Source: a virus. From it: DNA of 52,845 nucleotides. The stretch spans positions 1 through 52,845 of the IMG/VR virus record IMGVR_UViG_3300044825_001160. The stretch is one strand, 5' to 3'. The translations under genes were made by a program, and so were the position numbers. Each line of letters begins with the position of its first letter. The stretch's first letter is position 1. Shown here in pieces: positions 1-52,845 of this stretch. The notes beneath the pieces were generated by a model. That model searched no databases and was not told the origin of the DNA. It saw only the letters and a program-made list of their open reading frames with translations.

Positions 1-262
1 AGATCCCGTTGACATTGGAGACGTAAGAAGTTGGCTGGGGTGTGTTGGTCCCCTGAATGACAATCGTCTGGCCCGTACCCGACAGGCTGATATTCGTCCC
101 CGCCTGCAGAACGACATTCGTCCCGCTGACCGTACTCGCGCCCAGCACGTTCCCCGACAGCGTGTAGTACTGATTGTGTGCCGAGTTCCAATCACTCGGA
201 CGCACGATGCTCGTGATCGTGCCATCAGGTACGGGGTTGGTGAAGATGTGCGATATGGCCAT
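1..262 (-). CDS. Tail-fibre-type structural protein, N-terminal part (cut by left edge)
   Basis: The frame opens with ATG at 262 and stays open for 87 codons to the left edge, so the C-terminus is missing. The protein begins MAISHIFTNPVPDGT and contains a VRPSDWNSAHN stretch followed by beta-rich, Gly/Thr/Ser/Asn-rich sequence (VSGTNVVLQAGTNISLSG). This style is common in N-terminal regions of phage fibre and tail-tip proteins; that is family knowledge, not a domain match I could run. It lies last in the left minus-strand block, after three other beta-rich proteins. The missing part may be the glycine-rich frame at the right edge of the window (see findings). Confidence 0.6.
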   Translation of the reverse strand, partial: MAISHIFTNPVPDGTITSIVRPSDWNSAHNQYYTLSGNVLGASTVSGTNVVLQAGTNISLSGTGQTIVIQGTNTPQPTSYVSNVNGI

Positions 263-268
263 GGGGCA

Positions 269-919
269 TTATATCCTTAACCAAGCGGAAGTGCCTGACG
301 GAGGTAGGTAAAACGCGAACGCAACAGTCGCGTAGTTATTCTGAGATCCGCTCCACGTCCACGTTATAGTCTCATCCCCTGCCGTACCGGCGTCAAGAAT
401 GACTGCACTCGCGGAAGAATGTCCGCCTTGAAACAGTGTCTCATTAGCACCCGCAAGGGAACCCGAAGCAGTTACCTCCGGTTCGTCGGAAATCGAGGAA
501 AAGACGGCTGTATTATCTCTAAACGTGGTTAATGTATATGAAGCTAGGTTACCGTTATCACCTTGGGTTCGCACTGCGGGAAGATTATCCAAAATAGGTC
601 TAATACCACCCGTATCTAACTCAAAGAAATCAATCCCGCTATCATTCGCTGGACTGGTTAAAGTTACAGTCATCACAGCAGAAGAAGGTGCTATAGCCCA
701 CCAAGCCCGAATTGAAGAGTTAGACGTTGTAGAATCCTGCACCGCTATAATTTGCGTCCACGTTGTAGACGGAGAAGAAGAAATAGTCGGCGAACCCAAA
801 GTCGAAGACTGAACAAAAACAACCAAAAAATTATTGGCTGTGACAGAACCATCCGTGGTCAACGTAGATGTTGTACCGCCCGTATACGCAGATTTTTTCT
901 GGACAAACGTGAAGGGCAT
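269..919 (-). CDS. Putative tail/fibre-associated structural protein, 216 aa
   Basis: The product starts MPFTFVQKKSAYTGG and is rich in Thr, Ser, Val and Ala with regularly alternating hydrophobic residues, as in beta-sandwich phage appendage proteins. It has no signal peptide, no membrane segment and only hydrophobic and polar beta-like strands. The ATG at 919 directly abuts the stop of the preceding gene (920-922), so translation is probably coupled. It resembles the next gene upstream in composition and size (VTLTSPANDSG, TWTWSGSQNNYATVAFAFY), and the two may be distant paralogues. Function is inferred from position among tail genes only. Confidence 0.55.
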   Translation of the reverse strand: MPFTFVQKKSAYTGGTTSTLTTDGSVTANNFLVVFVQSSTLGSPTISSSPSTTWTQIIAVQDSTTSNSSIRAWWAIAPSSAVMTVTLTSPANDSGIDFFELDTGGIRPILDNLPAVRTQGDNGNLASYTLTTFRDNTAVFSSISDEPEVTASGSLAGANETLFQGGHSSASAVILDAGTAGDETITWTWSGSQNNYATVAFAFYLPPSGTSAWLRI

Positions 920-1567
920 CTATACCCCCGTCCATCCAATAGGGATGTCGTAATACGGCTCGATTGCTGCAGCAACGACTGCATATGTATTAGCTGCACC
1001 CCGAGTATAGGACACTGTCAGGTTAGTCGCGTTGTAGCTAGTGGCATGAGTCGCGCTACCTGTACTTGTTGGAGCAAGGATAGCGACTTGGTTTGCACCG
1101 GGAGTAAGTGTTGCTGAAGCACCTGAATCAGTAAGACCTATTAGAGCCAAAGAACCCGCATCAGCTATCAACGTATATGAAAGTGTAAGTGCAGAGGTGC
1201 CACCTGCATCGCGGGGACTAGCACAAGGAAGCTGTTTTGCGCCTGAACAAGACAAAACAGAGAGTGCGGCATCAACGCTAGCAACTGCCCATGAAACCGT
1301 ATACGTACCGCTGGTTGAAGGGAGATTCACATCGTTCCATTCAAAAAGCGAAGTACGTATTGTGCTACCTCCAGTCACGGTATCTACCAGTACCCCACTT
1401 ACACCGTTTAAGGTTGGTACGGTTGTCTGTGTCGGGCTTCGCTCTTCGGTAATGAAAACAACAACCTTGCGGTTATTCCCCGCGCCATCCGTGATGACGA
1501 TATCGCACGTAATCGGATTAGTTGTATCCGTTGTTTGGTTAGCTGTTGTGATGTTTGTGATGGGCAT
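920..1567 (-). CDS. Putative tail/fibre-associated structural protein, 215 aa
   Basis: The product starts MPITNITTANQTTDT and is beta-rich and Ala/Thr/Ser-rich, with a segment NRKVVVFITEERSP near the N-terminus. I chose the ATG at 1567 rather than the in-frame start at 1585. The ATG shares one base with the TGA of the gene upstream (ATGA overlap) and has a GAGG-like ribosome site just before it. The C-terminal part (YAVVAAAIEPYYD) resembles the YATVAFAFYLPP end of its downstream neighbour, suggesting related folds. No recognised domain; it is a virion appendage candidate by position. Confidence 0.55.
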   Translation of the reverse strand: MPITNITTANQTTDTTNPITCDIVITDGAGNNRKVVVFITEERSPTQTTVPTLNGVSGVLVDTVTGGSTIRTSLFEWNDVNLPSTSGTYTVSWAVASVDAALSVLSCSGAKQLPCASPRDAGGTSALTLSYTLIADAGSLALIGLTDSGASATLTPGANQVAILAPTSTGSATHATSYNATNLTVSYTRGAANTYAVVAAAIEPYYDIPIGWTGV

Positions 1568-2556
1568 CAGAGAAGCCTCAACCACCCTACAGACAAAATA
1601 GACGCGGTATAAAGCGAAGGGCCTATATCCGTCGTTGTCCCGGAGCGGGTATTACCCGCGATGTCTGTTGTAGGGACATTTGCGTCACTAGCGGGGCCGA
1701 TACCAGCACCGATTAATGAACTACCGGCCTTCAGATTAAAATCAAAGTTTGCGTAATCCACAAACTGATCGGCCCATGTCAGGCCGTTAATGTTCCCCGT
1801 GCCCGACTCAACATCATCAGACGCGGAATACGAGACCGTAGAGCTTAGAAAATCGTCCGTGTTTTGAAATGAAACGCAATTTACTGCCGCTGTTGCTGCG
1901 TAGGAAATACCCTGATCTGCGTTATACGCGAGGCAATTATACGCGCGCCTAGTTCCACCTGACGTAGGAAAAGATATCCCGTGTCGATTGCCGCCGGCAC
2001 TGCTTAACTTGATACCTATTGTGTTATTCACAATAGCGGTAGCGGTTGATGCCACACCCATCCGCACCCCGTATCCGGTAGCTGTACCAGATGCGCAACC
2101 AATTCGCGCTATGCACGAATCGACAGTATAGGTAAACGTGCCAGTTGTATTAAATCTAATAGCGTAGGGGCCGCTGGTGTTTGTGCCGTCGTTTTGAACT
2201 TGTAAGTTTTTTAATGTTACTGGACCAATGTTATACGTTACATATAAACCTTCGAGAGCCGCCCCAGCATATTCGATGCGATACTTTGTAGTGTCCCACT
2301 TGGGCCCTGCAACATTTCCCTGTACTGTTATAGATGCGGCAAGCAACGAAGGACTAAATAAAGCCCTTGCCGTGTCGGCGGCAACACCTTGACAATATAT
2401 AGTTATATCGTCCGTTTCAGCTTGAACAGTGGTATTTCCCACTGCATTACCAAGCGTATTAAACCGGTCGCTATTTGCCGGCCACGTTGAAGATGTATGG
2501 ACCGGTGTACCGGGAGTAGCGGTGCCGTTGTCGGTGTCAACAAATATGTATTTCAT
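1567..2556 (-). CDS. Putative parallel-beta-helix tail protein, 329 aa
   Basis: The product starts MKYIFVDTDNGTATPGTPVHTSS, a style seen at the start of pectate-lyase-like right-handed beta-helix proteins. It continues with repeated short turns such as VQNDGTNTSGPYAIRFNT, YGVRMGVASTATAIVNNTIG and RRAYNCLAYNADQGISYA. Asn-rich rungs and a DIAGNTRSGTTTDIGP segment near the C-terminus are typical of secreted or virion beta-helix proteins, where the stretch often marks the end of the helix. No catalytic residues can be assigned. It probably forms part of a tail spike or fibre contacting the host surface. It is the first gene after a strong terminator, with no strong promoter seen in between. Confidence 0.55.
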   Translation of the reverse strand: MKYIFVDTDNGTATPGTPVHTSSTWPANSDRFNTLGNAVGNTTVQAETDDITIYCQGVAADTARALFSPSLLAASITVQGNVAGPKWDTTKYRIEYAGAALEGLYVTYNIGPVTLKNLQVQNDGTNTSGPYAIRFNTTGTFTYTVDSCIARIGCASGTATGYGVRMGVASTATAIVNNTIGIKLSSAGGNRHGISFPTSGGTRRAYNCLAYNADQGISYAATAAVNCVSFQNTDDFLSSTVSYSASDDVESGTGNINGLTWADQFVDYANFDFNLKAGSSLIGAGIGPASDANVPTTDIAGNTRSGTTTDIGPSLYTASILSVGWLRLL

Positions 2557-2576
2557 GGATTACCCAACTGTCCATG

Positions 2577-2603
2577 AAAAAGACGGCCCCGGGGAGGGGC
2601 CGT
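2577..2603 (-). terminator. Rho-independent terminator
   Basis: An 8-bp GC-rich stem (ACGGCCCC at 2583-2590 pairing with GGGGCCGT at 2596-2603) with a 5-base loop is followed on the minus strand by C and five T. It closes the transcript carrying the small structural genes at 2620-3412. Genes further left would depend on read-through or on an unrecognised promoter. Confidence 0.85.
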
Positions 2604-2619
2604 GAACTACCACCAAGGG

Positions 2620-2898
2620 TCAGCCATAAACAACGGTCGCGGTACAGTTGGTCAGGGTGCCGTGTACGTCCGTGCCGAAAAGGATCCCCTCTCCGGGGAT
2701 AAGCACGTTTGCAATGGTAGCAGCGGCTGGCGTGTCAACCTGTAGGAGGGTAACGCCGGAAGCACCCCCATCCCGAAGTACGACACTACCAGCCGTCGCC
2801 GTGCAAGCGATGACTACGCTTTTGACCCGCACACGAGCACTGACCGCCGTTCCTGTAGCCGACAGATACGCACTTTTGACATCAGTTTGCATCGTCAT
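2620..2898 (-). CDS. Small structural protein, 92 aa
   Basis: The product starts MTMQTDVKSAYLSATGTAV and is a compact beta-type protein (VRVKSVVIACTATAGSVVLRDGG, LIPGEGILFGTDVHG) with no transmembrane segment. Small proteins of this kind recur beside capsid and tail genes in aquatic phages, usually without an assigned function. A GGAG ribosome site lies 8 bases before the ATG at 2898. A strong terminator follows its stop. A head-completion or decoration role is possible but not shown. Confidence 0.6.
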   Translation of the reverse strand: MTMQTDVKSAYLSATGTAVSARVRVKSVVIACTATAGSVVLRDGGASGVTLLQVDTPAAATIANVLIPGEGILFGTDVHGTLTNCTATVVYG

Positions 2899-2920
2899 CG
2901 GAACGTCTCCGGATCAGTTA

Positions 2921-3412
2921 TTACGGGCCAGTGAAGCTGGTCGGGTAGATCGAACCATCCGGCTGACGAACGATGTAAGCGATGTTGGCCGTAATAGCGC
3001 CCGTACCGCCACCACCGTTGGACTGCGTAAACGAAATAATCGCGTCCGTAGGACCGACGTTAGCCACCAGATCCGGGCGAACTGAACCCAGAGCGATTGT
3101 AGCTACGCCCGTAGCGCCTGCGGCAGGGGACGAAATTACCGTCGCTCCCGTGATTGCCGTGCCATTCACAAAAAACGTAAACGTCGGGTTAGTGGTCGTA
3201 TACGCCGTAGTGATAATAAGCTGGATGTCCCAGATAGCGGAACCTGCCGGAAGCACTGCAAGCTGTGTCTGGGCAGTAGTATCGGTGTAGGCGATGTTCT
3301 TGAACTGAGCCACCGGGGTAGCCCCCAGATTGCGGATCGTCCCAGCGGTGGTGCCGGTGGTGTTGCGTACCGTGCCAAGCAGCCACGGCCCAAGATGAGT
3401 TGCAAGTCCCAT
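2921..3412 (-). CDS. Putative head/tail structural protein, 163 aa
   Basis: The product starts MGLATHLGPWLLGTVRNTTG; I prefer the ATG at 3412, which has an AGGA-type ribosome site, over an in-frame start at 3430. It is beta-rich and Thr/Ala/Gly-rich (TTNPTFTFFVNGTAITGATV, GGGGTGAITANIAYIVRQPDGS). It is separated from the major capsid gene only by the HNH gene, so it is probably a virion protein of the head or head-tail interface. A promoter-like sequence at 3505-3533 and a hairpin in the leader suggest it is transcribed from its own start as well as by read-through. Confidence 0.55.
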   Translation of the reverse strand: MGLATHLGPWLLGTVRNTTGTTAGTIRNLGATPVAQFKNIAYTDTTAQTQLAVLPAGSAIWDIQLIITTAYTTTNPTFTFFVNGTAITGATVISSPAAGATGVATIALGSVRPDLVANVGPTDAIISFTQSNGGGGTGAITANIAYIVRQPDGSIYPTSFTGP

Positions 3413-3435
3413 GAAAGAGTCCTCATGCACGAGTC

Positions 3436-3480
3436 GCTACGTCATCTGTGCATCGTCCCTCTAGGCAGGGCTGACGTAGC
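3436..3480 (-). promoter_or_regulatory. Inverted repeat in the leader of the 3412 gene
   Basis: GCTACGTCA (3436-3444) and TGACGTAGC (3472-3480) form a perfect 9-bp inverted repeat with a 27-base loop. It sits between the promoter candidate at 3505-3533 and the ATG at 3412. A second pair, CTAGGC (3461-3466) and GCCTAG (3488-3493), could form a competing fold. It may be a regulatory RNA structure or a scar of the adjacent HNH insertion. Confidence 0.4.
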
Positions 3481-3504
3481 TGAAAAAGCCTAGAACCTGT
3501 CCGC

Positions 3505-3533
3505 TATATACCCGTAACCAGCAAAGGCGTCAA
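3505..3533 (-). promoter_or_regulatory. Sigma-70-like promoter
   Basis: Read on the minus strand, TTGACG (3528-3533) is separated by exactly 17 bases from TATATA (3505-3510). The -35 element matches the bacterial consensus at 5 of 6 bases and the -10 at 4 of 6. It overlaps the end of the HNH gene and would start transcription about 85 bases upstream of the gene at 3412. Confidence 0.55.
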
Positions 3534-4129
3534 GGAGTGGTGGGAAGAAGCAGCTTGTTCGACTTAGCCAAGTTTTCTTCGCGGGTTATAATACGTAAGT
3601 TCCACGGAACGTGCAGACCGCAAACGATGTCAGACCGCAAAGGAACAATGTGATCTACTACGTATTGTTCTCCGGTTATCTTGGTCATTGTTATAGCGGT
3701 TTGATATATCTGGCGGATCTCTGTTTTTTGTCTGCGTGACAGCCACGGCGGTGCGGCTTCCCGATGCCTCCGACGACGAGCTTTCGTATCAGCCCGTATT
3801 TTGACTAAATTATTTTGTTTCCAGTTATTTCTGTACTCACGTAACTGGGCTGCAGGGCGTGTAGTAGCTCTCTGTATTACAGCACTACGATTAGCCGTGT
3901 ACCAAGCGTTTTTACGGTCTTTAACCGTTTCCATACGGTTGTAGGCAAAAAAATAATCACGACGTTTTTCATTATTACTTTGCCATTCGACCTTTAAGCA
4001 CTCAATACAAGCACCTTTCGTTTTTCTGGGGGCTATGTGGCCGTGTTTACATGGGGTTCCCGTGAAGTAATGAGCAGCGCCGATTGCCTTAGCTTCAGCA
4101 CGGGTTTTGGGAAGATCTGCGAAATCCAT
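3530..4129 (-). CDS. HNH endonuclease (homing-type), 199 aa
   Basis: The C-terminal third holds an HNH-type nuclease core: YVVDHIVPL (about residues 156-164), GLHVPWNLRIIT, then REENLAKSNK. This gives the DH pair, the central Asn and the late Asn/Lys region. The N-terminal part carries HYFTGTPCKHGH and CIECLK, a Cys/His cluster that may bind zinc, followed by a basic stretch (KARRRRHRE). Such genes are mobile selfish elements in phage genomes that cut DNA lacking the insertion. It lies directly after the major capsid gene, interrupting a run of virion genes, and is bracketed by a terminator and promoter-like sites. Nuclease family is confident; homing activity is inferred. Confidence 0.85.
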   Translation of the reverse strand: MDFADLPKTRAEAKAIGAAHYFTGTPCKHGHIAPRKTKGACIECLKVEWQSNNEKRRDYFFAYNRMETVKDRKNAWYTANRSAVIQRATTRPAAQLREYRNNWKQNNLVKIRADTKARRRRHREAAPPWLSRRQKTEIRQIYQTAITMTKITGEQYVVDHIVPLRSDIVCGLHVPWNLRIITREENLAKSNKLLLPTTP

Positions 4130-4158
4130 AAAACGCTCCTGTAGACTTAGTTACAGGT

Positions 4159-4187
4159 AACGTATCTGGGCGGAAGTAAGAAGTCAA
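4159..4187 (-). promoter_or_regulatory. Weak promoter candidate upstream of HNH gene
   Basis: On the minus strand TTGACT (4182-4187; 5 of 6 matches) is followed after 17 bases by TACGTT (4159-4164; 3 of 6 matches). It lies between the capsid terminator and the HNH start, where an autonomous promoter would be needed. The -10 element is poor. Confidence 0.3.
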
Positions 4188-4190
4188 GAC

Positions 4191-4219
4191 AAAAAGAAAG
4201 GGGCCCGAAGGCCCCTTTC
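4191..4219 (-). terminator. Rho-independent terminator after major capsid gene
   Basis: A 10-bp stem (GAAAGGGGCC at 4196-4205 with GGCCCCTTTC at 4210-4219) and a CGAA loop are followed on the minus strand by five T. It lies just past the capsid stop codon. Strong terminators directly after the capsid gene are usual where capsid mRNA is made in excess. Confidence 0.9.
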
Positions 4220-4242
4220 AAGTCGCGTAAGTGCTTGATTTA

Positions 4243-5154
4243 TCAGGTGGAACCTGACGAACCAAAGACTCCAAGCGGGTCCGACCAGCCAAAGCTGTAA
4301 CGCTCGCGGCTCTTGTAACGGACATTTCCCGTGTCAAAATCACCATCCATTGAGTTTTGCAGCGGGGTACGGACGAAGTGCTTCAGGCCATTCGGTACAT
4401 CCGTCAGGAGGAACCAAGCATTGGTGTCCGTCAGGAAGTGGTTGACCTTGTAGCCTTCCGGGATCGAGCCCATGGCCTTGAGGGCGTTGATGTCGTTGTC
4501 GGTCGTCCCAACACGGAGTTCCGTATCGAGCAGACGCTTGGCAACGAACATCAGTGCCGGGGGCACGACGAGCTTGCGGGGCTTGGCGGCGATAAGCAGG
4601 TTACGCTCATCCGTCCAAGCTGCGATCTGAATGACTGCCGCCTCAAGGGAGGTTTCGTTCAGGTCAGCCTGCGTGGTGAACGTGTTGCTGTTGACGCCGC
4701 CGGAGACGATGGGGTGTGCGGTCGAGAACAGAGCGACACCGTCACCGCCGGGATTGGCGGCGCTGAAGCCGTTGTTCAGGATCGACGCCGCCTTCACCTG
4801 CTTGGTGTACGCCATTGCCCGGGCGAGAGCCTTGGTGTAGCGCTTGCTGAGAGAATCATAGAGGTTGTCCTCTACGGCCTCTTCAGTGATGCTGAAGCCA
4901 AGAGCAATCGTCTCGTGGTTGTAACGGGCGGTCCATGCTTCCTGCGCATTGTCATACGCAATTGCAGAACCTTCCGCCTTGACCGGAGCAGCCGAGAAAC
5001 CCGACAGCTTGGTCTCCTCTTCAAAGGAACGCTCGGAGGTTTCTACTTCGTAGATCTCCTTGTGCTCTTCTCCGTAGGTGTTGTACTCCATGCCGAACAG
5101 AGCGTTCAGGCCGGGGAGCAGTTCTTTCAGTAGTTGTGCGCGTGAAATAGCCAT
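4243..5154 (-). CDS. Major capsid protein, 303 aa
   Basis: The product starts MAISRAQLLKELLPGLNALFG. It has the layout of an HK97-fold major capsid protein: a charged N-terminal arm (YGEEHKEIYEVETSERSFEEE), an E-loop-like segment (SGFSAAPVKAEGSAIAYD), then an alpha/beta core. The core includes a HPIVSGGVNSNTF motif that I recognise from phage capsid subunits related to Mu gpT, and RKLVVPPALMFVAKRLL. About 300 residues is normal for this class, with no obvious prohead-protease delta domain. It follows scaffold and putative decoration genes, the canonical order, and is followed by a strong terminator. It would form the icosahedral shell. Family is confident from pattern and context; no alignment could be run. 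Confidence 0.85.
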   Translation of the reverse strand: MAISRAQLLKELLPGLNALFGMEYNTYGEEHKEIYEVETSERSFEEETKLSGFSAAPVKAEGSAIAYDNAQEAWTARYNHETIALGFSITEEAVEDNLYDSLSKRYTKALARAMAYTKQVKAASILNNGFSAANPGGDGVALFSTAHPIVSGGVNSNTFTTQADLNETSLEAAVIQIAAWTDERNLLIAAKPRKLVVPPALMFVAKRLLDTELRVGTTDNDINALKAMGSIPEGYKVNHFLTDTNAWFLLTDVPNGLKHFVRTPLQNSMDGDFDTGNVRYKSRERYSFGWSDPLGVFGSSGST

Positions 5155-5168
5155 GTGTCACTGCTCCT

Positions 5169-6020
5169 TTAAGCGGTGGCGCTGCTGTAGTAGCCATGGA
5201 TCAGCAGGTTCACCTTGACCAGAATCTCCGGGTAGACCGTGAAAATAATGGTCGAGGACGCAGGGATGTTAGTACCCGCACCTGCCAACGTGGGCTGAGC
5301 GTTGATCGTAATGGACGTAGCACCCGCCGAAGCAGCCGCAGTTACAAACGAGCCAGTATCAATTACCTGACCATTTGCAGCGAGGTAACCCACGCTCGTA
5401 CCAATCGGAATCGCCGCCGACAGACCCGAGCCCGTCAGAGTGATCGTCGTAGTGGCCGAAGAGCCCGTACCCGTAGCCGCGTATGCCGTATCCTCAACCA
5501 CGCCGACGCAACGAACCGGAAGGATCGTGCTAACCGGAGTAGCCGTGGGAGCCAGTACTGCGTTACGGGAGTTACCCGTCATAGTCTGACCAGCGAGGTC
5601 TACGTTGTTTACCATCGACAGGTTGGTGCCAACCAGTGCTTTCGCGCCGGAAGCAACGACCGTAGTTGCCGAGCAAACAACCGCTTTGAACACCGTATCA
5701 GGGTCATCGCAGACAACAGCCATTGCATCGCCAGCCAGCGTGCCCGAGGGCCAGTACTGCGAGAACTGCTTCTGCTTGGTGGTCGGGTTGGTGAACGAGC
5801 AGCCGAGGAATACCCCGGTTACTTGGTTTACGCCCGTGCCGGTGGATACTGCTGCACGAGTCGCAAAACCGCGAGCGAGTACCACAAAGTCGCCGTAATA
5901 AATGTTGGCGTTGTAGCCGTACTGGATGGGAATCATCCGAGTAGAGCCAGAGAACACCTGCCCGCCGATCAGGTTGATCGGCTTCAGGCCGTAAGGCCCG
6001 TCAAGCGCCGGATAAGCCAT
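5169..6020 (-). CDS. Putative capsid decoration/structural protein, 283 aa
   Basis: The product starts MAYPALDGPYGLKPINLIGGQVFSGS and reads as a beta-rich head protein (IPIQYGYNANIYYGDFVVLARG, GVFLGCSFTNPTTKQKQFSQYW). It has an Ala/Thr/Gly-rich C-terminal half ending VYPEILVKVNLLIHGYYSS. Its place immediately before the major capsid gene in transcription order, after the scaffold, is typical of decoration or head-stabilising proteins of aquatic phages. No enzymatic motif is visible. A minor capsid or head-fibre protein is the alternative. Confidence 0.6.
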   Translation of the reverse strand: MAYPALDGPYGLKPINLIGGQVFSGSTRMIPIQYGYNANIYYGDFVVLARGFATRAAVSTGTGVNQVTGVFLGCSFTNPTTKQKQFSQYWPSGTLAGDAMAVVCDDPDTVFKAVVCSATTVVASGAKALVGTNLSMVNNVDLAGQTMTGNSRNAVLAPTATPVSTILPVRCVGVVEDTAYAATGTGSSATTTITLTGSGLSAAIPIGTSVGYLAANGQVIDTGSFVTAAASAGATSITINAQPTLAGAGTNIPASSTIIFTVYPEILVKVNLLIHGYYSSATA

Positions 6021-6032
6021 TTCAGACTCCTA

Positions 6033-6488
6033 TTAAGATCGAGTTCCGCGTCCAAATGACGTTGTGCTGCGTTTCTCGTTAAAGAGCGGCATACGCTCGT
6101 CATTCGTTCGCATGAAGTTGTTGTCCACAGCCTCCATCTGAGATTGTGCTTGGCGAGCGTAGTAATCCGCCCGTTGCTGCAGCATCTCTTCCGGGGCCTT
6201 ACACAACAGCAGTCCACCAATTTCAATGTTGTCCTTGAAACGGGCGTTGCCGTTGGGATCCGAATACATCATCAGTTCAGGTACATCAGAAGCCTTTACA
6301 GGCTCCCATCCTTCCCGCATCTTCGCGGACGCATTTGTTGGGTCAATCTGACCCATCAGGGTGGTCCGAATCCATCTAAACACCCAGCCCGGTTGCGGAT
6401 TCGGGCTTGGAAGTGTCTCCGGGGGAGCCCACGCTCGTTTGCGTTGTTCCCGATTCTCCAGTTCTCGTGCCAGACGACTCTCAGCCAT
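6033..6488 (-). CDS. Head-gene-cluster protein of unknown function, 151 aa
   Basis: The product starts MAESRLARELENREQRKRAWAPPE and is mostly charged and helical, with aromatic residues in PGWVFRWIRTTLMG. The middle (GWEPVKASDVPELMMYSD, RFKDNIEIGGLLLCKAPEEML) looks globular, and the C-terminal part (RADYYARQAQSQMEAVDNNF) is helical. Its start overlaps the scaffold gene by 8 bases, indicating translational coupling. I do not recognise the family. It could be a minor head protein or assembly factor. Confidence 0.6.
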   Translation of the reverse strand: MAESRLARELENREQRKRAWAPPETLPSPNPQPGWVFRWIRTTLMGQIDPTNASAKMREGWEPVKASDVPELMMYSDPNGNARFKDNIEIGGLLLCKAPEEMLQQRADYYARQAQSQMEAVDNNFMRTNDERMPLFNEKRSTTSFGRGTRS

Positions 6489-7425
6489 TTTGGTTCTCCA
6501 GTTTCATCAATTCTCGTGCATACGCTTCGTTAGTCAGGCCAAGCCTCTTGGCCAGAGCAACTTGCGATGGTGTCAGGCGGACCTGACGCGGCGCGGTACT
6601 CCGCGTAGCTGGAGCAACCACCGTAGTGGCCTGCTTCCGAGAGGAGGTTCTCGACCTCCGCTCTTCTTCATCGTCTTCAAAGCGCTCAGGAAAACGTCTC
6701 CTGATCGTTTCATCAACACGCCGGTAGTAATCGTCGCTGCGCGGATCGACTCCCGAACGGACCAATTTTTCGTGCAAGCCCAGAGCGAGGGCGGTCATTT
6801 CCTCGTCAACACCGAACCATTCGTTCTTTTGTCGCCATGCTTCTGCCTTTTGATCGACAGGCACGCGAGGTGCTGGTGCTTGTTGTGGCGTTTGTACACC
6901 TGATTCCTCTTCTTGTAAAGAGGGAGAAAATAATTGAACTTCTTTCAGCTTCAATTTGGCGTCAGTCAAAGCCTCCTGCGCATTCGCAATAAGCTCTGCA
7001 TCACCCGTCTCGTAAGCCTGCTTCAGTTTCTCTTTGGCAGAGCCAATTTCATTCTGAGCGGAACGAGCGATTTCCTGTGCAAGATATTTCTCGCCAGTAC
7101 CCGCCCGTTTGCGGAGACTTTGATTTTCCTGATAAGCCTGCTCGGCGAAGCGAATAGCCTCTTCCCGTTCCCGGAGCGCCGCCTCTTTGGCCCGACGCTC
7201 GTCATGCCAGACTTTCTTCATCTGGCTGAGACGCTTCTTCACCTTCTCGGAGTATTCCTCCAGATCGTCGCTCTCAAGCTCCTCAACGACATTCTGAGGG
7301 AGAGGTTTGCGACCCCGATCCTCCGGTGGCGTGTCATCCACCAGTTCGACCTCGATATCGCTTTCCTCGATATCGTTCTTCGTCGGATCAACCTCATCAG
7401 GAAACTTAAACTCTTCGTATGCCAT
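6481..7425 (-). CDS. Scaffolding protein, 314 aa
   Basis: The sequence is very acidic at the N-terminus (DIEESDIEVELVDDTPPED). It then has a long Glu/Lys/Arg/Ala-rich coiled coil from about residue 65 to 165 (KKRLSQMKKVWHDERRAKEA, AIRFAEQAYQENQSLRKRAG, SAKEKLKQAYETGDAEL). The C-terminal region is basic (RRSRTSSRKQ and TPSQVALAKRLGLTNEAY). This profile, together with its location between portal and capsid genes, is what phage internal scaffolds show. It would guide capsid assembly and leave the prohead. An AGGAG ribosome site precedes the ATG. The coiled coil with a basic tail is direct observation; the role is inferred from family architecture. Confidence 0.8.
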   Translation of the reverse strand: MAYEEFKFPDEVDPTKNDIEESDIEVELVDDTPPEDRGRKPLPQNVVEELESDDLEEYSEKVKKRLSQMKKVWHDERRAKEAALREREEAIRFAEQAYQENQSLRKRAGTGEKYLAQEIARSAQNEIGSAKEKLKQAYETGDAELIANAQEALTDAKLKLKEVQLFSPSLQEEESGVQTPQQAPAPRVPVDQKAEAWRQKNEWFGVDEEMTALALGLHEKLVRSGVDPRSDDYYRRVDETIRRRFPERFEDDEEERRSRTSSRKQATTVVAPATRSTAPRQVRLTPSQVALAKRLGLTNEAYARELMKLENQNG

Positions 7426-7436
7426 GTGTGTGCTCC

Positions 7437-7820
7437 TTATGCGCGGTAAAGCCCGCGTGGGTCGTCAACGACAGCCTCGACGGTGTCGTCATTGATGATG
7501 CGCCACTCCGTCCCGTGAATCTTGACCCGCGTACCGGAGTACGCCCTCACGAGCACAAAGTCACCCACCTTGCACCACGGTCCCGTAGGGAACCGCTCGG
7601 TGTCCTTGTATGCCATGTCGCCCATCTTGGCGACAAATAGCACCAGCGTTGTCTGCTCCTCGACCCGCATGGTCTCGTTGGCCTTGATAAGGCCCGTCTC
7701 GCCGTAGGTCTCCTCGACCTTTGGCACCATGCAGAGCAGGCGATAGCCTTTCGGATCGGGCAATTGCTTTGCCTTCTCCTCGGCCTCCTGCTGCGTCTTC
7801 TCGACGTTTACATCACTCAT
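7437..7820 (-). CDS. GroES-like co-chaperonin, 127 aa
   Basis: From about residue 22 the protein follows the GroES fold pattern: an opening strand (KGYRLLCMVPKVEETYGETG), a mobile-loop-like stretch (LIKANETMRVEEQTT), a central strand (VLFVAKMG), then VGDFVLVRAYSGTRV and a closing EWRIINDDTVEAVV. Bacterial GroES has equivalent VGD-type and closing I/V strands. Phage co-chaperonins (for example T4 gp31) cap host GroEL so that the capsid protein can fold. It lies between portal and scaffold, two genes before the capsid gene, which fits that role. A charged N-terminal extension of about 20 residues (NVEKTQQEAEEKAKQL) is additional to the usual length of about 97. The assignment rests on pattern and context. 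Confidence 0.75.
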   Translation of the reverse strand: MSDVNVEKTQQEAEEKAKQLPDPKGYRLLCMVPKVEETYGETGLIKANETMRVEEQTTLVLFVAKMGDMAYKDTERFPTGPWCKVGDFVLVRAYSGTRVKIHGTEWRIINDDTVEAVVDDPRGLYRA

Positions 7821-8013
7821 CTGCGCCCTCCTCTAGGCGTTTTGCAAGGTCAGCTATGATCTGCTGTGAAAGAGTGATGCCTTGAATCACCCCGCAGAGT
7901 CTCTGGTACTCTGAAAAATCCTTCACATTCCCGCGAGCAACATGCTCGGTGATGGTGCTGCACTGTTCATCCAACTTGCCGAGCAAGTAGGCGACAGCGG
8001 ATTGTTGGCTCAT
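7813..8013 (-). CDS. Small protein between portal and co-chaperonin, 66 aa
   Basis: The protein is a short acidic helical sequence (MSQQSAVAYLLGKLDEQCST, LCGVIQGITLSQQIIADLAKRLEE). The ATG at 8013 overlaps the portal stop (ATGA), and its own end overlaps the co-chaperonin start by 8 bases, so the three genes are translationally coupled. Small helical proteins occur at this position in related phages; I do not know a function. A portal or scaffold partner is possible. Confidence 0.7.
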   Translation of the reverse strand: MSQQSAVAYLLGKLDEQCSTITEHVARGNVKDFSEYQRLCGVIQGITLSQQIIADLAKRLEEGADE

Positions 8014-10655
8014 TTACCCTCCTTCTTGGGTTTAGCCTGTGGTTGTTTCTGCTGTGCGGCGCGTTGCCGTTCTTGGGACTGCATCTGCCGAATGCTCTGC
8101 TCGTCCCGCTGCTCCCGGTCCTGTGCCCGGTGCATGTGTTCAATCCCCGTGCGGAAGCCCTCAAGCTCGTGCTTGGACATGTCCAACTCACCGCGCATCT
8201 CAAGCTCTTTCTCGCGAAGCTCCAACTCATCCTGACGTGCTGCCGAGTCGAGGATGTCTTTAGTCTGCTTGCGCTCGGACTCCGCTTCCGCCTGACGCTC
8301 ACGCATCTCCAATTCACGGGCCTTCAGGTCAAGCTCCTGCATCCGCACCTGCTGCTGCATCTGAAGCTCTTGCATCTTCATCTGCTGCTCAAGCTGGACC
8401 TGCTGTGCCTTGAGGTCGGCCAGTTGCTTCTTGATCTGGAGGTCCATCTGCTGCATCTGGATGAGCGGATCCTGCATCTGCTGCTGCGCTTGCTGCATCT
8501 GCATCTCAGCCTGATCCTTCTGCAGAAGCCGCCCTGCGGCTTGCGAGGCAAGCTGCGAAAGCTGTACCTCGATCTCAGGCGGCAAGTGCCCCAACTCCTT
8601 GTCGTCCCCACTGAAGTCGGGCGGGGGCGGGAGGCTTGCGCCGAGTTGTTTCTCCAACTCCTTCCGATACTGGAAGGACACATGCTCCATGATGTGTTCG
8701 CTTGCAGCAGCCATGATGGCTTGTGCGTTGGGGTTCTGCCCGACAACCGCCGCAATCTTCGGATCCTGCATCGCAGCCATGTGGACAGCCAGATGCGCCT
8801 CGTGGTCCTGATAGAGGAACGCCTTGACCGGCTTCTGGCGCATGATCGCCATGTTCTCCGACACGGGGTCGAGTGGCTTCATGTCATCTTCATCCGGGAT
8901 GAGCTTGGCGGCGTTCTTCACCCCCAAGACCTCGATCATCTGCCGGTGGAGCGCCGGGAGGTCGTAGATATCAGGTGCCGTCTGGGCCAACTGCATCACC
9001 GCCTGATACTGCACAACCCGCTGGGCAAGCGTGGAGGAGTTGGGGTCCGAGACCGGGATGACATCGACTTGGTCATAGTCGGACTTCTTGGCCGCCGCAT
9101 CTCCCACGTCCGGCTCGTAGTTGTAACTGTCCGGAGCCGTATCCCGGATGATCGCTGCAAGGAGCTTGAACTCCTGCTTCATCGCGTAGTGGATCCGCGC
9201 CTGCACGGCACTCATCACCTTCAACGCCCGCTCCAGCACGGCGAGCGTGGTGCCCACCGGAGCCTGTGCCGACATATCCGAGATCTTGAGATCGCCCGCC
9301 GCCGCGAACTGCTTGCCCTCAACCACGATGCGGTCCATCAGTGCCGCAAGGGTCTGGCTAGGCTCTTTATAAGGAAGGGGCAGGATGTTGTCCCGGATAG
9401 ACCCCGACGGGAGGTCCACATCACGGAACTCGCCCGGTGCGATGGGCGTGTCATCTCCCTTGATCCGAAGCCCTCGGCTCTTCAACCCCCCGGGGAGGTT
9501 AGACAGCGTGCCCGCATCAACAAGCTGGCGCAGCAGCGACGTGGCTGCCTGCGTATGTCCCCCGATCAGGTGGATCAGGCCGAAGTAGTAGAACCCGAAG
9601 CCGGGGATGTATCCGTAGTGGACGAAGTGCTGTCGGCGGTGCTTGAGTCGGTCGTCGGGGAGCCAGTTGCGTCGGATGGCAAGGACGGTGCCGGTTCCTT
9701 TTTCAATCGTGACGATGTACGGGAGCGCGATGCCGGTCGGGGCACCCTTCTTATCCTTATCCTCATAACCCTCCAAGTCCATATCAACGTGCATTTCAAG
9801 AATCTGGAACCGGTCATCCGAAGATGCCGAGAAGCCTTGGTCCTGTGCCTTCTGCTTCTCTACCTCGTCCAGCACATGCTGCGGCTCGCCAAGGTCCACA
9901 TCACGGTAGAACCCGGCCACCTGAAGCTTGCGTAGCTCGTTCTTTGTCTTCCTCATGCGGTGCGTCACACGCTCCGCCGACTCAAGGCTCGCCGCCCCGT
10001 AGGGCACCACGATGTCCTCAGCACTGATGAACATCGCCGTCTGGCGGTCAAGGGAAGGGTCGAAATAGATCTTCTTGAAGGCGTTACCCGAGAGGGCTAC
10101 CGCGAGCAGCATCCGCTCATGCTCCGGGCGATACTCCTGCATCACCTCGGTCAACTGGTAGTTCATATCCTCTTCGACGCGCTTGGCAGCGGCGAGCTTC
10201 TCCGGGGTCTCCCTGCCAATGATCCGCGTCCTGACCGGCCCGCCTGCGGGGAAGGTCTCCATGATGGTCTCGGACTGGAACTTGATCGCCGACTCCATCA
10301 GGAGCGGATGGAAGACGCCACACGCGCCACTCCACGGCTCGCTTCGCTCCTCATACTTGAGGCCAAGAAGCTTCAACCCCTTCACGTACGTGTCCAGCCA
10401 CTCTTTGCGGCTCTGGAGATCTGCGTCATAATCGCCCAGCAACTCGCCTGAGATCTCCGCAAGGTGGGACTCCGCCATCTCCTCGGCGAGGTTGGCCTCA
10501 AACTCCCCCTCATAGTCTGACTTCTCCATGTGCATGGAGAACCCCGGCATGGAGATACTCATCTCCTCCGGGTCAACCACTTCGATCTCAATTGGCTCTT
10601 CATCCAACGCACCAAGACCCATGGGTGCGCCGTAGAGTGCTTTGTCGATGGCCAT
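8010..10655 (-). CDS. Portal (head-to-tail connector) protein, 881 aa
   Basis: The protein forms the dodecameric ring through which DNA enters and leaves the head. Characteristic stretches include LYEERSEPWSGACG-like sequence (about residues 100-115), HPLLMESAIKFQSETIMETF, GNAFKKIYFDPSLDRQTAMF, EDIVVPYGAASLESAERVTH, YIPGFGFYYFGLIHLIGG and MDRIVVEGKQFAAAGDLK. These are the pattern I know from P22/T7-like podovirus portals. From about residue 690 a Gln/Met-rich coiled coil runs to the C-terminus (QMQQAQQQMQDPLIQMQQM, KELEMRGELDMSKHELEG). This may be the barrel extension into the head. It lies between TerL and scaffold. At 881 residues it is longer than P22 gp1 (about 725). Confidence 0.85.
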   Translation of the reverse strand: MAIDKALYGAPMGLGALDEEPIEIEVVDPEEMSISMPGFSMHMEKSDYEGEFEANLAEEMAESHLAEISGELLGDYDADLQSRKEWLDTYVKGLKLLGLKYEERSEPWSGACGVFHPLLMESAIKFQSETIMETFPAGGPVRTRIIGRETPEKLAAAKRVEEDMNYQLTEVMQEYRPEHERMLLAVALSGNAFKKIYFDPSLDRQTAMFISAEDIVVPYGAASLESAERVTHRMRKTKNELRKLQVAGFYRDVDLGEPQHVLDEVEKQKAQDQGFSASSDDRFQILEMHVDMDLEGYEDKDKKGAPTGIALPYIVTIEKGTGTVLAIRRNWLPDDRLKHRRQHFVHYGYIPGFGFYYFGLIHLIGGHTQAATSLLRQLVDAGTLSNLPGGLKSRGLRIKGDDTPIAPGEFRDVDLPSGSIRDNILPLPYKEPSQTLAALMDRIVVEGKQFAAAGDLKISDMSAQAPVGTTLAVLERALKVMSAVQARIHYAMKQEFKLLAAIIRDTAPDSYNYEPDVGDAAAKKSDYDQVDVIPVSDPNSSTLAQRVVQYQAVMQLAQTAPDIYDLPALHRQMIEVLGVKNAAKLIPDEDDMKPLDPVSENMAIMRQKPVKAFLYQDHEAHLAVHMAAMQDPKIAAVVGQNPNAQAIMAAASEHIMEHVSFQYRKELEKQLGASLPPPPDFSGDDKELGHLPPEIEVQLSQLASQAAGRLLQKDQAEMQMQQAQQQMQDPLIQMQQMDLQIKKQLADLKAQQVQLEQQMKMQELQMQQQVRMQELDLKARELEMRERQAEAESERKQTKDILDSAARQDELELREKELEMRGELDMSKHELEGFRTGIEHMHRAQDREQRDEQSIRQMQSQERQRAAQQKQPQAKPKKEGK

Positions 10656-10664
10656 TCAAATCTC

Positions 10665-10928
10665 CTAGCGCCGCTTCAACGTCGCCCTGTTCGTTTCGGG
10701 ATTATAGGTGTATCGCCCAGCAGGTTTGCCACTGTATTTGGCCGCACGGTCTTTGGCTCGCTCGGCGGCTGTCATATTGTCCCGTTTACGTCCTTCGGGG
10801 GTAAGGTTCCCTTTGGCATCGACATGCCCACGTTTTTTCAGGATCTCAAGCGCAGTATCCCTATTCCCCACCTGCGCGGTGAGGCGGTCAATTAACTGCC
10901 CACGACCCATATATTTCTGTGTTGCCAT
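10665..10928 (-). CDS. Small basic protein between TerL and portal, 87 aa
   Basis: The protein starts MATQKYMGRGQLIDRLTAQVG and is strongly basic (GRKRDNMTAAERAKDRAAKY, ending TNRATLKRR). An N-terminal helix-rich half is followed by an extended basic tail, suggesting nucleic-acid or head-interior contact. Its ATG at 10928 shares one base with the TerL stop (TAATG), so it is translated from the same message. Small basic proteins are common at this position in podovirus genomes without known function. Confidence 0.7.
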   Translation of the reverse strand: MATQKYMGRGQLIDRLTAQVGNRDTALEILKKRGHVDAKGNLTPEGRKRDNMTAAERAKDRAAKYSGKPAGRYTYNPETNRATLKRR

Positions 10929-12448
10929 CAGTAATACGCCGCACGGCGAGAGCGTGATGATTTAAAATACTGTATGGGCTCAGGCTCGTCTGACGGCAGC
11001 GTGATAAAGCCCCCCTGACGGAACCGAAGAAGTGCGAGTGTGGTCGCATCGACCAAGTCATCGTTGCGCCCTGCGGGGAAGTCATTACACTCCTCCATTA
11101 CTTCTCTCGCCCATCGACGATCCGGTGCCCACACCATACCCGAACGGAAGAGATCCGTCACGGCATTCACCCGGCTGATCTTGTCCTGCCCCTTACCGGG
11201 GGTAAACTCGCTCATCGGCACGCCCATCCGCCGCATCTCCTGATAGAGCGCCGCCCCGTTGGACTTCTTCTCCACGATAAAGCTGTCCGGCTCCCACTCT
11301 TTATACTCATCCAACACCAACTGCTTCAGGTCCGGGAACTCCATCCGCTCCTTGACCGCATTCAACAGGATGATGTTGTAGGCGTTGGTCTCCTCGTTCA
11401 TAAACACCCCCCACGTCAGGAGGGCGTTGTAGTCGGCACGGTTGTTGGTCTCCTGTGCGGCGTCGAGGGACATGATGATGAACTCGCACTGGGGCGGTCG
11501 GTCCTTCTCCCAGACCTGCCACCACTCCCTCTTTATTAACGCCCCCTCCTCACTGGTCGGCTGCTGCATGTACTGGGCCTGCCAGTACCGGGGGTCCATG
11601 CCCGCCTTCTTTGCCATCAACTCGTCAATCGACCAGAAGTCAGGCCAGAGCGGCTTCTCATTCAGAATGGCAGGGAACTCCACCACCTCCCACTGATCGG
11701 CGTCATCATTCTTCGTCATGTGGTCGATGATCTGCCCCGTGAGGTCCAGCTTGGACCACCGAGTCATCACCACGATGATCGCGCCTCCCGGCATCAGTCG
11801 CTGGATCGGTCCTGATTGGAACCACTCCCATGCGGGGAGGAAGACATCGGGTCTTCCTTGTTTTGCTTCCTGTTCCGAGTGAGGGTCATCAATGATAAAA
11901 AGATCGGCACCGCGACCAGCGAGAGCGCCACCAACACCAATAGCAAAATACTCTCCATTAAAATTAGTCCCCCATCGCGAAGCAGATTTACTGTCTGCCT
12001 GAAGTTCGACTTGAGGAAATATTTCTTTGTAAGCATCGGCACCCACCAGATTTCGCACGCGACGACCGAATGACACCGCCAAATCGGCAGTGTGCGAGGC
12101 CATAATCACCTTCTTTTGCGGGTGATTACCCAAAAACCACGCTGGAGCGAGGTAGGAGATCATTTCTGACTTGCCGTGACGCGGGGCAATGTTGACAATT
12201 ACGCGCTTTTTGCGCCCGTTCGCCACATCTTCAAAGATTTTGGCAAGGCGACGGTGGTGTGGACCGACCTTGTACCCCGGGTAAACGTGCTGGATGAAGT
12301 CGAGAAACGAGGAACGACCTAATTTCTGGTTAACTTGCGTGTGATATTGCTTCAAAAGCTCTGCAACACGCCGTTTTTCCTTGTCTGGCAGCGTAGGAAG
12401 TGCTGTTTTCAGCTTTTGGATGTCTTGTGGCGTTAATTTAAGCTGCAT
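10928..12448 (-). CDS. terL: Terminase large subunit, 506 aa
   Basis: This is the DNA-packaging motor ATPase and nuclease. The ATPase domain has Walker A at residues 88-94 (APRHGKS) and Walker B with catalytic acid at about 183-190 (LFIIDDPH), followed by the coupling-type motif VVMTRW near 226-231. The C-terminal RNase H-like nuclease shows the first acidic residue in MSLDAAQE (D329) and the last in NDDLVDA (about 462-468). A length of 506 residues is normal. The gene overlaps TerS by 11 bases upstream and the small basic protein by one base downstream. All main motifs are intact, so packaging should be functional. Confidence 0.95.
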   Translation of the reverse strand: MQLKLTPQDIQKLKTALPTLPDKEKRRVAELLKQYHTQVNQKLGRSSFLDFIQHVYPGYKVGPHHRRLAKIFEDVANGRKKRVIVNIAPRHGKSEMISYLAPAWFLGNHPQKKVIMASHTADLAVSFGRRVRNLVGADAYKEIFPQVELQADSKSASRWGTNFNGEYFAIGVGGALAGRGADLFIIDDPHSEQEAKQGRPDVFLPAWEWFQSGPIQRLMPGGAIIVVMTRWSKLDLTGQIIDHMTKNDDADQWEVVEFPAILNEKPLWPDFWSIDELMAKKAGMDPRYWQAQYMQQPTSEEGALIKREWWQVWEKDRPPQCEFIIMSLDAAQETNNRADYNALLTWGVFMNEETNAYNIILLNAVKERMEFPDLKQLVLDEYKEWEPDSFIVEKKSNGAALYQEMRRMGVPMSEFTPGKGQDKISRVNAVTDLFRSGMVWAPDRRWAREVMEECNDFPAGRNDDLVDATTLALLRFRQGGFITLPSDEPEPIQYFKSSRSRRAAYY

Positions 12449-13013
12449 CTTCGCTATTTTCGTCGTCGGCGTCGATTATTTCCTCGTCATCCGAGCCAAT
12501 TACGCGATATTCGATGTTATCCAGCACCGAGAGAAGCTCTTTTTCGACCTCTTCGATGGGCAGGATCTTGTGCGTGACCTCTGAACGGCGCTTGAAGGCG
12601 TCGATGCCGTCGATTTCACCCAGTTTTGTCAAAGCACTGATGCGATCCCGGGTTGAACTGGAGTGTTCGACCTCGTAGACCAGCTTATTAATGATGTAGA
12701 GCTTGTAGTCCGTAAGCTCGTTGACCAGCATGCAGTTGGTCTGAGCGACCATCCCGGCCAGATACGCCATCGTCTCATTCGGATATTTGCTGAAATCCGG
12801 ACGCATTTTAGGGTCTTTCAGCATCTCCTTGGCGAGTACTGTCGCTTCTTCTTTAGCTTCTTCTGTTGGCACGATGGGGATGCCTGTCAAATCGGACAGG
12901 AGCTTCATCGTCCGCGCTCGCATCGCGACTTCTTCGGCGGGGGTCAGATCGGGCAGGGCTTCTGCCGCTTTAGCAGGGAGAGGAATATCACTATCGATAT
13001 TGGGGATAATCAT
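12438..13013 (-). CDS. Putative terminase small subunit, 191 aa
   Basis: It is the first gene of the minus-strand late block, directly before TerL with an 11-base overlap, the usual place of the small terminase subunit that recognises DNA for packaging. The sequence is helical: TPAEEVAMRARTMKLLSDLTG, NETMAYLAGMVAQTN, ELTDYKLYIINKLVYEVEHSS and RISALTKLGEIDGIDAFKR. The tail is highly acidic (SDDEEIIDADDENSEDAA). No canonical HTH could be read with confidence; the KLGEIDGIDAF segment is seen in related phage TerS candidates. The ATG at 13013 has no good Shine-Dalgarno sequence. Assignment rests on position and overall character. Confidence 0.65.
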   Translation of the reverse strand: MIIPNIDSDIPLPAKAAEALPDLTPAEEVAMRARTMKLLSDLTGIPIVPTEEAKEEATVLAKEMLKDPKMRPDFSKYPNETMAYLAGMVAQTNCMLVNELTDYKLYIINKLVYEVEHSSSTRDRISALTKLGEIDGIDAFKRRSEVTHKILPIEEVEKELLSVLDNIEYRVIGSDDEEIIDADDENSEDAA

Positions 13014-13081
13014 TCAGCGTGCGCCTTGGGGCGTTTGTATAACTATATAGCATAAACGGGAGGAGGTAAGGAATCCTACCC

Positions 13082-13184
13082 GGGGGGTGTTTTTAAAAAT
13101 GGGGTGGGGATTTGTGTAGATCTTAGCGTAGCGCCGCGCTCGGGGGGACCCGCTGAGATTTTGGGGGGTGCCCGGGGGGTGGGG
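13082..13184 (+). repeat. Clustered G-tracts (G-quadruplex candidate)
   Basis: Runs of G occur at 13082-13087, 13101-13104, 13106-13109, 13142-13147, 13163-13168, 13174-13179 and 13181-13184. The last three tracts, together with 13142-13147, are close enough to form an intramolecular four-stranded structure on the plus strand. No coding frame explains the bias. Confidence 0.5.
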
Positions 13185-13198
13185 CTGCGCTGGGTAGC

Positions 13199-13219
13199 GT
13201 TCTGCCACCCTGTCAGAAT
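13199..13219. repeat. Palindrome family, copy 1 (degenerate)
   Basis: GTTCTGCCA and TGTCAGAAT flank a 3-base centre. It is preceded by TAGC and followed by GG, as in the other copies. It carries two departures from the consensus half-sites (C for A at base 7, T for C at the end). It lies 88 bases upstream of the ATG at 13307. Confidence 0.75.
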
Positions 13220-13306
13220 GGTCTAGAGCTTGACTAAACGAACGACGGCGCTCAATCTGCACTTACCGGATGGCATGTCGCCGCCGGCAATAGTGGAGAT
13301 ACAGTC

Positions 13307-14020
13307 ATGACTAAGTCGAAAGTAGCAACGGCCATGGGCATCCGCACGATGCAGGACTGCGCCATCGCGGTAGATACCGCTGCCACGCTGGAAGGCAGCG
13401 CGATCGAGTACCTGAGGACCAAGGGTGTGCTCCCTCGCGGGAACGCGAAGGGTGAGACGGCAGAGGAATACACGTCCTACCTCACGGGCTTCGAGCCCGA
13501 CAAGGGGCTCGCGGACGAATTCCGTTCGCACCTCGGCGTGATCATGGCCACGCGCCGGGATCGCGAGCACGGGGAGCGCCGCTACGCTCGCACAAAGGAC
13601 GGAAAGGTCCGGCGTGCGACAGGCAAGGACAAGGACGAAGCCTGCTTTGTCTTGTCCGCTGTGGCCGCGTTCACGCGTGATCAAGAGACGATCACGGCGC
13701 TCCCCGGCTCGCGTGGTGACCTCACCACGGAGAAGGGTTTGTGGTGGGCCGAGCGTAAGACGGTGCAGGATGGCGTCGCACAGCGCTTCGGACGGCTGAA
13801 GAGTGCGGCGGGTGTCTTCATCGACGCCACGGGCAAGACAACGCGGGGCACTCGCGCATCGAACAAGAGCGTGGGTGAGATCCTCGCCGAGGCGCACGGT
13901 CGCGTAATCAAGCGCTGCCGCAGCGAAGGATGCGCACCATGGGAGGAGGTGCAGAAGGTACTCAAGGATGCCGAGCAGCGCATCGCAGCGCTGGTCGATG
14001 CACGCAAACTGGACGCGTGA
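13307..14020 (+). CDS. Unknown early protein, 237 aa
   Basis: This is the first gene of the early arm. The product starts MTKSKVATAMGIRTMQDCAI and is basic and largely helical, with Lys/Arg-rich stretches (ATRRDREHGERRYARTKDGK, RRATGKDKDE) and a later KTTRGTRASNKSVGEILAEA. The C-terminal helix (EEVQKVLKDAEQRIAALVDA) could dimerise. I do not recognise a family. Basic charge, first position and the palindrome just upstream make it a candidate DNA-binding regulator, but no HTH is clearly visible. The start has the leader GGAGATACAGTCATG, shared word for word with the gene at 15411. A terminator follows at once, so it forms a single-gene transcript. Confidence 0.75.
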   Translation: MTKSKVATAMGIRTMQDCAIAVDTAATLEGSAIEYLRTKGVLPRGNAKGETAEEYTSYLTGFEPDKGLADEFRSHLGVIMATRRDREHGERRYARTKDGKVRRATGKDKDEACFVLSAVAAFTRDQETITALPGSRGDLTTEKGLWWAERKTVQDGVAQRFGRLKSAAGVFIDATGKTTRGTRASNKSVGEILAEAHGRVIKRCRSEGCAPWEEVQKVLKDAEQRIAALVDARKLDA

Positions 14021-14025
14021 CTGAC

Positions 14026-14055
14026 GGGGCGGGCCGCGAGGCTCGCCCCTTTTTT
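14026..14055 (+). terminator. Rho-independent terminator
   Basis: GGGGCGGG (14026-14033) pairs with CTCGCCCC (14042-14049), including one G-U pair, and is followed by six T. It directly follows the stop codon of the gene at 13307. Confidence 0.85.
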
Positions 14056-14072
14056 AACCTAGGAGGACTGAT

Positions 14073-14282
14073 ATGGACGCAAGAACACAAGGGCAGCTAT
14101 ACGGGCTGCTCGTCTCATGGATCAACTACGGGGTAGACAACGGGGCGGACGAAGAGACTGCCGCCATTGCGTACAGGCTGGCAGTGGAACTCCTCCCGGA
14201 TAGGGAGGTGGCCGGACCAGAATTGACGGAAGATGAGCGCCGGTTTTTTGAGATCCTCGCCGAGGAAATGCGGCGCGACTGA
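14073..14282 (+). CDS. Small acidic early protein, 69 aa
   Basis: The product starts MDARTQGQLYGLLVSWINYG and is acidic and helical (ETAAIAYRLAVELLPDREVA, EDERRFFEILAEEMRRD). A TAGGAGG ribosome site precedes the ATG at a good distance. It sits alone between two terminators, with no promoter of its own that I could see, so it may be expressed by read-through. Small acidic proteins in early phage leaders often bind host enzymes; that is speculation here. Confidence 0.7.
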   Translation: MDARTQGQLYGLLVSWINYGVDNGADEETAAIAYRLAVELLPDREVAGPELTEDERRFFEILAEEMRRD

Positions 14283-14289
14283 TCTCAAC

Positions 14290-14324
14290 GGGGTGGGGGC
14301 CACGCGGCTCCCGCCCCTTTTTTT
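14290..14324 (+). terminator. Rho-independent terminator
   Basis: GGGGTGGG (14290-14297) pairs with CCCGCCCC (14310-14317) through one G-U pair, with GCC/GGC pairing inside, and is followed by seven T. It ends the short leader transcript before the long non-coding stretch. Confidence 0.85.
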
Positions 14325-14336
14325 GGCCCTTTGAAA

Positions 14337-14473
14337 CCAGTTCCCAGCGCGAGCGCGCTCGCCCGCCACCACGCAGCCCACCGCGTACGCCTTGTCTAGC
14401 CCAGCCCACTAAGTAGCATTCTGACAGCGTGTCAGAACGGTGCCCATGATGCCAGTTCCTAGCGCGAGCGCGC
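14337..14473 (+). repeat. Direct repeat of a 22-base GC-rich module
   Basis: Copy 1 is at 14337-14358 and copy 2 at 14452-14473; each begins CCAGTTCC and continues AGCGCGAGCGCGC, with one difference (C/T). Each copy is followed by a palindrome of the GTTCTGACA family (80 bases and 43 bases between start points), so the module and the palindrome appear to have been duplicated together. Confidence 0.75.
14418..14438. repeat. Palindrome family, copy 2
   Basis: ATTCTGACA and TGTCAGAAC flank the centre GCG. It is preceded by TAGC and followed by GG. It differs from a perfect arm only at the first base. Confidence 0.85.
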
Positions 14474-14494
14474 CCAGCGTGGCCGCTAAATAGT

Positions 14495-14515
14495 GTTCTG
14501 ACAGCGTGTCAGAAC
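14495..14515. repeat. Palindrome family, copy 3
   Basis: GTTCTGACA and TGTCAGAAC form perfect 9-base arms around GCG. It is preceded by TAGT and followed by GA. It is the second palindrome in the duplicated module. Confidence 0.9.
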
Positions 14516-14556
14516 GAGATGGTTTAGAATATCGAGATTTTAGCTGGTCAGCTCAT

Positions 14557-14641
14557 TTAGTACGGTTAATCGCGTAAGTTTAACCTGTTCCGGACGCATT
14601 ACCTGACAAACAGGTGCGAGAAGTCGGTATGACCGTACTAA
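14557..14641. repeat. Inverted repeat enclosing a hairpin
   Basis: TTAGTACGGT (14557-14566) and ACCGTACTAA (14632-14641) form a perfect 10-bp outer stem. Inside, CGC and ACCTG pair with CAGGT and GCG around an ACAAA loop, with ATT bulged, near 14594-14618. The whole could fold as a small structured RNA or as a DNA cruciform. No known RNA family was recognised. Confidence 0.5.
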
Positions 14642-14699
14642 TTTAGATTTTGGTTAAAAAACGATCAATTTAGCAAAAACGTGGTACTTTTTGGCAAAA

Positions 14700-14758
14700 A
14701 TCCTGTTCCATTAGTAAAGCGCCGTTCCAGAAAATTAAGTGTACTTATGGAACAGGAT
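14700..14758. repeat. 12-bp inverted repeat
   Basis: ATCCTGTTCCAT (14700-14711) and ATGGAACAGGAT (14747-14758) are exact reverse complements separated by 35 bases. Each arm contains the GGAAC motif of the cluster. Confidence 0.7.
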
Positions 14759-14857
14759 TAAACTTAACTGTACTCTGCAAGTCGCTAAGTTATTGATTTT
14801 CACTTTGTTTCGGGGGTCAACTTTACTAATGAAAAGTGCCGCTTATACTATTTTCGA

Positions 14858-14999
14858 GTTTTGTTCCGTTGTTCCAGCGTTTTTAGAGGGGGGGAACCCC
14901 CGCGCATTTTCGCGAGGTCTTGGAACAAGACTGTACAAATGGCAGCAAGTGTGCAGGGGTCGTCCCCTCTCCAAAATCGCTGGAACAACGGAACAAAAC
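14858..14999. repeat. 142-base element bounded by 22-bp inverted repeats
   Basis: The 22 bases at 14858-14879, which begin GTTTTGTTCC, are exactly reverse-complementary to 14978-14999, which end GGAACAAAAC. The pairing continues inward with three mismatches to about 36 bp per arm. The loop contains a further small hairpin (GTCTT...AAGAC around 14918-14932). No target duplication is evident at the edges, so a mobile element is not supported. A large stem-loop at an origin or a transcribed structure are the alternatives. Confidence 0.65.
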
Positions 15000-15072
15000 A
15001 AAAAAATAAATATAACTTTATATCTTATATATATAGTTACATTTTTCTACTCTAACAAAATCAATCACTTAC
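15000..15072. other. AT-rich stretch (possible unwinding element)
   Basis: Positions 15000-15040 are nearly pure A/T with a TATATATATA core, unlike the GC-rich genes on both sides. A 16-base word starting AAAATCAATCACTTAC (15057-15072) recurs with one change at 15195-15210, and CCTGCCCAAATC is tandemly repeated near 15217-15240. It adjoins the GGAAC cluster. Confidence 0.45.
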
Positions 15073-15287
15073 AAGCCCCCTCATTTTTTCATTAACCCAG
15101 TTAGAGACAAACCCTGTTCCATAAGTCCAACTATTTTTCTGGAACGGCCGGAACGGCTGGAACAGCCCTTTACTAATTACCCTTAGTTTTCAATAAAATC
15201 AAACACTTACCTCTCCCCTGCCCAAATCCCTGCCCAAATCCCCCTAAATTCTCATTTTTTCGTTGTCTATCTTTCGTACCTAACCTC

Positions 15288-15318
15288 TTGCAATAAGTAC
15301 AGTATTGTGAGACAATAC
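15288..15318 (+). promoter_or_regulatory. Promoter overlapped by an operator-like palindrome
   Basis: TTGCAA (15288-15293) and GACAAT (15311-15316) are 17 bases apart; each matches the sigma-70 consensus at 4 of 6. The palindrome GTATTGT-GAG-ACAATAC (15302-15318) covers the spacer and the -10 box, the classic geometry of a repressor site that blocks polymerase. It would drive the GP88 operon starting at 15411. Confidence 0.55.
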
Positions 15319-15360
15319 GAAACATGGGGAAGCACCTAGTTACCGCTTCTCCTAGATAGC

Positions 15361-15381
15361 GTTCTGACACGGTGTCAGAAC
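15361..15381. repeat. Palindrome family, copy 4
   Basis: Perfect 10-base arms GTTCTGACAC and GTGTCAGAAC surround a single central base. It is preceded by TAGC and followed by GG. It starts 45 bases beyond the -10 box at 15311-15316 and ends 29 bases before the ATG at 15411. Confidence 0.95.
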
Positions 15382-15410
15382 GGAGTAATCATTCAGTAGG
15401 AGATACAGTC

Positions 15411-16121
15411 ATGCGATACCTCGCAATCGGCAACAACGCCAAGACCGTGAAGTCAGACCAAGGCGGCGAGTACCTCACCGCGATCATGTACCTCGCCCCC
15501 GCCGACACGGTGCCGGGCATCAATCTCTGCCCGATGGCAGAACTTGCCCAGTGCAAGGCTCCCTGCCTGTTCTCCGCAGGACGCGGCGCGTTCGCATCCG
15601 TTCAGGATGCCCGGGTTGCCAAGACGATTGAATTCCGCGACGACCGCGAGGCGTTCATGCTTCAGCTTGTGGCAGACATCCGCACGGCACGGCGCAAGGC
15701 AAACAGGCTCGGGGTCAAGTTGGCCGTGCGCTTGAATGGCACGTCGGACATTGCATGGGAGAACGTGATGTTCTGGTACGGGGACCGCTACCTGAACCTG
15801 ATGGAGCTTTTCCCTGATGTGCAATTCTACGACTACACCAAGCTCCCGGGCAGGAAAGTCCCTGCCAACTACCATCTGACCGTGAGCTACTCGGGCGCGA
15901 ACGCAGCCTATGCGAAGAAGACAAGCAAGACCCCGCACAACATCGCTGTGGTCTTCTCGGGCGCGCTCCCTGCCACCTACCTTGGCAGGCCTGTGATCAA
16001 TGGGGACAAGGACGACTTGCGCTTCCTCGACCCGGCAGGCGTGGTCGTCGGCCTCACAGCCAAGGGCAAGGCAAAGAAGGACACCTCGGGCTTCGTCATT
16101 CGTCTGCAGGAGGTTGCGTGA
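15411..16121 (+). CDS. GP88-family early protein, 236 aa
   Basis: The product starts MRYLAIGNNAKTVKSDQGGE. It shows the features I know from the phage 'gene product 88' family: a conserved Cys cluster near residue 40 (NLCPMAELAQCKAPCLFSAG), then AVRLNGTSDIAWENV, LFPDVQFYDYTKLPGR and YHLTVSYSG. The family is widespread in phages and of unknown biochemical role; the Cys residues may bind metal. I chose the ATG at 15411, which has AGGAG and the leader GGAGATACAGTC. Upstream in-frame starts fall inside the palindrome. It is the first gene of an operon of tiny coupled genes and is controlled by the promoter/operator at 15288-15381. Confidence 0.8.
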   Translation: MRYLAIGNNAKTVKSDQGGEYLTAIMYLAPADTVPGINLCPMAELAQCKAPCLFSAGRGAFASVQDARVAKTIEFRDDREAFMLQLVADIRTARRKANRLGVKLAVRLNGTSDIAWENVMFWYGDRYLNLMELFPDVQFYDYTKLPGRKVPANYHLTVSYSGANAAYAKKTSKTPHNIAVVFSGALPATYLGRPVINGDKDDLRFLDPAGVVVGLTAKGKAKKDTSGFVIRLQEVA

Positions 16122-16300
16122 TGAGCATGTCAGAGATCATCCAGAGCTATTACAAGCGTGGTTTCCGCCTCATCCACGAGGCCGAGCATGCGTACGAGGA
16201 CGGGCATGGTGTGGAGGTAGTGCTCCAGCGTCTTGGCACGCTGGTGTGCATTCGCGAGCCCCTGCAGGGTTACATCATCGTCGAGGAGGACTACGCGTGA
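16121..16300 (+). CDS. Small early protein, 59 aa
   Basis: The product starts MSMSEIIQSYYKRGFRLIHE and ends QGYIIVEEDYA. It is a mixed alpha/beta acidic peptide with no known family. The ATG overlaps the GP88 stop codon by one base, and a GGAGG site lies within the end of GP88, so translation is coupled. Possible host-takeover factor by position only. Confidence 0.7.
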   Translation: MSMSEIIQSYYKRGFRLIHEAEHAYEDGHGVEVVLQRLGTLVCIREPLQGYIIVEEDYA

Positions 16301-16383
16301 GCAGGACATATCACAACCGGAAGGACAACAAAAAGCGGCGTGCGCTCACGCGCAAGCTGCGCAACCGCAAGGAGAAAGTGTAA
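16297..16383 (+). CDS. Tiny basic peptide, 28 aa
   Basis: GTG at 16297 overlaps the preceding TGA (GTGA), and the stop overlaps the next ATG (TAATG). The peptide starts MSRTYHNRKDNKKRRAL and continues with Lys/Arg-rich sequence: well over a third of its residues are Arg or Lys. It could bind nucleic acid. Tight fusion on both sides argues that it is a real gene despite its size. Confidence 0.55.
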   Translation: MSRTYHNRKDNKKRRALTRKLRNRKEKV

Positions 16384-16556
16384 TGGACGCTAAATCTGAT
16401 GGTTTGGTGTGGTTCGTCAAAGGCGCAGAGGAAGAGGGGTGCTTTACCACAAAAACAGGGGCAGAGGCTTTCGCCCGCATGATGTTTCAAGACGAAGACC
16501 CAAGCACTCGCTATGCCCGCATCTACTACCGCAATCTTTGGAAATTGGAAGCATGA
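16383..16556 (+). CDS. Small early protein, 57 aa
   Basis: The product starts MDAKSDGLVWFVKGAEEEG and contains FTTKTGAEAFARMMFQDED and YARIYYRNLWKLEA. The pattern strand-helix-strand suggests a small alpha/beta fold. The start is coupled to the peptide upstream (TAATG). No family recognised. Confidence 0.65.
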   Translation: MDAKSDGLVWFVKGAEEEGCFTTKTGAEAFARMMFQDEDPSTRYARIYYRNLWKLEA

Positions 16557-16900
16557 GCAAGCACGGGGAACAGGACATGAGCTACAGAGACGTGAACTAC
16601 AACAAGATCGGCCTTGCACACAACCCGGAGCCGCCCGATCCCGGGCCGAGCGAGGAGGAGCGGATCGAGTACAAGTACAGCCAGATCCGGGACAGCGAGT
16701 GGCACATCGACCGGTGCTTTGAGGGTGATGAGAAGCTGGTAGCCCATCTTGCGCGCTTGCTCGCTCACTACCGTGAGCACCCGGGGGGAGACCTGCGCCC
16801 CATCGTGGACGCATTGAACGAGTGGCTGGACAGTGAACTGTGGGAGTACGCCAAGATCATCGTGTCTGAGCGTAACAAGCGTGGCGACTATGACTTCTAA
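16553..16900 (+). CDS. Unknown acidic early protein, 115 aa
   Basis: The start ATG at 16553 overlaps the previous stop (ATGA). The protein starts MSKHGEQDMSYRDVNYNKIG, has a Pro/Glu-rich linker (NPEPPDPGPSEEERIEYKYS), and then a helical C-terminal half (EKLVAHLARLLAHYREHPGG, DALNEWLDSELWEYAK). No family recognised. A second ATG (MSYRDV) with a GGA-type site lies 8 codons downstream and could also be used. Confidence 0.65.
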   Translation: MSKHGEQDMSYRDVNYNKIGLAHNPEPPDPGPSEEERIEYKYSQIRDSEWHIDRCFEGDEKLVAHLARLLAHYREHPGGDLRPIVDALNEWLDSELWEYAKIIVSERNKRGDYDF

Positions 16901-16910
16901 GGAGATTGAT

Positions 16911-17129
16911 ATGAGCGACTACAACACGACCAAGCACGCGAGCCGCTGCACCTACCTGCAGGACGGGGTCTACCCGCACTGCGACTGTGGCGTGCGTGAC
17001 CGGGGCATTGAGATGTTCGCCAAGGCGATGGGCGGGATCTCCATCGAGCAGGCAGAAGAGATGCTCTCGACCATCGACAGCGTGATGGGCAGGCTGTTCA
17101 CCGGCAGGGACAAAGAGGAGGAGGTGTGA
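16911..17129 (+). CDS. Small Cys/His-rich protein, 72 aa
   Basis: The product starts MSDYNTTKHASRCTYLQDG and continues VYPHCDCGVRDRG. Cys13, Cys23 and Cys25 with nearby His residues could form a zinc site. The rest is a short helical segment (SIEQAEEMLSTIDSVMGRLF). An AAGGAG ribosome site precedes the ATG. No known family. Confidence 0.65.
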   Translation: MSDYNTTKHASRCTYLQDGVYPHCDCGVRDRGIEMFAKAMGGISIEQAEEMLSTIDSVMGRLFTGRDKEEEV

Positions 17130-17332
17130 TGGAGATGAACGCATTCGCTGTCATTTGTATCGCTGTGGGTGGGTTCTTCGTTATCGACGGGGCGCGGGCG
17201 CTACTACTGGCGAGGGGGAGGCGGCGCATCACCGACCTGTCCTTCCGTAGCCCCGACCCTGCCTGTATGCGCCTTGGCGAACGGATGGAGCGGCAGGCGG
17301 ACTACGTGCGCCGAGTCGAGCGGCAGGGGTGA
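17129..17332 (+). CDS. Small membrane protein, 67 aa
   Basis: The N-terminal segment NAFAVICIAVGGFFVIDGA (about residues 4-22) is a single hydrophobic helix. It is followed by a basic region (LLLARGRRRITDL) and a soluble Arg-rich tail, so it probably sits in the inner membrane with the tail in the cytoplasm. The ATG overlaps the previous TGA by one base. The function is unknown; superinfection exclusion is one role known for such early membrane proteins, not shown here. It is the last gene before the next promoter. Confidence 0.65.
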   Translation: MEMNAFAVICIAVGGFFVIDGARALLLARGRRRITDLSFRSPDPACMRLGERMERQADYVRRVERQG

Positions 17333-17370
17333 GCGGGCTAGCTCGCTAGCTATCTTTCGTAAACAAATAC

Positions 17371-17399
17371 TGGACATACGAGAGACGATGGCCTACAAT
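17371..17399 (+). promoter_or_regulatory. Strong sigma-70-like promoter
   Basis: TGGACA (17371-17376) and TACAAT (17394-17399) each match consensus at 5 of 6 bases with an ideal 17-base spacer. It would start transcription near 17406. A small hairpin (TGGCAGT at 17408-17414 with ACTGCCA at 17424-17430) lies at the start of the transcript, followed by palindrome copy 5. It drives the DUF3150-MoxR-VWA module. Confidence 0.75.
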
Positions 17400-17441
17400 G
17401 GGAACCATGGCAGTTCGGTCTGGACTGCCAGTTGAGATAGC

Positions 17442-17462
17442 GTTCTGACACCGTGTCAGAAC
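17442..17462. repeat. Palindrome family, copy 5
   Basis: Perfect 10-base arms GTTCTGACAC and GTGTCAGAAC surround a single central base. It is preceded by TAGC and followed by GA. It begins 43 bases beyond the -10 box and ends 45 bases before the ATG at 17508. Confidence 0.95.
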
Positions 17463-17507
17463 GAGTGAGATCAAGTAACCAAGTTACACCACAAGTTGGA
17501 GATGATC

Positions 17508-18440
17508 ATGGACACAGCAATGACGTTGACTGCACCGGAACACATCACCTCGCTTCGCAGCGCGGCCATACTGGTGTGCGCCAAGGTGACCTCGACCACG
17601 GGGTCCAAGACTGACCGGGGCGAGGGGCTCGACCTCGCTGCCCGCCGGGGCGCGGAGAGCAACACCGTGGACGTGGTGAAGAAGCTTTTCGCCCGCTGCA
17701 CTGAGCACCGTGAGTTGCAGAACGTGCGCCAGACCGTGAACAACGGCATGAAGCGGTTCACGTTCGACTGGGCCGGGGACTGGCGCATGCTGCCCATGTC
17801 CCGCTATGCGGAGTTCATGGAGTGGTGGACTGAGGTGGTCAACCTGCACACGCTGCGCAAGCAGGCGTTCATCGAGGCGTACCCCTCCATCCGGGCAGAC
17901 GCAGCGTTCAGCTTGGGCGATCTGTTTGAGGAGGCGGACTTCCCCCCGGTGGAGCATGTGGCTGCCAAGTTCACGATCAACCTGTACAAGCAGGACGTGC
18001 CGACCGGGGACTTCCGCAATCAGATCGCTGAGGACTTGGCAGATGATCTGCACAAGCACTACGTGATCCAGACCCGGGAGTTGGTGCAGTCCATCGTGGA
18101 CGAGCAGATGGCGCAGTTCGTCTCGGTCATGCAGTCCATCGTGCACTGCTGCGGGTACGACACCAAGGAGAACAAGCAGGGCGAGACAGTCATCGTGCGC
18201 CGTCGCCTGCACGAGGGGACACTGCAGCGTGCGTTGGAGATGTGCGAGACCTTCCGGCGGTTCAACCCGGCAGGGTCCAGCGAGTTGGAGGCTGTGCGCG
18301 GTGAGTTGGAGCAGGTGCTGCGCTCGGTGGACAACATCGACACGCTGCGTGAGTCGGAGACCTTGCGCGCTCGGGTGAGCGGCGAGGTGGGTAGCATCCT
18401 CAGCAAGTTCAAGCTCGGTGGCTTGGGGGAGGGGGAGTAA
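17508..18440 (+). CDS. DUF3150-family protein, 310 aa
   Basis: The product starts MDTAMTLTAPEHITSLRSAA; I chose the ATG at 17508, 7 bases after GGAG. The N-terminal third (LRSAAILVCAKVTSTTGSKT, ESNTVDVVKKLF) and the long helical remainder match the character of DUF3150 proteins. These are known in phages and bacteria as neighbours of MoxR/CobS-type ATPases and VWA proteins; their biochemical role is unknown. The C-terminal half is coiled-coil-like (SELEAVRGELEQVLRSVDNI). It is the first gene after the 17371 promoter and the 17442 palindrome. Family assignment comes from sequence style plus the conserved neighbourhood. Confidence 0.7.
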   Translation: MDTAMTLTAPEHITSLRSAAILVCAKVTSTTGSKTDRGEGLDLAARRGAESNTVDVVKKLFARCTEHRELQNVRQTVNNGMKRFTFDWAGDWRMLPMSRYAEFMEWWTEVVNLHTLRKQAFIEAYPSIRADAAFSLGDLFEEADFPPVEHVAAKFTINLYKQDVPTGDFRNQIAEDLADDLHKHYVIQTRELVQSIVDEQMAQFVSVMQSIVHCCGYDTKENKQGETVIVRRRLHEGTLQRALEMCETFRRFNPAGSSELEAVRGELEQVLRSVDNIDTLRESETLRARVSGEVGSILSKFKLGGLGEGE

Positions 18441-18518
18441 CAGAAGGGGGTAACAGGGAATCAAACAGCAATTCATATTTCAGTTATCACAGTTACATCA
18501 CAGTAGAGGACTACACAC

Positions 18519-19613
18519 ATGACGACCAACAACTTCGCGACCAACATTGCCCCGCTCACCATCAGCGAGTGTGCGCGGCTGATCCGTACCGTGGGCGAGC
18601 ATGTCACGGTGTACATCGAGAGCGAGCCGGGCTGCGGCAAGTCCAGCATCCTCAAGGTCTTGGCCGAGCAGATGGGTGACGCCTACGAGTACGTCTACCT
18701 CGACTGCCCGACGCTGGGCGATGGCGACCTCGGGATGAACATCCCCAACCGGGAGACGGGGCAGTTGGAGTTCTTCGTCTCCAGCCTGCTGAAGCTCGAC
18801 GCGGGCAAGCCCGTGGTCATCATGGCGGACGAGGTGGCCAAGATGAGCAACCTGCTCAAGGTCATCATCACGCGTCTGTTCCTTGAGCGTGCCATCGGTG
18901 ATCGCGTCCTGCCTGCCGGGAGCATTGTCTTCGCTACGTCCAACCACGGGTCGGACGGCGTGGGCGATACGCTGCAGGCGCACATCGGCAACCGCATCAT
19001 GCGTGTTGAGATGGCCAAGCCAGATCACAAGTCATGGTGTGCATGGGCCGGTGAGCATGGCGTGAGCGCGCTCACCCGTGCGTGGGTGACGATGAAGCCC
19101 AAGGCACTGCACAGCTACCGCCACATCACGGCGGAGGAGTTGCGCGACAACGAGTTCATCTTCAACCCCAGCCGCCCGGTGACTACGTTCGTCTCGCCGC
19201 GCTCGCTGGAGAAGGCGGACGTGGTGGTGCGCAACCGTGACATCCTCGGTGACACGGTGACCAAGACGGCGCTCGCGGGTGTCGTCGGTGCTGCAGCAGC
19301 CGAGAGCATGGCGATGTTCTTCAAGCTGGAGAAGGACCTGCTCCCCATCTCGGCGATCCTGCGTGACCCGGAGGGCATTACGCTTCCCACGCAGGTGGGT
19401 GCGTTGCTCATGACGCTGTTCAACGCAGTCGACGAGTTGGAGACGCAGGACCAACTGGTCAAGTTCATGCGCTTCACGGCGCGGCTCGACAGTGAGGAGT
19501 TCCGGGCGGTGTTCTTCACCATGCTCTGCGAGTCCAAGCGTACGGCGCGCATGGCCATGCAGAACGCTGAGGTGAAGGCGTGGTACTTGGCCAACCACAA
19601 GCTGGTCTCGTGA
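18519..19613 (+). CDS. MoxR/CobS-like AAA+ ATPase, 364 aa
   Basis: The N-terminal AAA+ domain shows Walker A at residues 36-42 (EPGCGKS), Walker B at 99-105 (VVIMADE) and sensor 1 in FATSNHG (138-144). The segment DCPTLGDGDLGMNIPN between Walker A and Walker B is the MoxR/CobS style. The C-terminal half is helical (MAMFFKLEKDLLPISAIL, DSEEFRAVFFTMLCESKRTA). MoxR ATPases work with VWA-domain partners as remodelling chaperones or metal-insertion factors. The partner here is most likely the 19866 product. CobS annotation in phages should not be read as proof of cobalt chelation. Confidence 0.9.
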   Translation: MTTNNFATNIAPLTISECARLIRTVGEHVTVYIESEPGCGKSSILKVLAEQMGDAYEYVYLDCPTLGDGDLGMNIPNRETGQLEFFVSSLLKLDAGKPVVIMADEVAKMSNLLKVIITRLFLERAIGDRVLPAGSIVFATSNHGSDGVGDTLQAHIGNRIMRVEMAKPDHKSWCAWAGEHGVSALTRAWVTMKPKALHSYRHITAEELRDNEFIFNPSRPVTTFVSPRSLEKADVVVRNRDILGDTVTKTALAGVVGAAAAESMAMFFKLEKDLLPISAILRDPEGITLPTQVGALLMTLFNAVDELETQDQLVKFMRFTARLDSEEFRAVFFTMLCESKRTARMAMQNAEVKAWYLANHKLVS

Positions 19614-19623
19614 GGAGTCAGCC

Positions 19624-19863
19624 ATGGACAAGACCAAGACAGTACTTGTGGAGCGGTTTCCGAGGTGGCCAAAAAGCACGAGGAGGATAGTACTTGTAGA
19701 GATCAAGCAGACGTACGGGGTAGAGCGCATCTACCCCCGCAATGCGACGGCGGAACATTTCACAAGTTTAACTGGACAGAAAACGCTGAGCCGGGATACG
19801 CTCCGGATCGTGCGTGAGTTGGGCTTTGAAGTGCAGTTAGTTAAACAAGTCATGGAGTTTTGA
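19624..19863 (+). CDS. Small unknown protein in the MoxR module, 79 aa
   Basis: The product starts MDKTKTVLVERFPRWPKSTR and is basic in its first half, then helical (TLSRDTLRIVRELGFEVQLV). It lies between the ATPase and VWA genes, 10 bases after the ATPase stop. A GAGG site precedes the ATG. The region SRDTLRIVRELG could be a small DNA- or protein-binding helix pair. No family recognised. Confidence 0.6.
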   Translation: MDKTKTVLVERFPRWPKSTRRIVLVEIKQTYGVERIYPRNATAEHFTSLTGQKTLSRDTLRIVRELGFEVQLVKQVMEF

Positions 19864-19865
19864 TC

Positions 19866-21098
19866 ATGAGCGCAGCCATCGACATCAAGGCGCAAGCCGA
19901 GCTTCGCATCAAGCGGGCACACATCCGCCTGATGCGTCATGAACTGACCTACTACTACAGCGGTGTCATGCTGCTGGGTAACACGGTTGTGGACATGACC
20001 ACGCCCACGGCATGCACTGACGGGCTCAACGTGTGGTTCGGTGCAGACTTCATCATGTCACTGTCTGAGGCAGAGGTGGCCGGTGTTGTGCTGCACGAGC
20101 ACCTCCACAAGTTCCTGAAGCACCTGCCCCGCCACCGTGACCTGATGAAGGAGAACGGACGGCTGGCCAATGCAGCCATGGACTACGTGGACAACAGCAT
20201 CATCAAGGGGATCGAGCGTGCGACCAACGGCACACTGCTGGCGCTCCCTGCGTGCGGGCTGTATGACGAGACGTTCGACAACTGGTCGGTGCGTGAGATC
20301 TACAACTTCTTGAACAAGTGTGAGCAGCAGCCCCAAACGGGTGATGACGACAACAGCAGCGACAGCGTCAAGGACGGCAACGGCAAGTCATACCGTGTCT
20401 CCACGCAGGACGAGCATGACGTGGACGCAGTCGATGGGATGGACGCTGACCAGATCGAGGAGTTGGGTCAGCAGATCGACGACGCCATCCAGCAGTCAGC
20501 CCTGCTCGCCGGGTTGACGGGTGCCAAGCTGCCGCGTGCGATCACTGAGCTTCTGCAGCCAGAGGTTGACTGGGTTGCTGAGTTGCGTGAGTTCATGCAG
20601 TCCCATATCAAGGGCAGCAGCGAGCACACATGGCGCAAGTTCAACCGCCGCCGCATCGTGGACGATCTGTATCGCCCGGGTACATACACCGAGCGGATGG
20701 GCCGTGTGCTTGTCGCCATCGACACGTCGGGCTCGATCAGCAACCAGCAGTTGGCGCGGTTCGGCGGGGAACTGGCATCAATCTGCGAGCAGTGCCGCCC
20801 GGACGAGATGCAGGTGTTGTGGTGGGATACGCAGGTGCATGGTATGCAGCAGTTCGATGAGTCGAGCTACGCCAACATCCGCACCATGCTGAAGCCCATG
20901 GGGTTCGGTGGTACTCGGGTCGGTTGTGTCAGTGACTACATCAAGTCCAACAACATCGACGCCGACTGCCTTGTGGTGTTCACAGATGGCTATGTCGAGT
21001 CACCGGTCGCGTGGGACATCACGCTGCCGACATTGTGGGTTGTGGTGGGCAACGAGTCATTCGTTCCGCCGCGTGGCGTCAAAGTGAAGTTCAAGTAA
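19866..21098 (+). CDS. Metallopeptidase-like/VWA-domain protein (DUF2201 type), 410 aa
   Basis: The N-terminal part has a zinc-peptidase-like HEHLH at residues 77-81 inside VAGVVLHEHLHKFLKHL, as in the putative metallopeptidase domain of DUF2201 proteins. After an acidic linker (about 155-205, SSDSVKDGNG, DVDAVDGMDADQIEELGQQ), the C-terminal part is a VWA-like domain. It has an intact metal-ion site start, AIDTSGS (D286, S288, S290), and the later VFTDG. VWA proteins pair with MoxR ATPases, one of which is encoded two genes upstream. The ATG at 19866 has a GGAG site. The substrate is unknown. Both metal sites look intact, so it may be active. Confidence 0.85.
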   Translation: MSAAIDIKAQAELRIKRAHIRLMRHELTYYYSGVMLLGNTVVDMTTPTACTDGLNVWFGADFIMSLSEAEVAGVVLHEHLHKFLKHLPRHRDLMKENGRLANAAMDYVDNSIIKGIERATNGTLLALPACGLYDETFDNWSVREIYNFLNKCEQQPQTGDDDNSSDSVKDGNGKSYRVSTQDEHDVDAVDGMDADQIEELGQQIDDAIQQSALLAGLTGAKLPRAITELLQPEVDWVAELREFMQSHIKGSSEHTWRKFNRRRIVDDLYRPGTYTERMGRVLVAIDTSGSISNQQLARFGGELASICEQCRPDEMQVLWWDTQVHGMQQFDESSYANIRTMLKPMGFGGTRVGCVSDYIKSNNIDADCLVVFTDGYVESPVAWDITLPTLWVVVGNESFVPPRGVKVKFK

Positions 21099-21115
21099 TC
21101 AGTGAGGATACAGTG

Positions 21116-22168
21116 ATGAACGATGCAATGTTTACTGCAGACGTGCCCGAAAGCACTCGGCTCAACCTGATGACCAGCCCGATATGGCGGGCGACACTGG
21201 GGGTTTACCAAGCCGTCAAGAATGTCTGTGCTATCTGTGACTTCTTCTGCAGCGATACGACCACGATTCTGGGTGTGACGTTCTGTACGCGCAAGGACCA
21301 CGCAGTGGTCGGGCGTCTGACGATGAGGTCATCCTTGACCGCCGCATGGCATGACCCGGTTTACGAATTGGAAAGCACGACTTCCCACTACGCTGGCGTG
21401 GGACGCAACATACCGAATATGCAGATGCACGCTGAAAGCAAAAAGGCGTCTTACATCATCCGCGCAGCGACCAAGACTACTTCGCGGCGCAGTTCGTTCT
21501 TGTCAGCAGCAAAAGGAGCGGAAGAGTACCGTGGTATAGACGCTGCTGTTCGGAACATGGTGGCGACGTTCGCCACTAACAACACGGCAGTTCCAATACC
21601 TGAAATGATGACGCCGGACGATATCTATCCGTTGCTTCCGGTTATCTTCGACGGTAAGCCGATTGTCACGCTGCCCCCTGCGCTGGTTAATAAACTGGAG
21701 AAGTATCGGGACTACCACAACAGCAGACAGAACAAACGTCAGATGATGAATGAGACGGCGGACCAGATGTTTTCGGGTGAGAAGTGGGTTATCACTTATC
21801 TTCCAGATCGGTATCTTGTGGGCGCAGTGGACACCGCCGCCATGGCAGATTATCGCCGTGCATACACGGCATGGCGTATCGACGACAATAAGCGCCGGCC
21901 ATCCGGATTAGAGCTGACTACGACAGTGCCGTTTCGTTTCTATCGTAAGTTAGAAGATATGGAGCCGGCACTGTACGATAGCTTGATGGCTTCACTGACC
22001 ATGACACGAGCGTACATCCGCGCACAGGATCCTGCAGTGAAGTTATCGGAGAAGAACGATCTGTTGTTTGAAAAGGATGACCAATACAGAGTGTTCCCGG
22101 AAGTGGGCGCTGTGTTGTGGTCGCCCAGTGCTGTTTCTCAAGCCTACTTTTACATGGTGTCGAAATGA
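21116..22168 (+). CDS. Unknown protein at the end of the MoxR module, 350 aa
   Basis: The product starts MNDAMFTADVPESTRLNLMT. The start was chosen for the GAGGATACAGTG leader, which resembles the leaders at 13307 and 15411. Visible features are a Cys cluster (VCAICDFFCSD) near residue 40, a basic Ser/Thr stretch (TKTTSRRSSFLSA), VIFDGKPIVTLPPALVNKLE and a C-terminal FPEVGAVLWSPSAVSQAYF. No family recognised. It shares the transcript with the ATPase and VWA genes and could be the client or a fourth component, but that is inference. The next gene overlaps it by ATGA. Confidence 0.65.
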   Translation: MNDAMFTADVPESTRLNLMTSPIWRATLGVYQAVKNVCAICDFFCSDTTTILGVTFCTRKDHAVVGRLTMRSSLTAAWHDPVYELESTTSHYAGVGRNIPNMQMHAESKKASYIIRAATKTTSRRSSFLSAAKGAEEYRGIDAAVRNMVATFATNNTAVPIPEMMTPDDIYPLLPVIFDGKPIVTLPPALVNKLEKYRDYHNSRQNKRQMMNETADQMFSGEKWVITYLPDRYLVGAVDTAAMADYRRAYTAWRIDDNKRRPSGLELTTTVPFRFYRKLEDMEPALYDSLMASLTMTRAYIRAQDPAVKLSEKNDLLFEKDDQYRVFPEVGAVLWSPSAVSQAYFYMVSK

Positions 22169-22461
22169 CTGCGGAAGCAAAGGTTAAGAAGCGGGTGAAG
22201 GAAGTTCTCAACGCACTCGGAGCGTACTACGCCATGCCTGCCACGGGTGGGTATGGTTCCTCCGGAGTGCCGGACTTCCTTGTCTGCTACAAAGGAAGAT
22301 TCATCGGAATCGAATGCAAGGCGGGTAAGGGTAAGACCACCGCCTTGCAGGAGAAGAACCTGCGCCTGATACAGGAGGCAGGAGGCGAAGCGTTCGTAGT
22401 GAACGAAGACAATGTAACCACACTGAAGTCCATCATGGAGAGTTTGTATGAGCAAGAGTAA
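22165..22461 (+). CDS. VRR-NUC-type nuclease, 98 aa
   Basis: A short PD-(D/E)xK nuclease: GVPDF (D37) and IGIECKAG (E50, K52) form the catalytic triad, followed by a Gln (ALQEK) and VVNEDNV. Length and motif order match stand-alone VRR-NUC domains found in phages, which cut branched or structured DNA. The start ATG overlaps the previous stop (ATGA). Residues at the active site are intact. A resolvase-like role in replication or recombination is likely from family knowledge. Confidence 0.9.
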   Translation: MTAEAKVKKRVKEVLNALGAYYAMPATGGYGSSGVPDFLVCYKGRFIGIECKAGKGKTTALQEKNLRLIQEAGGEAFVVNEDNVTTLKSIMESLYEQE

Positions 22462-22843
22462 AACGACAAAGACCAGCAAGATCCAGTCGATGCTGAGTCG
22501 CGGGATGAAGCCCCGGGCGATTGCCGAGAAGCTGGGTATCCCAGTATCCAGCGTGTATCAAGTGAGCTACCGCATGAAGAACGGCACGCCGAAGCCCAAG
22601 GCCAAGCCGAAGGCCAAGCCTGAGCCGGTTGTAGTTGAGGTAGAGAAAGTACAAGAGGTAGACATGGTCAACCATCCCCCGCATTACACGGTCGGCGGAA
22701 TTGAGACCATCGACTTCATCGAGGCGAAGGGTCTTGGGTATCTGCTTGGCAACGTGGTCAAGTACGTGTCTCGCGCAGCCCACAAGGGTGGCGTCGAGGA
22801 TCTCAAGAAGGCCAAGTGGTATCTGGAGCGGGCAATCGGATGA
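22448..22843 (+). CDS. HTH plus DUF3310 (T7 gp1.7-like) protein, 131 aa
   Basis: The N-terminal 45 residues contain a helix-turn-helix-like stretch (MLSRGMKPRAIAEKLGIPVSS). A Lys/Pro linker (TPKPKAKPKAKPEPVVVEV) leads to a typical DUF3310 domain: VNHPPHYTVGGIETIDFIEA, GNVVKYVSRAAHKGG and EDLKKAKWYLERAI. DUF3310 is the domain of T7 gp1.7, a nucleotide kinase. Fusion to a HTH is seen in other phages. It overlaps the nuclease gene by 14 bases. Enzyme activity is from family knowledge. Confidence 0.85.
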   Translation: MSKSKTTKTSKIQSMLSRGMKPRAIAEKLGIPVSSVYQVSYRMKNGTPKPKAKPKAKPEPVVVEVEKVQEVDMVNHPPHYTVGGIETIDFIEAKGLGYLLGNVVKYVSRAAHKGGVEDLKKAKWYLERAIG

Positions 22844-23055
22844 TCGAGACACTGCTCTGGGTAATCATTGGGGGTGGCGGCGCGCTACTGACTAATTGGT
22901 TATTGGGTTGCGCCATCTGCTCGGCCATCGACAAAAAAGAGGAACTGTTGCAGTGGGTACTCTCGTGCCCCCTGCCTTTCTTCGCACACTTCTTTGTACC
23001 GAGTGTATGGCCTCTTGTATTACTTTTCTGGCTGATCAATAGGAGAACGGTATGA
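22840..23055 (+). CDS. Small membrane protein, two hydrophobic segments, 71 aa
   Basis: The product starts MIETLLWVIIGGGGALLTNW. One hydrophobic helix spans about residues 3-25 and a second about 44-66 (FFAHFFVPSVWPLVLLFWLI), with a charged loop (DKKEEL) between. It ends INRRTV. ATGA overlaps occur on both sides. The function is unknown. It is unlikely to be the holin, since a holin-endolysin pair lies in the late region. Confidence 0.65.
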   Translation: MIETLLWVIIGGGGALLTNWLLGCAICSAIDKKEELLQWVLSCPLPFFAHFFVPSVWPLVLLFWLINRRTV

Positions 23056-23315
23056 ACACAACGACTGGACCGACGCCCATGCAGATCCGCGTGGGTAAAC
23101 TGGAAGCACGGGTAGACGTGCTTGAGAGGCAGATTGTTGAAGTGAAGCGTGCCACGCTGGGGGATATCTATGACGAGCCCCCGACTGTGAAGCACGCCTA
23201 CGCACTCAAGGAGATCTGCCGCGTAGGTAGGCAGTTGGCAGAGGCGACCAAGACTACGCAGCCCAATCTGTCTGGCGAACTACTCAATTGGCTTGATGCG
23301 ATTGGCGCTAAGTAA
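23052..23315 (+). CDS. Small helical protein, 87 aa
   Basis: The product has an N-terminal coiled-coil segment (IRVGKLEARVDVLERQIVEV) followed by a helical C-terminal part (HAYALKEICRVGRQLAEATK). It probably oligomerises. Overlaps of 4 bases upstream and 1 base downstream couple it to its neighbours. No known family. Confidence 0.6.
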   Translation: MNTTTGPTPMQIRVGKLEARVDVLERQIVEVKRATLGDIYDEPPTVKHAYALKEICRVGRQLAEATKTTQPNLSGELLNWLDAIGAK

Positions 23316-23569
23316 TGGCCAAGGTGGCACTCGACCGTGCATGTACGGTGTGCGGTGGCAAGGTCTGGTATGTGTATCCAGAAAAGCGCAGTGCGTCACG
23401 GTGCGTAGCTTGCGCTCACGAGTATGCCAACATCAGTCACGCTCATCGAAGAGCACTGGTCAAGAAGATTGCAGAGTACGAAGAAGTTCTGGAGATAATC
23501 GCCAGCCCGGCGCGTGACCGGGCGGCGGTTCAACAGTTGGCTATCAAAGTATTGGAGAAGTTCAGATGA
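23315..23569 (+). CDS. Zinc-ribbon protein, 84 aa
   Basis: CTVCGGKVWYV near the N-terminus and CVACAHEY about 17 residues later give two CxxC knuckles of a small zinc ribbon. A helical tail follows (EYEEVLEIIASPARDRAAV). Such proteins in phages often bind nucleic acid or host polymerase. The role is unknown. It is coupled to neighbours by short overlaps. Confidence 0.65.
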   Translation: MAKVALDRACTVCGGKVWYVYPEKRSASRCVACAHEYANISHAHRRALVKKIAEYEEVLEIIASPARDRAAVQQLAIKVLEKFR

Positions 23570-23727
23570 AGGACATGATCGAACACATCGCAGATCGCCT
23601 CGTAAGCGATCACGTGGCGTTGATGGAAGAAAACAAACGACTGCGCGACGCCTTGGAAGAACGAAAACTCGATTACAACCTGCTAGCGGAACAATATCGC
23701 GAGTTGTTGAAGAATGAAAACACATAA
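23566..23727 (+). CDS. Small coiled-coil protein, 53 aa
   Basis: The ATG at 23566 overlaps the previous stop (ATGA). The peptide starts MKDMIEHIADRLVSDHVALM and continues as one long charged helix (EENKRLRDALEERK) with leucines at heptad spacing. It overlaps the next gene by 14 bases. Coupling and a clean coiled coil support a real gene. Function unknown. Confidence 0.55.
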   Translation: MKDMIEHIADRLVSDHVALMEENKRLRDALEERKLDYNLLAEQYRELLKNENT

Positions 23728-23938
23728 ACAGTTTGATAAACTTGCTGAGCAATGCTATGTAAAAACAGGAAGTGTTCAAACGGATCATTTTGACTATGTA
23801 AAGTTCGCCGAGTTGATTGTTCGGGAATGTGCCAAAGTATCCGAACGCACAGGAGCATTAAACGAAGCGGATTTTGAAGGTGAGATGATCGCCGATGCTA
23901 TTAAAGAACATTTCGGAGTTGATAATGGAATTCTATAA
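23714..23938 (+). CDS. Small acidic phage protein, 74 aa
   Basis: The product starts MKTHKQFDKLAEQCYVKTG and contains YVKFAELIVRECAKVSE and EADFEGEMIADAIKEHFGV. The general plan (LAEQ start, central FAxLIxxEC, late IADAIKEHFG) is common in small phage proteins of unknown role. It is similar in plan to the gene at 24005, so the two may be remote paralogues. Confidence 0.65.
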   Translation: MKTHKQFDKLAEQCYVKTGSVQTDHFDYVKFAELIVRECAKVSERTGALNEADFEGEMIADAIKEHFGVDNGIL

Positions 23939-24008
23939 GCGAATGCGAGTGCCTCTTCCCACTTGTGAGAAAGAATTTGTCTGGACTGTAAAGAGGATTA
24001 GTGTATGA
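23925..24008 (+). CDS. Possible tiny peptide, 27 aa
   Basis: The ATG at 23925 follows GGAG at a spacing of 8 inside the end of the previous gene. The stop overlaps the next ATG (ATGA). The peptide starts MEFYKRMRVPLPTCEKEF. Perfect coupling on both sides suggests translation, but the length leaves room for chance. Confidence 0.4.
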   Translation: MEFYKRMRVPLPTCEKEFVWTVKRISV

Positions 24009-24235
24009 ACGAACGAATTCAAAAACTTGCCGAACAGGCTAATATTACAATTAGAGGACACTATGATGAAACAGGATCAACTCCGCTAGAGTTGGAAAAG
24101 TTCGCCGCGCTTGTTGCCGCAGCCGAGCGCGAGGCGTGTGCGGGAATTGCCGAACTGGTAGCCGTTGAGATTGACGATACCAACGGCACCGCAACTTACA
24201 TCGCCAAAGCCATCCGCGCATGGGGTGACACATGA
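24005..24235 (+). CDS. Small acidic protein with duplicated C-terminal module, 76 aa
   Basis: The product starts MNERIQKLAEQANITIRGHY. From about residue 40 it reads AEREACAGIAELVAVEIDD and ends in a TNGTATYIAKAIRAWGD stretch, which recurs almost unchanged in the next gene. At DNA level 24122-24237 and 24349-24464 are 116-base direct repeats with scattered differences. Function unknown. Confidence 0.65.
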   Translation: MNERIQKLAEQANITIRGHYDETGSTPLELEKFAALVAAAEREACAGIAELVAVEIDDTNGTATYIAKAIRAWGDT

Positions 24236-24462
24236 ACGAAGAGTTTGACAAGTGGTGGGACAGTCCAGAAATCAGACACTCAACAAACCCATACAAAGCT
24301 GATACGGCGGTGTATTGGTCATACGAAGCGTGGATGTGGAGCGCAAAAGCCGAGCGCGAGGCGTGTGCGCGAATCGCCGAACTGGTAGCGCGGGAGATTG
24401 ACGACACCAACGGCACTGCAACTTACATTGCCGCCGCCATCCGCGCACGAGGTGACGCATGA
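24232..24462 (+). CDS. Small acidic protein, paralogous C-terminus, 76 aa
   Basis: The N-terminal half (MNEEFDKWWDSPEIRHST, ADTAVYWSYEAWMWSA) is rich in Trp and differs completely from its neighbour. The C-terminal half (AEREACARIAELVAREIDD) is the second copy of the module in the 24005 gene. The start overlaps the upstream stop (ATGA). The mosaic indicates recombination of a mobile module between small genes. No known function. Confidence 0.65.
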   Translation: MNEEFDKWWDSPEIRHSTNPYKADTAVYWSYEAWMWSAKAEREACARIAELVAREIDDTNGTATYIAAAIRARGDA

Positions 24463-24632
24463 ACATTCCTCGCGACGAATACGAGATGGAACAAGAAGAG
24501 ATAGCGAAGGTGTTAGGCGTCCATCGCACACGAGTACAACATCTAGAGAAGAACGCACTAAGAAAGCTACGCAAGCTTTTTGAGGAGCGCGGTATTAAAT
24601 GGAACGACCTGACAACGGAAACACCGCCATGA
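24459..24632 (+). CDS. Mini sigma-70 region-4-like HTH protein, 57 aa
   Basis: The product starts MNIPRDEYEMEQEEIAKVLG and continues VHRTRVQHLEKNALRKLRKL. Residues 14-40 match the layout of sigma-70 region 4.2, where EEIG..fGVTRERIRQIE..ALRKLR binds the -35 box: EEIAKVLGV, R..RVQHLE and the ALRKLRKL helix are all present. No other sigma region exists, so it cannot be a full sigma factor. It may bind DNA or the polymerase flap and redirect transcription. It is coupled by ATGA overlaps on both sides. Confidence 0.7.
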   Translation: MNIPRDEYEMEQEEIAKVLGVHRTRVQHLEKNALRKLRKLFEERGIKWNDLTTETPP

Positions 24633-24868
24633 TTGGCGTTAAACAAGAGGGCAAACCTTGTATCCGTTGCGGCTGCACGCTCCGTTACATCAAGGACAAA
24701 GGATGCGTGCAGTGCAGGCAGACAAAGTCGATGTACAGGCAGCGGTCTTACAGAGACGAAACGAAGAACCTTAAAGCTCTGCTTAGTGAAGCTCTGCTGT
24801 GTATTAAGTGGGACGAAGAGCCTGAGCTTGTTGGCAAGATCCGTACAGTTGTAGAGAGTGAATCATGA
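24629..24868 (+). CDS. Zinc-ribbon protein, 79 aa
   Basis: The product contains CIRCGCTLRYIKDKGCVQC, two CxxC knuckles separated by 12 residues, followed by a basic helix (KSMYRQRSYRDETKNLKAL). The ATG at 24629 overlaps the previous stop. An alternative in-frame ATG at 24599 lies 11 bases after GAGGAG and would add 10 residues; I cannot decide between them. The ribbon resembles the N-terminal zinc finger of some phage HNH proteins, but no nuclease core follows. Confidence 0.65.
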   Translation: MIGVKQEGKPCIRCGCTLRYIKDKGCVQCRQTKSMYRQRSYRDETKNLKALLSEALLCIKWDEEPELVGKIRTVVESES

Positions 24869-24972
24869 GTGATCTCGCGGGGTACTTCATGGGCGTGGCA
24901 GCGGGCGGATTCATCACACTGCTGATGTGTATCATTTTTAGCTTGGAGAACAATGACGATGCCAACGAGTGA
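24865..24972 (+). CDS. Tiny membrane peptide, 35 aa
   Basis: The peptide starts MSDLAGYFMGVAAGGFITLL and continues MCIIFSLENNDDANE. About residues 5-25 form one hydrophobic helix, with an acidic tail. The ATG overlaps the previous stop (ATGA), and its end overlaps the next gene by 20 bases. Confidence 0.5.
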   Translation: MSDLAGYFMGVAAGGFITLLMCIIFSLENNDDANE

Positions 24973-25141
24973 GAAGGGGATGGTGTTGTGCAAAGGTGAT
25001 GACTGCCCCCTGCAGCGCCGTTGCTATCGGGCGAATGCGGAAGAGCAGGAGGGAGATATCTGGTTCCCGCACGGTGCGCCGTACGATCACGAGGAAGGTG
25101 TCTGCGTCCACTTCCTTCCGCTTACGAGTATGGGTTGGTAA
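24953..25141 (+). CDS. Small Cys-rich protein, 62 aa
   Basis: The product contains LCKGDDCPLQRRCYRAN and EEGVCVHFLP: four Cys plus His residues in a likely zinc site. The ending FPHGAPYDHEEG is acidic. GGAG precedes the ATG, and the stop shares a base with the polymerase start (TAATG), so it is the leader partner of the polymerase gene. Unknown function. Confidence 0.6.
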   Translation: MTMPTSEKGMVLCKGDDCPLQRRCYRANAEEQEGDIWFPHGAPYDHEEGVCVHFLPLTSMGW

Positions 25142-26994
25142 TGATGTTAGTCACGATTGACTTTGAGACCTTCTATTCCAAGGAAGTCTCGCTTACGAAA
25201 ATGACAACTGAGGAGTACATCAACCACCCGCAGTTCCATGTCATTGGCATGGGCATCAAGTACAACAACGAACCAACCCGGTGGGTCACGGGCGAGAGTG
25301 AGATCAACAAAGAACTAGTGTCAGTCAATTGGCAAGAAGCGGCGCTGCTTTGCCACAACACAATGTTCGATGGAGCCATTTTGGCGTGGCGCTTTGGGGT
25401 ACGGCCAGCGATGTACCTCGATACGCTTTGCATGGCGCGTGCGCTACACGGCGTGAATGTAGGTGGCTCGCTCGCTTCCCTTGTCCAGCGTTACGGGATC
25501 GGCGAGAAGGGCACAGAAGTAGTCAACGCGATGGGCAAACGCTACGAGGACTTCAGCCCGGAGGAGCTAGCCCGCTACGGCCAGTACTGTGTGAACGACG
25601 TGGACCTTACGTTTGCTCTGCTGGAGAAGCTGGGGCACGGGTTCCCGGAGGATGAGGCGTCTCTGATTGACATGACGATCCGTATGTTTACGGCTCCCGT
25701 GTTCTATCTGAACGAGGGGTTACTTATCCATAAGTTAGAAGAGTTGCGGGAACAGAAGCAGCATCTGCTTGGCGAACTGATGGGTGAGCTTGGCTGTCCG
25801 GATGAAGAGAGCGTACGTAAGAAGCTCTCCAGTAACCCGCAGTTCGCTGAGATCCTGCGTGAGCGTGGCGTGCTGATACCGATGAAGACCAGCCCAGCAA
25901 CGGGCAAGGAGACGTACGCTTTTGCCAAGAACGACGAGGGCTTTATCGCACTGACTGAACATGAAGACCCCATCGTGCAGCAACTGTGCGCGGTGCGTCT
26001 GGGTACTAAATCGACGCTGGAGGAGTCACGCATCGAGCGGTTCTTGCAGGTGGCGGCACGTAACGGTGGGCTATTGCCTGTCCCGCTGAAGTATTACGGC
26101 GCGCACACAGGACGCTGGAGCGGATCGGAGGGGGTCAACTTCCAGAACCTGCCGAGCCGGGACAAGAACAAGAAGGCGCTCAAGAACGCCGTGATCCCAC
26201 CGCTGGGGCACAAGGTGATCAACTGCGACTCTTCGCAGATCGAAGCGCGTGTACTGGCGTGGCTGGCGGGACAGGAAGATGTGGTACAGCAGTTCCGGGA
26301 TAAGCGAGACGTGTACTCGGAGTTCGCCAGTAAGGTGTACAGCCGCACGATTACGAAGGCAAACCCGACCGAGCGGTTCGTCGGCAAGACCTGCGTTCTC
26401 GGCCTCGGCTATGGCACTGGGGCGAAGAAGCTACGCCACACATTGGCAACGACGCCCCCGGGCGCTTACTTGCCAGAGGAAGAGTGCAAGCGGATCGTGG
26501 ACCTGTACCGGTACACCAACGACAAGATCGTCGCTCTGTGGCGCGCTTGCGATCAGGCGATCCGAGACATGCTGGCTGGGGGGTTCAAGCCATATTATCT
26601 GGACGCACACAAGCTGATCCTGATTGAGCCGCAAGGGATCAGGTTGCCGAATGGGTTGTACATCCGTTACCCGAACCTCCGGACAACCGATGACAGTCGG
26701 ACGATCTACGACTCCCGCAAGGGACCGGTGAATATCTGGGGTGGTGCGATGGTGGAGAACATCGTACAGGCACTGGCCCGGATCGTGGTGGGGCAGCAGA
26801 TGCTGTGGATCGGTCGCCACTACCGTGTGGTGCTGACCGTGCATGACGCTGCAGTGGTTGTTGTTAAAGACAGTGAGTTGAGCGATGCGATGGAGTACGT
26901 CACACTCTGCATGTCCACGCCACCTGCGTGGGCACCGGGCCTCCCAGTCGCTTGTGAGGCGAAGTCAGGCTCTACGTACGGGGAGTGTGGATGA
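25141..26994 (+). CDS. Family A DNA polymerase with 3'-5' exonuclease, 617 aa
   Basis: The exonuclease domain shows motif I in TIDFETF (D7, E9), motif II in LLCHNTMFDGAIL (around residue 77) and motif III in YCVNDVDLTFALL (near 159). The polymerase domain has GAHTGRWSGSEG and NFQNLPSRD, motif A in NCDSSQIEARVL (D363), motif B around RFVGKTCVLGLGYG (R412, K416), and motif C in LTVHDAAVVV (H568, D569). The usual Glu after the motif C Asp is Ala here. The catalytic aspartates are kept, so activity is expected. Length is typical of phage enzymes of the T7 type. It replicates the phage genome. Confidence 0.95.
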   Translation: MMLVTIDFETFYSKEVSLTKMTTEEYINHPQFHVIGMGIKYNNEPTRWVTGESEINKELVSVNWQEAALLCHNTMFDGAILAWRFGVRPAMYLDTLCMARALHGVNVGGSLASLVQRYGIGEKGTEVVNAMGKRYEDFSPEELARYGQYCVNDVDLTFALLEKLGHGFPEDEASLIDMTIRMFTAPVFYLNEGLLIHKLEELREQKQHLLGELMGELGCPDEESVRKKLSSNPQFAEILRERGVLIPMKTSPATGKETYAFAKNDEGFIALTEHEDPIVQQLCAVRLGTKSTLEESRIERFLQVAARNGGLLPVPLKYYGAHTGRWSGSEGVNFQNLPSRDKNKKALKNAVIPPLGHKVINCDSSQIEARVLAWLAGQEDVVQQFRDKRDVYSEFASKVYSRTITKANPTERFVGKTCVLGLGYGTGAKKLRHTLATTPPGAYLPEEECKRIVDLYRYTNDKIVALWRACDQAIRDMLAGGFKPYYLDAHKLILIEPQGIRLPNGLYIRYPNLRTTDDSRTIYDSRKGPVNIWGGAMVENIVQALARIVVGQQMLWIGRHYRVVLTVHDAAVVVVKDSELSDAMEYVTLCMSTPPAWAPGLPVACEAKSGSTYGECG

Positions 26995-27641
26995 TCAAGT
27001 GGTCCTTCAGTGGGTTGAAAGATTTCATTAATTGCCCGAGGCAATACCATGAAATCAAAGTTCTTCAACGCTTTGCCAAGAAGGCCACGCAGCAGATGCT
27101 GTATGGCACTGAGGTACACAAGGCGCTGGAGGATTACGCGCGGGATGGCAAGGAGCTACCGGCCTTCTACGCGAAGTATCAGCCCATGTTGGACTCACTC
27201 CTTGCGATCCCGGGTACGCGCTATCCGGAACACAAGATGGCGCTGACGGAGGACAAGGAACCGTGCGCGTTCGATGCAGAGAACTACTGGGTGAGGGGTA
27301 TAGTCGATCTGCTTATTGTGGACGGGGATCATGCATTCATTGTCGATTACAAGACAGGCAGCAACAAATACCCCGACCCGAAGCAGCTAAAGCTGATGGC
27401 TCTCATGACCTTCGCACACTTCCCGCAGGTCACCCGGATCAAGGCGGGACTGCTGTTCGTTGCACACAACAGCTTCACGACTGAGGAATACACACGAGAC
27501 CACATCAATTCGATGTGGAACATATTTGCCGCTGATCTGATGCGGCTGAAGGTGGCGATGGAGACTGGGGCTTGGTCCCCCAACCCGACGCCGTTATGTG
27601 GATGGTGCCCTGTGGCAACCTGTGAATTTCATAAGGGGTGA
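26991..27641 (+). CDS. Cas4/RecB-like PD-(D/E)xK nuclease with Fe-S cysteines, 216 aa
   Basis: Motifs in order: Cys15 in DFINCPRQYH, GTEVHKALEDY with H43, RGIVDLLIV with D106, and IVDYKTGS with D119 and K121. The C-terminus has CGWCPVATC (Cys203, 206, 211). The Cys at the start plus three at the end is the 4Fe-4S clasp of Cas4/AddB-type nucleases. It probably processes DNA ends in recombination or replication. The ATG overlaps the polymerase stop (ATGA). It is a stand-alone phage Cas4-like gene; no CRISPR array is present. Confidence 0.9.
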   Translation: MIKWSFSGLKDFINCPRQYHEIKVLQRFAKKATQQMLYGTEVHKALEDYARDGKELPAFYAKYQPMLDSLLAIPGTRYPEHKMALTEDKEPCAFDAENYWVRGIVDLLIVDGDHAFIVDYKTGSNKYPDPKQLKLMALMTFAHFPQVTRIKAGLLFVAHNSFTTEEYTRDHINSMWNIFAADLMRLKVAMETGAWSPNPTPLCGWCPVATCEFHKG

Positions 27642-27644
27642 CAT

Positions 27645-27899
27645 ATGCCATACGTCAATAAGCCCAGACCTTACAAGCACGAGTACAAGAAGCAGAAGGC
27701 TCGCGGTGAACACGAGAACCGCATGGAGCGGCAGCGCGCTCGCAGGAAGCTGGACAAGGACGGTATTGATCGGAAGGGCAAGGACGTTGCTCACGTCAAG
27801 GCGCTGTCCAAAGGTGGCAGCAACTCAGATGGTGTGCGGCTGGAGTCGCCGAGCAAGAACCGTTCGTTCCGCCGGAAGAAGGACGGCTCCATGGCGTGA
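27645..27899 (+). CDS. Small HNH-like basic protein, 84 aa
   Basis: The product starts MPYVNKPRPYKHEYKKQKAR and is very basic. The segment KGKDVAHVKALSKGGSNSDG followed by VRLESPSKNRS resembles a shortened HNH core (the H of AHV, a later Asn, and N/R near the end). Similar small proteins occur in phages as predicted HNH-like or packaging-associated proteins. The normal DH pair is not clear, so activity is uncertain. Confidence 0.5.
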   Translation: MPYVNKPRPYKHEYKKQKARGEHENRMERQRARRKLDKDGIDRKGKDVAHVKALSKGGSNSDGVRLESPSKNRSFRRKKDGSMA

Positions 27900-27948
27900 A
27901 AGTAGTAGATCTTATTTAGTTTCATTTGGTTTTGTATAAAGGTGGAAA

Positions 27949-29535
27949 ATGAAAGTTATAGAAGACACAGCAATCGAGTTGCGCCTTCCGCAACCAATAG
28001 CCGATGCAGTCCTGCGCAGGATTGAGAAGTCCGAGAAGCTGCGTCAGTACGGGACGAAGTCCGATGTCCTCGTTTACTGGGGACACAACGAGATCCAGAC
28101 GCTGACTCGTCTGCTGGATGCGTACCAGCCAGATCCGTCCCTGCCCGATACGCCTTCGCCGATCTTTCGGGATTACAATTGGCCCGGTATCTATTCGCCA
28201 ATGGGCCATCAAAAGGATACGGCATCTTTCCTGAGCGTGCGGCCCCGTGCGTTCTGTTTCAACGAGGCAGGTACAGGCAAGACTTCTGCTGCTATCTGGG
28301 CGGCGGACTACCTGATGACCAAGAAGATGATCAAGCGCGTGCTGATCATCTGTCCGCTGTCCATCATGTACTCGGCGTGGCAGGCGGATATCTTCAAGAC
28401 AGCCATGCACCGGACGACGGGCGTTGCGCACGGGTCAGCAGACAGGCGGGCAAAGATCATCCAAGGAGATTACGAGTTCGTCATCATTAACTTCGATGGC
28501 GTAGCGGTTGTCCGGGACGAAATCGCAGCCGCCCAGTTTGACTTGATCATCGTGGACGAGGCTAACGCTTACAAGACAGCAACGACGAAACGATGGAAGA
28601 CGCTGGCCAAGCTGATCACGCCGCAGACATGGCTGTGGATGATGACTGGCACGCCTGCATCGCAGTCGCCTGTGGATGCATTTGGTCTCGCCCGTCTGAT
28701 CTCTCCCGAGCGCGTGCCGAAGTTTGTCACGGCGTGGCGCGACAAGGTCATGACGCAGGCATCCCGGTTCAAGTGGGTGCCGAAGTCCAACGCCAAGGAA
28801 GAAGTATTCAAGGTACTTCAGCCAGCCATACGCTTCAGTAAATCGGAATGCCTTGATCTGCCCGAGGTGACATATCAGACACGCGATGTGCCGCTCAGTC
28901 CGCAGGTGGCGCGGTACTACAAACTCCTGAAGTCGCAGCTACTGATCGAGGCAGCAGGCGAACAGATCTCAGCAGTCAATGCAGCAGCGTCGATGAGTAA
29001 GCTGTTGCAGATCTCAGGTGGTGCAGTCTACACAGACAAGAAAGATGTTGTGGAGTTCGATGTTGGTCCGCGTCTCGGTGCATTGAAAGAAGTGCTTGAT
29101 GAGACGCTTCAGAAGGTTGTAGTATTCGTACCGTTTATTCATACTATTGAAGTCGTCCAACGGTTTCTCAATTCGGAGGGTATCAGTAGCGAAATCATCA
29201 TGGGTTCAGTACATGCAAGGGAACGTGCGGAGATCATCAACAAGTTCCAGACTCAAGAAGATCCCCGCGTGTTGTTGGTTCAACCACAGTCAGCATCACA
29301 TGGAGTTACGTTAACAGCAGCAGATACAGTTGTGTTTTGGTCGCCAGTGCTTTCAGTAGAGACGTACATGCAGTGTATAGCCCGAATAGATCGGGTCGGT
29401 CAGAAGAACAAGATGACAGTGGTTCATCTACAAGGTTCGGATGCAGAGCGCAAAGTGTACGCAATGCTGCAAGGCAAAGTTGATAGTCATCTCAAGTTAG
29501 TCGATCTGTACAAACAGGAGTTGAACGATGAGTAA
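27949..29535 (+). CDS. SNF2/DEAD-like superfamily II helicase, 528 aa
   Basis: The helicase core has Walker A at NEAGTGKTS (K111), motif Ia-like VLIICPLSIMYSAW, Walker B at IIVDEAN (D203, E204) and motif III at MMTGTPASQSP. In the second lobe are VVVFVPFIHTI, then SHGVTLTAADTVVFWSP and the arginine-finger motif QCIARIDRVGQ. This order and spacing are SNF2-like. Phage members are implicated in replication or recombination. It overlaps the next gene by 8 bases. Upstream, 27900-27948 is AT-rich with TATAAA at 27935-27940, too close to the start to be a convincing promoter. Confidence 0.92.
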   Translation: MKVIEDTAIELRLPQPIADAVLRRIEKSEKLRQYGTKSDVLVYWGHNEIQTLTRLLDAYQPDPSLPDTPSPIFRDYNWPGIYSPMGHQKDTASFLSVRPRAFCFNEAGTGKTSAAIWAADYLMTKKMIKRVLIICPLSIMYSAWQADIFKTAMHRTTGVAHGSADRRAKIIQGDYEFVIINFDGVAVVRDEIAAAQFDLIIVDEANAYKTATTKRWKTLAKLITPQTWLWMMTGTPASQSPVDAFGLARLISPERVPKFVTAWRDKVMTQASRFKWVPKSNAKEEVFKVLQPAIRFSKSECLDLPEVTYQTRDVPLSPQVARYYKLLKSQLLIEAAGEQISAVNAAASMSKLLQISGGAVYTDKKDVVEFDVGPRLGALKEVLDETLQKVVVFVPFIHTIEVVQRFLNSEGISSEIIMGSVHARERAEIINKFQTQEDPRVLLVQPQSASHGVTLTAADTVVFWSPVLSVETYMQCIARIDRVGQKNKMTVVHLQGSDAERKVYAMLQGKVDSHLKLVDLYKQELNDE

Positions 29536-29929
29536 CATAGATGTAGAGGGTTTGGTGAGTGCGTATCTGGCCATCCGCTCGGCTCGTGAAAAGCTGTTGC
29601 GGGAGTACGAATCAGAAGACGCAGTTCTCAAGCGGGAGTTGAGCGCGCTGGAATCCGTCATGCTCAACGTGTGCAACGATGTTAACGCTGACAGCATCAA
29701 GACCCAGTACGGGACTGTCATGCGCAAACTCAACGAGCGGTTCTACTGCAACGATTGGGACAACTTCCGTAGCTTTATTCTGGAGCACGGCGCTGTCGAG
29801 TTGCTGGAGCGGCGGATTCATCAGGGGAATTTCAAAGAGTTCATGTCATCTCATGACGGCGAGGGCCTACCTCCCGGTGTGAACGTCATGCGCGAGTTCG
29901 GTATCACTGTCCGTAAGTCTTCCAAGTAA
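29528..29929 (+). CDS. Conserved phage protein, unknown role, 133 aa
   Basis: The product starts MSNIDVEGLVSAYLAIRSAR. It has an N-terminal coiled coil to about residue 45, then SIKTQYGTVMRKLNERFYCN, DWDNFRSFILEHGAVELLER and LPPGVNVMREFGITVRK. I recognise this pattern from proteins that sit beside single-strand-binding and helicase genes in many phages and remain uncharacterised. It is translationally coupled to the helicase gene. A DNA-replication accessory role is plausible. Confidence 0.75.
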   Translation: MSNIDVEGLVSAYLAIRSAREKLLREYESEDAVLKRELSALESVMLNVCNDVNADSIKTQYGTVMRKLNERFYCNDWDNFRSFILEHGAVELLERRIHQGNFKEFMSSHDGEGLPPGVNVMREFGITVRKSSK

Positions 29930-29940
29930 GGAGCATTGCT

Positions 29941-30837
29941 ATGAGCCAAGATATCATCACTCAGATCCAGAACAGTCTCGCACAGGTCCAACAGGGGCTG
30001 GACGAAGACACGCTTGCCGTCGCGGGTAACACTGGCAGCGTCAAGCGCATCTCCATCAAGGGCGGCGTCTTCCGCAAGATGGCGGGTGGCAAGGAGGTCG
30101 GCAAGGTGGAGGACCGCCACCTGAACGTCATCTTCGTCAAGATGGCGCACGACCCCAGCCGCACGTACTACTCGCAGTCCTACCGCGAGGGCGAGAAGAT
30201 CTCCCCTGCCTGCTGGTCGAGCAACAGCAAGACCCCGGACCCGGAGGTGAAGTCGCCGCAGGCGGCGTCTTGCGACAAGTGCCCGCACTCGGTGAAGGGT
30301 AGCGGACAGGGCGGCACGGGCTCTGCCTGCCGTCTGTCTTGGCGTACGGCTGTTGTCCTGCCCAACGATGTGGGCGGCGATGTCATGCAGCTTGTTCTGC
30401 CTGCCACGTCCTGCTTTGGGAAGGAAGACACCGGTCGCTGGCCGTTCCGTCCCTACATCCAGATGCTGGCTAGCAACAACATCTCGGCAGGGCGCGTTGT
30501 GACCCGCATGCAGTTCGATACGAACTCGCCTGTACCGAAGTTGATCTTCTCCCCCGCCGCTGCTGTCAGCCCGGACGATATCGCTGATATCCAACGGCAG
30601 GCCAAGAGCCCGCAGGCGGAGAACTGCGTCAAGATGAATGTCTATCAGGCAGACGAAGCAGGCGCACCGCGCAAAGCGGCGGCAGTTGAGGAGCCCGAGG
30701 CACCGCCCGCCCACGTTGATAGCGACGTAGAGGAAGTGGTCGAGGAGCCGACACTTCGCAAGGCGGAGCGTAACGCGGCACCACAAGATGCGTCGGCGGA
30801 TGTCCCCGACATCATCAAGAAGTGGTCGAAGAAGTAA
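29941..30837 (+). CDS. Putative single-stranded DNA-binding protein, 298 aa
   Basis: The product starts MSQDIITQIQNSLAQVQQGL. The core contains beta-like strands (SVKRISIKGGVFRKMAGGKE, HLNVIFVKMAHDPSRTYYSQ) and a Cys/His cluster that could bind zinc (CDKCPHSVKGSGQG followed by a Cys). The C-terminal tail is Pro/Glu/Asp-rich (VEEPEAPPAHVDSDVEEVVE). An oligonucleotide-binding core with an acidic disordered tail is the layout of phage SSBs. It lies between helicase and primase genes. No OB-fold match could be run, so it remains putative. Confidence 0.5.
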   Translation: MSQDIITQIQNSLAQVQQGLDEDTLAVAGNTGSVKRISIKGGVFRKMAGGKEVGKVEDRHLNVIFVKMAHDPSRTYYSQSYREGEKISPACWSSNSKTPDPEVKSPQAASCDKCPHSVKGSGQGGTGSACRLSWRTAVVLPNDVGGDVMQLVLPATSCFGKEDTGRWPFRPYIQMLASNNISAGRVVTRMQFDTNSPVPKLIFSPAAAVSPDDIADIQRQAKSPQAENCVKMNVYQADEAGAPRKAAAVEEPEAPPAHVDSDVEEVVEEPTLRKAERNAAPQDASADVPDIIKKWSKK

Positions 30838-30849
30838 GGGGTAGCCGCC

Positions 30850-31161
30850 ATGCCACGTCCGTATGGGGACAAACTACTGCGTAGCCTCCAGACAGCCGAG
30901 GAAGAAACCCTTGGTATCGAACTTGGTCGGGTGTGCGTGGCGGCGAATATACCTGCTGCCTACGTAGCGATTGCGCTGGAAGCCTCGCGAATGACGGTCT
31001 ACTCTTGGTTCCGTGGACAAGACATCCGCCGGAATCGACGCAAGATCGTCAGGACTCTTGTGGAACTCATGAAGCAAGACTTGGAGACCGGCATACTGCC
31101 CGCCAAGGATTACAACGCGGCGCGGCAATATATCGAGAGCCTAGCGGGAGTCAAAATCTAG
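30850..31161 (+). CDS. HTH DNA-binding protein, 103 aa
   Basis: The product starts MPRPYGDKLLRSLQTAEEET. Residues about 27-60 (VCVAANIPAAYVAIALEASR, then MTVYSWFRGQDIRRNRRK) form a convincing helix-turn-helix with recognition-helix residues MTVYSWFRG and a basic patch after it. It is the last gene before a strong terminator. It is the clearest stand-alone HTH repressor candidate and might bind the palindromes at 13199-17462 or 15302-15318; that is inference. Confidence 0.75.
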   Translation: MPRPYGDKLLRSLQTAEEETLGIELGRVCVAANIPAAYVAIALEASRMTVYSWFRGQDIRRNRRKIVRTLVELMKQDLETGILPAKDYNAARQYIESLAGVKI

Positions 31162-31180
31162 CGAATCAACCCGATCAATC

Positions 31181-31205
31181 GGCGGGGCCACGCCCCGCCT
31201 TTTTT
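31181..31205 (+). terminator. Rho-independent terminator
   Basis: GGCGGGGC (31181-31188) pairs perfectly with GCCCCGCC (31192-31199) around CAC and is followed by six T. It ends the long early transcript but lies only 13 bases before the ATG of the primase gene. Confidence 0.9.
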
Positions 31206-31218
31206 ATCTCTGCGGTCC

Positions 31219-34053
31219 ATGAGAAAAGAATTTTATCAGAAAGTATTGCCAGCGCAGGGCGTCTATTGCGCCACCGGCATAGCAAACGGACGAGTCGCAA
31301 ACCGTTTTGCCGATACGCTAGAAGACCTCTTAGAGATAGTAGAGAGATTAGAACAGGATCAACTCAATGTATTCGTAGCCTTCAGTACGTTCCGAGACTC
31401 CAACAGAAAGGCTGACAACGCGGTCTTCACCCGATGCTTTGTCATAGACCTTGATGTGGGAACGGGGCCGAAGAAGTACGCGAGTAAGAACGAGGCGATT
31501 CTGGATCTCTTCCAATTCGTAGAGGGGCAGGGGCTGCCGCCTCCCGTGCTGATTGATTCAGGCACAGGGGTCCATGCCTATTGGCCCTTTGCGGAGGACG
31601 TGCCATCCGAGCGGTGGGTGCGCTGCGCTGAGCAGTTCAAGGCGTTCTGCCAACGGCATATCCGTATCGATCCTGCAGTGACGGCAGACCGGGCACGCAT
31701 CATGCGCGTACCGGGATCGTTGAACTACAAGACCGATCCACCCTCACCATCGAAGTTTCTGACAGACGAGTTCTGGCAGTATGACTTTGAACTGTTCCAA
31801 CAGTTTTTGGATGAGGTAGAGCCCAGTCAGGCATCCCACGTACTGGCAGGGGTGGTGCGTGGGTTGGACGAAGACACTGAAAGCGTTGCCAAGGTAGATC
31901 CGAATTTCGAGACGGTGTTTGCCATCATCGCCCAGAAGAGTCTGGACGACGAAGGTGGATGTGCGCAGATCAAATATATCTTGGAGAACGCAGCGACTTT
32001 ACCCGAGCCGTTGTGGCGCTCCGGTCTTTCCCTTGCCCGGGCATGTGTGGACTGGGAAGAAGCGATCCACGTCATGTCTGCCCCGTATCCAAACTACAGC
32101 CCAGAGGACACCCTCCGGAAGGCCAATGGAACAGTCAACAAAGACGGCAAATGCATGCCGCACAGTTGCGTTGTCCTCGACAACGAGAACCCCGGAATCT
32201 GTCACACCTGCCCCTACTGGGGAAAGATCACCAACCCCCTCGTCCTTGGGCGACAACTCAAAGCGCCAGAGAGGTCCACGGAGGTCGCAGTTCGGGAGAA
32301 CGAGGGTTCCGAAAAGGTTCCGGTCTACACCACCTACCCAACAGAACTAGAGCCATTTCGCCGGGGGGCGAACGGTGGGGTGTGGTATACGCCGCCGCCC
32401 AAGCGAGACAAAGACGGCGTCCTTGTTCCCCAGAAACCTATGCAGTTGTGGAAGCACGACATCTATCCCATCAAGCGGATGTATGGGGTACACGATGGGG
32501 AATGCCTGATGATGCGGCACATCATGCCGCATGATGACATCCGCGACTTCTTGTTGCCGATGGCGTCTGTCTATTCAGCAGACAAGTTCAAAGAGATCTT
32601 CACCCGGTATGGGGTGTTCTTTGATCCTGAATCCACACAGCTTATGGCGAAGTACGTCATCAAGTGGGGAGAGTACATGGTGAATCAGCAGGGGGCAGAA
32701 CAGACCCGCACACAGATGGGCTGGACTGCGGATGGACACGGGTTCGTCATAGGGAATACGGAGATCCAGCGTACCGGGAAGACCGCACGCACTGCCGCAT
32801 CACCACTTGTCCAAAGTATAGCCAAGCTGCTCCGCCCAGTAGGGGATTACGAGAAGTGGAAGGCAGCGGCAAGCCGTCTGAACGAGCCGTATTTCGAGAT
32901 GCATGCCTTTGCGCTGTTGTGTGGGTTCGGCTCTCCCCTCATGCCCTTCACATCTACCAAGGGCGTCAGCGTCTGCTACACGGGGGGATCAGGTAATGCC
33001 AAGACGGGTGCGCTGTATGCCGCGCTCAGTCTGTTTGGCGACCCTGTAGATCTCAGTCTGGCAGGGGGCAAGGAGAGTGCCACCGACAACGCCCTTGTGC
33101 AGTGGTACATGGGCCTGAAGAACATCATGATGGGGCTGGACGAGGCGTCGAATCGCAAGCCAGAGGAAGTATCGAACCTTATCTACAAGGTCTCGCAGGG
33201 CAAGGCCAAGCTCCGTATGCAGGCGTCAGTCAACGCCGTGCGGGAGATTGACCTCACCGCTGCCCTCATTACGTTCCTCACATCGAACCAACCTCTGATC
33301 GACAAGCTCACGCTGTTCAAAGGCAGCCCGGACGGGGAGCTAGCACGTCTGGTCGAGTTCATGATTGAACGGCCAAAGCCTTTGGTGGACAACGCTTCGC
33401 TTGGTAAAGAGATCTTTGACACCTTCCGGTTGAACTACGGGCATGCTGGTCCTGAGTACATCAAGCATCTGTTCGCTGTGGGTGACGACTACATAAGCGA
33501 CTTGATTAAGAAATGGGCTAACAGATTTAACAACTCGTTTGGCCTTGACACGACGTACCGATTCTACGAAAGCCTTGTGTCTGTTGCCTTTGCTGGCGGC
33601 GAGCTTGCAGCAGAGGCAGGGATCATCGACTTCGATCTCAACCGGATCTACGCCCATGTGATAGCTGGGATGATTGCAATCCGGGATGGTTCAGTCCGGA
33701 TCAACAAGGCGGACTATGAGACCGTGCTGGGTGAGTTCCAGAACCTGCATCAGAACAACACGCTGATCATTGACGATGGCCGTGTGCTACGTGAACCACG
33801 CGGGCCACTTGTAGCTAGGATGGAGATAGATACACGCATGTATTACGCATCCAAGCGTGAGATGCGAGCGTTCCTGTCAGAGGCACAGTACAGCGAGGCG
33901 GAGTTTACAAAGTACATGGAAGCACGCGGCGTCCTGACTTTTACCGGGAAGCAACGTCTTACTAAAGGCTGGTCCGGTATGAGCACCAACGCCCCGATAG
34001 CTGTCTATGGGTTCAAGAACGCTATACCGGAAGATTTCTTCAATGGAAGTTGA
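31219..34053 (+). CDS. Primase-helicase, 944 aa
   Basis: The N-terminal part shows an archaeo-eukaryotic-primase-like pattern: CFVIDLDVGTG (D77, D79), VLIDSGTGVHAYWPF and DRARIMRVPGSLNYK. A Cys/His-rich stretch (CMPHSCVV, GICHTCPYWG) about residue 310-340 may bind zinc. The C-terminal part is a helicase-like ATPase with a Walker A variant GGSGNAKT (589-596; Ala replaces the usual Gly before Lys), Walker B MMGLDEAS (D641, E642) and sensor LITFLTSNQ, resembling DUF927-type phage helicases. The ATG has no good ribosome site and follows a terminator by 13 bases, so its expression may rely on read-through. It primes and unwinds DNA for the polymerase. Confidence 0.85.
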   Translation: MRKEFYQKVLPAQGVYCATGIANGRVANRFADTLEDLLEIVERLEQDQLNVFVAFSTFRDSNRKADNAVFTRCFVIDLDVGTGPKKYASKNEAILDLFQFVEGQGLPPPVLIDSGTGVHAYWPFAEDVPSERWVRCAEQFKAFCQRHIRIDPAVTADRARIMRVPGSLNYKTDPPSPSKFLTDEFWQYDFELFQQFLDEVEPSQASHVLAGVVRGLDEDTESVAKVDPNFETVFAIIAQKSLDDEGGCAQIKYILENAATLPEPLWRSGLSLARACVDWEEAIHVMSAPYPNYSPEDTLRKANGTVNKDGKCMPHSCVVLDNENPGICHTCPYWGKITNPLVLGRQLKAPERSTEVAVRENEGSEKVPVYTTYPTELEPFRRGANGGVWYTPPPKRDKDGVLVPQKPMQLWKHDIYPIKRMYGVHDGECLMMRHIMPHDDIRDFLLPMASVYSADKFKEIFTRYGVFFDPESTQLMAKYVIKWGEYMVNQQGAEQTRTQMGWTADGHGFVIGNTEIQRTGKTARTAASPLVQSIAKLLRPVGDYEKWKAAASRLNEPYFEMHAFALLCGFGSPLMPFTSTKGVSVCYTGGSGNAKTGALYAALSLFGDPVDLSLAGGKESATDNALVQWYMGLKNIMMGLDEASNRKPEEVSNLIYKVSQGKAKLRMQASVNAVREIDLTAALITFLTSNQPLIDKLTLFKGSPDGELARLVEFMIERPKPLVDNASLGKEIFDTFRLNYGHAGPEYIKHLFAVGDDYISDLIKKWANRFNNSFGLDTTYRFYESLVSVAFAGGELAAEAGIIDFDLNRIYAHVIAGMIAIRDGSVRINKADYETVLGEFQNLHQNNTLIIDDGRVLREPRGPLVARMEIDTRMYYASKREMRAFLSEAQYSEAEFTKYMEARGVLTFTGKQRLTKGWSGMSTNAPIAVYGFKNAIPEDFFNGS

Positions 34054-34252
34054 AGTCGTTGATAACGAGCCCGTATGGGGATTCCCGTTTGAGTGGATGA
34101 GCATAGGGGACAGCTTCTTCATCCCGACGCTGAAGCCGGAAGAGATGCTCTATGTCATAGATACCCGGGCCAAAGACGCCAAGGTCAAGATCAAGGCATT
34201 CATCACCCACAATGATGGGTGCCTTGGCGTCCGGGCATGGCGCGTGGCTTAG
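34043..34252 (+). CDS. Small phage protein at arm junction, 69 aa
   Basis: The product starts MEVEVVDNEPVWGFPFEWMS, then IGDSFFIPTLKPEEMLYVID and ends CLGVRAWRVA. This pattern (WMSIGDSFFIPT... GVRVWR) is found in small phage proteins next to replication genes, function unknown. It overlaps the primase end by 11 bases. Its stop codon (34250-34252) overlaps the stop codon of the opposite-strand giant gene. Confidence 0.75.
   Translation: MEVEVVDNEPVWGFPFEWMSIGDSFFIPTLKPEEMLYVIDTRAKDAKVKIKAFITHNDGCLGVRAWRVA
34175..34231. terminator. Nested inverted repeat at the convergence point
   Basis: GACGCCAAGG (34175-34184) and CCTTGGCGTC (34222-34231) form a 10-bp outer arm, and CACCCA (34204-34209) pairs with TGGGTG (34216-34221) inside. 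It lies in the coding end of the plus-strand gene, beside the overlapping stops. It could slow polymerases from both sides, but T-tracts are missing. Confidence 0.4.
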
Positions 34253-37200
34253 GGCTCGATACCCAACTCTTTCATGCTATCAACGGATGTCTTCATGATG
34301 GCATTGCGCTCTTGCCTGAGATAGCGCATGTCAGGCGCTTTCTCTTTGGGTGACAGACTCTTGTCTGCCTGAAGCGCACGCATCTCAGCCTGTATGTCTC
34401 GCAGATCACTGCCCGCAATCTGATCGAATATTTCTACGGCAAGTTCTGCATCCGGATTGCGCCGGGTGTACAGGTCATAAGCATCGAAGTTGTTTTGATT
34501 CTTAAAGGCATTCAAGATCGCACGGTGCTTGTCGATTTTCTTTTTGACATCGTAGTACTCACGCGGATCAACTTCGATCCGCTTGCCAATGAACATGTCC
34601 AGAGCAATCAGATCTTTCTTCGCATCGAAGTCTTTGCGTCCGGTCATGGTCAGGCCGAGCCCGTGGAGTTCATGCGCCATCTTGCCAATAGCATCGCCGT
34701 AGCTACTAACAAAGAAGTTTATGTTCTCAGGGCTCATTTTGTTGGGATCAACGGGCACGCCGATTTCGTTCCCAAACTCCACTACCGCCTGCGCTATCTC
34801 ATGGTAAAGCTCAGGCGTGAAGTCGCCGCCGGTATACGCCGCGCCGTACTTGTTCTCTTTGCTGATGTTGATCTCTCTGCCAAGCGCGTCCAGTCCCATC
34901 ATGAATTCCAGAACCGGGCGACCGACAGAAGGCATGGCAGTGGATAGGACAAATTCTCCGGGGTGTTCCAACGGGGAATAGCGCGGAACGGGAAGAGGCA
35001 GGAACGAATCAAGCCCGATAGGTATCGCGTTCTTTATCACATCAAGCAAAGAGTTTTGCCCTGTCAGAAGCGCCCCAAGTTGCGCACCGAGCGCGCCGAA
35101 AGCACCGATACCGAATCCCCACGGGATCTGAAGGAAGTCGTTCCGCTCCCCTGCAAACTTGACCGGCAGACGAAGGTTACGCACCCACATCGCCATGTCA
35201 TCGTTCTTGACTATATTGCGTCCTTCTTCGTCCTGCCCTGCCATCGACAGAGCTATTAAATACGACGCCACACCCACGCCGGTCAGAAAACCCATCATGA
35301 TCTTGGCGTTCTTCGCACGCCGTGCATGGTCAGCGAGGAAGGCTTGGCGTCCAGCTTCAGCTTGAGGGCTATCACCCTGCAGGGAAGGAGGCAGGAGTGG
35401 CAACAGATTCTCTGGCCGTTGGAATGCCGGAAGCAGTGCGTCAACTGCGCGAACGGCAGATGTCACTGAAGGACGCAGGAAGATGAAGACTGAGCCAAGC
35501 TGCCGACCGAACCGCCCCACCTGCTCGTAGTTGAATAGGTTCTTGGTGTAGGCCACCGCTTCTTGCTTGAGCGCGCTGCGTACTGCGGGGTCATTCAGGT
35601 TCTGCCCGTCATCCCGCGCTCGCGCCATCAGTTCATCGCGCACAACAGCGTACGCTGCAGCACGGCTGGTGAACTCAAACATGTCAGCCCATGTGCTGAA
35701 GACCTCATCTATCTTCATCTTTGCGCGGCCCAGTTTGCCCGCGCCAATCTGCTCCATCTGCGTCTCGATCTGCCCAGCAATGCTCAAGCTGTTGCTATAG
35801 GCACTGCGTCCACCCATCGAGATAAATTCGTAGATATCATTAACAAACGGGTTCTTAGCCGCCATGCTTTTGATCTTGGCGGTGTCTCCCTTGTGATAGT
35901 AATAAGCTACCTTGCCAGCACGAGCGAGACCCAGCGTGGCGACCTTGGCACTGATATTGGCGATAAACCTTGCAGCGGTCTTGGGGCCTAGCTCTGCCCC
36001 CATGTTCCATGCGTTCGTCAGGAAGTCTCGGACGAAGTTACCCGGGTGGAATCCAAGGTTATAGAACGTATGCTGCCGCCCGATGAATTGGGTAATGCTG
36101 TTCATCGCACGGAATCCCCAGTGCAAATCACTGGACAGACCGCGAATGGACTCCACGATACCGGGGTTCTTGATCTCCAGTATTTGCACGCTGCCGTCTG
36201 GCAGGTATGTAACGAGCTTGTTCCGCTTATCAAGAAGCTCTTTCTCGATCTTCTCGCGATCCGCAAACGGAATCGGCTTGTGTGGTTTGCCTGTGAGGTG
36301 CCCTTGTTTTATCTGGTTCTTAATTGCGTCAGTGATACCAACACGCGATGCGCGCCCCGCTGCCAGATGGGCATCGAGCATCAACTGATAGATCGGGTTT
36401 TCCGTCGAGGTTCTGCGACCAAGCGCCTTCATAGGCAACTGGGTAAAGGCTGATCCGAGCGGCTCTACGTTGGACAACTCGTACTTGAGATCCTGCGAAC
36501 CAACTTTGGTGCCGGATTTGATCATGCCTTTGTACGGTACATAGTTCTTGTACCCGTAGAACCACCGAACGCCATCGACCGCAGGGTTCCAGTAGTTCGC
36601 TTTGCGGTCCAGTTCAATAACAACTTCGTTTAGTTCTTCAATAGCTTTGAAGTATGCGTTGAGTTCTGCTTGATGCGGACTGTTCTTGATCGAATCCAAA
36701 ACGGTAGCAACTTCTCCCGCCTTAAACCCGCCCACCACGTCATAGGCCGGATGGTTCTGATCCAGATACTCAGGTCCGGACTTGGCTTTAACAGTAGGGC
36801 TGTCGCCACCTTCTTTGGCGTAGCGGGAGACAAGCGTCCGTAGCTGTTTCTGAAGACTCTCTGCCGTCGCTTTGTCTGGGCTGGAGTTCTTTGCCTGCAT
36901 GATTGCTTCACGGTAGGTAGCAGGGGTCATCGTCTGCGTGCCTACACGGAGCTTGGTCTGATTATCCAGCGGGACATTCTCAAGGAACTTCTGATAGCGC
37001 CGCTCCTGTTCATGGCGCGCTACGCTCATCGTGCCAAGGAGATCAGTCGCTTCATCGACAGAAAGGTTGTCTGCTTTGGAGAAAGCGGCGACAGCATTAC
37101 TGAGTTTGCGAACAGCCGGCTCGACTAGTTCTTTTACAAACTCATCTGCTTTGGTTGACGAGGTCGTCAACAAGTCATAGATGGCATTCGCATCAGGCCC

Positions 37201-40200
37201 ACTGAGCTTTAGTTTCCCGGCGCGACGTAGATTCTCATCGTGCCTTAGCAGGGGGCGAGCGTAGTTTTGGAAATCGCGGACAGTCTCCTCCCAACCTGTG
37301 TTGGTAAAGATCCGCCTGATGTGTTCGACAAACGCCGTCTTCTCACGCATCTGTTTGTACGGACGCGCATTGTCTGCCGCGATTTCTTCTACCGAACGCA
37401 TTCTGGCAGGGGGTGCCTGTATCCGACTGGGCTGTGCTTTCCGGCGTGCAGCAAGTGGATCAACGTCCATCCCGGCTTTGGGTACGGTCAGGATCTTGTC
37501 GGTAAGCTCAATCGTCTGCAGCAGGACATTGTCCAGACTACCTGCCGACATAACCCGTGTAGATAGCGGGCGTTGTGTTTGCGCGTACTTGTCCAGACCG
37601 AACATCCGCGCCACGGCCAACGTGAATGCCGACCATGCAGTGCGCGCTCTGGCAAAGAAGACCTCTGAGAGTGCAGGGATACGGACTTCAGCAAGACGCG
37701 CTTGGAACGCCGCGTCCGTCATCGCATAGGAAACAAACTCGTATATGTTCTCGTATACCTTCGGGTAGTCTTTGCCGATCTGATTCTTTGTTGCATCAAA
37801 GATCTTGTACAGAACCCCTGCTGCTTCACCTTGTTCTTGAGTGACTTGCCGTCCTGCCGCGTAATCGCGCAGTACCCGTACTGTAGCAGCGTGAACCATC
37901 TCATGCAGGATGGTTGTATCGGTCAAACCTTCTTCGGTGAAATAGAACGTGTTGGATCGCGGGTTGTACTCCGCTACCTTACCTTCCTTCTTGAGGCGCT
38001 CGATAACCGCCTGATGCGGCCCCTTGGCGGTTCCTTCAACGTGGATGCCTGCACCACCGAACGCTCTTTTACCCCACGTTACTGGAACCTGCTCTCCTTT
38101 CTTACCAGCCGAAAGGGGCTGGCCGAGCGATATCATCCGGCCACGAGTGCGCTCTATCGTGCTGCCTTTTGGCAGCGGCACCATCCGCTCATACTTGGGC
38201 TTGAACTTCTTTAAGAGTTTGGTTGCGTCTTCGCCAAGTTCTGACTTCTTGAGATCGAAGTCCGCATTAATACGGTCCTCTACTTCCCGCATCAATCTGG
38301 CGTAGTCGCTATTACCTCTCCGAATTCCGAGTTCTCGGGCAGCGCGGGCCTGTTCTTTTTTAATTATTTTAGAGCGGTCATCACGGCGTTCCACGACATT
38401 AAACAGGCGATCCGCCAGCCAGCGCAGGGGGGACATCTGACCCTGTATGACGCCGGTCATGCCGGTGCGCGCACCGCGAGTTTCTCCTCCCGCCTCTGTG
38501 GTCAGGACATAGAGCGCCCTACCAAGGTCTCCTTTACGCAGGGCATCCACGGCTCCTTCAGAGCGCGCAGGGGGAGCAGGAGGTTCTTCGGTTATGTCGA
38601 GCGCACGCGGGCCTTCAGCAGGGCGCGGCTGCACGGTGCTTTCAATCATCATGGTGCCGCTTGGCGGCTTGGCACCGGGGATTTCTTCCTGTGGAACAGG
38701 CGCTGCCTGCGCTCTTGGGCGGAGGTCGCCTTGGCCTTCAAACTGATACGGTACGTTTTCTTTGACTATCGGGGCTTCAGCTACGGGGGCCTCAACTGCA
38801 GGGACTTCAGCTAGTGCAACGTCTTTGACTACCGGGGCTTCAGCTACGGGGGCCTCAACCGCAGGGACTTCAGCTAGTGCAACGTCGCCTCTTCCTTCTG
38901 CAGGCACACCACCAGCAACGCCTTCGCCAATTCCTCCCATTCCGGTATCGATAGCTCCCGCAGTTCCGGCTCCAGCTTCTGCGCCGGGTTCGACAGGAAC
39001 AGCCACGCCTTTTCTACGAGTTCCCTTTCCACGTTTCTTCTCCGTAACGGGTACTTGTTCTGGAAGCTCGATGGGCGCGAGTTGGTAACCCTGTCCGGGT
39101 TTTACAGGCTTGATGATGTCGCCACGCTCAACAAGCTGGCGATGAATATCTCTTGCTTCTGTCAGTGTCCCGCCAAGGATATTTTTTATCCCCACAGGGT
39201 TAGGCGCTATGGTGCCTTCGCGGAGTTTTGCAAGCGCTTGATCAAGAAGGTTTACTTGGGGCGGTCCCTCAACCGCCTCAGCTACTTCTGCTACCTCAGC
39301 TACCTCAGCTACTTCAGGCGCAGCTTTTTCTTCTGCCTGTTCAACCGGTACATCTTCAGTAATCTCACCAAGGAGATCACCAAACGCAGGGCGAGCGGCT
39401 TCGGGTTGCGCTTCAGCGGCAGGGGCTTCGGCGGCGGGGGCCTCTTCTGTCGCCGGGGCAGCAGGTTCTGCGGCTGGGGTTTCTGCGGCTGCGACTTCTG
39501 TGGTTGTGGGCTGGGTGAGTTCAAATTTACGTCCCCTCTTCGCAATATCTCCACGCTCAACTAGCATCCCGTGGATGTTCTTCGCTTCATCCAGCGAAAG
39601 ATTCAGATCCTTGAGAGCCTTCTGGATACCGATGGGCGTCGGAGATTTGTTCTCTGTACGTAAGGCATTGAGGGCGTTATCCAGCAGGGCAGTGCGTTCA
39701 TCCAGCGTCCTGCGCGCACCTTGACGGTCTGAGATACCACCTACAACACCAACAGGAGACATCAACGCAGCCGCATATGCGGCATGGACATATTCGCCTA
39801 GTGCTTCATCACTGAACAATTCTTGGCCGGCTTGCGCCCGGGTAAGTAACTGCTGAGTAACTTCTGTCGGTACTTCAATAGCTGCAGTTAACGCCGTGCC
39901 CTTGCCTGCAGCCGCCAAAAGGCGTTGGCGAGCGAGCTTCTCCAACGCAGCGCGCTCTGCTTTACTCCCGGTCTCCAGTACCTGACCGAACTGTTTGCCA
40001 AGCAGCTTTCCAACCAGAACCTTACCGAAAGGAACGGCTGCAGCAGCAACATCCAACCCGGACTGTGCCGTAGCGGCGGCAAGTGCACGACCTTCTTGAA
40101 TATCAACCGGCTTGCCTTCCGCCTGCTGTACCGCTGCCTGCTGCTCGATGTTGCTGCCGTACTGGCTTGGGAGGATGGACAGCACACTGCCCGCTACTGC

Positions 40201-40668
40201 GCCGATTGGTACAGACAAACCACCTGTGAACGGAGCAAGGGCACCGCCCAGTTTTGCTCCCCCGGCAGCGCCCAATGCCATGGTGCCGAGAGCAGCGCCC
40301 GTCTCCGCAATAGCGGTTGGGATCTGAGAAACGACTTCTTTGCCTGCACCGAGCAGACCGGATTCTTCGTAGGCGCGGCGTACCGCCTCAAGATCCGTAC
40401 CCGGAGCATACTGTTCTTGGATGGCTTTCTGCCGCTCCAGTCCTTCTGCCGCTGCCTCTTCTGAAGAACCGAGTAAAGACTTCGCCGCTGTCAGCGAACT
40501 TGATGCCAGTGACTTAGCGCCACTGACGGCGGAGGACAGGATGCCGGATTCTTGGAAGTCTTCAGGCTTGGCTATGCCCGATTTAATCGCCTTATCGCGA
40601 ACAGCCTCTTTACTGGTTCCTTCGGGAACCCCAGTAATCAACCTGCCATTCGGAAGAAGTACATCCAT
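34249..40668 (-). CDS. Giant internal virion/polyvalent protein with zinc-protease motif, 2139 aa
   Basis: It is the largest gene, the last of the late operon. The N-terminal third has a hydrophobic Ala/Gly region (TAIAETGAALGTMALGAAGG) and two related winged-helix-like units (about 330-393 and 475-540, both with MLVERGDI/QLVERGDI). A Pro/Ala/Glu-rich spacer follows with a 21-residue tandem repeat. At 919-929 ILHEMVHAATV gives an intact HExxH zinc-protease motif (H922, E923, H926), with E in ENIYEFVSYAMTD as a possible third ligand. Hydrophobic segments near 1800 (KIMMGFLTGVGVASYLIALS) could insert in a membrane. Such proteins are carried in the capsid and injected with DNA. Confidence 0.8.
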   Translation of the reverse strand: MDVLLPNGRLITGVPEGTSKEAVRDKAIKSGIAKPEDFQESGILSSAVSGAKSLASSSLTAAKSLLGSSEEAAAEGLERQKAIQEQYAPGTDLEAVRRAYEESGLLGAGKEVVSQIPTAIAETGAALGTMALGAAGGAKLGGALAPFTGGLSVPIGAVAGSVLSILPSQYGSNIEQQAAVQQAEGKPVDIQEGRALAAATAQSGLDVAAAAVPFGKVLVGKLLGKQFGQVLETGSKAERAALEKLARQRLLAAAGKGTALTAAIEVPTEVTQQLLTRAQAGQELFSDEALGEYVHAAYAAALMSPVGVVGGISDRQGARRTLDERTALLDNALNALRTENKSPTPIGIQKALKDLNLSLDEAKNIHGMLVERGDIAKRGRKFELTQPTTTEVAAAETPAAEPAAPATEEAPAAEAPAAEAQPEAARPAFGDLLGEITEDVPVEQAEEKAAPEVAEVAEVAEVAEAVEGPPQVNLLDQALAKLREGTIAPNPVGIKNILGGTLTEARDIHRQLVERGDIIKPVKPGQGYQLAPIELPEQVPVTEKKRGKGTRRKGVAVPVEPGAEAGAGTAGAIDTGMGGIGEGVAGGVPAEGRGDVALAEVPAVEAPVAEAPVVKDVALAEVPAVEAPVAEAPIVKENVPYQFEGQGDLRPRAQAAPVPQEEIPGAKPPSGTMMIESTVQPRPAEGPRALDITEEPPAPPARSEGAVDALRKGDLGRALYVLTTEAGGETRGARTGMTGVIQGQMSPLRWLADRLFNVVERRDDRSKIIKKEQARAARELGIRRGNSDYARLMREVEDRINADFDLKKSELGEDATKLLKKFKPKYERMVPLPKGSTIERTRGRMISLGQPLSAGKKGEQVPVTWGKRAFGGAGIHVEGTAKGPHQAVIERLKKEGKVAEYNPRSNTFYFTEEGLTDTTILHEMVHAATVRVLRDYAAGRQVTQEQGEAAGVLYKIFDATKNQIGKDYPKVYENIYEFVSYAMTDAAFQARLAEVRIPALSEVFFARARTAWSAFTLAVARMFGLDKYAQTQRPLSTRVMSAGSLDNVLLQTIELTDKILTVPKAGMDVDPLAARRKAQPSRIQAPPARMRSVEEIAADNARPYKQMREKTAFVEHIRRIFTNTGWEETVRDFQNYARPLLRHDENLRRAGKLKLSGPDANAIYDLLTTSSTKADEFVKELVEPAVRKLSNAVAAFSKADNLSVDEATDLLGTMSVARHEQERRYQKFLENVPLDNQTKLRVGTQTMTPATYREAIMQAKNSSPDKATAESLQKQLRTLVSRYAKEGGDSPTVKAKSGPEYLDQNHPAYDVVGGFKAGEVATVLDSIKNSPHQAELNAYFKAIEELNEVVIELDRKANYWNPAVDGVRWFYGYKNYVPYKGMIKSGTKVGSQDLKYELSNVEPLGSAFTQLPMKALGRRTSTENPIYQLMLDAHLAAGRASRVGITDAIKNQIKQGHLTGKPHKPIPFADREKIEKELLDKRNKLVTYLPDGSVQILEIKNPGIVESIRGLSSDLHWGFRAMNSITQFIGRQHTFYNLGFHPGNFVRDFLTNAWNMGAELGPKTAARFIANISAKVATLGLARAGKVAYYYHKGDTAKIKSMAAKNPFVNDIYEFISMGGRSAYSNSLSIAGQIETQMEQIGAGKLGRAKMKIDEVFSTWADMFEFTSRAAAYAVVRDELMARARDDGQNLNDPAVRSALKQEAVAYTKNLFNYEQVGRFGRQLGSVFIFLRPSVTSAVRAVDALLPAFQRPENLLPLLPPSLQGDSPQAEAGRQAFLADHARRAKNAKIMMGFLTGVGVASYLIALSMAGQDEEGRNIVKNDDMAMWVRNLRLPVKFAGERNDFLQIPWGFGIGAFGALGAQLGALLTGQNSLLDVIKNAIPIGLDSFLPLPVPRYSPLEHPGEFVLSTAMPSVGRPVLEFMMGLDALGREINISKENKYGAAYTGGDFTPELYHEIAQAVVEFGNEIGVPVDPNKMSPENINFFVSSYGDAIGKMAHELHGLGLTMTGRKDFDAKKDLIALDMFIGKRIEVDPREYYDVKKKIDKHRAILNAFKNQNNFDAYDLYTRRNPDAELAVEIFDQIAGSDLRDIQAEMRALQADKSLSPKEKAPDMRYLRQERNAIMKTSVDSMKELGIEP
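38761..38886 (-). repeat. 63-bp tandem repeat inside the giant gene
   Basis: Two copies (38761-38823 and 38824-38886) of a 63-base unit encode a 21-residue Pro/Ala/Val/Glu-rich repeat that starts DVALAEVPAVEAPVAEAP. They differ at only three or four bases, so duplication was recent or is maintained. A shorter Glu-Val-Ala repeat (AEVAEVAEVAEA) lies near 39285-39315. Confidence 0.9.
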
Positions 40669-42269
40669 TACATGCTATCCCATCTTACTGGTGCCGAATC
40701 AGTAGATGATGTTGGCTGTGCTCCCACCTGCCCCATAAGCAGTTCATACGGCACGCCAAAAACCTTGGCAACGCGTTGTATTTCTTGTTGTGCTTCAGGA
40801 ACGCCCTCCGCAGCTTTCTTTAAAGTTATCCGCGTGCGAGGGTCCAACAGATAGTCAGCAATTGCTTTTGCTGTACGTTGATCAATATTCGCCATACCGG
40901 TCTGGTAACCAGCTTGACTCTCACGAACATATTGAGCGGCTTCTTTGATACTAGCGAGTTTCGCTTCCGCCGCTGCGCGTTCTTTAGTTCCCGGTCTAGT
41001 ATTATTAACTTCTTCAAGCGCATCCGTATGTGCGCGATTAAGCCTTTCTAATTCAGTCGTAGGTGGGCGCATCCCAGTAGCACGCTGTCCAGCTATGGCC
41101 ATACGGGATTGGATTTCTTTTTCTTTCATAGCGAGATCCGCCCCCGCACCCATTAGGGCGTCGAGTCCTTTTTCGCTATCTCTGATACGTGCCATGTCAT
41201 CTGCATAAGCAGCCAGACCTTCCGCATCGCCACGCGCTTTGGCTTCTTCCATCGCCTGCGCCAAAGCAAACTTCCGTTCTTCCATCGCTTCGCGTGCAGC
41301 CAATGCGCGATCTTCAAGGTCACCTTTGGTCTGCGCATAGCCCGCCAGACCTTCGGCAAGGGAACCAAGGAACGTAGCACCGGGCTGTGAAGCCGCCTGT
41401 GCCATCTTGAATCCCGCCGCCGCTTTGCCAAGTTTTGTTTTCTTGGCAAGCTCTTCTTCTAGCTTCGACCCACGTCCTTCAATGGCGGCAGCGCGGTCTT
41501 TCAACGCCTGCCCATAACCGCTCTTTTCGCGTCTGGCTTGAGCTTCGGCCATGTATTCTTCGCGAGTCTTTTTCTTACCTTCCAGTTCTTTTTCAAGGTC
41601 CGCCCTACGCCGAGCAAGAAACGCTGAAAAATCCGGATTAGATAGATCTACTTCACTTGAAAAACCTTCTGCGCCAGCCCCGCCAAGTATGTCCGCCAAA
41701 GACATTTCAGGAGCAGGCTCTTCTTCGCCCGGAACACGTACACCATAGGCATCGTAATCAGGCTCTACTTCCTGCATGTACGGGTTATTCAGGCCACCCT
41801 CTTGGAACGCCACGATGCCACCTGCAGCCATACCGGGTGCGCCGGGAGGCGGACCTTCCAGTGCAGGGGCGGGGAGCGTAGCCAGTCCTGCATTCATCAT
41901 TGCAGGCGGCGGGGGTGGCGGCATCGCACCGGGCGGAGGAGCGCCGGGAGGCATAGCACCGGGTGGAGGCATACCGGGAGGCATAGCACCTTGCGGCGGC
42001 ATCTGCTGGGGCATGGGTTGGCCAGTGATGGCGGAGCGGATCTTCGTCTGAAGATCATTCATCACATTGCCCGGAGGCGGGCCTTGCATAAAACCGGACT
42101 TCGTTATCCGGTCAGCCATTTGTTTGATAGCCAGTGCATCGCCAAACGGCATCAGTCCTGACTGAGCGGCGCGTGTAGCCGCCATAGCTACCTGATCAGG
42201 TGGCATCCCCTTGACAGAGCCTAGCCACGCCCGGGACTTCTCGCCAAGAAGAGGGTTTGAATCAAACAT
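40668..42269 (-). CDS. Putative internal virion protein, Pro-rich and coiled coil, 533 aa
   Basis: The product starts MFDSNPLLGEKSRAWLGSVK. After a helical N-terminus (about 1-75), a Met/Pro/Gly-rich stretch (QMPPQGAMPPGMPPPGAM) runs to about residue 120. The motif MAAGGIVAFQEGGL follows, known in structural proteins of aquatic phages. From about 215 a long charged coiled coil dominates (RRRADLEKELEGKKKTREEY, SKLEEELAKKTKLGKAAAG). The gene overlaps the giant gene start by one base (TAATG). It probably belongs to the ejected core complex, inferred from composition and position. Confidence 0.6.
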   Translation of the reverse strand: MFDSNPLLGEKSRAWLGSVKGMPPDQVAMAATRAAQSGLMPFGDALAIKQMADRITKSGFMQGPPPGNVMNDLQTKIRSAITGQPMPQQMPPQGAMPPGMPPPGAMPPGAPPPGAMPPPPPPAMMNAGLATLPAPALEGPPPGAPGMAAGGIVAFQEGGLNNPYMQEVEPDYDAYGVRVPGEEEPAPEMSLADILGGAGAEGFSSEVDLSNPDFSAFLARRRADLEKELEGKKKTREEYMAEAQARREKSGYGQALKDRAAAIEGRGSKLEEELAKKTKLGKAAAGFKMAQAASQPGATFLGSLAEGLAGYAQTKGDLEDRALAAREAMEERKFALAQAMEEAKARGDAEGLAAYADDMARIRDSEKGLDALMGAGADLAMKEKEIQSRMAIAGQRATGMRPPTTELERLNRAHTDALEEVNNTRPGTKERAAAEAKLASIKEAAQYVRESQAGYQTGMANIDQRTAKAIADYLLDPRTRITLKKAAEGVPEAQQEIQRVAKVFGVPYELLMGQVGAQPTSSTDSAPVRWDSM

Positions 42270-42281
42270 AATGCCTCACCT

Positions 42282-43325
42282 TTAGCCCATCAGGCTGCCG
42301 ATACCGTAGCCAAGCCCCGCCAGTTGACCCATCGTACTAGGACTGCCGCCATACGTTGAAGAGACCGACTGATACGTCGGTACACCGCGCAGAATGTCAG
42401 ACATGAAGGCAAGCTGCTGGTACGGGTACTGCTGCGCCTGCATAAAGTTCTTGTACTGGGCGTCGTAAGCTCTCTGCTCCGGAGTCTGGAACTGCTGACC
42501 AGCTTGGAGCAGTGCTCGGTTGAGCTCCATCTGCTGCTGGAACTGCTGACTGCCCAGTTGACCAAGCTGTTGCGCGGCCTGAAGCTGCGCTTGCAGACCC
42601 TGAAGCCCGAGGTTGGCACCAAACTGGCGGCTCTGTTCCCCAAGCTGACGGGCTTGCATCCGCATCTCGCCTGTACGCATCTGGGCTTGTTGGTTCGCCA
42701 GATCCGCCTGCAACCGCGCTTGGCGTTGCGCCTCAAACATTTGCTGCGCATTCTGGAACCCGCCCTGATACCCACGGGCACGGATATCTGCAAGCTGGTC
42801 ACGCAGCGCACGGTTCTTCTCTGCCTGAAGCAACGCTTGGCGTGAACCGCCCAGACCGCCGACCTGCGTCGTAACGGACGCTAGCTGAGGAAGACTGTTG
42901 GCATAATCTTCAATGGCACCGAGCCGTTCACGCTTCATCACCTCTTCAAGATAGGGTGACATATACCGTTCAACCCGCTCTTGGTTGTAGCTGAGCGGAG
43001 AAACTTCATCAGGGGCCGCGAACTGATACCGCGCCGCTTCGTAATCATCTATGTTCCGCGCACCCAGTGCAGCAAGACCTGTCATCCCCGTCGCTTGTGT
43101 AAGCGCAGCGGGGGTCTGCATCTGATAGAGATTTTGGTACGCCTGTTCCTGAAGCGGGTTATAACCCGCGACTTGTTGCCCGGTGTAGGCTTGGTAGGGG
43201 TTGTACTGAGAAAGAGCCTGTGCCTGTCCCATCAACCGGGAGGCATAGGGCATCAATGCTTCTGGGATACTGTTCTGGTTAACGGTTGTCGTTGTAGGCC
43301 CGCTTTTTCCGCCGCCGCCGCTCAT
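42282..43325 (-). CDS. Putative internal virion protein, Gln-rich helical, 347 aa
   Basis: The product starts MSGGGGKSGPTTTTVNQNS, then IPEALMPYASRLMGQAQALS. From about 170 to 300 it is a Gln/Ala/Leu-rich helix (RQARLQADLANQQAQMRTGE, LGLQGLQAQLQAAQQLGQLG), as in ejection proteins that form a trans-envelope channel. The C-terminus (SVSSTYGGSPSTMGQLAGLG) is Gly-rich. Its start overlaps the stop of the gene upstream (ATGA). The role is inferred from similar proteins near the tail genes of podoviruses. Confidence 0.6.
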   Translation of the reverse strand: MSGGGGKSGPTTTTVNQNSIPEALMPYASRLMGQAQALSQYNPYQAYTGQQVAGYNPLQEQAYQNLYQMQTPAALTQATGMTGLAALGARNIDDYEAARYQFAAPDEVSPLSYNQERVERYMSPYLEEVMKRERLGAIEDYANSLPQLASVTTQVGGLGGSRQALLQAEKNRALRDQLADIRARGYQGGFQNAQQMFEAQRQARLQADLANQQAQMRTGEMRMQARQLGEQSRQFGANLGLQGLQAQLQAAQQLGQLGSQQFQQQMELNRALLQAGQQFQTPEQRAYDAQYKNFMQAQQYPYQQLAFMSDILRGVPTYQSVSSTYGGSPSTMGQLAGLGYGIGSLMG

Positions 43326-43762
43326 GTAGACACCTCGTCAAGGTATTTCTCGTAAATCACCGTCTGGATATTGCAGCCGTGTTTTTCTGCGTGGCGTTTC
43401 CAGCCGGGGCGTCCAAAGAACTCAATTCCAGAACAGCCCGTGTCCCTTGCAAACCGTTCAAAGACTTTAAAGACCTCATCTCCCGCTTTCTCCAGTACGC
43501 TGAAATCGCCTGCGCAGTACTGAAGAACAAGCATCTTGCAACGCGGATACTCTTTTACTTCTGTGATGACATACCCGTCAGGGTTGTTCGCGTCTTCCCA
43601 CACCATCCACAGATTCATCTGCCCGGAGTACAAGAACGCAATGATGTCATCTACATTTGCCCTCCCTCGCGTCCACATCTCGGAGACTTCAAGATGCCGA
43701 GCGAGAGAGGGGAGAACTCTGTAATAGTAACCGTACGGAACTAATGAAACTGTTTTTGCCAT
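43322..43762 (-). CDS. GNAT-like/T7 gp13-like protein, 146 aa
   Basis: The product starts MAKTVSLVPYGYYYRVLPSL. Segments such as MWTRGRANVDDIIAFLYSGQ, LWMVWEDANNPDGYVITEVK, KMLVLQYCAGDFS and CSGIEFFGRPGWKRHAEKHG follow the strand-helix plan of GNAT acetyltransferases. This resembles the small T7 gp13-type virion-assembly proteins that share the fold. The usual acetyl-CoA loop (Q/RxxGxG/A) is not evident, so catalysis is doubtful. It lies among internal virion genes, consistent with an assembly role. Confidence 0.6.
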   Translation of the reverse strand: MAKTVSLVPYGYYYRVLPSLARHLEVSEMWTRGRANVDDIIAFLYSGQMNLWMVWEDANNPDGYVITEVKEYPRCKMLVLQYCAGDFSVLEKAGDEVFKVFERFARDTGCSGIEFFGRPGWKRHAEKHGCNIQTVIYEKYLDEVST

Positions 43763-44179
43763 TTATATACCGTAACGACGGGGAAGGGGGAGCGATGCAA
43801 TCCCCGCTGCTTGCGGAGCACTCGCAGGATACCCTACCGGACCACCGTTCATATAGCCAACCGTCCCGCCGCCAGCAAGGGAAGAGCCATTAACAAACCC
43901 GTAGGGGTTTTGCCCCATGTAGGTCGGCATGGGAGCGTACGGGTCCATCTGGTTCATACCCATGTTGTACGGGCTTTGACCGAACCCACCTTCCGGAATG
44001 TAGCCGCCCGCTGCCATACCAACAGGGCTTTGCGGCGTACCGGGGGGAGCCGGTGGGATAAAACGCGGAGGCATTTGCGCACCGCCAAACATACCACCGC
44101 CCCCACGCATCATAGGGGGAATCACCTGCTCACGCCGGCTTGATACGGGGCGGTTCCCAGCTACAGCACCTCTGCTCAT
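43763..44179 (-). CDS. Gly/Pro/Met-rich virion protein, 138 aa
   Basis: The product starts MSRGAVAGNRPVSSRREQ; the ATG at 44179 has AGGAG 7 bases upstream and is preferred over the GTG one codon earlier. It is low complexity, Gly/Pro/Met/Tyr-rich (RGGGGMFGGAQMPPRFIPPA, PYNMGMNQMDPYAPMPTYMG), with MAAGGYIPEGG resembling the motif in the genes at 40668 and 44190. Probably an unstructured internal virion or assembly protein. Confidence 0.6.
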   Translation of the reverse strand: MSRGAVAGNRPVSSRREQVIPPMMRGGGGMFGGAQMPPRFIPPAPPGTPQSPVGMAAGGYIPEGGFGQSPYNMGMNQMDPYAPMPTYMGQNPYGFVNGSSLAGGGTVGYMNGGPVGYPASAPQAAGIASLPLPRRYGI

Positions 44180-44189
44180 CACTTAGCTC

Positions 44190-46787
44190 CTATGCGAGAT
44201 ATTTGTTGGGGTTGATTTGAGGGGCCTGACTCTGCCTCCCCGTCCGAGCTTGGCGAACTTTATCCATCATTGAATAAAGCCGTTGGGCACCTGCATTCGT
44301 TGAGCCGTTACCAAGGTGGGAGACCACATCAGCAGGGACAACGAATTCACCGTCTGCCAGCGCAGCGCGTTGCATCTGCGGGCCTTGGATAACCGCTGGG
44401 ATAGAGTCTGACATCCCGTCGCCGGGGCCATTCAGCAGTTTGCCGCCAGCAGCATACGTACGTAGGGAACCGATACCGCCTCCCTGAGCATAGGAACGGA
44501 TCGAGCCGCCTGCGTAATTACTTTTTGAAGTGTTTTGCCACGCCTTATAAAGCGCTGCTTGTTCTGGCGTTAGTTTAAGATCTTTTTCTGTTCGCTTATC
44601 AGCCTTCCAAGCAATTCTTTGTTTTGATGTAGGCCCACCAAGACTATCCCAAAATGCTTTCCAAGCCGTTTCTCTGGCGGAGGGTTGCGCACCGCCGCCA
44701 CCGCCGCCACCGCCTCCTCCGCCGGAACCACCACCGCCTCCTCCGCCGGAACCACCACCGCCTCCTCCGCCGGAACCGCCTCCGCCACCGCCCCCGCCGG
44801 AACCGCCTCCGCCACCGCCCCCGCCGGAACCGCCTCCGCCACCGCCCCCGCCGGAACCGCCACCGCCCCCGCCGGAACCACCGGCTCCCGTGTCTGCCCC
44901 GATATTTATACCGGGAAACATCGCTCTAAGCATCGCGACGAATTCAGGGCCATATCCACCGTAAGCCCCTTCCGGTAGATCGACAAATTTCCCGCCCTTC
45001 GGCATCCATGCCATGTTGCCAGTCAGAGGATTGAAGTAGTAACTCCCTCCCTCATCCAAATCTTTGTATGCGTCTTTGGTAACACGAGTTATACGCTCTC
45101 TCGCGCTTTCTTCCCGTGGGGGCTCGAATGGTGTGGCCAGCCTACGATTAACATCCGCCATGTAATTCATGAGCGGTGCAGCGGTACGCGGCGCAGGTGC
45201 GCTTACAGCCGGGTTAAGCATCTGCTGATAATATTGACGCAGTGTGCGAGGCGCAGTTGAAGCCTCGCCTTGGTATACGTCCCGCGCAGCTTCAAACCGC
45301 TGCGGATCAAGCGCCGGATAATTAGCAAGAAGCCAACGGTTCTTGTCGCCTATACTAAATTCATCCCAACCAGTCGGAAGTCTCAGCCCTTCTGTGTTAG
45401 CTCGTAGCCAACGGAACGCTTCGTTAGGACCGGCAGCTTCAATTTGAGTGTAAAAGTTAGAAGGGGGTGTTGCGACAATACCCGAAAAGTCTTGCTCTGC
45501 ACGCCCTCCACCACTGCCACTGCCCGAACTAGACCCTGTTCCACTACGGTATACGTCCCGCGCAGCTTCAAACCGCTGCGGATCAAGCGCCGGATAATTA
45601 GCAAGAAGCCAACGGTTCTTGTCGCCTATACTAAATTCATCCCAACCAGTCGGAAGTCTCAGCCCTTCTGTGTTAGAGCGGAGCCACCGCCATGCTTCGG
45701 AAGGACCGGCGGTTTCAATCTGACTATAGAAGTTAGTGGGAAGCGCCGCTGGCTGTACAGCCGTATTAGCCGTATTAGCCGTATTAGCCGTATTAGCCGT
45801 ATTAGCCGTATTAGCCGTATTAGCCGTATTAGCCGTATTAGCCGTATTAGCCGTATTAGCCGTAAGGGGGTTATACCCAGTCAGGGTCGAAAGTCCAAAA
45901 TTAGGAACATCCCCAATCGCTGCTTGGATTTGCGCTAACTGTTCGGGGGTATAATTAAAAGGCGCAGTGGAAGTAGAGGTAGAACCGCCATCAGCGAAAC
46001 GACGCACATGACCACCAGAAGCAGCATACTGCGTCTCATCTTCCATGCCGGGATAGGGGGATACATATTCTCCCTCGTTCCACCCCTGCCCTTCAAAGAC
46101 GCCGCTTTCCGGATTGTATGTGCCGGGACGCCACAGAGGCTGACCGCCTTTACCGACGTAGAACTTCGATCCACCCGACGTTCCTTTGGGCACGTCATAC
46201 TCAGGAGGCTGCATCATGTCTGCAATGGTCGGAGCCGCCGCTGCAGCCAGACCAAGTTTCCCAAGCGGCATGGCTTGGGTAAATGCTTTGAGGCCACCCT
46301 CTTTAACAAGGTTAGCAGCGCCTTGCTTCATGGCTTCGCCAGTTATGGCGGGTTTAGCCCCTGCTTCCGTAGCAGCAGATAGAAACGCTTCTCCACCTAC
46401 ACCCGGCGAAAGACTTGTGAGCGCCGACGCAATACCCGATCCACCAAACCCACCCAACGCGCCAAGGCCCGCCCGCATCAGAAGAGACTGATCCTTATCA
46501 CCCGTCAGCGCACCGGTAGCCGCCCCTGCCACAGTCGGGAGGAGCCAAGGGAGCGACATGCCCGCAGTAAATGGAGCAAGGGCAAGGCCAACAACCGTAG
46601 GCAGAAGGCTTTTCAAAAACCCTGCTTCTGCAAGGCCGGTCTCCGGGTTGATCGTCAGGGAGCCACCGTGCGCCATGGCAAGAGCTTGCAGCCCCTGAAC
46701 TTCGCCGGGAGTCATGTGGACCAGAACAGAGTCTTCGCCCCGACCGAGAGAGGCTAGACCTTGGGCGGTTTGGCGAGCGTCTTTCAT
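44190..46787 (-). CDS. Large low-complexity virion protein with internal duplications, 865 aa
   Basis: The product starts MKDARQTAQGLASLGRGEDS and has a hydrophobic Gly/Ala N-terminal part (LLPTVVGLALAPFTAGMSLP). A run of Thr-Ala-Asn triplets near residues 310-343 is encoded by a 9-base tandem repeat. Two copies of a domain (NFYSQIE... to ...RFEAARDVY) follow, identical in part at DNA level. Then come a poly-Gly/Ser stretch (about 640-700) and a C-terminal domain with GPGDGMSDSIPAVIQG and LADGEFVVPADVVSHLGNGS. The last two are a motif I know from aquatic phage structural proteins. It probably belongs to the internal core or tail. Confidence 0.7.
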   Translation of the reverse strand: MKDARQTAQGLASLGRGEDSVLVHMTPGEVQGLQALAMAHGGSLTINPETGLAEAGFLKSLLPTVVGLALAPFTAGMSLPWLLPTVAGAATGALTGDKDQSLLMRAGLGALGGFGGSGIASALTSLSPGVGGEAFLSAATEAGAKPAITGEAMKQGAANLVKEGGLKAFTQAMPLGKLGLAAAAAPTIADMMQPPEYDVPKGTSGGSKFYVGKGGQPLWRPGTYNPESGVFEGQGWNEGEYVSPYPGMEDETQYAASGGHVRRFADGGSTSTSTAPFNYTPEQLAQIQAAIGDVPNFGLSTLTGYNPLTANTANTANTANTANTANTANTANTANTANTANTAVQPAALPTNFYSQIETAGPSEAWRWLRSNTEGLRLPTGWDEFSIGDKNRWLLANYPALDPQRFEAARDVYRSGTGSSSGSGSGGGRAEQDFSGIVATPPSNFYTQIEAAGPNEAFRWLRANTEGLRLPTGWDEFSIGDKNRWLLANYPALDPQRFEAARDVYQGEASTAPRTLRQYYQQMLNPAVSAPAPRTAAPLMNYMADVNRRLATPFEPPREESARERITRVTKDAYKDLDEGGSYYFNPLTGNMAWMPKGGKFVDLPEGAYGGYGPEFVAMLRAMFPGINIGADTGAGGSGGGGGGSGGGGGGGGSGGGGGGGGSGGGGGGGGSGGGGGGGSGGGGGGGSGGGGGGGGGGGAQPSARETAWKAFWDSLGGPTSKQRIAWKADKRTEKDLKLTPEQAALYKAWQNTSKSNYAGGSIRSYAQGGGIGSLRTYAAGGKLLNGPGDGMSDSIPAVIQGPQMQRAALADGEFVVPADVVSHLGNGSTNAGAQRLYSMMDKVRQARTGRQSQAPQINPNKYLA
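44690..44884 (-). repeat. Poly-Gly/Ser-coding tandem repeat
   Basis: Degenerate 24-27-base units built from CCGCCGGAACC and CCTCCGCCACCG encode blocks of seven to eight Gly separated by Ser. Slippage-prone and likely to vary in length between related genomes. Confidence 0.85.
45274..45736 (-). repeat. Duplicated domain with identical DNA core
   Basis: The stretches 45274-45460 and 45550-45736 are direct repeats 276 bases apart. The first 127 bases (45274-45400 and 45550-45676) are identical, while the rest has scattered differences. They encode two copies of a domain of about 62 residues with the motif SIGDKNRWLLANYPALDPQR. Confidence 0.9.
45761..45864 (-). repeat. 9-base microsatellite, 11 full units
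   Basis: CCGTATTAG is repeated eleven times without change, plus a partial unit. In frame on the minus strand it encodes Thr-Ala-Asn triplets. The repeat length is a multiple of three, so changes in number keep the frame. Confidence 0.95.
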
Positions 46788-46836
46788 GTGACCCCTCTCA
46801 AATTGCTACGCCAGATATTAACACGGCACAGTCTGG

Positions 46837-48096
46837 CTACACAGTCAAGTTATAGAACGTCAATGCACCAATGCAGGTATTGCTCGCCCCTGACAGAGTC
46901 CTTGCCGCAAGAGTGTAGGTATCGCTCACCCCCGCCAGAGACACGCCCAGTTGGAGATCAAGGTTGTAACCCGTAGGTGCTGACAGAGTACTTTGGGCTT
47001 GGTTGCTAGCCGTAGCATAGGCACTCTGTACGATACTGTCTGCGGTCGGGGTGATGGAGTTAGCCGACGCCCCGGTGTCCACGTCCACCTGCCCGCTACA
47101 AAGGGTTGAGCCCCATGTCGCCCCAGTCAGGGTGGCGTTCCGGACCAAGACAATCTCGTAGTTTGCCGACCCGATAGGTAGGAACTGGAAGGTATACGGA
47201 ACGACTACCGCACCCAAATAACTAGAATTCAAACGTATTGAGACGATAGGGTAAAAAGTGGCTGCCAAAGTTAACGTAACAGCCGACGTAGGCCGGGCAA
47301 CAAAAGGCTGGGAGGACTGTTCATAGCCCCCTTCCGAGATCACCGTGGAGCAAATCTGCTGCAGGGTCGCCGCCGAGGCCGTGGTTCCCGTGGTAAAGAT
47401 CTCGTTACGCAGAGGCAGGATCGCCGTCTGCATATAGACCACAGTGCCGACGTTGGCGTTATAGAACTCATGCGCGGTATAGAAGGTTCCATTTATAACG
47501 AAACCACATTTGACTACCCCGACGCCCAGCCATTCGATGTTAAAGAACAGGATCTGCGTCTTGGTCAGGTCAAGCGTGATCCCGCTGGGGCCTGTTCCGT
47601 TGAATTGATCGACGTTCCATTGGGCCTGCGTGGCAAACCGGGCATTGCTCACCGTGCCGCCCGTGTACGTACGAATGACAAACGAAATCGTCGTCCCGGA
47701 CTGCTCCAGATAGATCCCGTTATTGTCATTGAACAAGCCAACGCGCTGCGTCAGGTTGGTCTGCGGCGCTGCCATGGAGAACGTCTGCAGCGTCAGGAAT
47801 GATTTTCCCGGCTGATACATGAAGGACCGATAGCTCTGCGTCCTTGCCGTCGATCCCGAGCTTGTAGTGACTGCTAGCGCCAAGGCGCTCTGGTTAGTAA
47901 CGAAAGTAACCGTGCCACCCGTTGCCGTAGACGTATCATAGGCAGAGTCTTTGGCGAACCGGTTCTGGCTGTCAAAGAGCGTGTAGGGCTGCGAGATCCG
48001 CAGACGCCCAAACGAGTCGAGCGTGTTACCGCCAAACGCCGTGTAGACAGGGCGGCTAGGAGACGCGCCAGCGGCGGGGTACTGGGTAATACTCAT
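46837..48096 (-). CDS. Tail/appendage structural protein, 419 aa
   Basis: The product starts MSITQYPAAGASPSRPVYTA. The segment FGGNTLDSFGRLRISQPYTL followed by FDSQNRFAKDS is a pattern I recognise from tail-associated proteins of aquatic phages. The remainder is beta-rich (QSYRSFMYQPGKSFLTLQTF, ILFFNIEWLGVGVVKCGFVI). The start overlaps the end of the gene upstream by 4 bases. It likely forms part of the tail or an adhesin. A lectin-like fold is possible but not shown. Confidence 0.65.
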   Translation of the reverse strand: MSITQYPAAGASPSRPVYTAFGGNTLDSFGRLRISQPYTLFDSQNRFAKDSAYDTSTATGGTVTFVTNQSALALAVTTSSGSTARTQSYRSFMYQPGKSFLTLQTFSMAAPQTNLTQRVGLFNDNNGIYLEQSGTTISFVIRTYTGGTVSNARFATQAQWNVDQFNGTGPSGITLDLTKTQILFFNIEWLGVGVVKCGFVINGTFYTAHEFYNANVGTVVYMQTAILPLRNEIFTTGTTASAATLQQICSTVISEGGYEQSSQPFVARPTSAVTLTLAATFYPIVSIRLNSSYLGAVVVPYTFQFLPIGSANYEIVLVRNATLTGATWGSTLCSGQVDVDTGASANSITPTADSIVQSAYATASNQAQSTLSAPTGYNLDLQLGVSLAGVSDTYTLAARTLSGASNTCIGALTFYNLTV

Positions 48097-48428
48097 GTCG
48101 CTTCACCGCCCGAGATCGTCACCGTACAACCCGCTGCGGTTGCTTTTAACTGGATCGTGCCAGCTTCATCCAGAATTTGTGTACCGCACCACTGCACTGT
48201 GCTATAGCCGGGGACCGGCGTGTTGTACATGATGGCGTTTGTCGTACCGGGAGTCTCCCCTGCAATCACCAGAGAGACATAGACGTTGATCACGTTAGCC
48301 GTGGTGTTGCAGATATCAAACTCTTTGACATAGGCCCGAGTGTTCGCAGGCACTGTGTAAAAGATCTTGTACCCGGTGGTGATCGCCCCCTGCCCAAGCA
48401 GGTCTCCGACGATGTTCTGATACGCCAT
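48093..48428 (-). CDS. Small structural protein, 111 aa
   Basis: The product starts MAYQNIVGDLLGQGAITTGY; the ATG at 48428 overlaps the TGA of the gene upstream. It is a beta-sandwich-like protein (KIFYTVPANTRAYVKEFDIC, VINVYVSLVIAG, AAGCTVTISGG). Similar small beta proteins cap tails or decorate heads. Its location between two tail genes suggests a tail component. Confidence 0.65.
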   Translation of the reverse strand: MAYQNIVGDLLGQGAITTGYKIFYTVPANTRAYVKEFDICNTTANVINVYVSLVIAGETPGTTNAIMYNTPVPGYSTVQWCGTQILDEAGTIQLKATAAGCTVTISGGEAT

Positions 48429-48619
48429 CACATCTCTCCGGAGTTCAGCCAGACCATGACATTTAAATTATTAACTGCCTTGATCAACTCGCTGTTGGTG
48501 TTGTCCAACTGAACGAAGTACAGACGAAGCTGGTTGGCAAACTTCTCCTGCTGCGCAACGTCGTACTGACGCGGCGCAAGGTTCAGGTTAGGTGCTTTAG
48601 GCGGCAGGATCGAAGGCAT
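48428..48619 (-). CDS. Small protein next to gp10-like gene, 63 aa
   Basis: The product starts MPSILPPKAPNLNLAPRQYD and is followed by a helix (AQQEKFANQLRLYFVQLDNT, ELIKAVNNLNVM). An AGGAGGT ribosome site and ATGA overlaps at both ends place it firmly in the operon. Small helical proteins at this site are known in related phages without assigned role; a tail-assembly chaperone or adaptor is possible. Confidence 0.65.
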   Translation of the reverse strand: MPSILPPKAPNLNLAPRQYDVAQQEKFANQLRLYFVQLDNTNSELIKAVNNLNVMVWLNSGEM

Positions 48620-50946
48620 CAAGACCTCCTACCGTCAGGGCGGATATCAAACCGCATCGAGCCAAGCTGCCACGTTGTCCCCAGCGTATCGCTATCAATC
48701 CGGAACGACATTTGCCGCCCACGCACCCGGGTGTAGATCTGCGTGGTGTATTGCTCAATAGGGTACGTATTGGGCGGCACAGGTGGCTTCACGGTGTTGG
48801 TCACCGTGGGCTCATCAACAGGCGTGGTGTATGCGCTGCCGGGGCCGACACGCGGGTTCAGGGTCATCGTGATCTGCGGATACTCCGCAGTGGACTCACC
48901 AAACGTCACATCCGGCACCATCCGCCAGACAAACGCAAAGTTGTGACCGTCAGTGATATCGAAGTCCGATGTCTGTATGTAGGAGACGATGGGCACTGCA
49001 TTTGAAGTTCCAAGCAAGAAGTCATCCACGCCATATTCATGAATAACGACTTGGTTAGGAATCGTATAGTTCACAGGCGAATACGCGACGTGTGTCGCTG
49101 CCGTTGTGCTCTGGACGCCCCGGGTGCACCCCGTCAAGTTGTAGCCATCGTTCCCGGTGTAACTGATCTTCTCCGAATCAATCTGCACCACACCGCTTGC
49201 CGGATAAGACAGGCCGTTGACCAGCGGGATAGTGGTCTGCACCGCTGTGATGTCACTTGGCAGGAACGAATTCTGAACGGCAAACACCGCCAGCGGGTAC
49301 TGTTTGAGCGATGTGGAAAGCCACGAGGTCCGGTACATCGTCCCGTAGTACCAGATGTTCTCCAGATAGTTATAGATGATGTAGCTGTCGTTGATGAGGC
49401 TACCGCTTGACGGATAGAACCACCAGATCTCGTTGTATGCAGGGTTGCTCCCGCAGGAGACTTGGAATGCCTGTGCCTTGTTCAGGTTCTGGAAAACGTA
49501 GTTCCTGAGCGAGCAAGGGATGGTCTGCACCTGACCAGAGTACATATAAAATTTATCGACGCCCATCCAGTAGGTGACGTTGTTCACCGTGATGGCGGCG
49601 TTCGGCGACATGATGGACAGGTTGTCCATCAGCAACTGGAAGCTGAATACAAACGGCGCACCGATGTACTGCATGGAGTACAGCGCCGAGTCTGACCAGA
49701 TCAGGATCTCCTGCCGGGTACTGCGTGCGCAGACAAGATACGACCCGTTAGCCAGAATTTGTTCGCCTGATTGGTTACTTGTCTCTGGAACCCACTCTGC
49801 CGGGTTGCTCTGATCCGACCAGCGGACAAGCATGGGGTTGAATGCCGTGGTGAAGTTCTGCGGGTTATAAGCGTTGGAGCCAATTGCAATGATGAACTGG
49901 TTGATGTCAGAAGACAGGATCTGATACGTCTGGTTAGGCACAAAGCGCCCGGAGTAGCTGAAGGTATACACCCCCGAAGAGCTACCGGTCGTTGGCGTAG
50001 AGATCGGCACGTTGACGCCGCCCCCATACGATGCCGTGACATATGTCCCCGCCGCGATACCCACACCCGTTACGATAGCGCCCCGGTTGATCCCCAGCGG
50101 ATCACTAACAACAATCGTGCTGTCACCGGAGTTAAACGTCGCAGTCTTGGTCGTTTTTGTCAAAGACTCAGCATACGACTGCAACGTCACAGCACGGGCA
50201 AAGGTAGTGGTATCCTTGTCCCACCAATAGATATCCCCCGCACGCGGGGCGAACAGAAGATTCTCACCGAAGTTACACTGGCTCCAGAGCTTCAACTGCA
50301 AACCGGTCGTTGCAAGGCCAACTGACTCGCCCCACCCGCCGTTACTCCATGGACCAACACCCCAACCAGCACCTACGGTAGTAAACGTCGCCGCACCTGC
50401 GTTGACTTGGAATGCGATAGTTAGTGCCGTGGCGTTGGAGCCTGTTGCAGATGCAGTGGTAGCCGCCGAAATAGTGATGGTGTTACCGGTAGGAGTCTCA
50501 ACGATCTCGTAAGTGCCAGAAATCGTCACCCCGTTGAACGAGAGTGACCCCGTAAACGTCACCCATGTACCGGGAGAGGCACCGTGTCCTGTGGCAGTGA
50601 CCGTGACTTTCTTGCTGCCGTTTACCGTGGCGAACAGTGTGGCAGAGGTGGGGGCGTCGGTACGGAGCGGGGTGATGTCCCGATAGATCCCGTTGAACTC
50701 GACGTAATACTTCTCGGTGGTACCGACAGCAAGGAGGTTTTCGTCGTCGTTCGTCGCCCACGCAAAGAGCGAACGCGCCATGCCATAAAAGGTGTTGCCT
50801 GTGGAGTAGTTTCCCCAGCCGCCTAGCTGCTCCGGGTAGCCTGAACGGAACCGGACTTTGTCGCAGGCGATGTAGCCACCTTCGTTTGCGTAGTTGGTGT
50901 TCTCTTTATTGATACCCGGCTTGAACTCGATCTTCGTTAGCGGCAT
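48619..50946 (-). CDS. P22 gp10-like tail/DNA-stabilisation protein, 775 aa
   Basis: The product starts MPLTKIEFKPGINKENTNYA, then GGYIACDKVRFRSGYPEQLG, the typical opening of packaged-DNA stabilisation (gp10-like) proteins. Later segments (QEILIWSDSALYSMQYIGAP, SPNAAITVNNVTYWMGVDKF, CGSNPAYNEIWWFYPSSG) are the beta-propeller-like blades. About residues 100-190 and 260-330 hold Ig-like inserts rich in Thr/Val/Gly (KKVTVTATGHGASPGTWVTF). It would close the portal channel and form the tail hub. Length exceeds P22 gp10 (about 470) because of the inserts. Confidence 0.8.
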   Translation of the reverse strand: MPLTKIEFKPGINKENTNYANEGGYIACDKVRFRSGYPEQLGGWGNYSTGNTFYGMARSLFAWATNDDENLLAVGTTEKYYVEFNGIYRDITPLRTDAPTSATLFATVNGSKKVTVTATGHGASPGTWVTFTGSLSFNGVTISGTYEIVETPTGNTITISAATTASATGSNATALTIAFQVNAGAATFTTVGAGWGVGPWSNGGWGESVGLATTGLQLKLWSQCNFGENLLFAPRAGDIYWWDKDTTTFARAVTLQSYAESLTKTTKTATFNSGDSTIVVSDPLGINRGAIVTGVGIAAGTYVTASYGGGVNVPISTPTTGSSSGVYTFSYSGRFVPNQTYQILSSDINQFIIAIGSNAYNPQNFTTAFNPMLVRWSDQSNPAEWVPETSNQSGEQILANGSYLVCARSTRQEILIWSDSALYSMQYIGAPFVFSFQLLMDNLSIMSPNAAITVNNVTYWMGVDKFYMYSGQVQTIPCSLRNYVFQNLNKAQAFQVSCGSNPAYNEIWWFYPSSGSLINDSYIIYNYLENIWYYGTMYRTSWLSTSLKQYPLAVFAVQNSFLPSDITAVQTTIPLVNGLSYPASGVVQIDSEKISYTGNDGYNLTGCTRGVQSTTAATHVAYSPVNYTIPNQVVIHEYGVDDFLLGTSNAVPIVSYIQTSDFDITDGHNFAFVWRMVPDVTFGESTAEYPQITMTLNPRVGPGSAYTTPVDEPTVTNTVKPPVPPNTYPIEQYTTQIYTRVRGRQMSFRIDSDTLGTTWQLGSMRFDIRPDGRRS

Positions 50947-50963
50947 GGAATGCCCCGCTGATC

Positions 50964-51302
50964 CTAAACGCGCCGCTCAAAGTGCGGTACATCTTTAAAT
51001 GATTTCCAAAACATGCCTGCGCTGTTTTTGGGATTCAGCGATTCCCAGAACTGTCCTACCGGAGTAAGGAGAGCGATGTCGTAGCAGAGCTTACCATCTT
51101 TGAAGAAGTTGAGGTCGATAGCGCACCGCTTGAGGTGGTTGCTGTTCATGGTCTTGGATCGACCTGTCTTCAGGTAGATCTCCTGCTGTTCCGTCGTACG
51201 GTACAGTTCGCCGCCCGTGACAACGAACCCAAGCTCAGTCGCTTTCTGGATCAGCTTGCACATATCCAACAGGAATTCAGCCTGCTCCGGGACGAGGCTC
51301 AC
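50964..51302 (-). CDS. Endolysin: M15-type peptidoglycan peptidase, 112 aa
   Basis: The product starts at GTG (MSLVPEQAEFLLDMCK), overlapping the holin stop as GTGA, with AGGAGG 7 bases upstream. Zinc ligands and catalytic residues of VanY/Ply-type L,D- or D,D-peptidases are visible: SNHLKRCAIDLNFF (H and D) and VPHFE (H and preceding acid motif), with GGELYRTTEQQ before. At 112 residues it is a bare catalytic domain without a cell-wall-binding part, as in many Gram-negative phages. It would degrade peptidoglycan after holin action. Confidence 0.85.
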   Translation of the reverse strand: MSLVPEQAEFLLDMCKLIQKATELGFVVTGGELYRTTEQQEIYLKTGRSKTMNSNHLKRCAIDLNFFKDGKLCYDIALLTPVGQFWESLNPKNSAGMFWKSFKDVPHFERRV

Positions 51303-51838
51303 TTGATTGCCTCCTTGAGTGCGTCGGTCTTCTCTTTGCTGCTGGAGCTTGAGCCGAAATAGTAAGACGCCACCTGCGTCGAGACGGCAGACAGTACGCC
51401 CAGCACGTAGATCAGGATGTCCTTCCGGGAAGGCTCAACCGGCGTGTTATCGAACATCACCATGCTGAACAGCCCCATCGTGATCCCGATGATTGCAAGG
51501 GCTAGGATTGGTGTGATGACCTTATTCAGCAGGGGTGCATTCTCTGCCGTCGCGATCTCAATTTCGCGCTTACGGGCATTGCCCGTGTCCTTCAGGCTGA
51601 GTTCATACTTCGCCAGATCGAGCTTGTTGTCTTCCAGTTTGATCCGGAGCAGTTCTTCCTCATGCTCCATCTGCGCCATCTGAAGCCGCGTGAGATCTTC
51701 TGATGTCATTTCCGGCGTCAGCTTTACGTCGAACTTCTTCTCGACGTAGTCCTTGCCCTTCGCCATCACGGCGTTGGCAATCAGCCCCAGACCATTAGTC
51801 AGAAGCTGCGAGACGATGGGAGCAAGTGGGAGCGCCAT
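51299..51838 (-). CDS. Holin-like protein, 179 aa
   Basis: The N-terminal part is amphipathic (LAPIVSQLLTNGLGLIANAV), then a charged helical middle (about 35-105, LQMAQMEHEEELLRIKLEDN). Two hydrophobic segments follow at about 108-130 (ITPILALAIIGITMGLFSMV) and 140-165 (ILIYVLGVLSAVSTQVASYY), with a Ser/Lys-rich tail. This matches the three-segment holins known from gene transfer agents and phages. It is coupled to the endolysin gene immediately downstream, the usual lysis cassette. Confidence 0.8.
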   Translation of the reverse strand: MALPLAPIVSQLLTNGLGLIANAVMAKGKDYVEKKFDVKLTPEMTSEDLTRLQMAQMEHEEELLRIKLEDNKLDLAKYELSLKDTGNARKREIEIATAENAPLLNKVITPILALAIIGITMGLFSMVMFDNTPVEPSRKDILIYVLGVLSAVSTQVASYYFGSSSSSKEKTDALKEAIK

Positions 51839-51841
51839 GGG

Positions 51842-52243
51842 TTAACCTATCAAAGCATCAAGCCGGTCTTGCGTAAGAACATTCGCTTGTACAAGGTACG
51901 CTGCGTTTGTCCGTGTAGCTTCATCATTAAAGTCTACGCCATTACGCGCCTTAGCAAGCTCGTACCACATTTCCAACAACGGATCAGTCTTCATCGTCGC
52001 GAGGAAGTTCAACGCTTCGTCACGAGTTAGGGCTTCGATGAAGGTAGCTACGGTATAGCTACTATACAAAGGCGCGGGAGGAGGTGGAGGAGGTGGTGGC
52101 TCACTAAATGTTGTGCCGTCATACAACCATCCAGCGGAAACTAAAGTTCCAGTTACATCTATAGTGTTTGGAATTTGATTAATTTCACTCGTAACAATAA
52201 CGCGAGAAACAACACCATTTTCAACTATCGCTGCTCTATACAT
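51842..52243 (-). CDS. Putative tail-fibre assembly/associated protein, 133 aa
   Basis: The product starts MYRAAIVENGVVSRVIVTSE; the ATG at 52243 has GGGAG 8 bases upstream and is preferred to a longer start at 52324 inside the fibre gene. The middle reads SAGWLYDGTTFSEPPPPPPP, a style typical of phage tail-fibre assembly proteins (GW.YDG..F.P). A helical C-terminal part follows (TFIEALTRDEALNFLATMKT). It directly follows the glycine-rich fibre gene. Assembly chaperone is the best guess. Confidence 0.65.
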   Translation of the reverse strand: MYRAAIVENGVVSRVIVTSEINQIPNTIDVTGTLVSAGWLYDGTTFSEPPPPPPPPAPLYSSYTVATFIEALTRDEALNFLATMKTDPLLEMWYELAKARNGVDFNDEATRTNAAYLVQANVLTQDRLDALIG

Positions 52244-52247
52244 ATTA

Positions 52248-52845
52248 CTACTCCCACCATTGAATAATCGCAATTCCATCGGCACCGTTACCTCCGTTGA
52301 AATTGCGAGTCTGCCCAGCGCCAACCGATCCGCCAGTCATACCGCCACCGCATCCAGTGTTCGCCACTGCATTTCCACCGTTAGCCCCGACGTTAAATGC
52401 TCCTGAACCGTCAAGGCCAGAAGCACCTCCCCCAGTACCGAATCCTTTAAGTCCCATCCCCGGTAATAACCCGCCTCCGTGCACAGTTAATGCATTTATT
52501 CCTACAACTTGTGCTATCACATCGGCATTTGAGGGGGAAGTAGAAGCATAGAAAAAAGCGGATCCAGTAGAAGGAAACCCATTTCCGCTGCCATATCTAG
52601 CAGAAACGCTAACTCCCGTAATCCCCGGAGCGTTTGAAGGACTACCGCCATGACCGCCTGTAGCAGTCAGTGTAGCGCCACCAGTTAATGTAGTAGCTGA
52701 ACCAGCGGAGCCGGGAACATTACCACTAGCAAATTGCCCCCCTGCCCCACCCCCACCAATCGTTACAGTGACATCCCCAGTAACAGGTATCCAACGCTCA
52801 ATAACCTGTCCACCTCCTCCACCACATGAAGCGTAACCAACAGTA
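52248..52845 (-). CDS. Glycine-rich tail fibre protein, C-terminal part (cut by right edge)
   Basis: The frame is open from the right edge to the TAG at 52248-52250, about 198 residues. It begins TVGYASCGGGGGQVIERW and has repeating Gly-rich loops (TVTIGGGGAGGQFASG, LLPGMGLKGFGTGGGASG). It ends RNFNGGNGADGIAIIQWWE. This is the glycine-rich tip domain of phage fibres and adhesins, where variable Gly-rich loops contact the host receptor. The N-terminus lies beyond the window, or at 1-262 if the ends join. A start at 52520 (GTG) would be internal and is unlikely. Confidence 0.75.
   Translation of the reverse strand, partial: TVGYASCGGGGGQVIERWIPVTGDVTVTIGGGGAGGQFASGNVPGSAGSATTLTGGATLTATGGHGGSPSNAPGITGVSVSARYGSGNGFPSTGSAFFYASTSPSNADVIAQVVGINALTVHGGGLLPGMGLKGFGTGGGASGLDGSGAFNVGANGGNAVANTGCGGGMTGGSVGAGQTRNFNGGNGADGIAIIQWWE

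Follow-up and report, generated by a model that had tools for sequence, protein, structure and literature searches.

A five-copy palindrome family in the early region of an environmental phage genome and its lineage-specific counterparts point to an undescribed early-gene switch

Results

The window (i.e., the whole 52,845-nt stretch of viral DNA that was analysed) has an early region that opens with gene A, continues past a small open reading frame and a non-coding region, and then runs into the GP88 and DUF3150 early operons (Table 1). The non-coding region is a probable replication origin, as inferred from its repeats and its position. Both sigma70-like promoters have the same 12-mer, CTATCTTTCGTA, 9 bp on their 5' side, noted by eye at 15267-15278 and present again at 17350-17361.

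Table 1. Palindromic sites, genes and predicted signals in the early region of the window.
Feature	Coordinates	Strand	Remarks
Site 1	13199..13219	+	GTTCTGCCACCCTGTCAGAAT, 2 deviations; gene A leader; TAGC on 5' side
Gene A	13307..14020	+	237 aa; first early gene; fast-evolving family; no known family/fold match
Intrinsic terminator 3' of gene A	14026..14049	+	
Small early ORF	14073..14282	+	69 aa
Intrinsic terminator 3' of small ORF	14290..14317	+	
Site 2a	14418..14438	+	ATTCTGACAGCGTGTCAGAAC, 1 deviation; past terminator, left of origin-like region; TAGC on 5' side
Site 2b	14495..14515	+	GTTCTGACAGCGTGTCAGAAC; left edge of origin-like region; TAGT on 5' side
AT-rich non-coding region	14520..15285	.	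GTTCC/GGAAC repeats; probable replication origin
Sigma70-like promoter	15288..15316	+	TTGCAA-17-GACAAT; 44 bp upstream of site 3
Leader hairpin 1 (promoter to site 3)	15326..15352	+	
Site 3	15361..15381	+	GTTCTGACACGGTGTCAGAAC; GP88 early operon leader, ATG 30 nt on; TAGC on 5' side
GP88-family early gene	15411..16121	+	PF17338; 3' of site 3
Sigma70-like promoter	17371..17399	+	TGGACA-17-TACAAT; 42 bp upstream of site 4
Leader hairpin 1 (promoter to site 4)	17408..17430	+	
Site 4	17442..17462	+	GTTCTGACACCGTGTCAGAAC; DUF3150-MoxR-VWA operon leader, ATG ~46 nt on; TAGC on 5' side
DUF3150-like early gene	17508..18440	+	3' of site 4
MoxR-like AAA ATPase	18519..19613	+	DUF3150 operon
DUF2201/VWA-like protein	19860..21098	+	DUF3150 operon

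Dispersed over this region are five copies of a palindrome, all inside 13199-17462; an exact scan allowing up to 3 mismatches returned precisely the five copies that the first-pass annotation had listed, versus 0.01 expected from shuffles, its extension over the whole record added none, as had also been claimed, and the flanks proposed there (TAG plus Y on the 5' side, G plus R on the 3' side) are present in all five. An unbiased, window-wide search for repeated palindromes gave this family as its sole result. The 9+9 arms are perfect in the copies at 14495, 15361 and 17442, while the one at 14418 departs from them at a single position (base 1, A for G) and the one at 13199 at two (base 7, C for A; base 21, T for C). 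The statement that all copies lie upstream of early transcription units was borne out only in part: it holds for 13199, 15361 and 17442, which precede gene 13307 (gene A), the GP88 gene (15411) and the DUF3150 gene (~17508), respectively, and not for 14418 and 14495, which are found just past the intrinsic terminator at 14290-14317, with the next gene ~0.9 kb away, and make up the left border of the non-coding AT-rich repeat region. The early-operon sites sit downstream of a sigma70 promoter and upstream of the Shine-Dalgarno (SD) sequence, at ~42-44 bp downstream of the promoter -10 in the main early operons. Neither of the two findings that had been named as refuting the family, copies inside coding regions and lack of conservation in relatives, was made: none of the copies in the window is coding, and related phages retain the sites.

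The core, TTCTGACA-N3-TGTCAGAA, is common to the window and two related phages, at equivalent places (core and positions recur in G009 and in G004/G006), the shared placements being 5' of the first early gene, next to an origin-like region rich in iterons and within the leaders of early operons. In dozens of further relatives the placement is kept and the palindrome is a different, lineage-specific one (e.g., TTTCAC-N6-GTGAAA, ATCGGA-N4-TCCGAT or TCCTGACA-N-TGTCAGGA), orthologous leaders carrying a site at an equal place whose sequence differs by lineage. Under strict de novo search settings, families with at least three copies were recovered from 24 of the 80 relatives versus none of the 80 block-shuffled controls; since these settings require 8-bp arms and miss lineages with 6-bp arms, the former count is a lower bound, and a 6-bp-arm search adds L147, L149, L192, L196 and L199, among others. 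An SD-ATG combination follows within 60 nt downstream of 37% of the copies versus 13% of random positions. The TTCTGACA core was not found in nine isolated or assembled relatives whose portals are ~30-45% identical, and single-protein searches for related loci gave no result.

As to what the palindrome is, a DNA site for a dimeric protein had been preferred to an RNA hairpin in the first-pass annotation, and the variation across lineages supports that preference: half-sites are retained while the central spacer ranges from 0 to 6, total length staying at 16-20 bp, and 103 of the 117 one-sided deviations (88%) are neither Watson-Crick nor G-U (two-sided changes are Watson-Crick in 8 of 14). Since most deviations fall in one arm only and do not make G-U pairs, DNA half-sites for a dimer are preferred over RNA stems, and the palindrome, in the absence of binding data, is inferred to be very probably a DNA site for a dimer. 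That it is, rather, an mRNA-leader hairpin 5' of the SD, with leader hairpin 1 as its partner, acting in translation control, in mRNA stability or as an antitermination element, seems improbable, albeit not to the point of being set aside altogether. Leader copies do lie between promoter and SD, often 4-30 nt from the SD-ATG, their AT-rich 5' flank is directional, and two RNA hairpins can form in each of the leaders of sites 3 and 4, which fold more stably than their shuffled versions (z -2.6 and -3.1). HK022 put and lambda nut likewise consist of two hairpins in an early leader just past the promoter, with terminators downstream, and terminators lie further on in the window, too; however, the second element is here a palindrome of fixed sequence that is found outside leaders as well (some copies come after terminators, away from any evident leader) and mutates mostly without compensation. 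Within one phage, furthermore, it is the stem sequence that is fixed and the loop that varies, a spacer varying between 0 and 6 while the overall length stays within 16-20 bp is not what a hairpin would suggest, and the tandem, overlapping 18-bp sites of phage M cannot all form hairpins. The criterion for an RNA leader, pairing kept by compensatory or G-U changes, was not fulfilled, and Rfam had no match in the window at E<=1.

In the window, G009 and M, an AT-rich stretch of 0.6-0.85 kb with short, lineage-specific repeats has copies to its left and to its right, which might indicate that the sites organise the origin and are bound by a replication or partition protein, early-gene regulation being secondary; this is rather improbable in our view, as relatives also have copies 5' of early genes that lie kilobases away, the presumed origin repeats differ in sequence from the palindromes, and a search for the ParB_N domain (the ParB-parS test) found none in 4 records with controls positive. 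Quite unlikely as well is a role as operators for a TetR/AcrR-family regulator of the host that serves the phage as a sensor, even though the bacterial sequence match is strong: KTTCTGACANNNTGTCAGAAM is seen in 93 genome stretches versus ~15 expected (our estimate from the collection size), with several copies adjoining TetR-like genes and others preceding acyl-CoA dehydrogenase or heme oxygenase genes, i.e., core and symmetry identical to those of the phage sites are found at several bacterial genes, TetR-like regulators included. Unlike such operators, however, the phage sites are located in leaders and beside an origin-like region, relatives have copies before the SD of several genes in one operon, the site type goes with a phage gene across recombinants, and TetR_N gave nothing over the cut-off in 7 phage records, controls being positive; a host TetR operator was therefore rejected. 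The 3-nt loop and the MoxR/VWA genes had first suggested N4-type hairpin promoters, served by a virion RNA polymerase (the sites precede early genes, the stem is ~9 bp, and MoxR and VWA genes also occur in N4-like phages). This reading is very improbable, given the good sigma70 promoters upstream of the leader sites and a giant virion-region protein of 2139 aa without a polymerase match; the RNA_pol family search, in which the controls gave no signal, carries no weight here.

The binder of the sites is, with good confidence, inferred to be phage-encoded, and the phage gene that accompanies the site type is gene A. Phages with closer gene A products have more similar sites (rho 0.24, and 0.26 once AAA distance is held; 2 of 300 permutations), a relation not seen for DUF3150, AAA, VWA, the VRR nuclease or DNA polymerase. 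With site types assigned to phages by eye, the half-site was predicted by the nearest neighbour for 29 of the 35 phages when gene A was used, other proteins reaching 21-23 of 35 and the nuclease 15 of 23. L196, the one clear natural recombinant, combines an ATCGGA-type backbone with a gene A and sites (four copies of TTCCAC-N6-GTGGAA) of the TTTCAC type; in L208, a second and weaker case, gene A and site type changed together. Between GCGTATTA and TCCTGACA phages, the gene A families are mutually unrelated and other genes have been exchanged at 85-98% identity. Against gene A stand the common site core of the window, M and G009, whose gene A products have no phmmer similarity, and L198, which has TTTCAC sites yet a distant gene A. 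By sequence, the window gene A is only weakly tied to the main family (hhalign E 0.001, with a probability of no more than 8%), and the tie also relies on secondary-structure elements that come in a similar order but were predicted from a shared alignment; Foldseek found no match for the gene A models in PDB or among viral models, and neither model resembles a known DNA-binding fold. The 13307 product, put forward earlier as a possible binder, is the best supported of those proposed, by its linkage with site type; only this linkage has been shown, and our judgement that gene A binds the sites leans only slightly in its favour.

The HTH protein at 30850, another binder suggested by that annotation, is a less likely candidate, since the sites are retained in phage M, where no relative of 30850 is detectable. 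The HTH_23/DUF3310 protein (22448-22843), the VRR nuclease and the small zinc-protein-like cluster 4 were rejected, being exchanged between different-site phages at up to 76-88% identity; other small early proteins reach 98% identity between phages with different sites. DUF3150, AAA and VWA were likewise not retained (up to ~90% similar between different-site phages), with the caveat that the closest such pairs differ by one site base. Counting against gene A, a fast-evolving protein of unknown family (cluster 5), not found in the window, gave a comparable correlation (rho 0.28) before AAA distance was held.

Discussion

The reading that we moderately favour is that the sites serve as DNA operators for a dimeric early regulator that the phage encodes, with gene A as the leading candidate, both binding and dimerization being inferred. 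The gene A protein, as the first early product, would bind the five operators sequence-specifically as a dimer and, since the gene A leader contains site 1, would regulate its own gene through it. A dimer bound at a leader site may obstruct early elongation, and it is from this roadblock-prone position that the accumulating protein is proposed to turn down or time early transcription; whether net repression by a roadblock is indeed the outcome could go either way, there being no data on the direction of regulation. The origin-side copies might limit transcription into the origin or couple transcription to replication, a proposed link that is likewise inferred. More tentatively, and with doubt prevailing, gene A could be the first known representative of a novel phage regulator family that binds DNA and has a fold of its own. 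Its specificity would diversify fast, with all dispersed operators of a genome changing alongside, giving mutually blind regulatory (possibly superinfection-immunity) types in a widespread phage group that shows no tyrosine integrase.

Stoperators and ESAS are the nearest known kinds, yet defining tests failed. Cluster A mycobacteriophage stoperators (L5, Bxb1, Trixie) are asymmetric 13-bp sites of a monomeric immunity repressor in temperate phages (PMC6550527, PMC9283540). Shared with them are the many dispersed sites per genome, mostly in one orientation to transcription, a consensus that is specific to the lineage and changes with its cognate repressor (motif divergence with the repressor is met if gene A is the repressor) and a site at the repressor gene itself, with autoregulation proposed; the phage sites, in contrast, are palindromic and 16-21 bp long, only their AT-rich 5' flank being directional, those of the window are restricted to the early zone, and gene A resembles no known repressor. 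A search for tyrosine integrases at E<=1, with positive controls, found none in the window and none in seven related records. The extended start-associated sequences (ESAS) of Cluster K mycobacteriophages pair two imperfect repeats of 17 bp across spacers that mostly measure 4-13 bp, are usually tied to GGGATAGGAGCCC, and have, as do the start-associated sequences (SAS) themselves, no known function (PMC3203893, PMC12699233). Inverted repeats just 5' of start codons, with a consensus differing between subclusters, are a likeness, and the test of inverted repeats immediately 5' of gene starts was met; the SAS GGGATAGGAGCCC has 0 matches in the window at up to 2 mismatches.

The lineage-switched early sites, apparently changing together with one fast-evolving early protein, point to an undescribed early-gene switch. 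Repressor-covarying, lineage-specific operator sets are already known in temperate mycobacteriophages; here, a comparable arrangement is seen in a large environmental phage group with no tyrosine integrase in the searched records, and is linked to a protein family without a known fold match. If gene A does bind, dozens of natural operator-protein pairs would be at hand for studying genome-wide specificity change, and early gene control in this phage group would become accessible. The portal proteins of the group are related to those of HTVC023P-type pelagiphages, roseophages, and Caulobacter and Alcaligenes phages, and repeated palindromes of a similar kind are present in the isolates Alcaligenes phage QDWS535 and Planktothrix/Synechococcus phage MinM2, which could make the proposal testable in isolates.

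The palindrome family and its setting

A search of the entire 52.8-kb record for repeated palindromes of any kind returned one family alone, whose five copies (versus 0.01 expected by chance) lie exactly where the first-pass annotation had placed them and have no further copy elsewhere in the record; the flanks that it had described, TAG plus Y before and G plus R after, likewise accompany all five. Three copies are perfect, the copy at 14418 has one deviation, and that at 13199 has two. In this virus record the + strand encodes the early genes, at 13.3-34 kb, and the - strand the late ones, and its AT-rich repeat region is, judging from position and repeats, taken for the replication origin. 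The leaders with sites 3 and 4 (a leader being the stretch between promoter and Shine-Dalgarno sequence, SD) both have sigma70-like promoters, TTGCAA-17-GACAAT and TGGACA-17-TACAAT, 42-44 bp 5' of the site, which were read by eye (the promoter scan itself reported only the second), and folding of both gives hairpin 1, located between promoter and site, plus the palindrome. Both of these promoters also have an identical 12-mer, CTATCTTTCGTA, likewise read by eye, at a distance of exactly 9 bp 5' of the -35; it is possibly an activator or UP-like element.

Positions of features in the window and in related loci
Feature	Position	Strand	Remark
Site 1	13199-13219
Gene A	13307-14020	+	237 aa, first early gene
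Intrinsic terminator	14026-14049		directly after gene A
Small ORF, then second terminator	14290-14317 (terminator)		downstream of first terminator
Site 2a	14418-14438
Site 2b	14495-14515
AT-rich non-coding region	14520-15285		GTTCC/GGAAC repeats; bordered by sites 2a and 2b
12-mer CTATCTTTCGTA	15267-15278; 17350-17361
Site 3	15361-15381		leader of GP88-family gene
Site 4	17442-17462		leader of DUF3150-MoxR-VWA operon
Late-region protein	34249-40668	-	2139 aa, HEMVHA metallopeptidase-like motif; no family match found
GC-rich stretch, L151	about 2.6-3.4 kb
GC-rich stretch, L156	5.2-5.9 kb
GC-rich stretch, L157	1.3-1.9 kb
GC-rich stretch, L190	5.4-6.1 kb

Sites in related phages

Viral contigs were scanned by pattern and true relatives recognised through protein similarity, which yielded two: G009, and a single phage, M, present as G004 and G006. 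Their DNA polymerase and helicase are 63-71% (G009) and 47-54% (M) identical to those of the window, the terminase and portal of M 52-56%, some replication proteins 27-41%, and the DUF3150 protein 36% and 20%. The core TTCTGACA-N3-TGTCAGAA is kept at matching places, namely, in both phages, left of the origin-like region and, beyond it, in the first early operon's leader, in M also 5' of gene A and before the DUF3150 operon, and in G009 before an earlier early gene (the first site is not visible there, as the contig begins no more than 30 bp from gene A). Tandem site pairs, 18 bp apart, occupy three of the four places in M, and comparable sigma70 promoters, again read by eye, lie about 45-55 bp before the leader sites of both relatives. 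The short repeats of the origin-like region vary by phage at the same place (GTTCC in the window, GTTCTA in G009, TTGCAACC in M).

None of the 80 loci fetched with an AAA ATPase alignment (42-62% identity) has a TTCTGACA site, and many carry a repeated palindrome of their own: under strict settings, a family of at least three copies was found in 24/80 loci versus 0/80 block-shuffled controls, and settings with 6-bp arms made additional loci positive, L196 and L199 having four copies at the four standard places. Examples are TCCTGACA-N-TGTCAGGA, GCGTATTA-N2-TAATACGC, TTCTGGGA-N3-TCCCAGAA, TTTCAC-N6-GTGAAA, TTCCAC-N6-GTGGAA, ATCGGA-N4-TCCGAT and TTCAGG-N4-CCTGAA, with TTC...GAA as frequent outer bases. 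Orthologous leaders hold promoter, hairpin 1, site and SD in constant register, the site sequence depending on the lineage; the site is absent from the orthologous leader of L180. Of 198 copies, 37% are followed within 60 nt by an SD-preceded ATG, versus 13% for positions drawn at random from those spans. Many lineages have an AT-rich 7-mer (about TWWnTWA), a wider form of the TAG flank, 4-10 bp from the site and on its 5' side only, which makes the sites directional. L151, L156, L157 and L190 contain a conserved non-coding segment, GC-rich and about 500-600 nt long, in which the lineage's palindrome occurs three to five times; it resembles a large structured RNA and had no match in Rfam.

DNA half-site or RNA stem

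The bulk of the deviation pattern, tallied over 180 non-coding copies, is what half-sites read as duplex DNA would show, with 117 positions deviating on one side, 103 of them wholly unpairable and 14 G-U (a share of 12% versus 16.7% for random changes). Half-sites in duplex DNA are also favoured by a spacer that varies with near-constant total length and by the overlapping tandem sites in M. Some compensation or joint drift is nonetheless present, since two-sided deviations (14 positions, 8 Watson-Crick) exceed the 3.7 expected under independence.

Gene A and the site type

Half-site similarity follows gene A distance (rho 0.24, or 0.26 with AAA distance held; reached in 2/300 permutations) among up to 31 non-redundant phages, in which no correlation was seen with DUF3150, AAA, VWA, nuclease or polymerase distance. 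By gene A, the nearest neighbour's half-site is identical or almost identical in 29/35 cases, versus 21-23/35 by other proteins; half-sites for these linkage tests were assigned by ourselves. The gene A families of GCGTATTA and TCCTGACA phages are unrelated. The VRR nuclease (up to 88% identity), the HTH_23/DUF3310 protein (up to 85%), cluster 4 (up to 76%) and other small proteins (up to 98%) cannot set the site type, because they have been exchanged between these same phages.

L196 is a natural recombinant: by its AAA and DUF3150 proteins it falls closest to ATCGGA/TTCGGA-type phages (AAA distance 0.23), whereas by gene A it is closest to TTTCAC-type phages (0.52 vs 0.91), and all four of its sites belong to the TTTCAC type; L208 is a second such case, based on one clear site. 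Exceptions to the link are L198 and the trio of window, M and G009, which have a common site despite gene A having diverged past simple detection.

The main gene A family (alignment of 35 sequences) gave an AlphaFold model with a mean pLDDT of 89.5, running through three helices, a three-stranded sheet, two short helices, a long helix and two helices. The window protein, modelled from an alignment with its relatives (pLDDT 79.3), has a similar order of elements and is a likely though unproven member of this family (hhalign E 0.001, probability 8%). No convincing match for gene A was found in Pfam, PHROGs, PDB or BFVD. Two tandem divergent gene A copies occur in L158, L160, L168, L170, L181, L183 and L192.

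Known systems and similar palindromes elsewhere

The arrangement works most like the Cluster A stoperators (PMC6550527): in both, sites are dispersed, one of them stands at the gene of the regulator (here the candidate, gene A), and the motif changes along with that regulator. It does not belong to that system, because the sites are palindromic and no tyrosine integrase was found in the records searched. Cluster K ESAS (PMC3203893; PMC12699233) resemble the present sites in lying ahead of start codons and in having a consensus specific to each subcluster, and differ in that the SAS is absent here. A full-text literature search of incomplete coverage turned up nothing published on sites of this kind in these phages, and the CRP-901 group paper does not mention palindromes or promoters.

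In bacteria, KTTCTGACANNNTGTCAGAAM occurs in 93 GTDB genome stretches versus an expectation of about 15 given the size of the collection, and several of these stretches lie at TetR-like, acyl-CoA dehydrogenase-like and heme-oxygenase-like genes (named from our own reading of N-termini). As no TetR_N domain was found in the phages, these matches are read as an operator of similar type, which does not establish a host regulator. In actinobacterial genomes TTTCTGACA-N3-TGTCAGAAA stands ahead of acyl-CoA-dehydrogenase-like genes, and in Amycolatopsis ahead of a heme-oxygenase-like gene (L053, L057, L059, L070, L074, L104, L065), which, with names again from N-termini, suggests a conserved TetR-type regulon.

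Among other phages, MinM2 (Synechococcus/Planktothrix phage, OQ594354) has about 38 copies of CGGTTCAG-N-CTGAACCG (up to 3 mismatches) spread genome-wide, a number of them directly 5' of start codons; Alcaligenes phage vB_Af_QDWS535 (OK172329) has ten of TCCTAAYRTTAGGA, mostly in one region (42.8-48.1 kb), and ctpbd312 (MW202545) has eight exact, dispersed copies of TACTAGTC-N-GACTAGTA.

Follow-up and report, generated by a model that had tools for sequence, protein, structure and literature searches.

In the SaPI Rep and Cch2 helicases the C-terminal domain is responsible for recognising the iteron origin, which in SaPI and SCCmec elements is located downstream of the helicase gene (PMC7581432). 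We analysed a region of a linear viral record (IMGVR_UViG_3300044825_001160, 52.8 kb, 55% G+C; its whole stretch of 52,845 nucleotides is called the window here). Very probably the region is a replication origin of the SaPI Rep/Cch kind, with GGAAC iterons that would be bound by a phage primase-helicase. As in the systems of SaPI Rep (8tch) and SCCmec Cch (5dgk), short-iteron clusters are arranged in two sets with an A/T-rich tract within, and the modelled initiator is an element-encoded AAA+ helicase of the DUF927 type with a C-terminal DNA-binding domain. Unlike in the SaPI/Cch systems, the phage initiator carries a fused PrimPol and its gene lies 16 kb from the origin, the iterons keep to a set layout in which two core pairs face each other and IHF-like boxes are included, and the origin would serve an entire phage of over 50 kb. 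No cluster was found downstream of the initiator gene (after 34053); the cluster lies about 16 kb upstream of the gene. Since the position directly downstream of the initiator is not occupied, we classify the locus as a variant that would work like the SaPI-type origins and not as a member.

Primase, helicase and presumed origin binding are combined in one protein also in the P4 alpha-type replicons (fused initiator, PMC7145576). A second cis iteron region like crr of P4 was not found in the 52.8-kb contig, which is possibly incomplete. The P4 iterons are short (GGTGAACAG), and the primase class and helicase family of P4 alpha differ from those of the initiator in the window. Initiators of the RepA/RepE/TrfA type are not helicases and use the host DnaB; unlike these iteron plasmids, the phage supplies its own helicase and primase. 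The phage locus shares with the plasmid origins the iterons and the A/T tract, and in some relatives the IHF and DnaA sites (PMC4980987). Two-orientation repeats, mostly with an A/T tract, also occur next to the primase gene, as presumed origins, in Gram-positive phages with a D5-type primase (TP-778L, bIL310, LincolnB and PI-Sepi-HH2), which carry other iterons (GGTAAC, GGTAACA, GGTAACAGA, ATAAGACA) and another helicase family. Such repeats directly after the D5-type primase genes of named Gram-positive phages were seen in L345 (3901-4145), L347 (3862-4098), L344 (3808-4064) and L346 (3718-4042) and are likely origins of the same general kind.

The left arm of the window encodes the terminase, portal and capsid genes on the minus strand. 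The early arm on the plus strand, from about 13.3 to 34.1 kb, encodes GP88, an AAA ATPase, a VWA protein, a family-A DNA polymerase, a PD-(D/E)XK nuclease, a SNF2-type helicase and the primase-helicase. Between the terminase side and the origin is a gene (13307-14020, plus strand) for which no family hits were obtained, and the inspected relatives have an apparently dissimilar gene at the equivalent position. None of the named phages in the collection is close, with terminase identities of about 53% or less. The comparison with the named terminase relatives DSL-LC04, 023Pt_psg01, HTVC027P and Pag-Yong1 was dropped because they are too distant; separate primases are annotated in the first three. 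A megablast of 12-18 kb against named phages and an Rfam search gave zero matches, and with the terminase as query no relative was found in bacterial genomes that would indicate a host. The features of the region and of the two genes discussed below are as follows.

14586-14591, minus strand: outlying iteron TGTTCC at the left edge
14699-14759: left iteron group with TGTTCC 14704-14709 (minus), CGTTCC 14723-14728 (minus) and GGAACA 14749-14754 (plus)
14710-14719, minus strand: CTTTACTAAT decamer, copy 1
14786-14798, minus strand: box 2 AATCAATAACTTA, fitting the IHF consensus
14821-14830, plus strand: CTTTACTAAT decamer, copy 2
14862-14875, minus strand: left core iteron pair TGTTCCGTTGTTCC
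14876-14980: core spacer between the facing iteron pairs, 111 bp between the inner iterons, also containing one GGAACA (14922-14927)
14982-14995, plus strand: right core iteron pair GGAACAACGGAACA
15000-15045: A/T tract, candidate DNA unwinding element
15059-15071, plus strand: box 2 AATCAATCACTTA
15115-15164: right iteron group with TGTTCC 15115-15120 (minus), and GGAACG 15141-15146, GGAACG 15150-15155 and GGAACA 15159-15164 (plus), the plus-strand iterons spaced in 9-bp steps
15168-15177, plus strand: CTTTACTAAT decamer, copy 3
15197-15209, plus strand: box 2 AATCAAACACTTA, right edge of the unit
14849-14893 and 14964-15008: inverted repeat, arms of 45 nt, 87%
14721-14759 and 15110-15148: inverted repeat, arms of 39 nt, 87%
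14710-14730 and 15157-15177: inverted repeat, arms of 21 nt, 90%
30850-31161, plus strand: HTH-like protein of 103 aa, directly upstream of the initiator gene
31219-34053, plus strand: putative initiator, primase-helicase of 944 aa, with PrimPol (1-198) and DUF927/AAA+ helicase (372-942)

The original prediction had noted about a dozen GGAAC motifs between 14586 and 15210, and we counted 13 GGAACA/GGAACG hexamers in both orientations. In 2000 dinucleotide shuffles the mean was 0.64 and the maximum 5, and elsewhere in the window a 625-base stretch contained at most 5. The heptamer TGGAACA occurred 7 times in the region against a shuffle mean of 0.09. When the 6-mers of the whole window were ranked by their use in two orientations, GGAACA was at the top with 5+5, and the runner-up had 3 in the rarer orientation. 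A second two-orientation cluster comparable to GGAACA was not found in the 52.8-kb contig, which may be incomplete. The three predicted decamers CTTTACTAAT are all inside the region and occur nowhere else even with one mismatch. Three copies of a word of this type were not rare in the shuffles when one mismatch was allowed (13/100), so it is the exactness and the single place of the copies that count.

The inverted repeats that had been predicted were found and are nested around one centre near 14930; the inner one consists of the facing iteron pairs together with the A-runs next to them. The predicted A/T stretch is also present, with three or four other bases between 15000 and 15040, and the 300-base windows of the region have the highest A/T content of the contig (60-64%, compared to a mean of 45%). 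The sole long open reading frame across the region (GTG start, 118 aa, 14739-15095) passes through iterons and arms. The boundaries were refined. The main cluster begins at about 14699, which leaves the copy at 14586 as an outlier, and the unit, including its last box, reaches to about 15209.

A further word, AATCAANNACTTA, termed box 2, has three of its four copies of the window in the region, at 14786, 15059 and 15197, where 0.02 copies are expected for the whole window. The fourth perfect box (4228-4240, minus strand) stands alone, with no iterons around it, in a short intergenic stretch next to the capsid gene. The IHF consensus is WATCAANNNNTTR. AATCAANNACTTA fits this consensus, and three of the five consensus sites of the window fall into the region, against about 0.04 expected, as in IHF-assisted origins, although these are predicted sites. 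Across 24 family loci, which are not independent of each other, 27 IHF-consensus boxes were counted compared to 1.6 expected. A DnaA box (TTWTNCACA, up to one mismatch) as in DnaA-dependent, oriC-like origins was not found in 14283-15410; exact DnaA boxes are present in the relatives L010, L102, L256, L292 and L219.

Relatives were gathered with the GP88 protein and TGGAACAACGGAACA as scan queries. Most of the contigs with a strong GGAAC cluster found in these scans were relatives, many with terminases that are 75-85% identical, and in those with both flanks the cluster sits between the terminase and the g314-AAA-VWA operon. This gap has the same arrangement in about 25 related phage contigs. 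An unsupervised 8-mer count over 17 relative regions ranked TGGAACAA first, present in 14 of the 17 and 339-fold enriched over a background of 101 kb. With < and > for iterons, i and I for box 2 and ~ for the A/T tract, the layout of the window is '< < <<>i <<>> >>~ I <>>>I', and that of most relatives is close to '<<> i << [103-133 bp] >> ~ I < >>>'. The order is an outward group, box 2, two facing iteron pairs, the A/T tract, box 2 and the second group. The pattern '< < >' of the left group is retained, and in most relatives the A/T tract is at the same place as at 15000-15045 in the window. The arrangement is thus kept at the same place, and the repeats, whose absence from close relatives would have spoken against an origin, were found there. 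In the contig L219/L211, which shares its palindromes and box 2 with the window, AGAACA replaces GGAACA.

The central inverted repeat was also considered as a conserved stem-loop and rejected. The spacer between the facing pairs is fairly constant in length (103-133 bp in the relatives) and unconserved in sequence, and it is self-complementary in some relatives only. The arms of a phage's own spacer match at 12.4 of 25 positions, compared to 10.4 +/- 2.5 for arms taken from different phages. The arms are therefore better read as inverted iteron pairs.

Two other repeated elements flank the region. The palindrome GTTCTGACA-3nt-TGTCAGAAC has four copies near early-gene starts (14416-14438, 14493-14515, 15360-15382 and 17441-17463). 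Many relatives have a different palindrome of their own in 2-11 copies, for example TCCTATCGnnnCGATAGGA in G003, GTTATACGnnnCGTATAAC in L299 and GCGTATTAnnTAATACGC in L240, and these family palindromes are probably phage-specific repressor operators or immunity groups. The oriented element GAWRCCAGTTCC is found at 14333-14345 and 14448-14460, just left of the origin, and in 1-7 copies in most relatives. Its core CCAGTT occurs 45 times on the plus strand and 3 times on the minus strand (13.5 kb, 27 loci), and one idea is that the element is a terminase (pac) site.

In a reverse test, contigs were chosen solely by primase-helicase homology in a profile search and the same gap was inspected. The GGAAC direct-repeat pattern was rare in them, and a two-orientation cluster of a different word was observed at the same place. 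The words and counts were GTGTCA (= TGACAC) in G027 (7/7), AGAACA in G037 (9/10) and G044 (4/7), GGAACC in G040 (6/6), TGCACA (= TGTGCA) in G031 (6/7), GTACAA (= TTGTAC) in G032 (4/6), GGAACATT, counted as AACATT, in G051 (8/4) and, weaker, GTAACAT, counted as ATGTTA, in G053 (6/2). The word of each contig was picked post hoc, which does not apply to the two-orientation use or the fixed layout. Box 2 and the A/T tract were placed alike in most of the inspected contigs; G029, where the cluster is sparse, also retains both. A clear cluster was not found in G035 and G026, both cut by contig ends. Clusters of other words thus stand on a conserved layout, in which the word itself is exchanged. Box 2 is constant while the iterons vary, as would fit if box 2 were bound by a host factor and the iterons by a phage factor.

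The original prediction had named the primase-helicase as the only obvious initiator, and the analysis of this protein agrees with that choice. DUF927 was recognised with 72.9 bits, and the match to the SCCmec Cch helicase 5dgk was weak at the sequence level (phmmer E 2.6e-4). An AlphaFold2 model was computed from a 46-sequence alignment (mean pLDDT 85, pTM 0.55); with this pTM the placement of the domains is uncertain. Residues 372-942 of the model align with Cch 5dgk (Z 31.9, rmsd 4.5, 487 residues), residues 372-937 with the SaPIBov1 replication initiator 8tch (Z 27.4, rmsd 6.2, 458 residues) and residues 1-198 with the PrimPol 6zp9 (Z 19.2). The C-terminal residues 833-933 show a winged-helix-like order of helices and strands. 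The protein thus models as a PrimPol fused to an initiator helicase of the SaPIBov1-Rep/Cch type with a C-terminal winged-helix-like domain.

A homologous primase-helicase with 31-46% identity is encoded by 9 of 20 contigs with a GGAAC cluster. Most of the contigs lacking it are shorter than 25 kb. The only long one among them, G018, breaks off within the polymerase gene and so does not reach that position. In unrelated phages, a scan for GGAAC triplets found two-orientation clusters beside primase-helicase genes in 6 of 10 usable loci (L242, L249, L251, L278, L279 and L297), and L168, L193 and L320 were added from a wider set. The neighbouring genes matched the Pfam families DUF927, D5_N, DUF5906, VapE-like or Prim-Pol, or the PHROG DNA primase. 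Of 50 matches in one orientation, 48 were coding repeats inside long open reading frames. Taken together, the conserved arrangement in the relatives, the unrelated clusters beside primase-helicases and the SaPIBov1-Rep/Cch-like model of the initiator support the reading as an iteron origin. The GC skew, which had been proposed as a check, has its extremes at 12140 (minimum) and 34254. It is compatible with a nearby origin but confounded, since both extremes coincide with changes of the coding strand.

Other functions were considered for the region. Its position directly upstream of the early operon would suit a control of early transcription, with the GGAAC motifs as repressor or activator operators for early or divergent units and the A/T tract as part of promoters, and the family does carry private palindromes on both sides that are probably repressor operators. 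These palindromes, however, sit near start codons and form a class of their own, and facing iteron groups around an A/T tract with about 115 bp between the inner pairs are not an operator layout. As the GGAAC clusters also adjoin primase-helicase genes in unrelated phages, we consider transcription control improbable. We give somewhat less credit still to a packaging site (cos or pac) read by the small terminase subunit. The terminase genes are adjacent and the oriented repeat GAWRCCAGTTCC is just left of the region in most relatives, but several independent contigs run through the region, which is therefore not a fixed genome end. The motif clusters of unrelated phages go with primase-helicases and not with terminases, and the terminase remains about 80% identical where the iterons differ. 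Loci for partition and copy control also contain iteron arrays and IHF sites. A partition or centromere-like site, or an incompatibility or copy-control element of a plasmid-like phage, is nevertheless hardly credible, because a scan of early-region proteins recognised no ParA/ParB or RepA_N-type gene and the layout includes an A/T tract and accompanies a primase-helicase.

A variant that is compatible with an origin assigns the reading of the iterons to a different phage protein, for instance the HTH protein (30850-31161), with the primase-helicase only being recruited. The HTH gene directly precedes the primase-helicase gene in 17 of the 18 phages compared, and a simple comparison of domain identities did not single out an initiator domain that follows the iteron class. 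On the other hand, the putative recognition helix of the HTH protein, SRMTVYSWFRG, is nearly constant across phages with different iterons, which makes it a less likely iteron reader, and the SaPI-type Reps read the iterons themselves. We regard this variant as rather unlikely. The HTH protein may instead be an alternative reader of box 2. Against the preferred reading of a SaPI-type origin bound by the primase-helicase count the distance of about 16 kb between origin and initiator gene and the lack of a clear covariation of initiator and iterons in the simple comparison of identities. Further points against it are the contigs G035 and G026 with no clear cluster and G029 with a sparse one, the DnaA box that some relatives have and the window lacks, and the nearby skew minimum that falls on a change of coding strand.

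For this preferred reading we infer the following course. The primase-helicase would contact the GGAAC iterons with the winged-helix-like domain at its C-terminus; probably two assemblies would form, one on each of the facing iteron pairs, with about 111 bp between them. The AATCAANNACTTA boxes would be occupied by a bending protein, for which the host IHF is the likeliest candidate and the phage HTH protein a less likely one. Initiator and bending protein together would open the A/T tract (15000-15045). The helicase part (AAA+) could then load and unwind the DNA, and the fused PrimPol part would prime the family-A DNA polymerase of the phage.

The exchange of the iteron word may point to a modular origin, a reading that we put forward tentatively, at somewhat less than even chances. 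The scaffold would consist of facing iteron pairs about 115 bp apart, the A/T tract and two constant boxes for a bending protein. On this fixed scaffold the iteron word would be exchanged repeatedly among close relatives, and the initiator specificity would shift without an obvious domain swap. Initiators from a number of further helicase families would share the GGAAC word. Perhaps the exchange serves the escape from cross-recognition by competing phages.

The analysis provides a defined origin of about 0.5 kb and a named candidate initiator for an environmental phage family that is known almost only from sequence. With about eight natural iteron words on one scaffold, the code by which initiators of the SaPI/Cch type read their iterons becomes testable by comparison. 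The rule of two-orientation clusters could locate origins and their initiators in other metagenomic phages.
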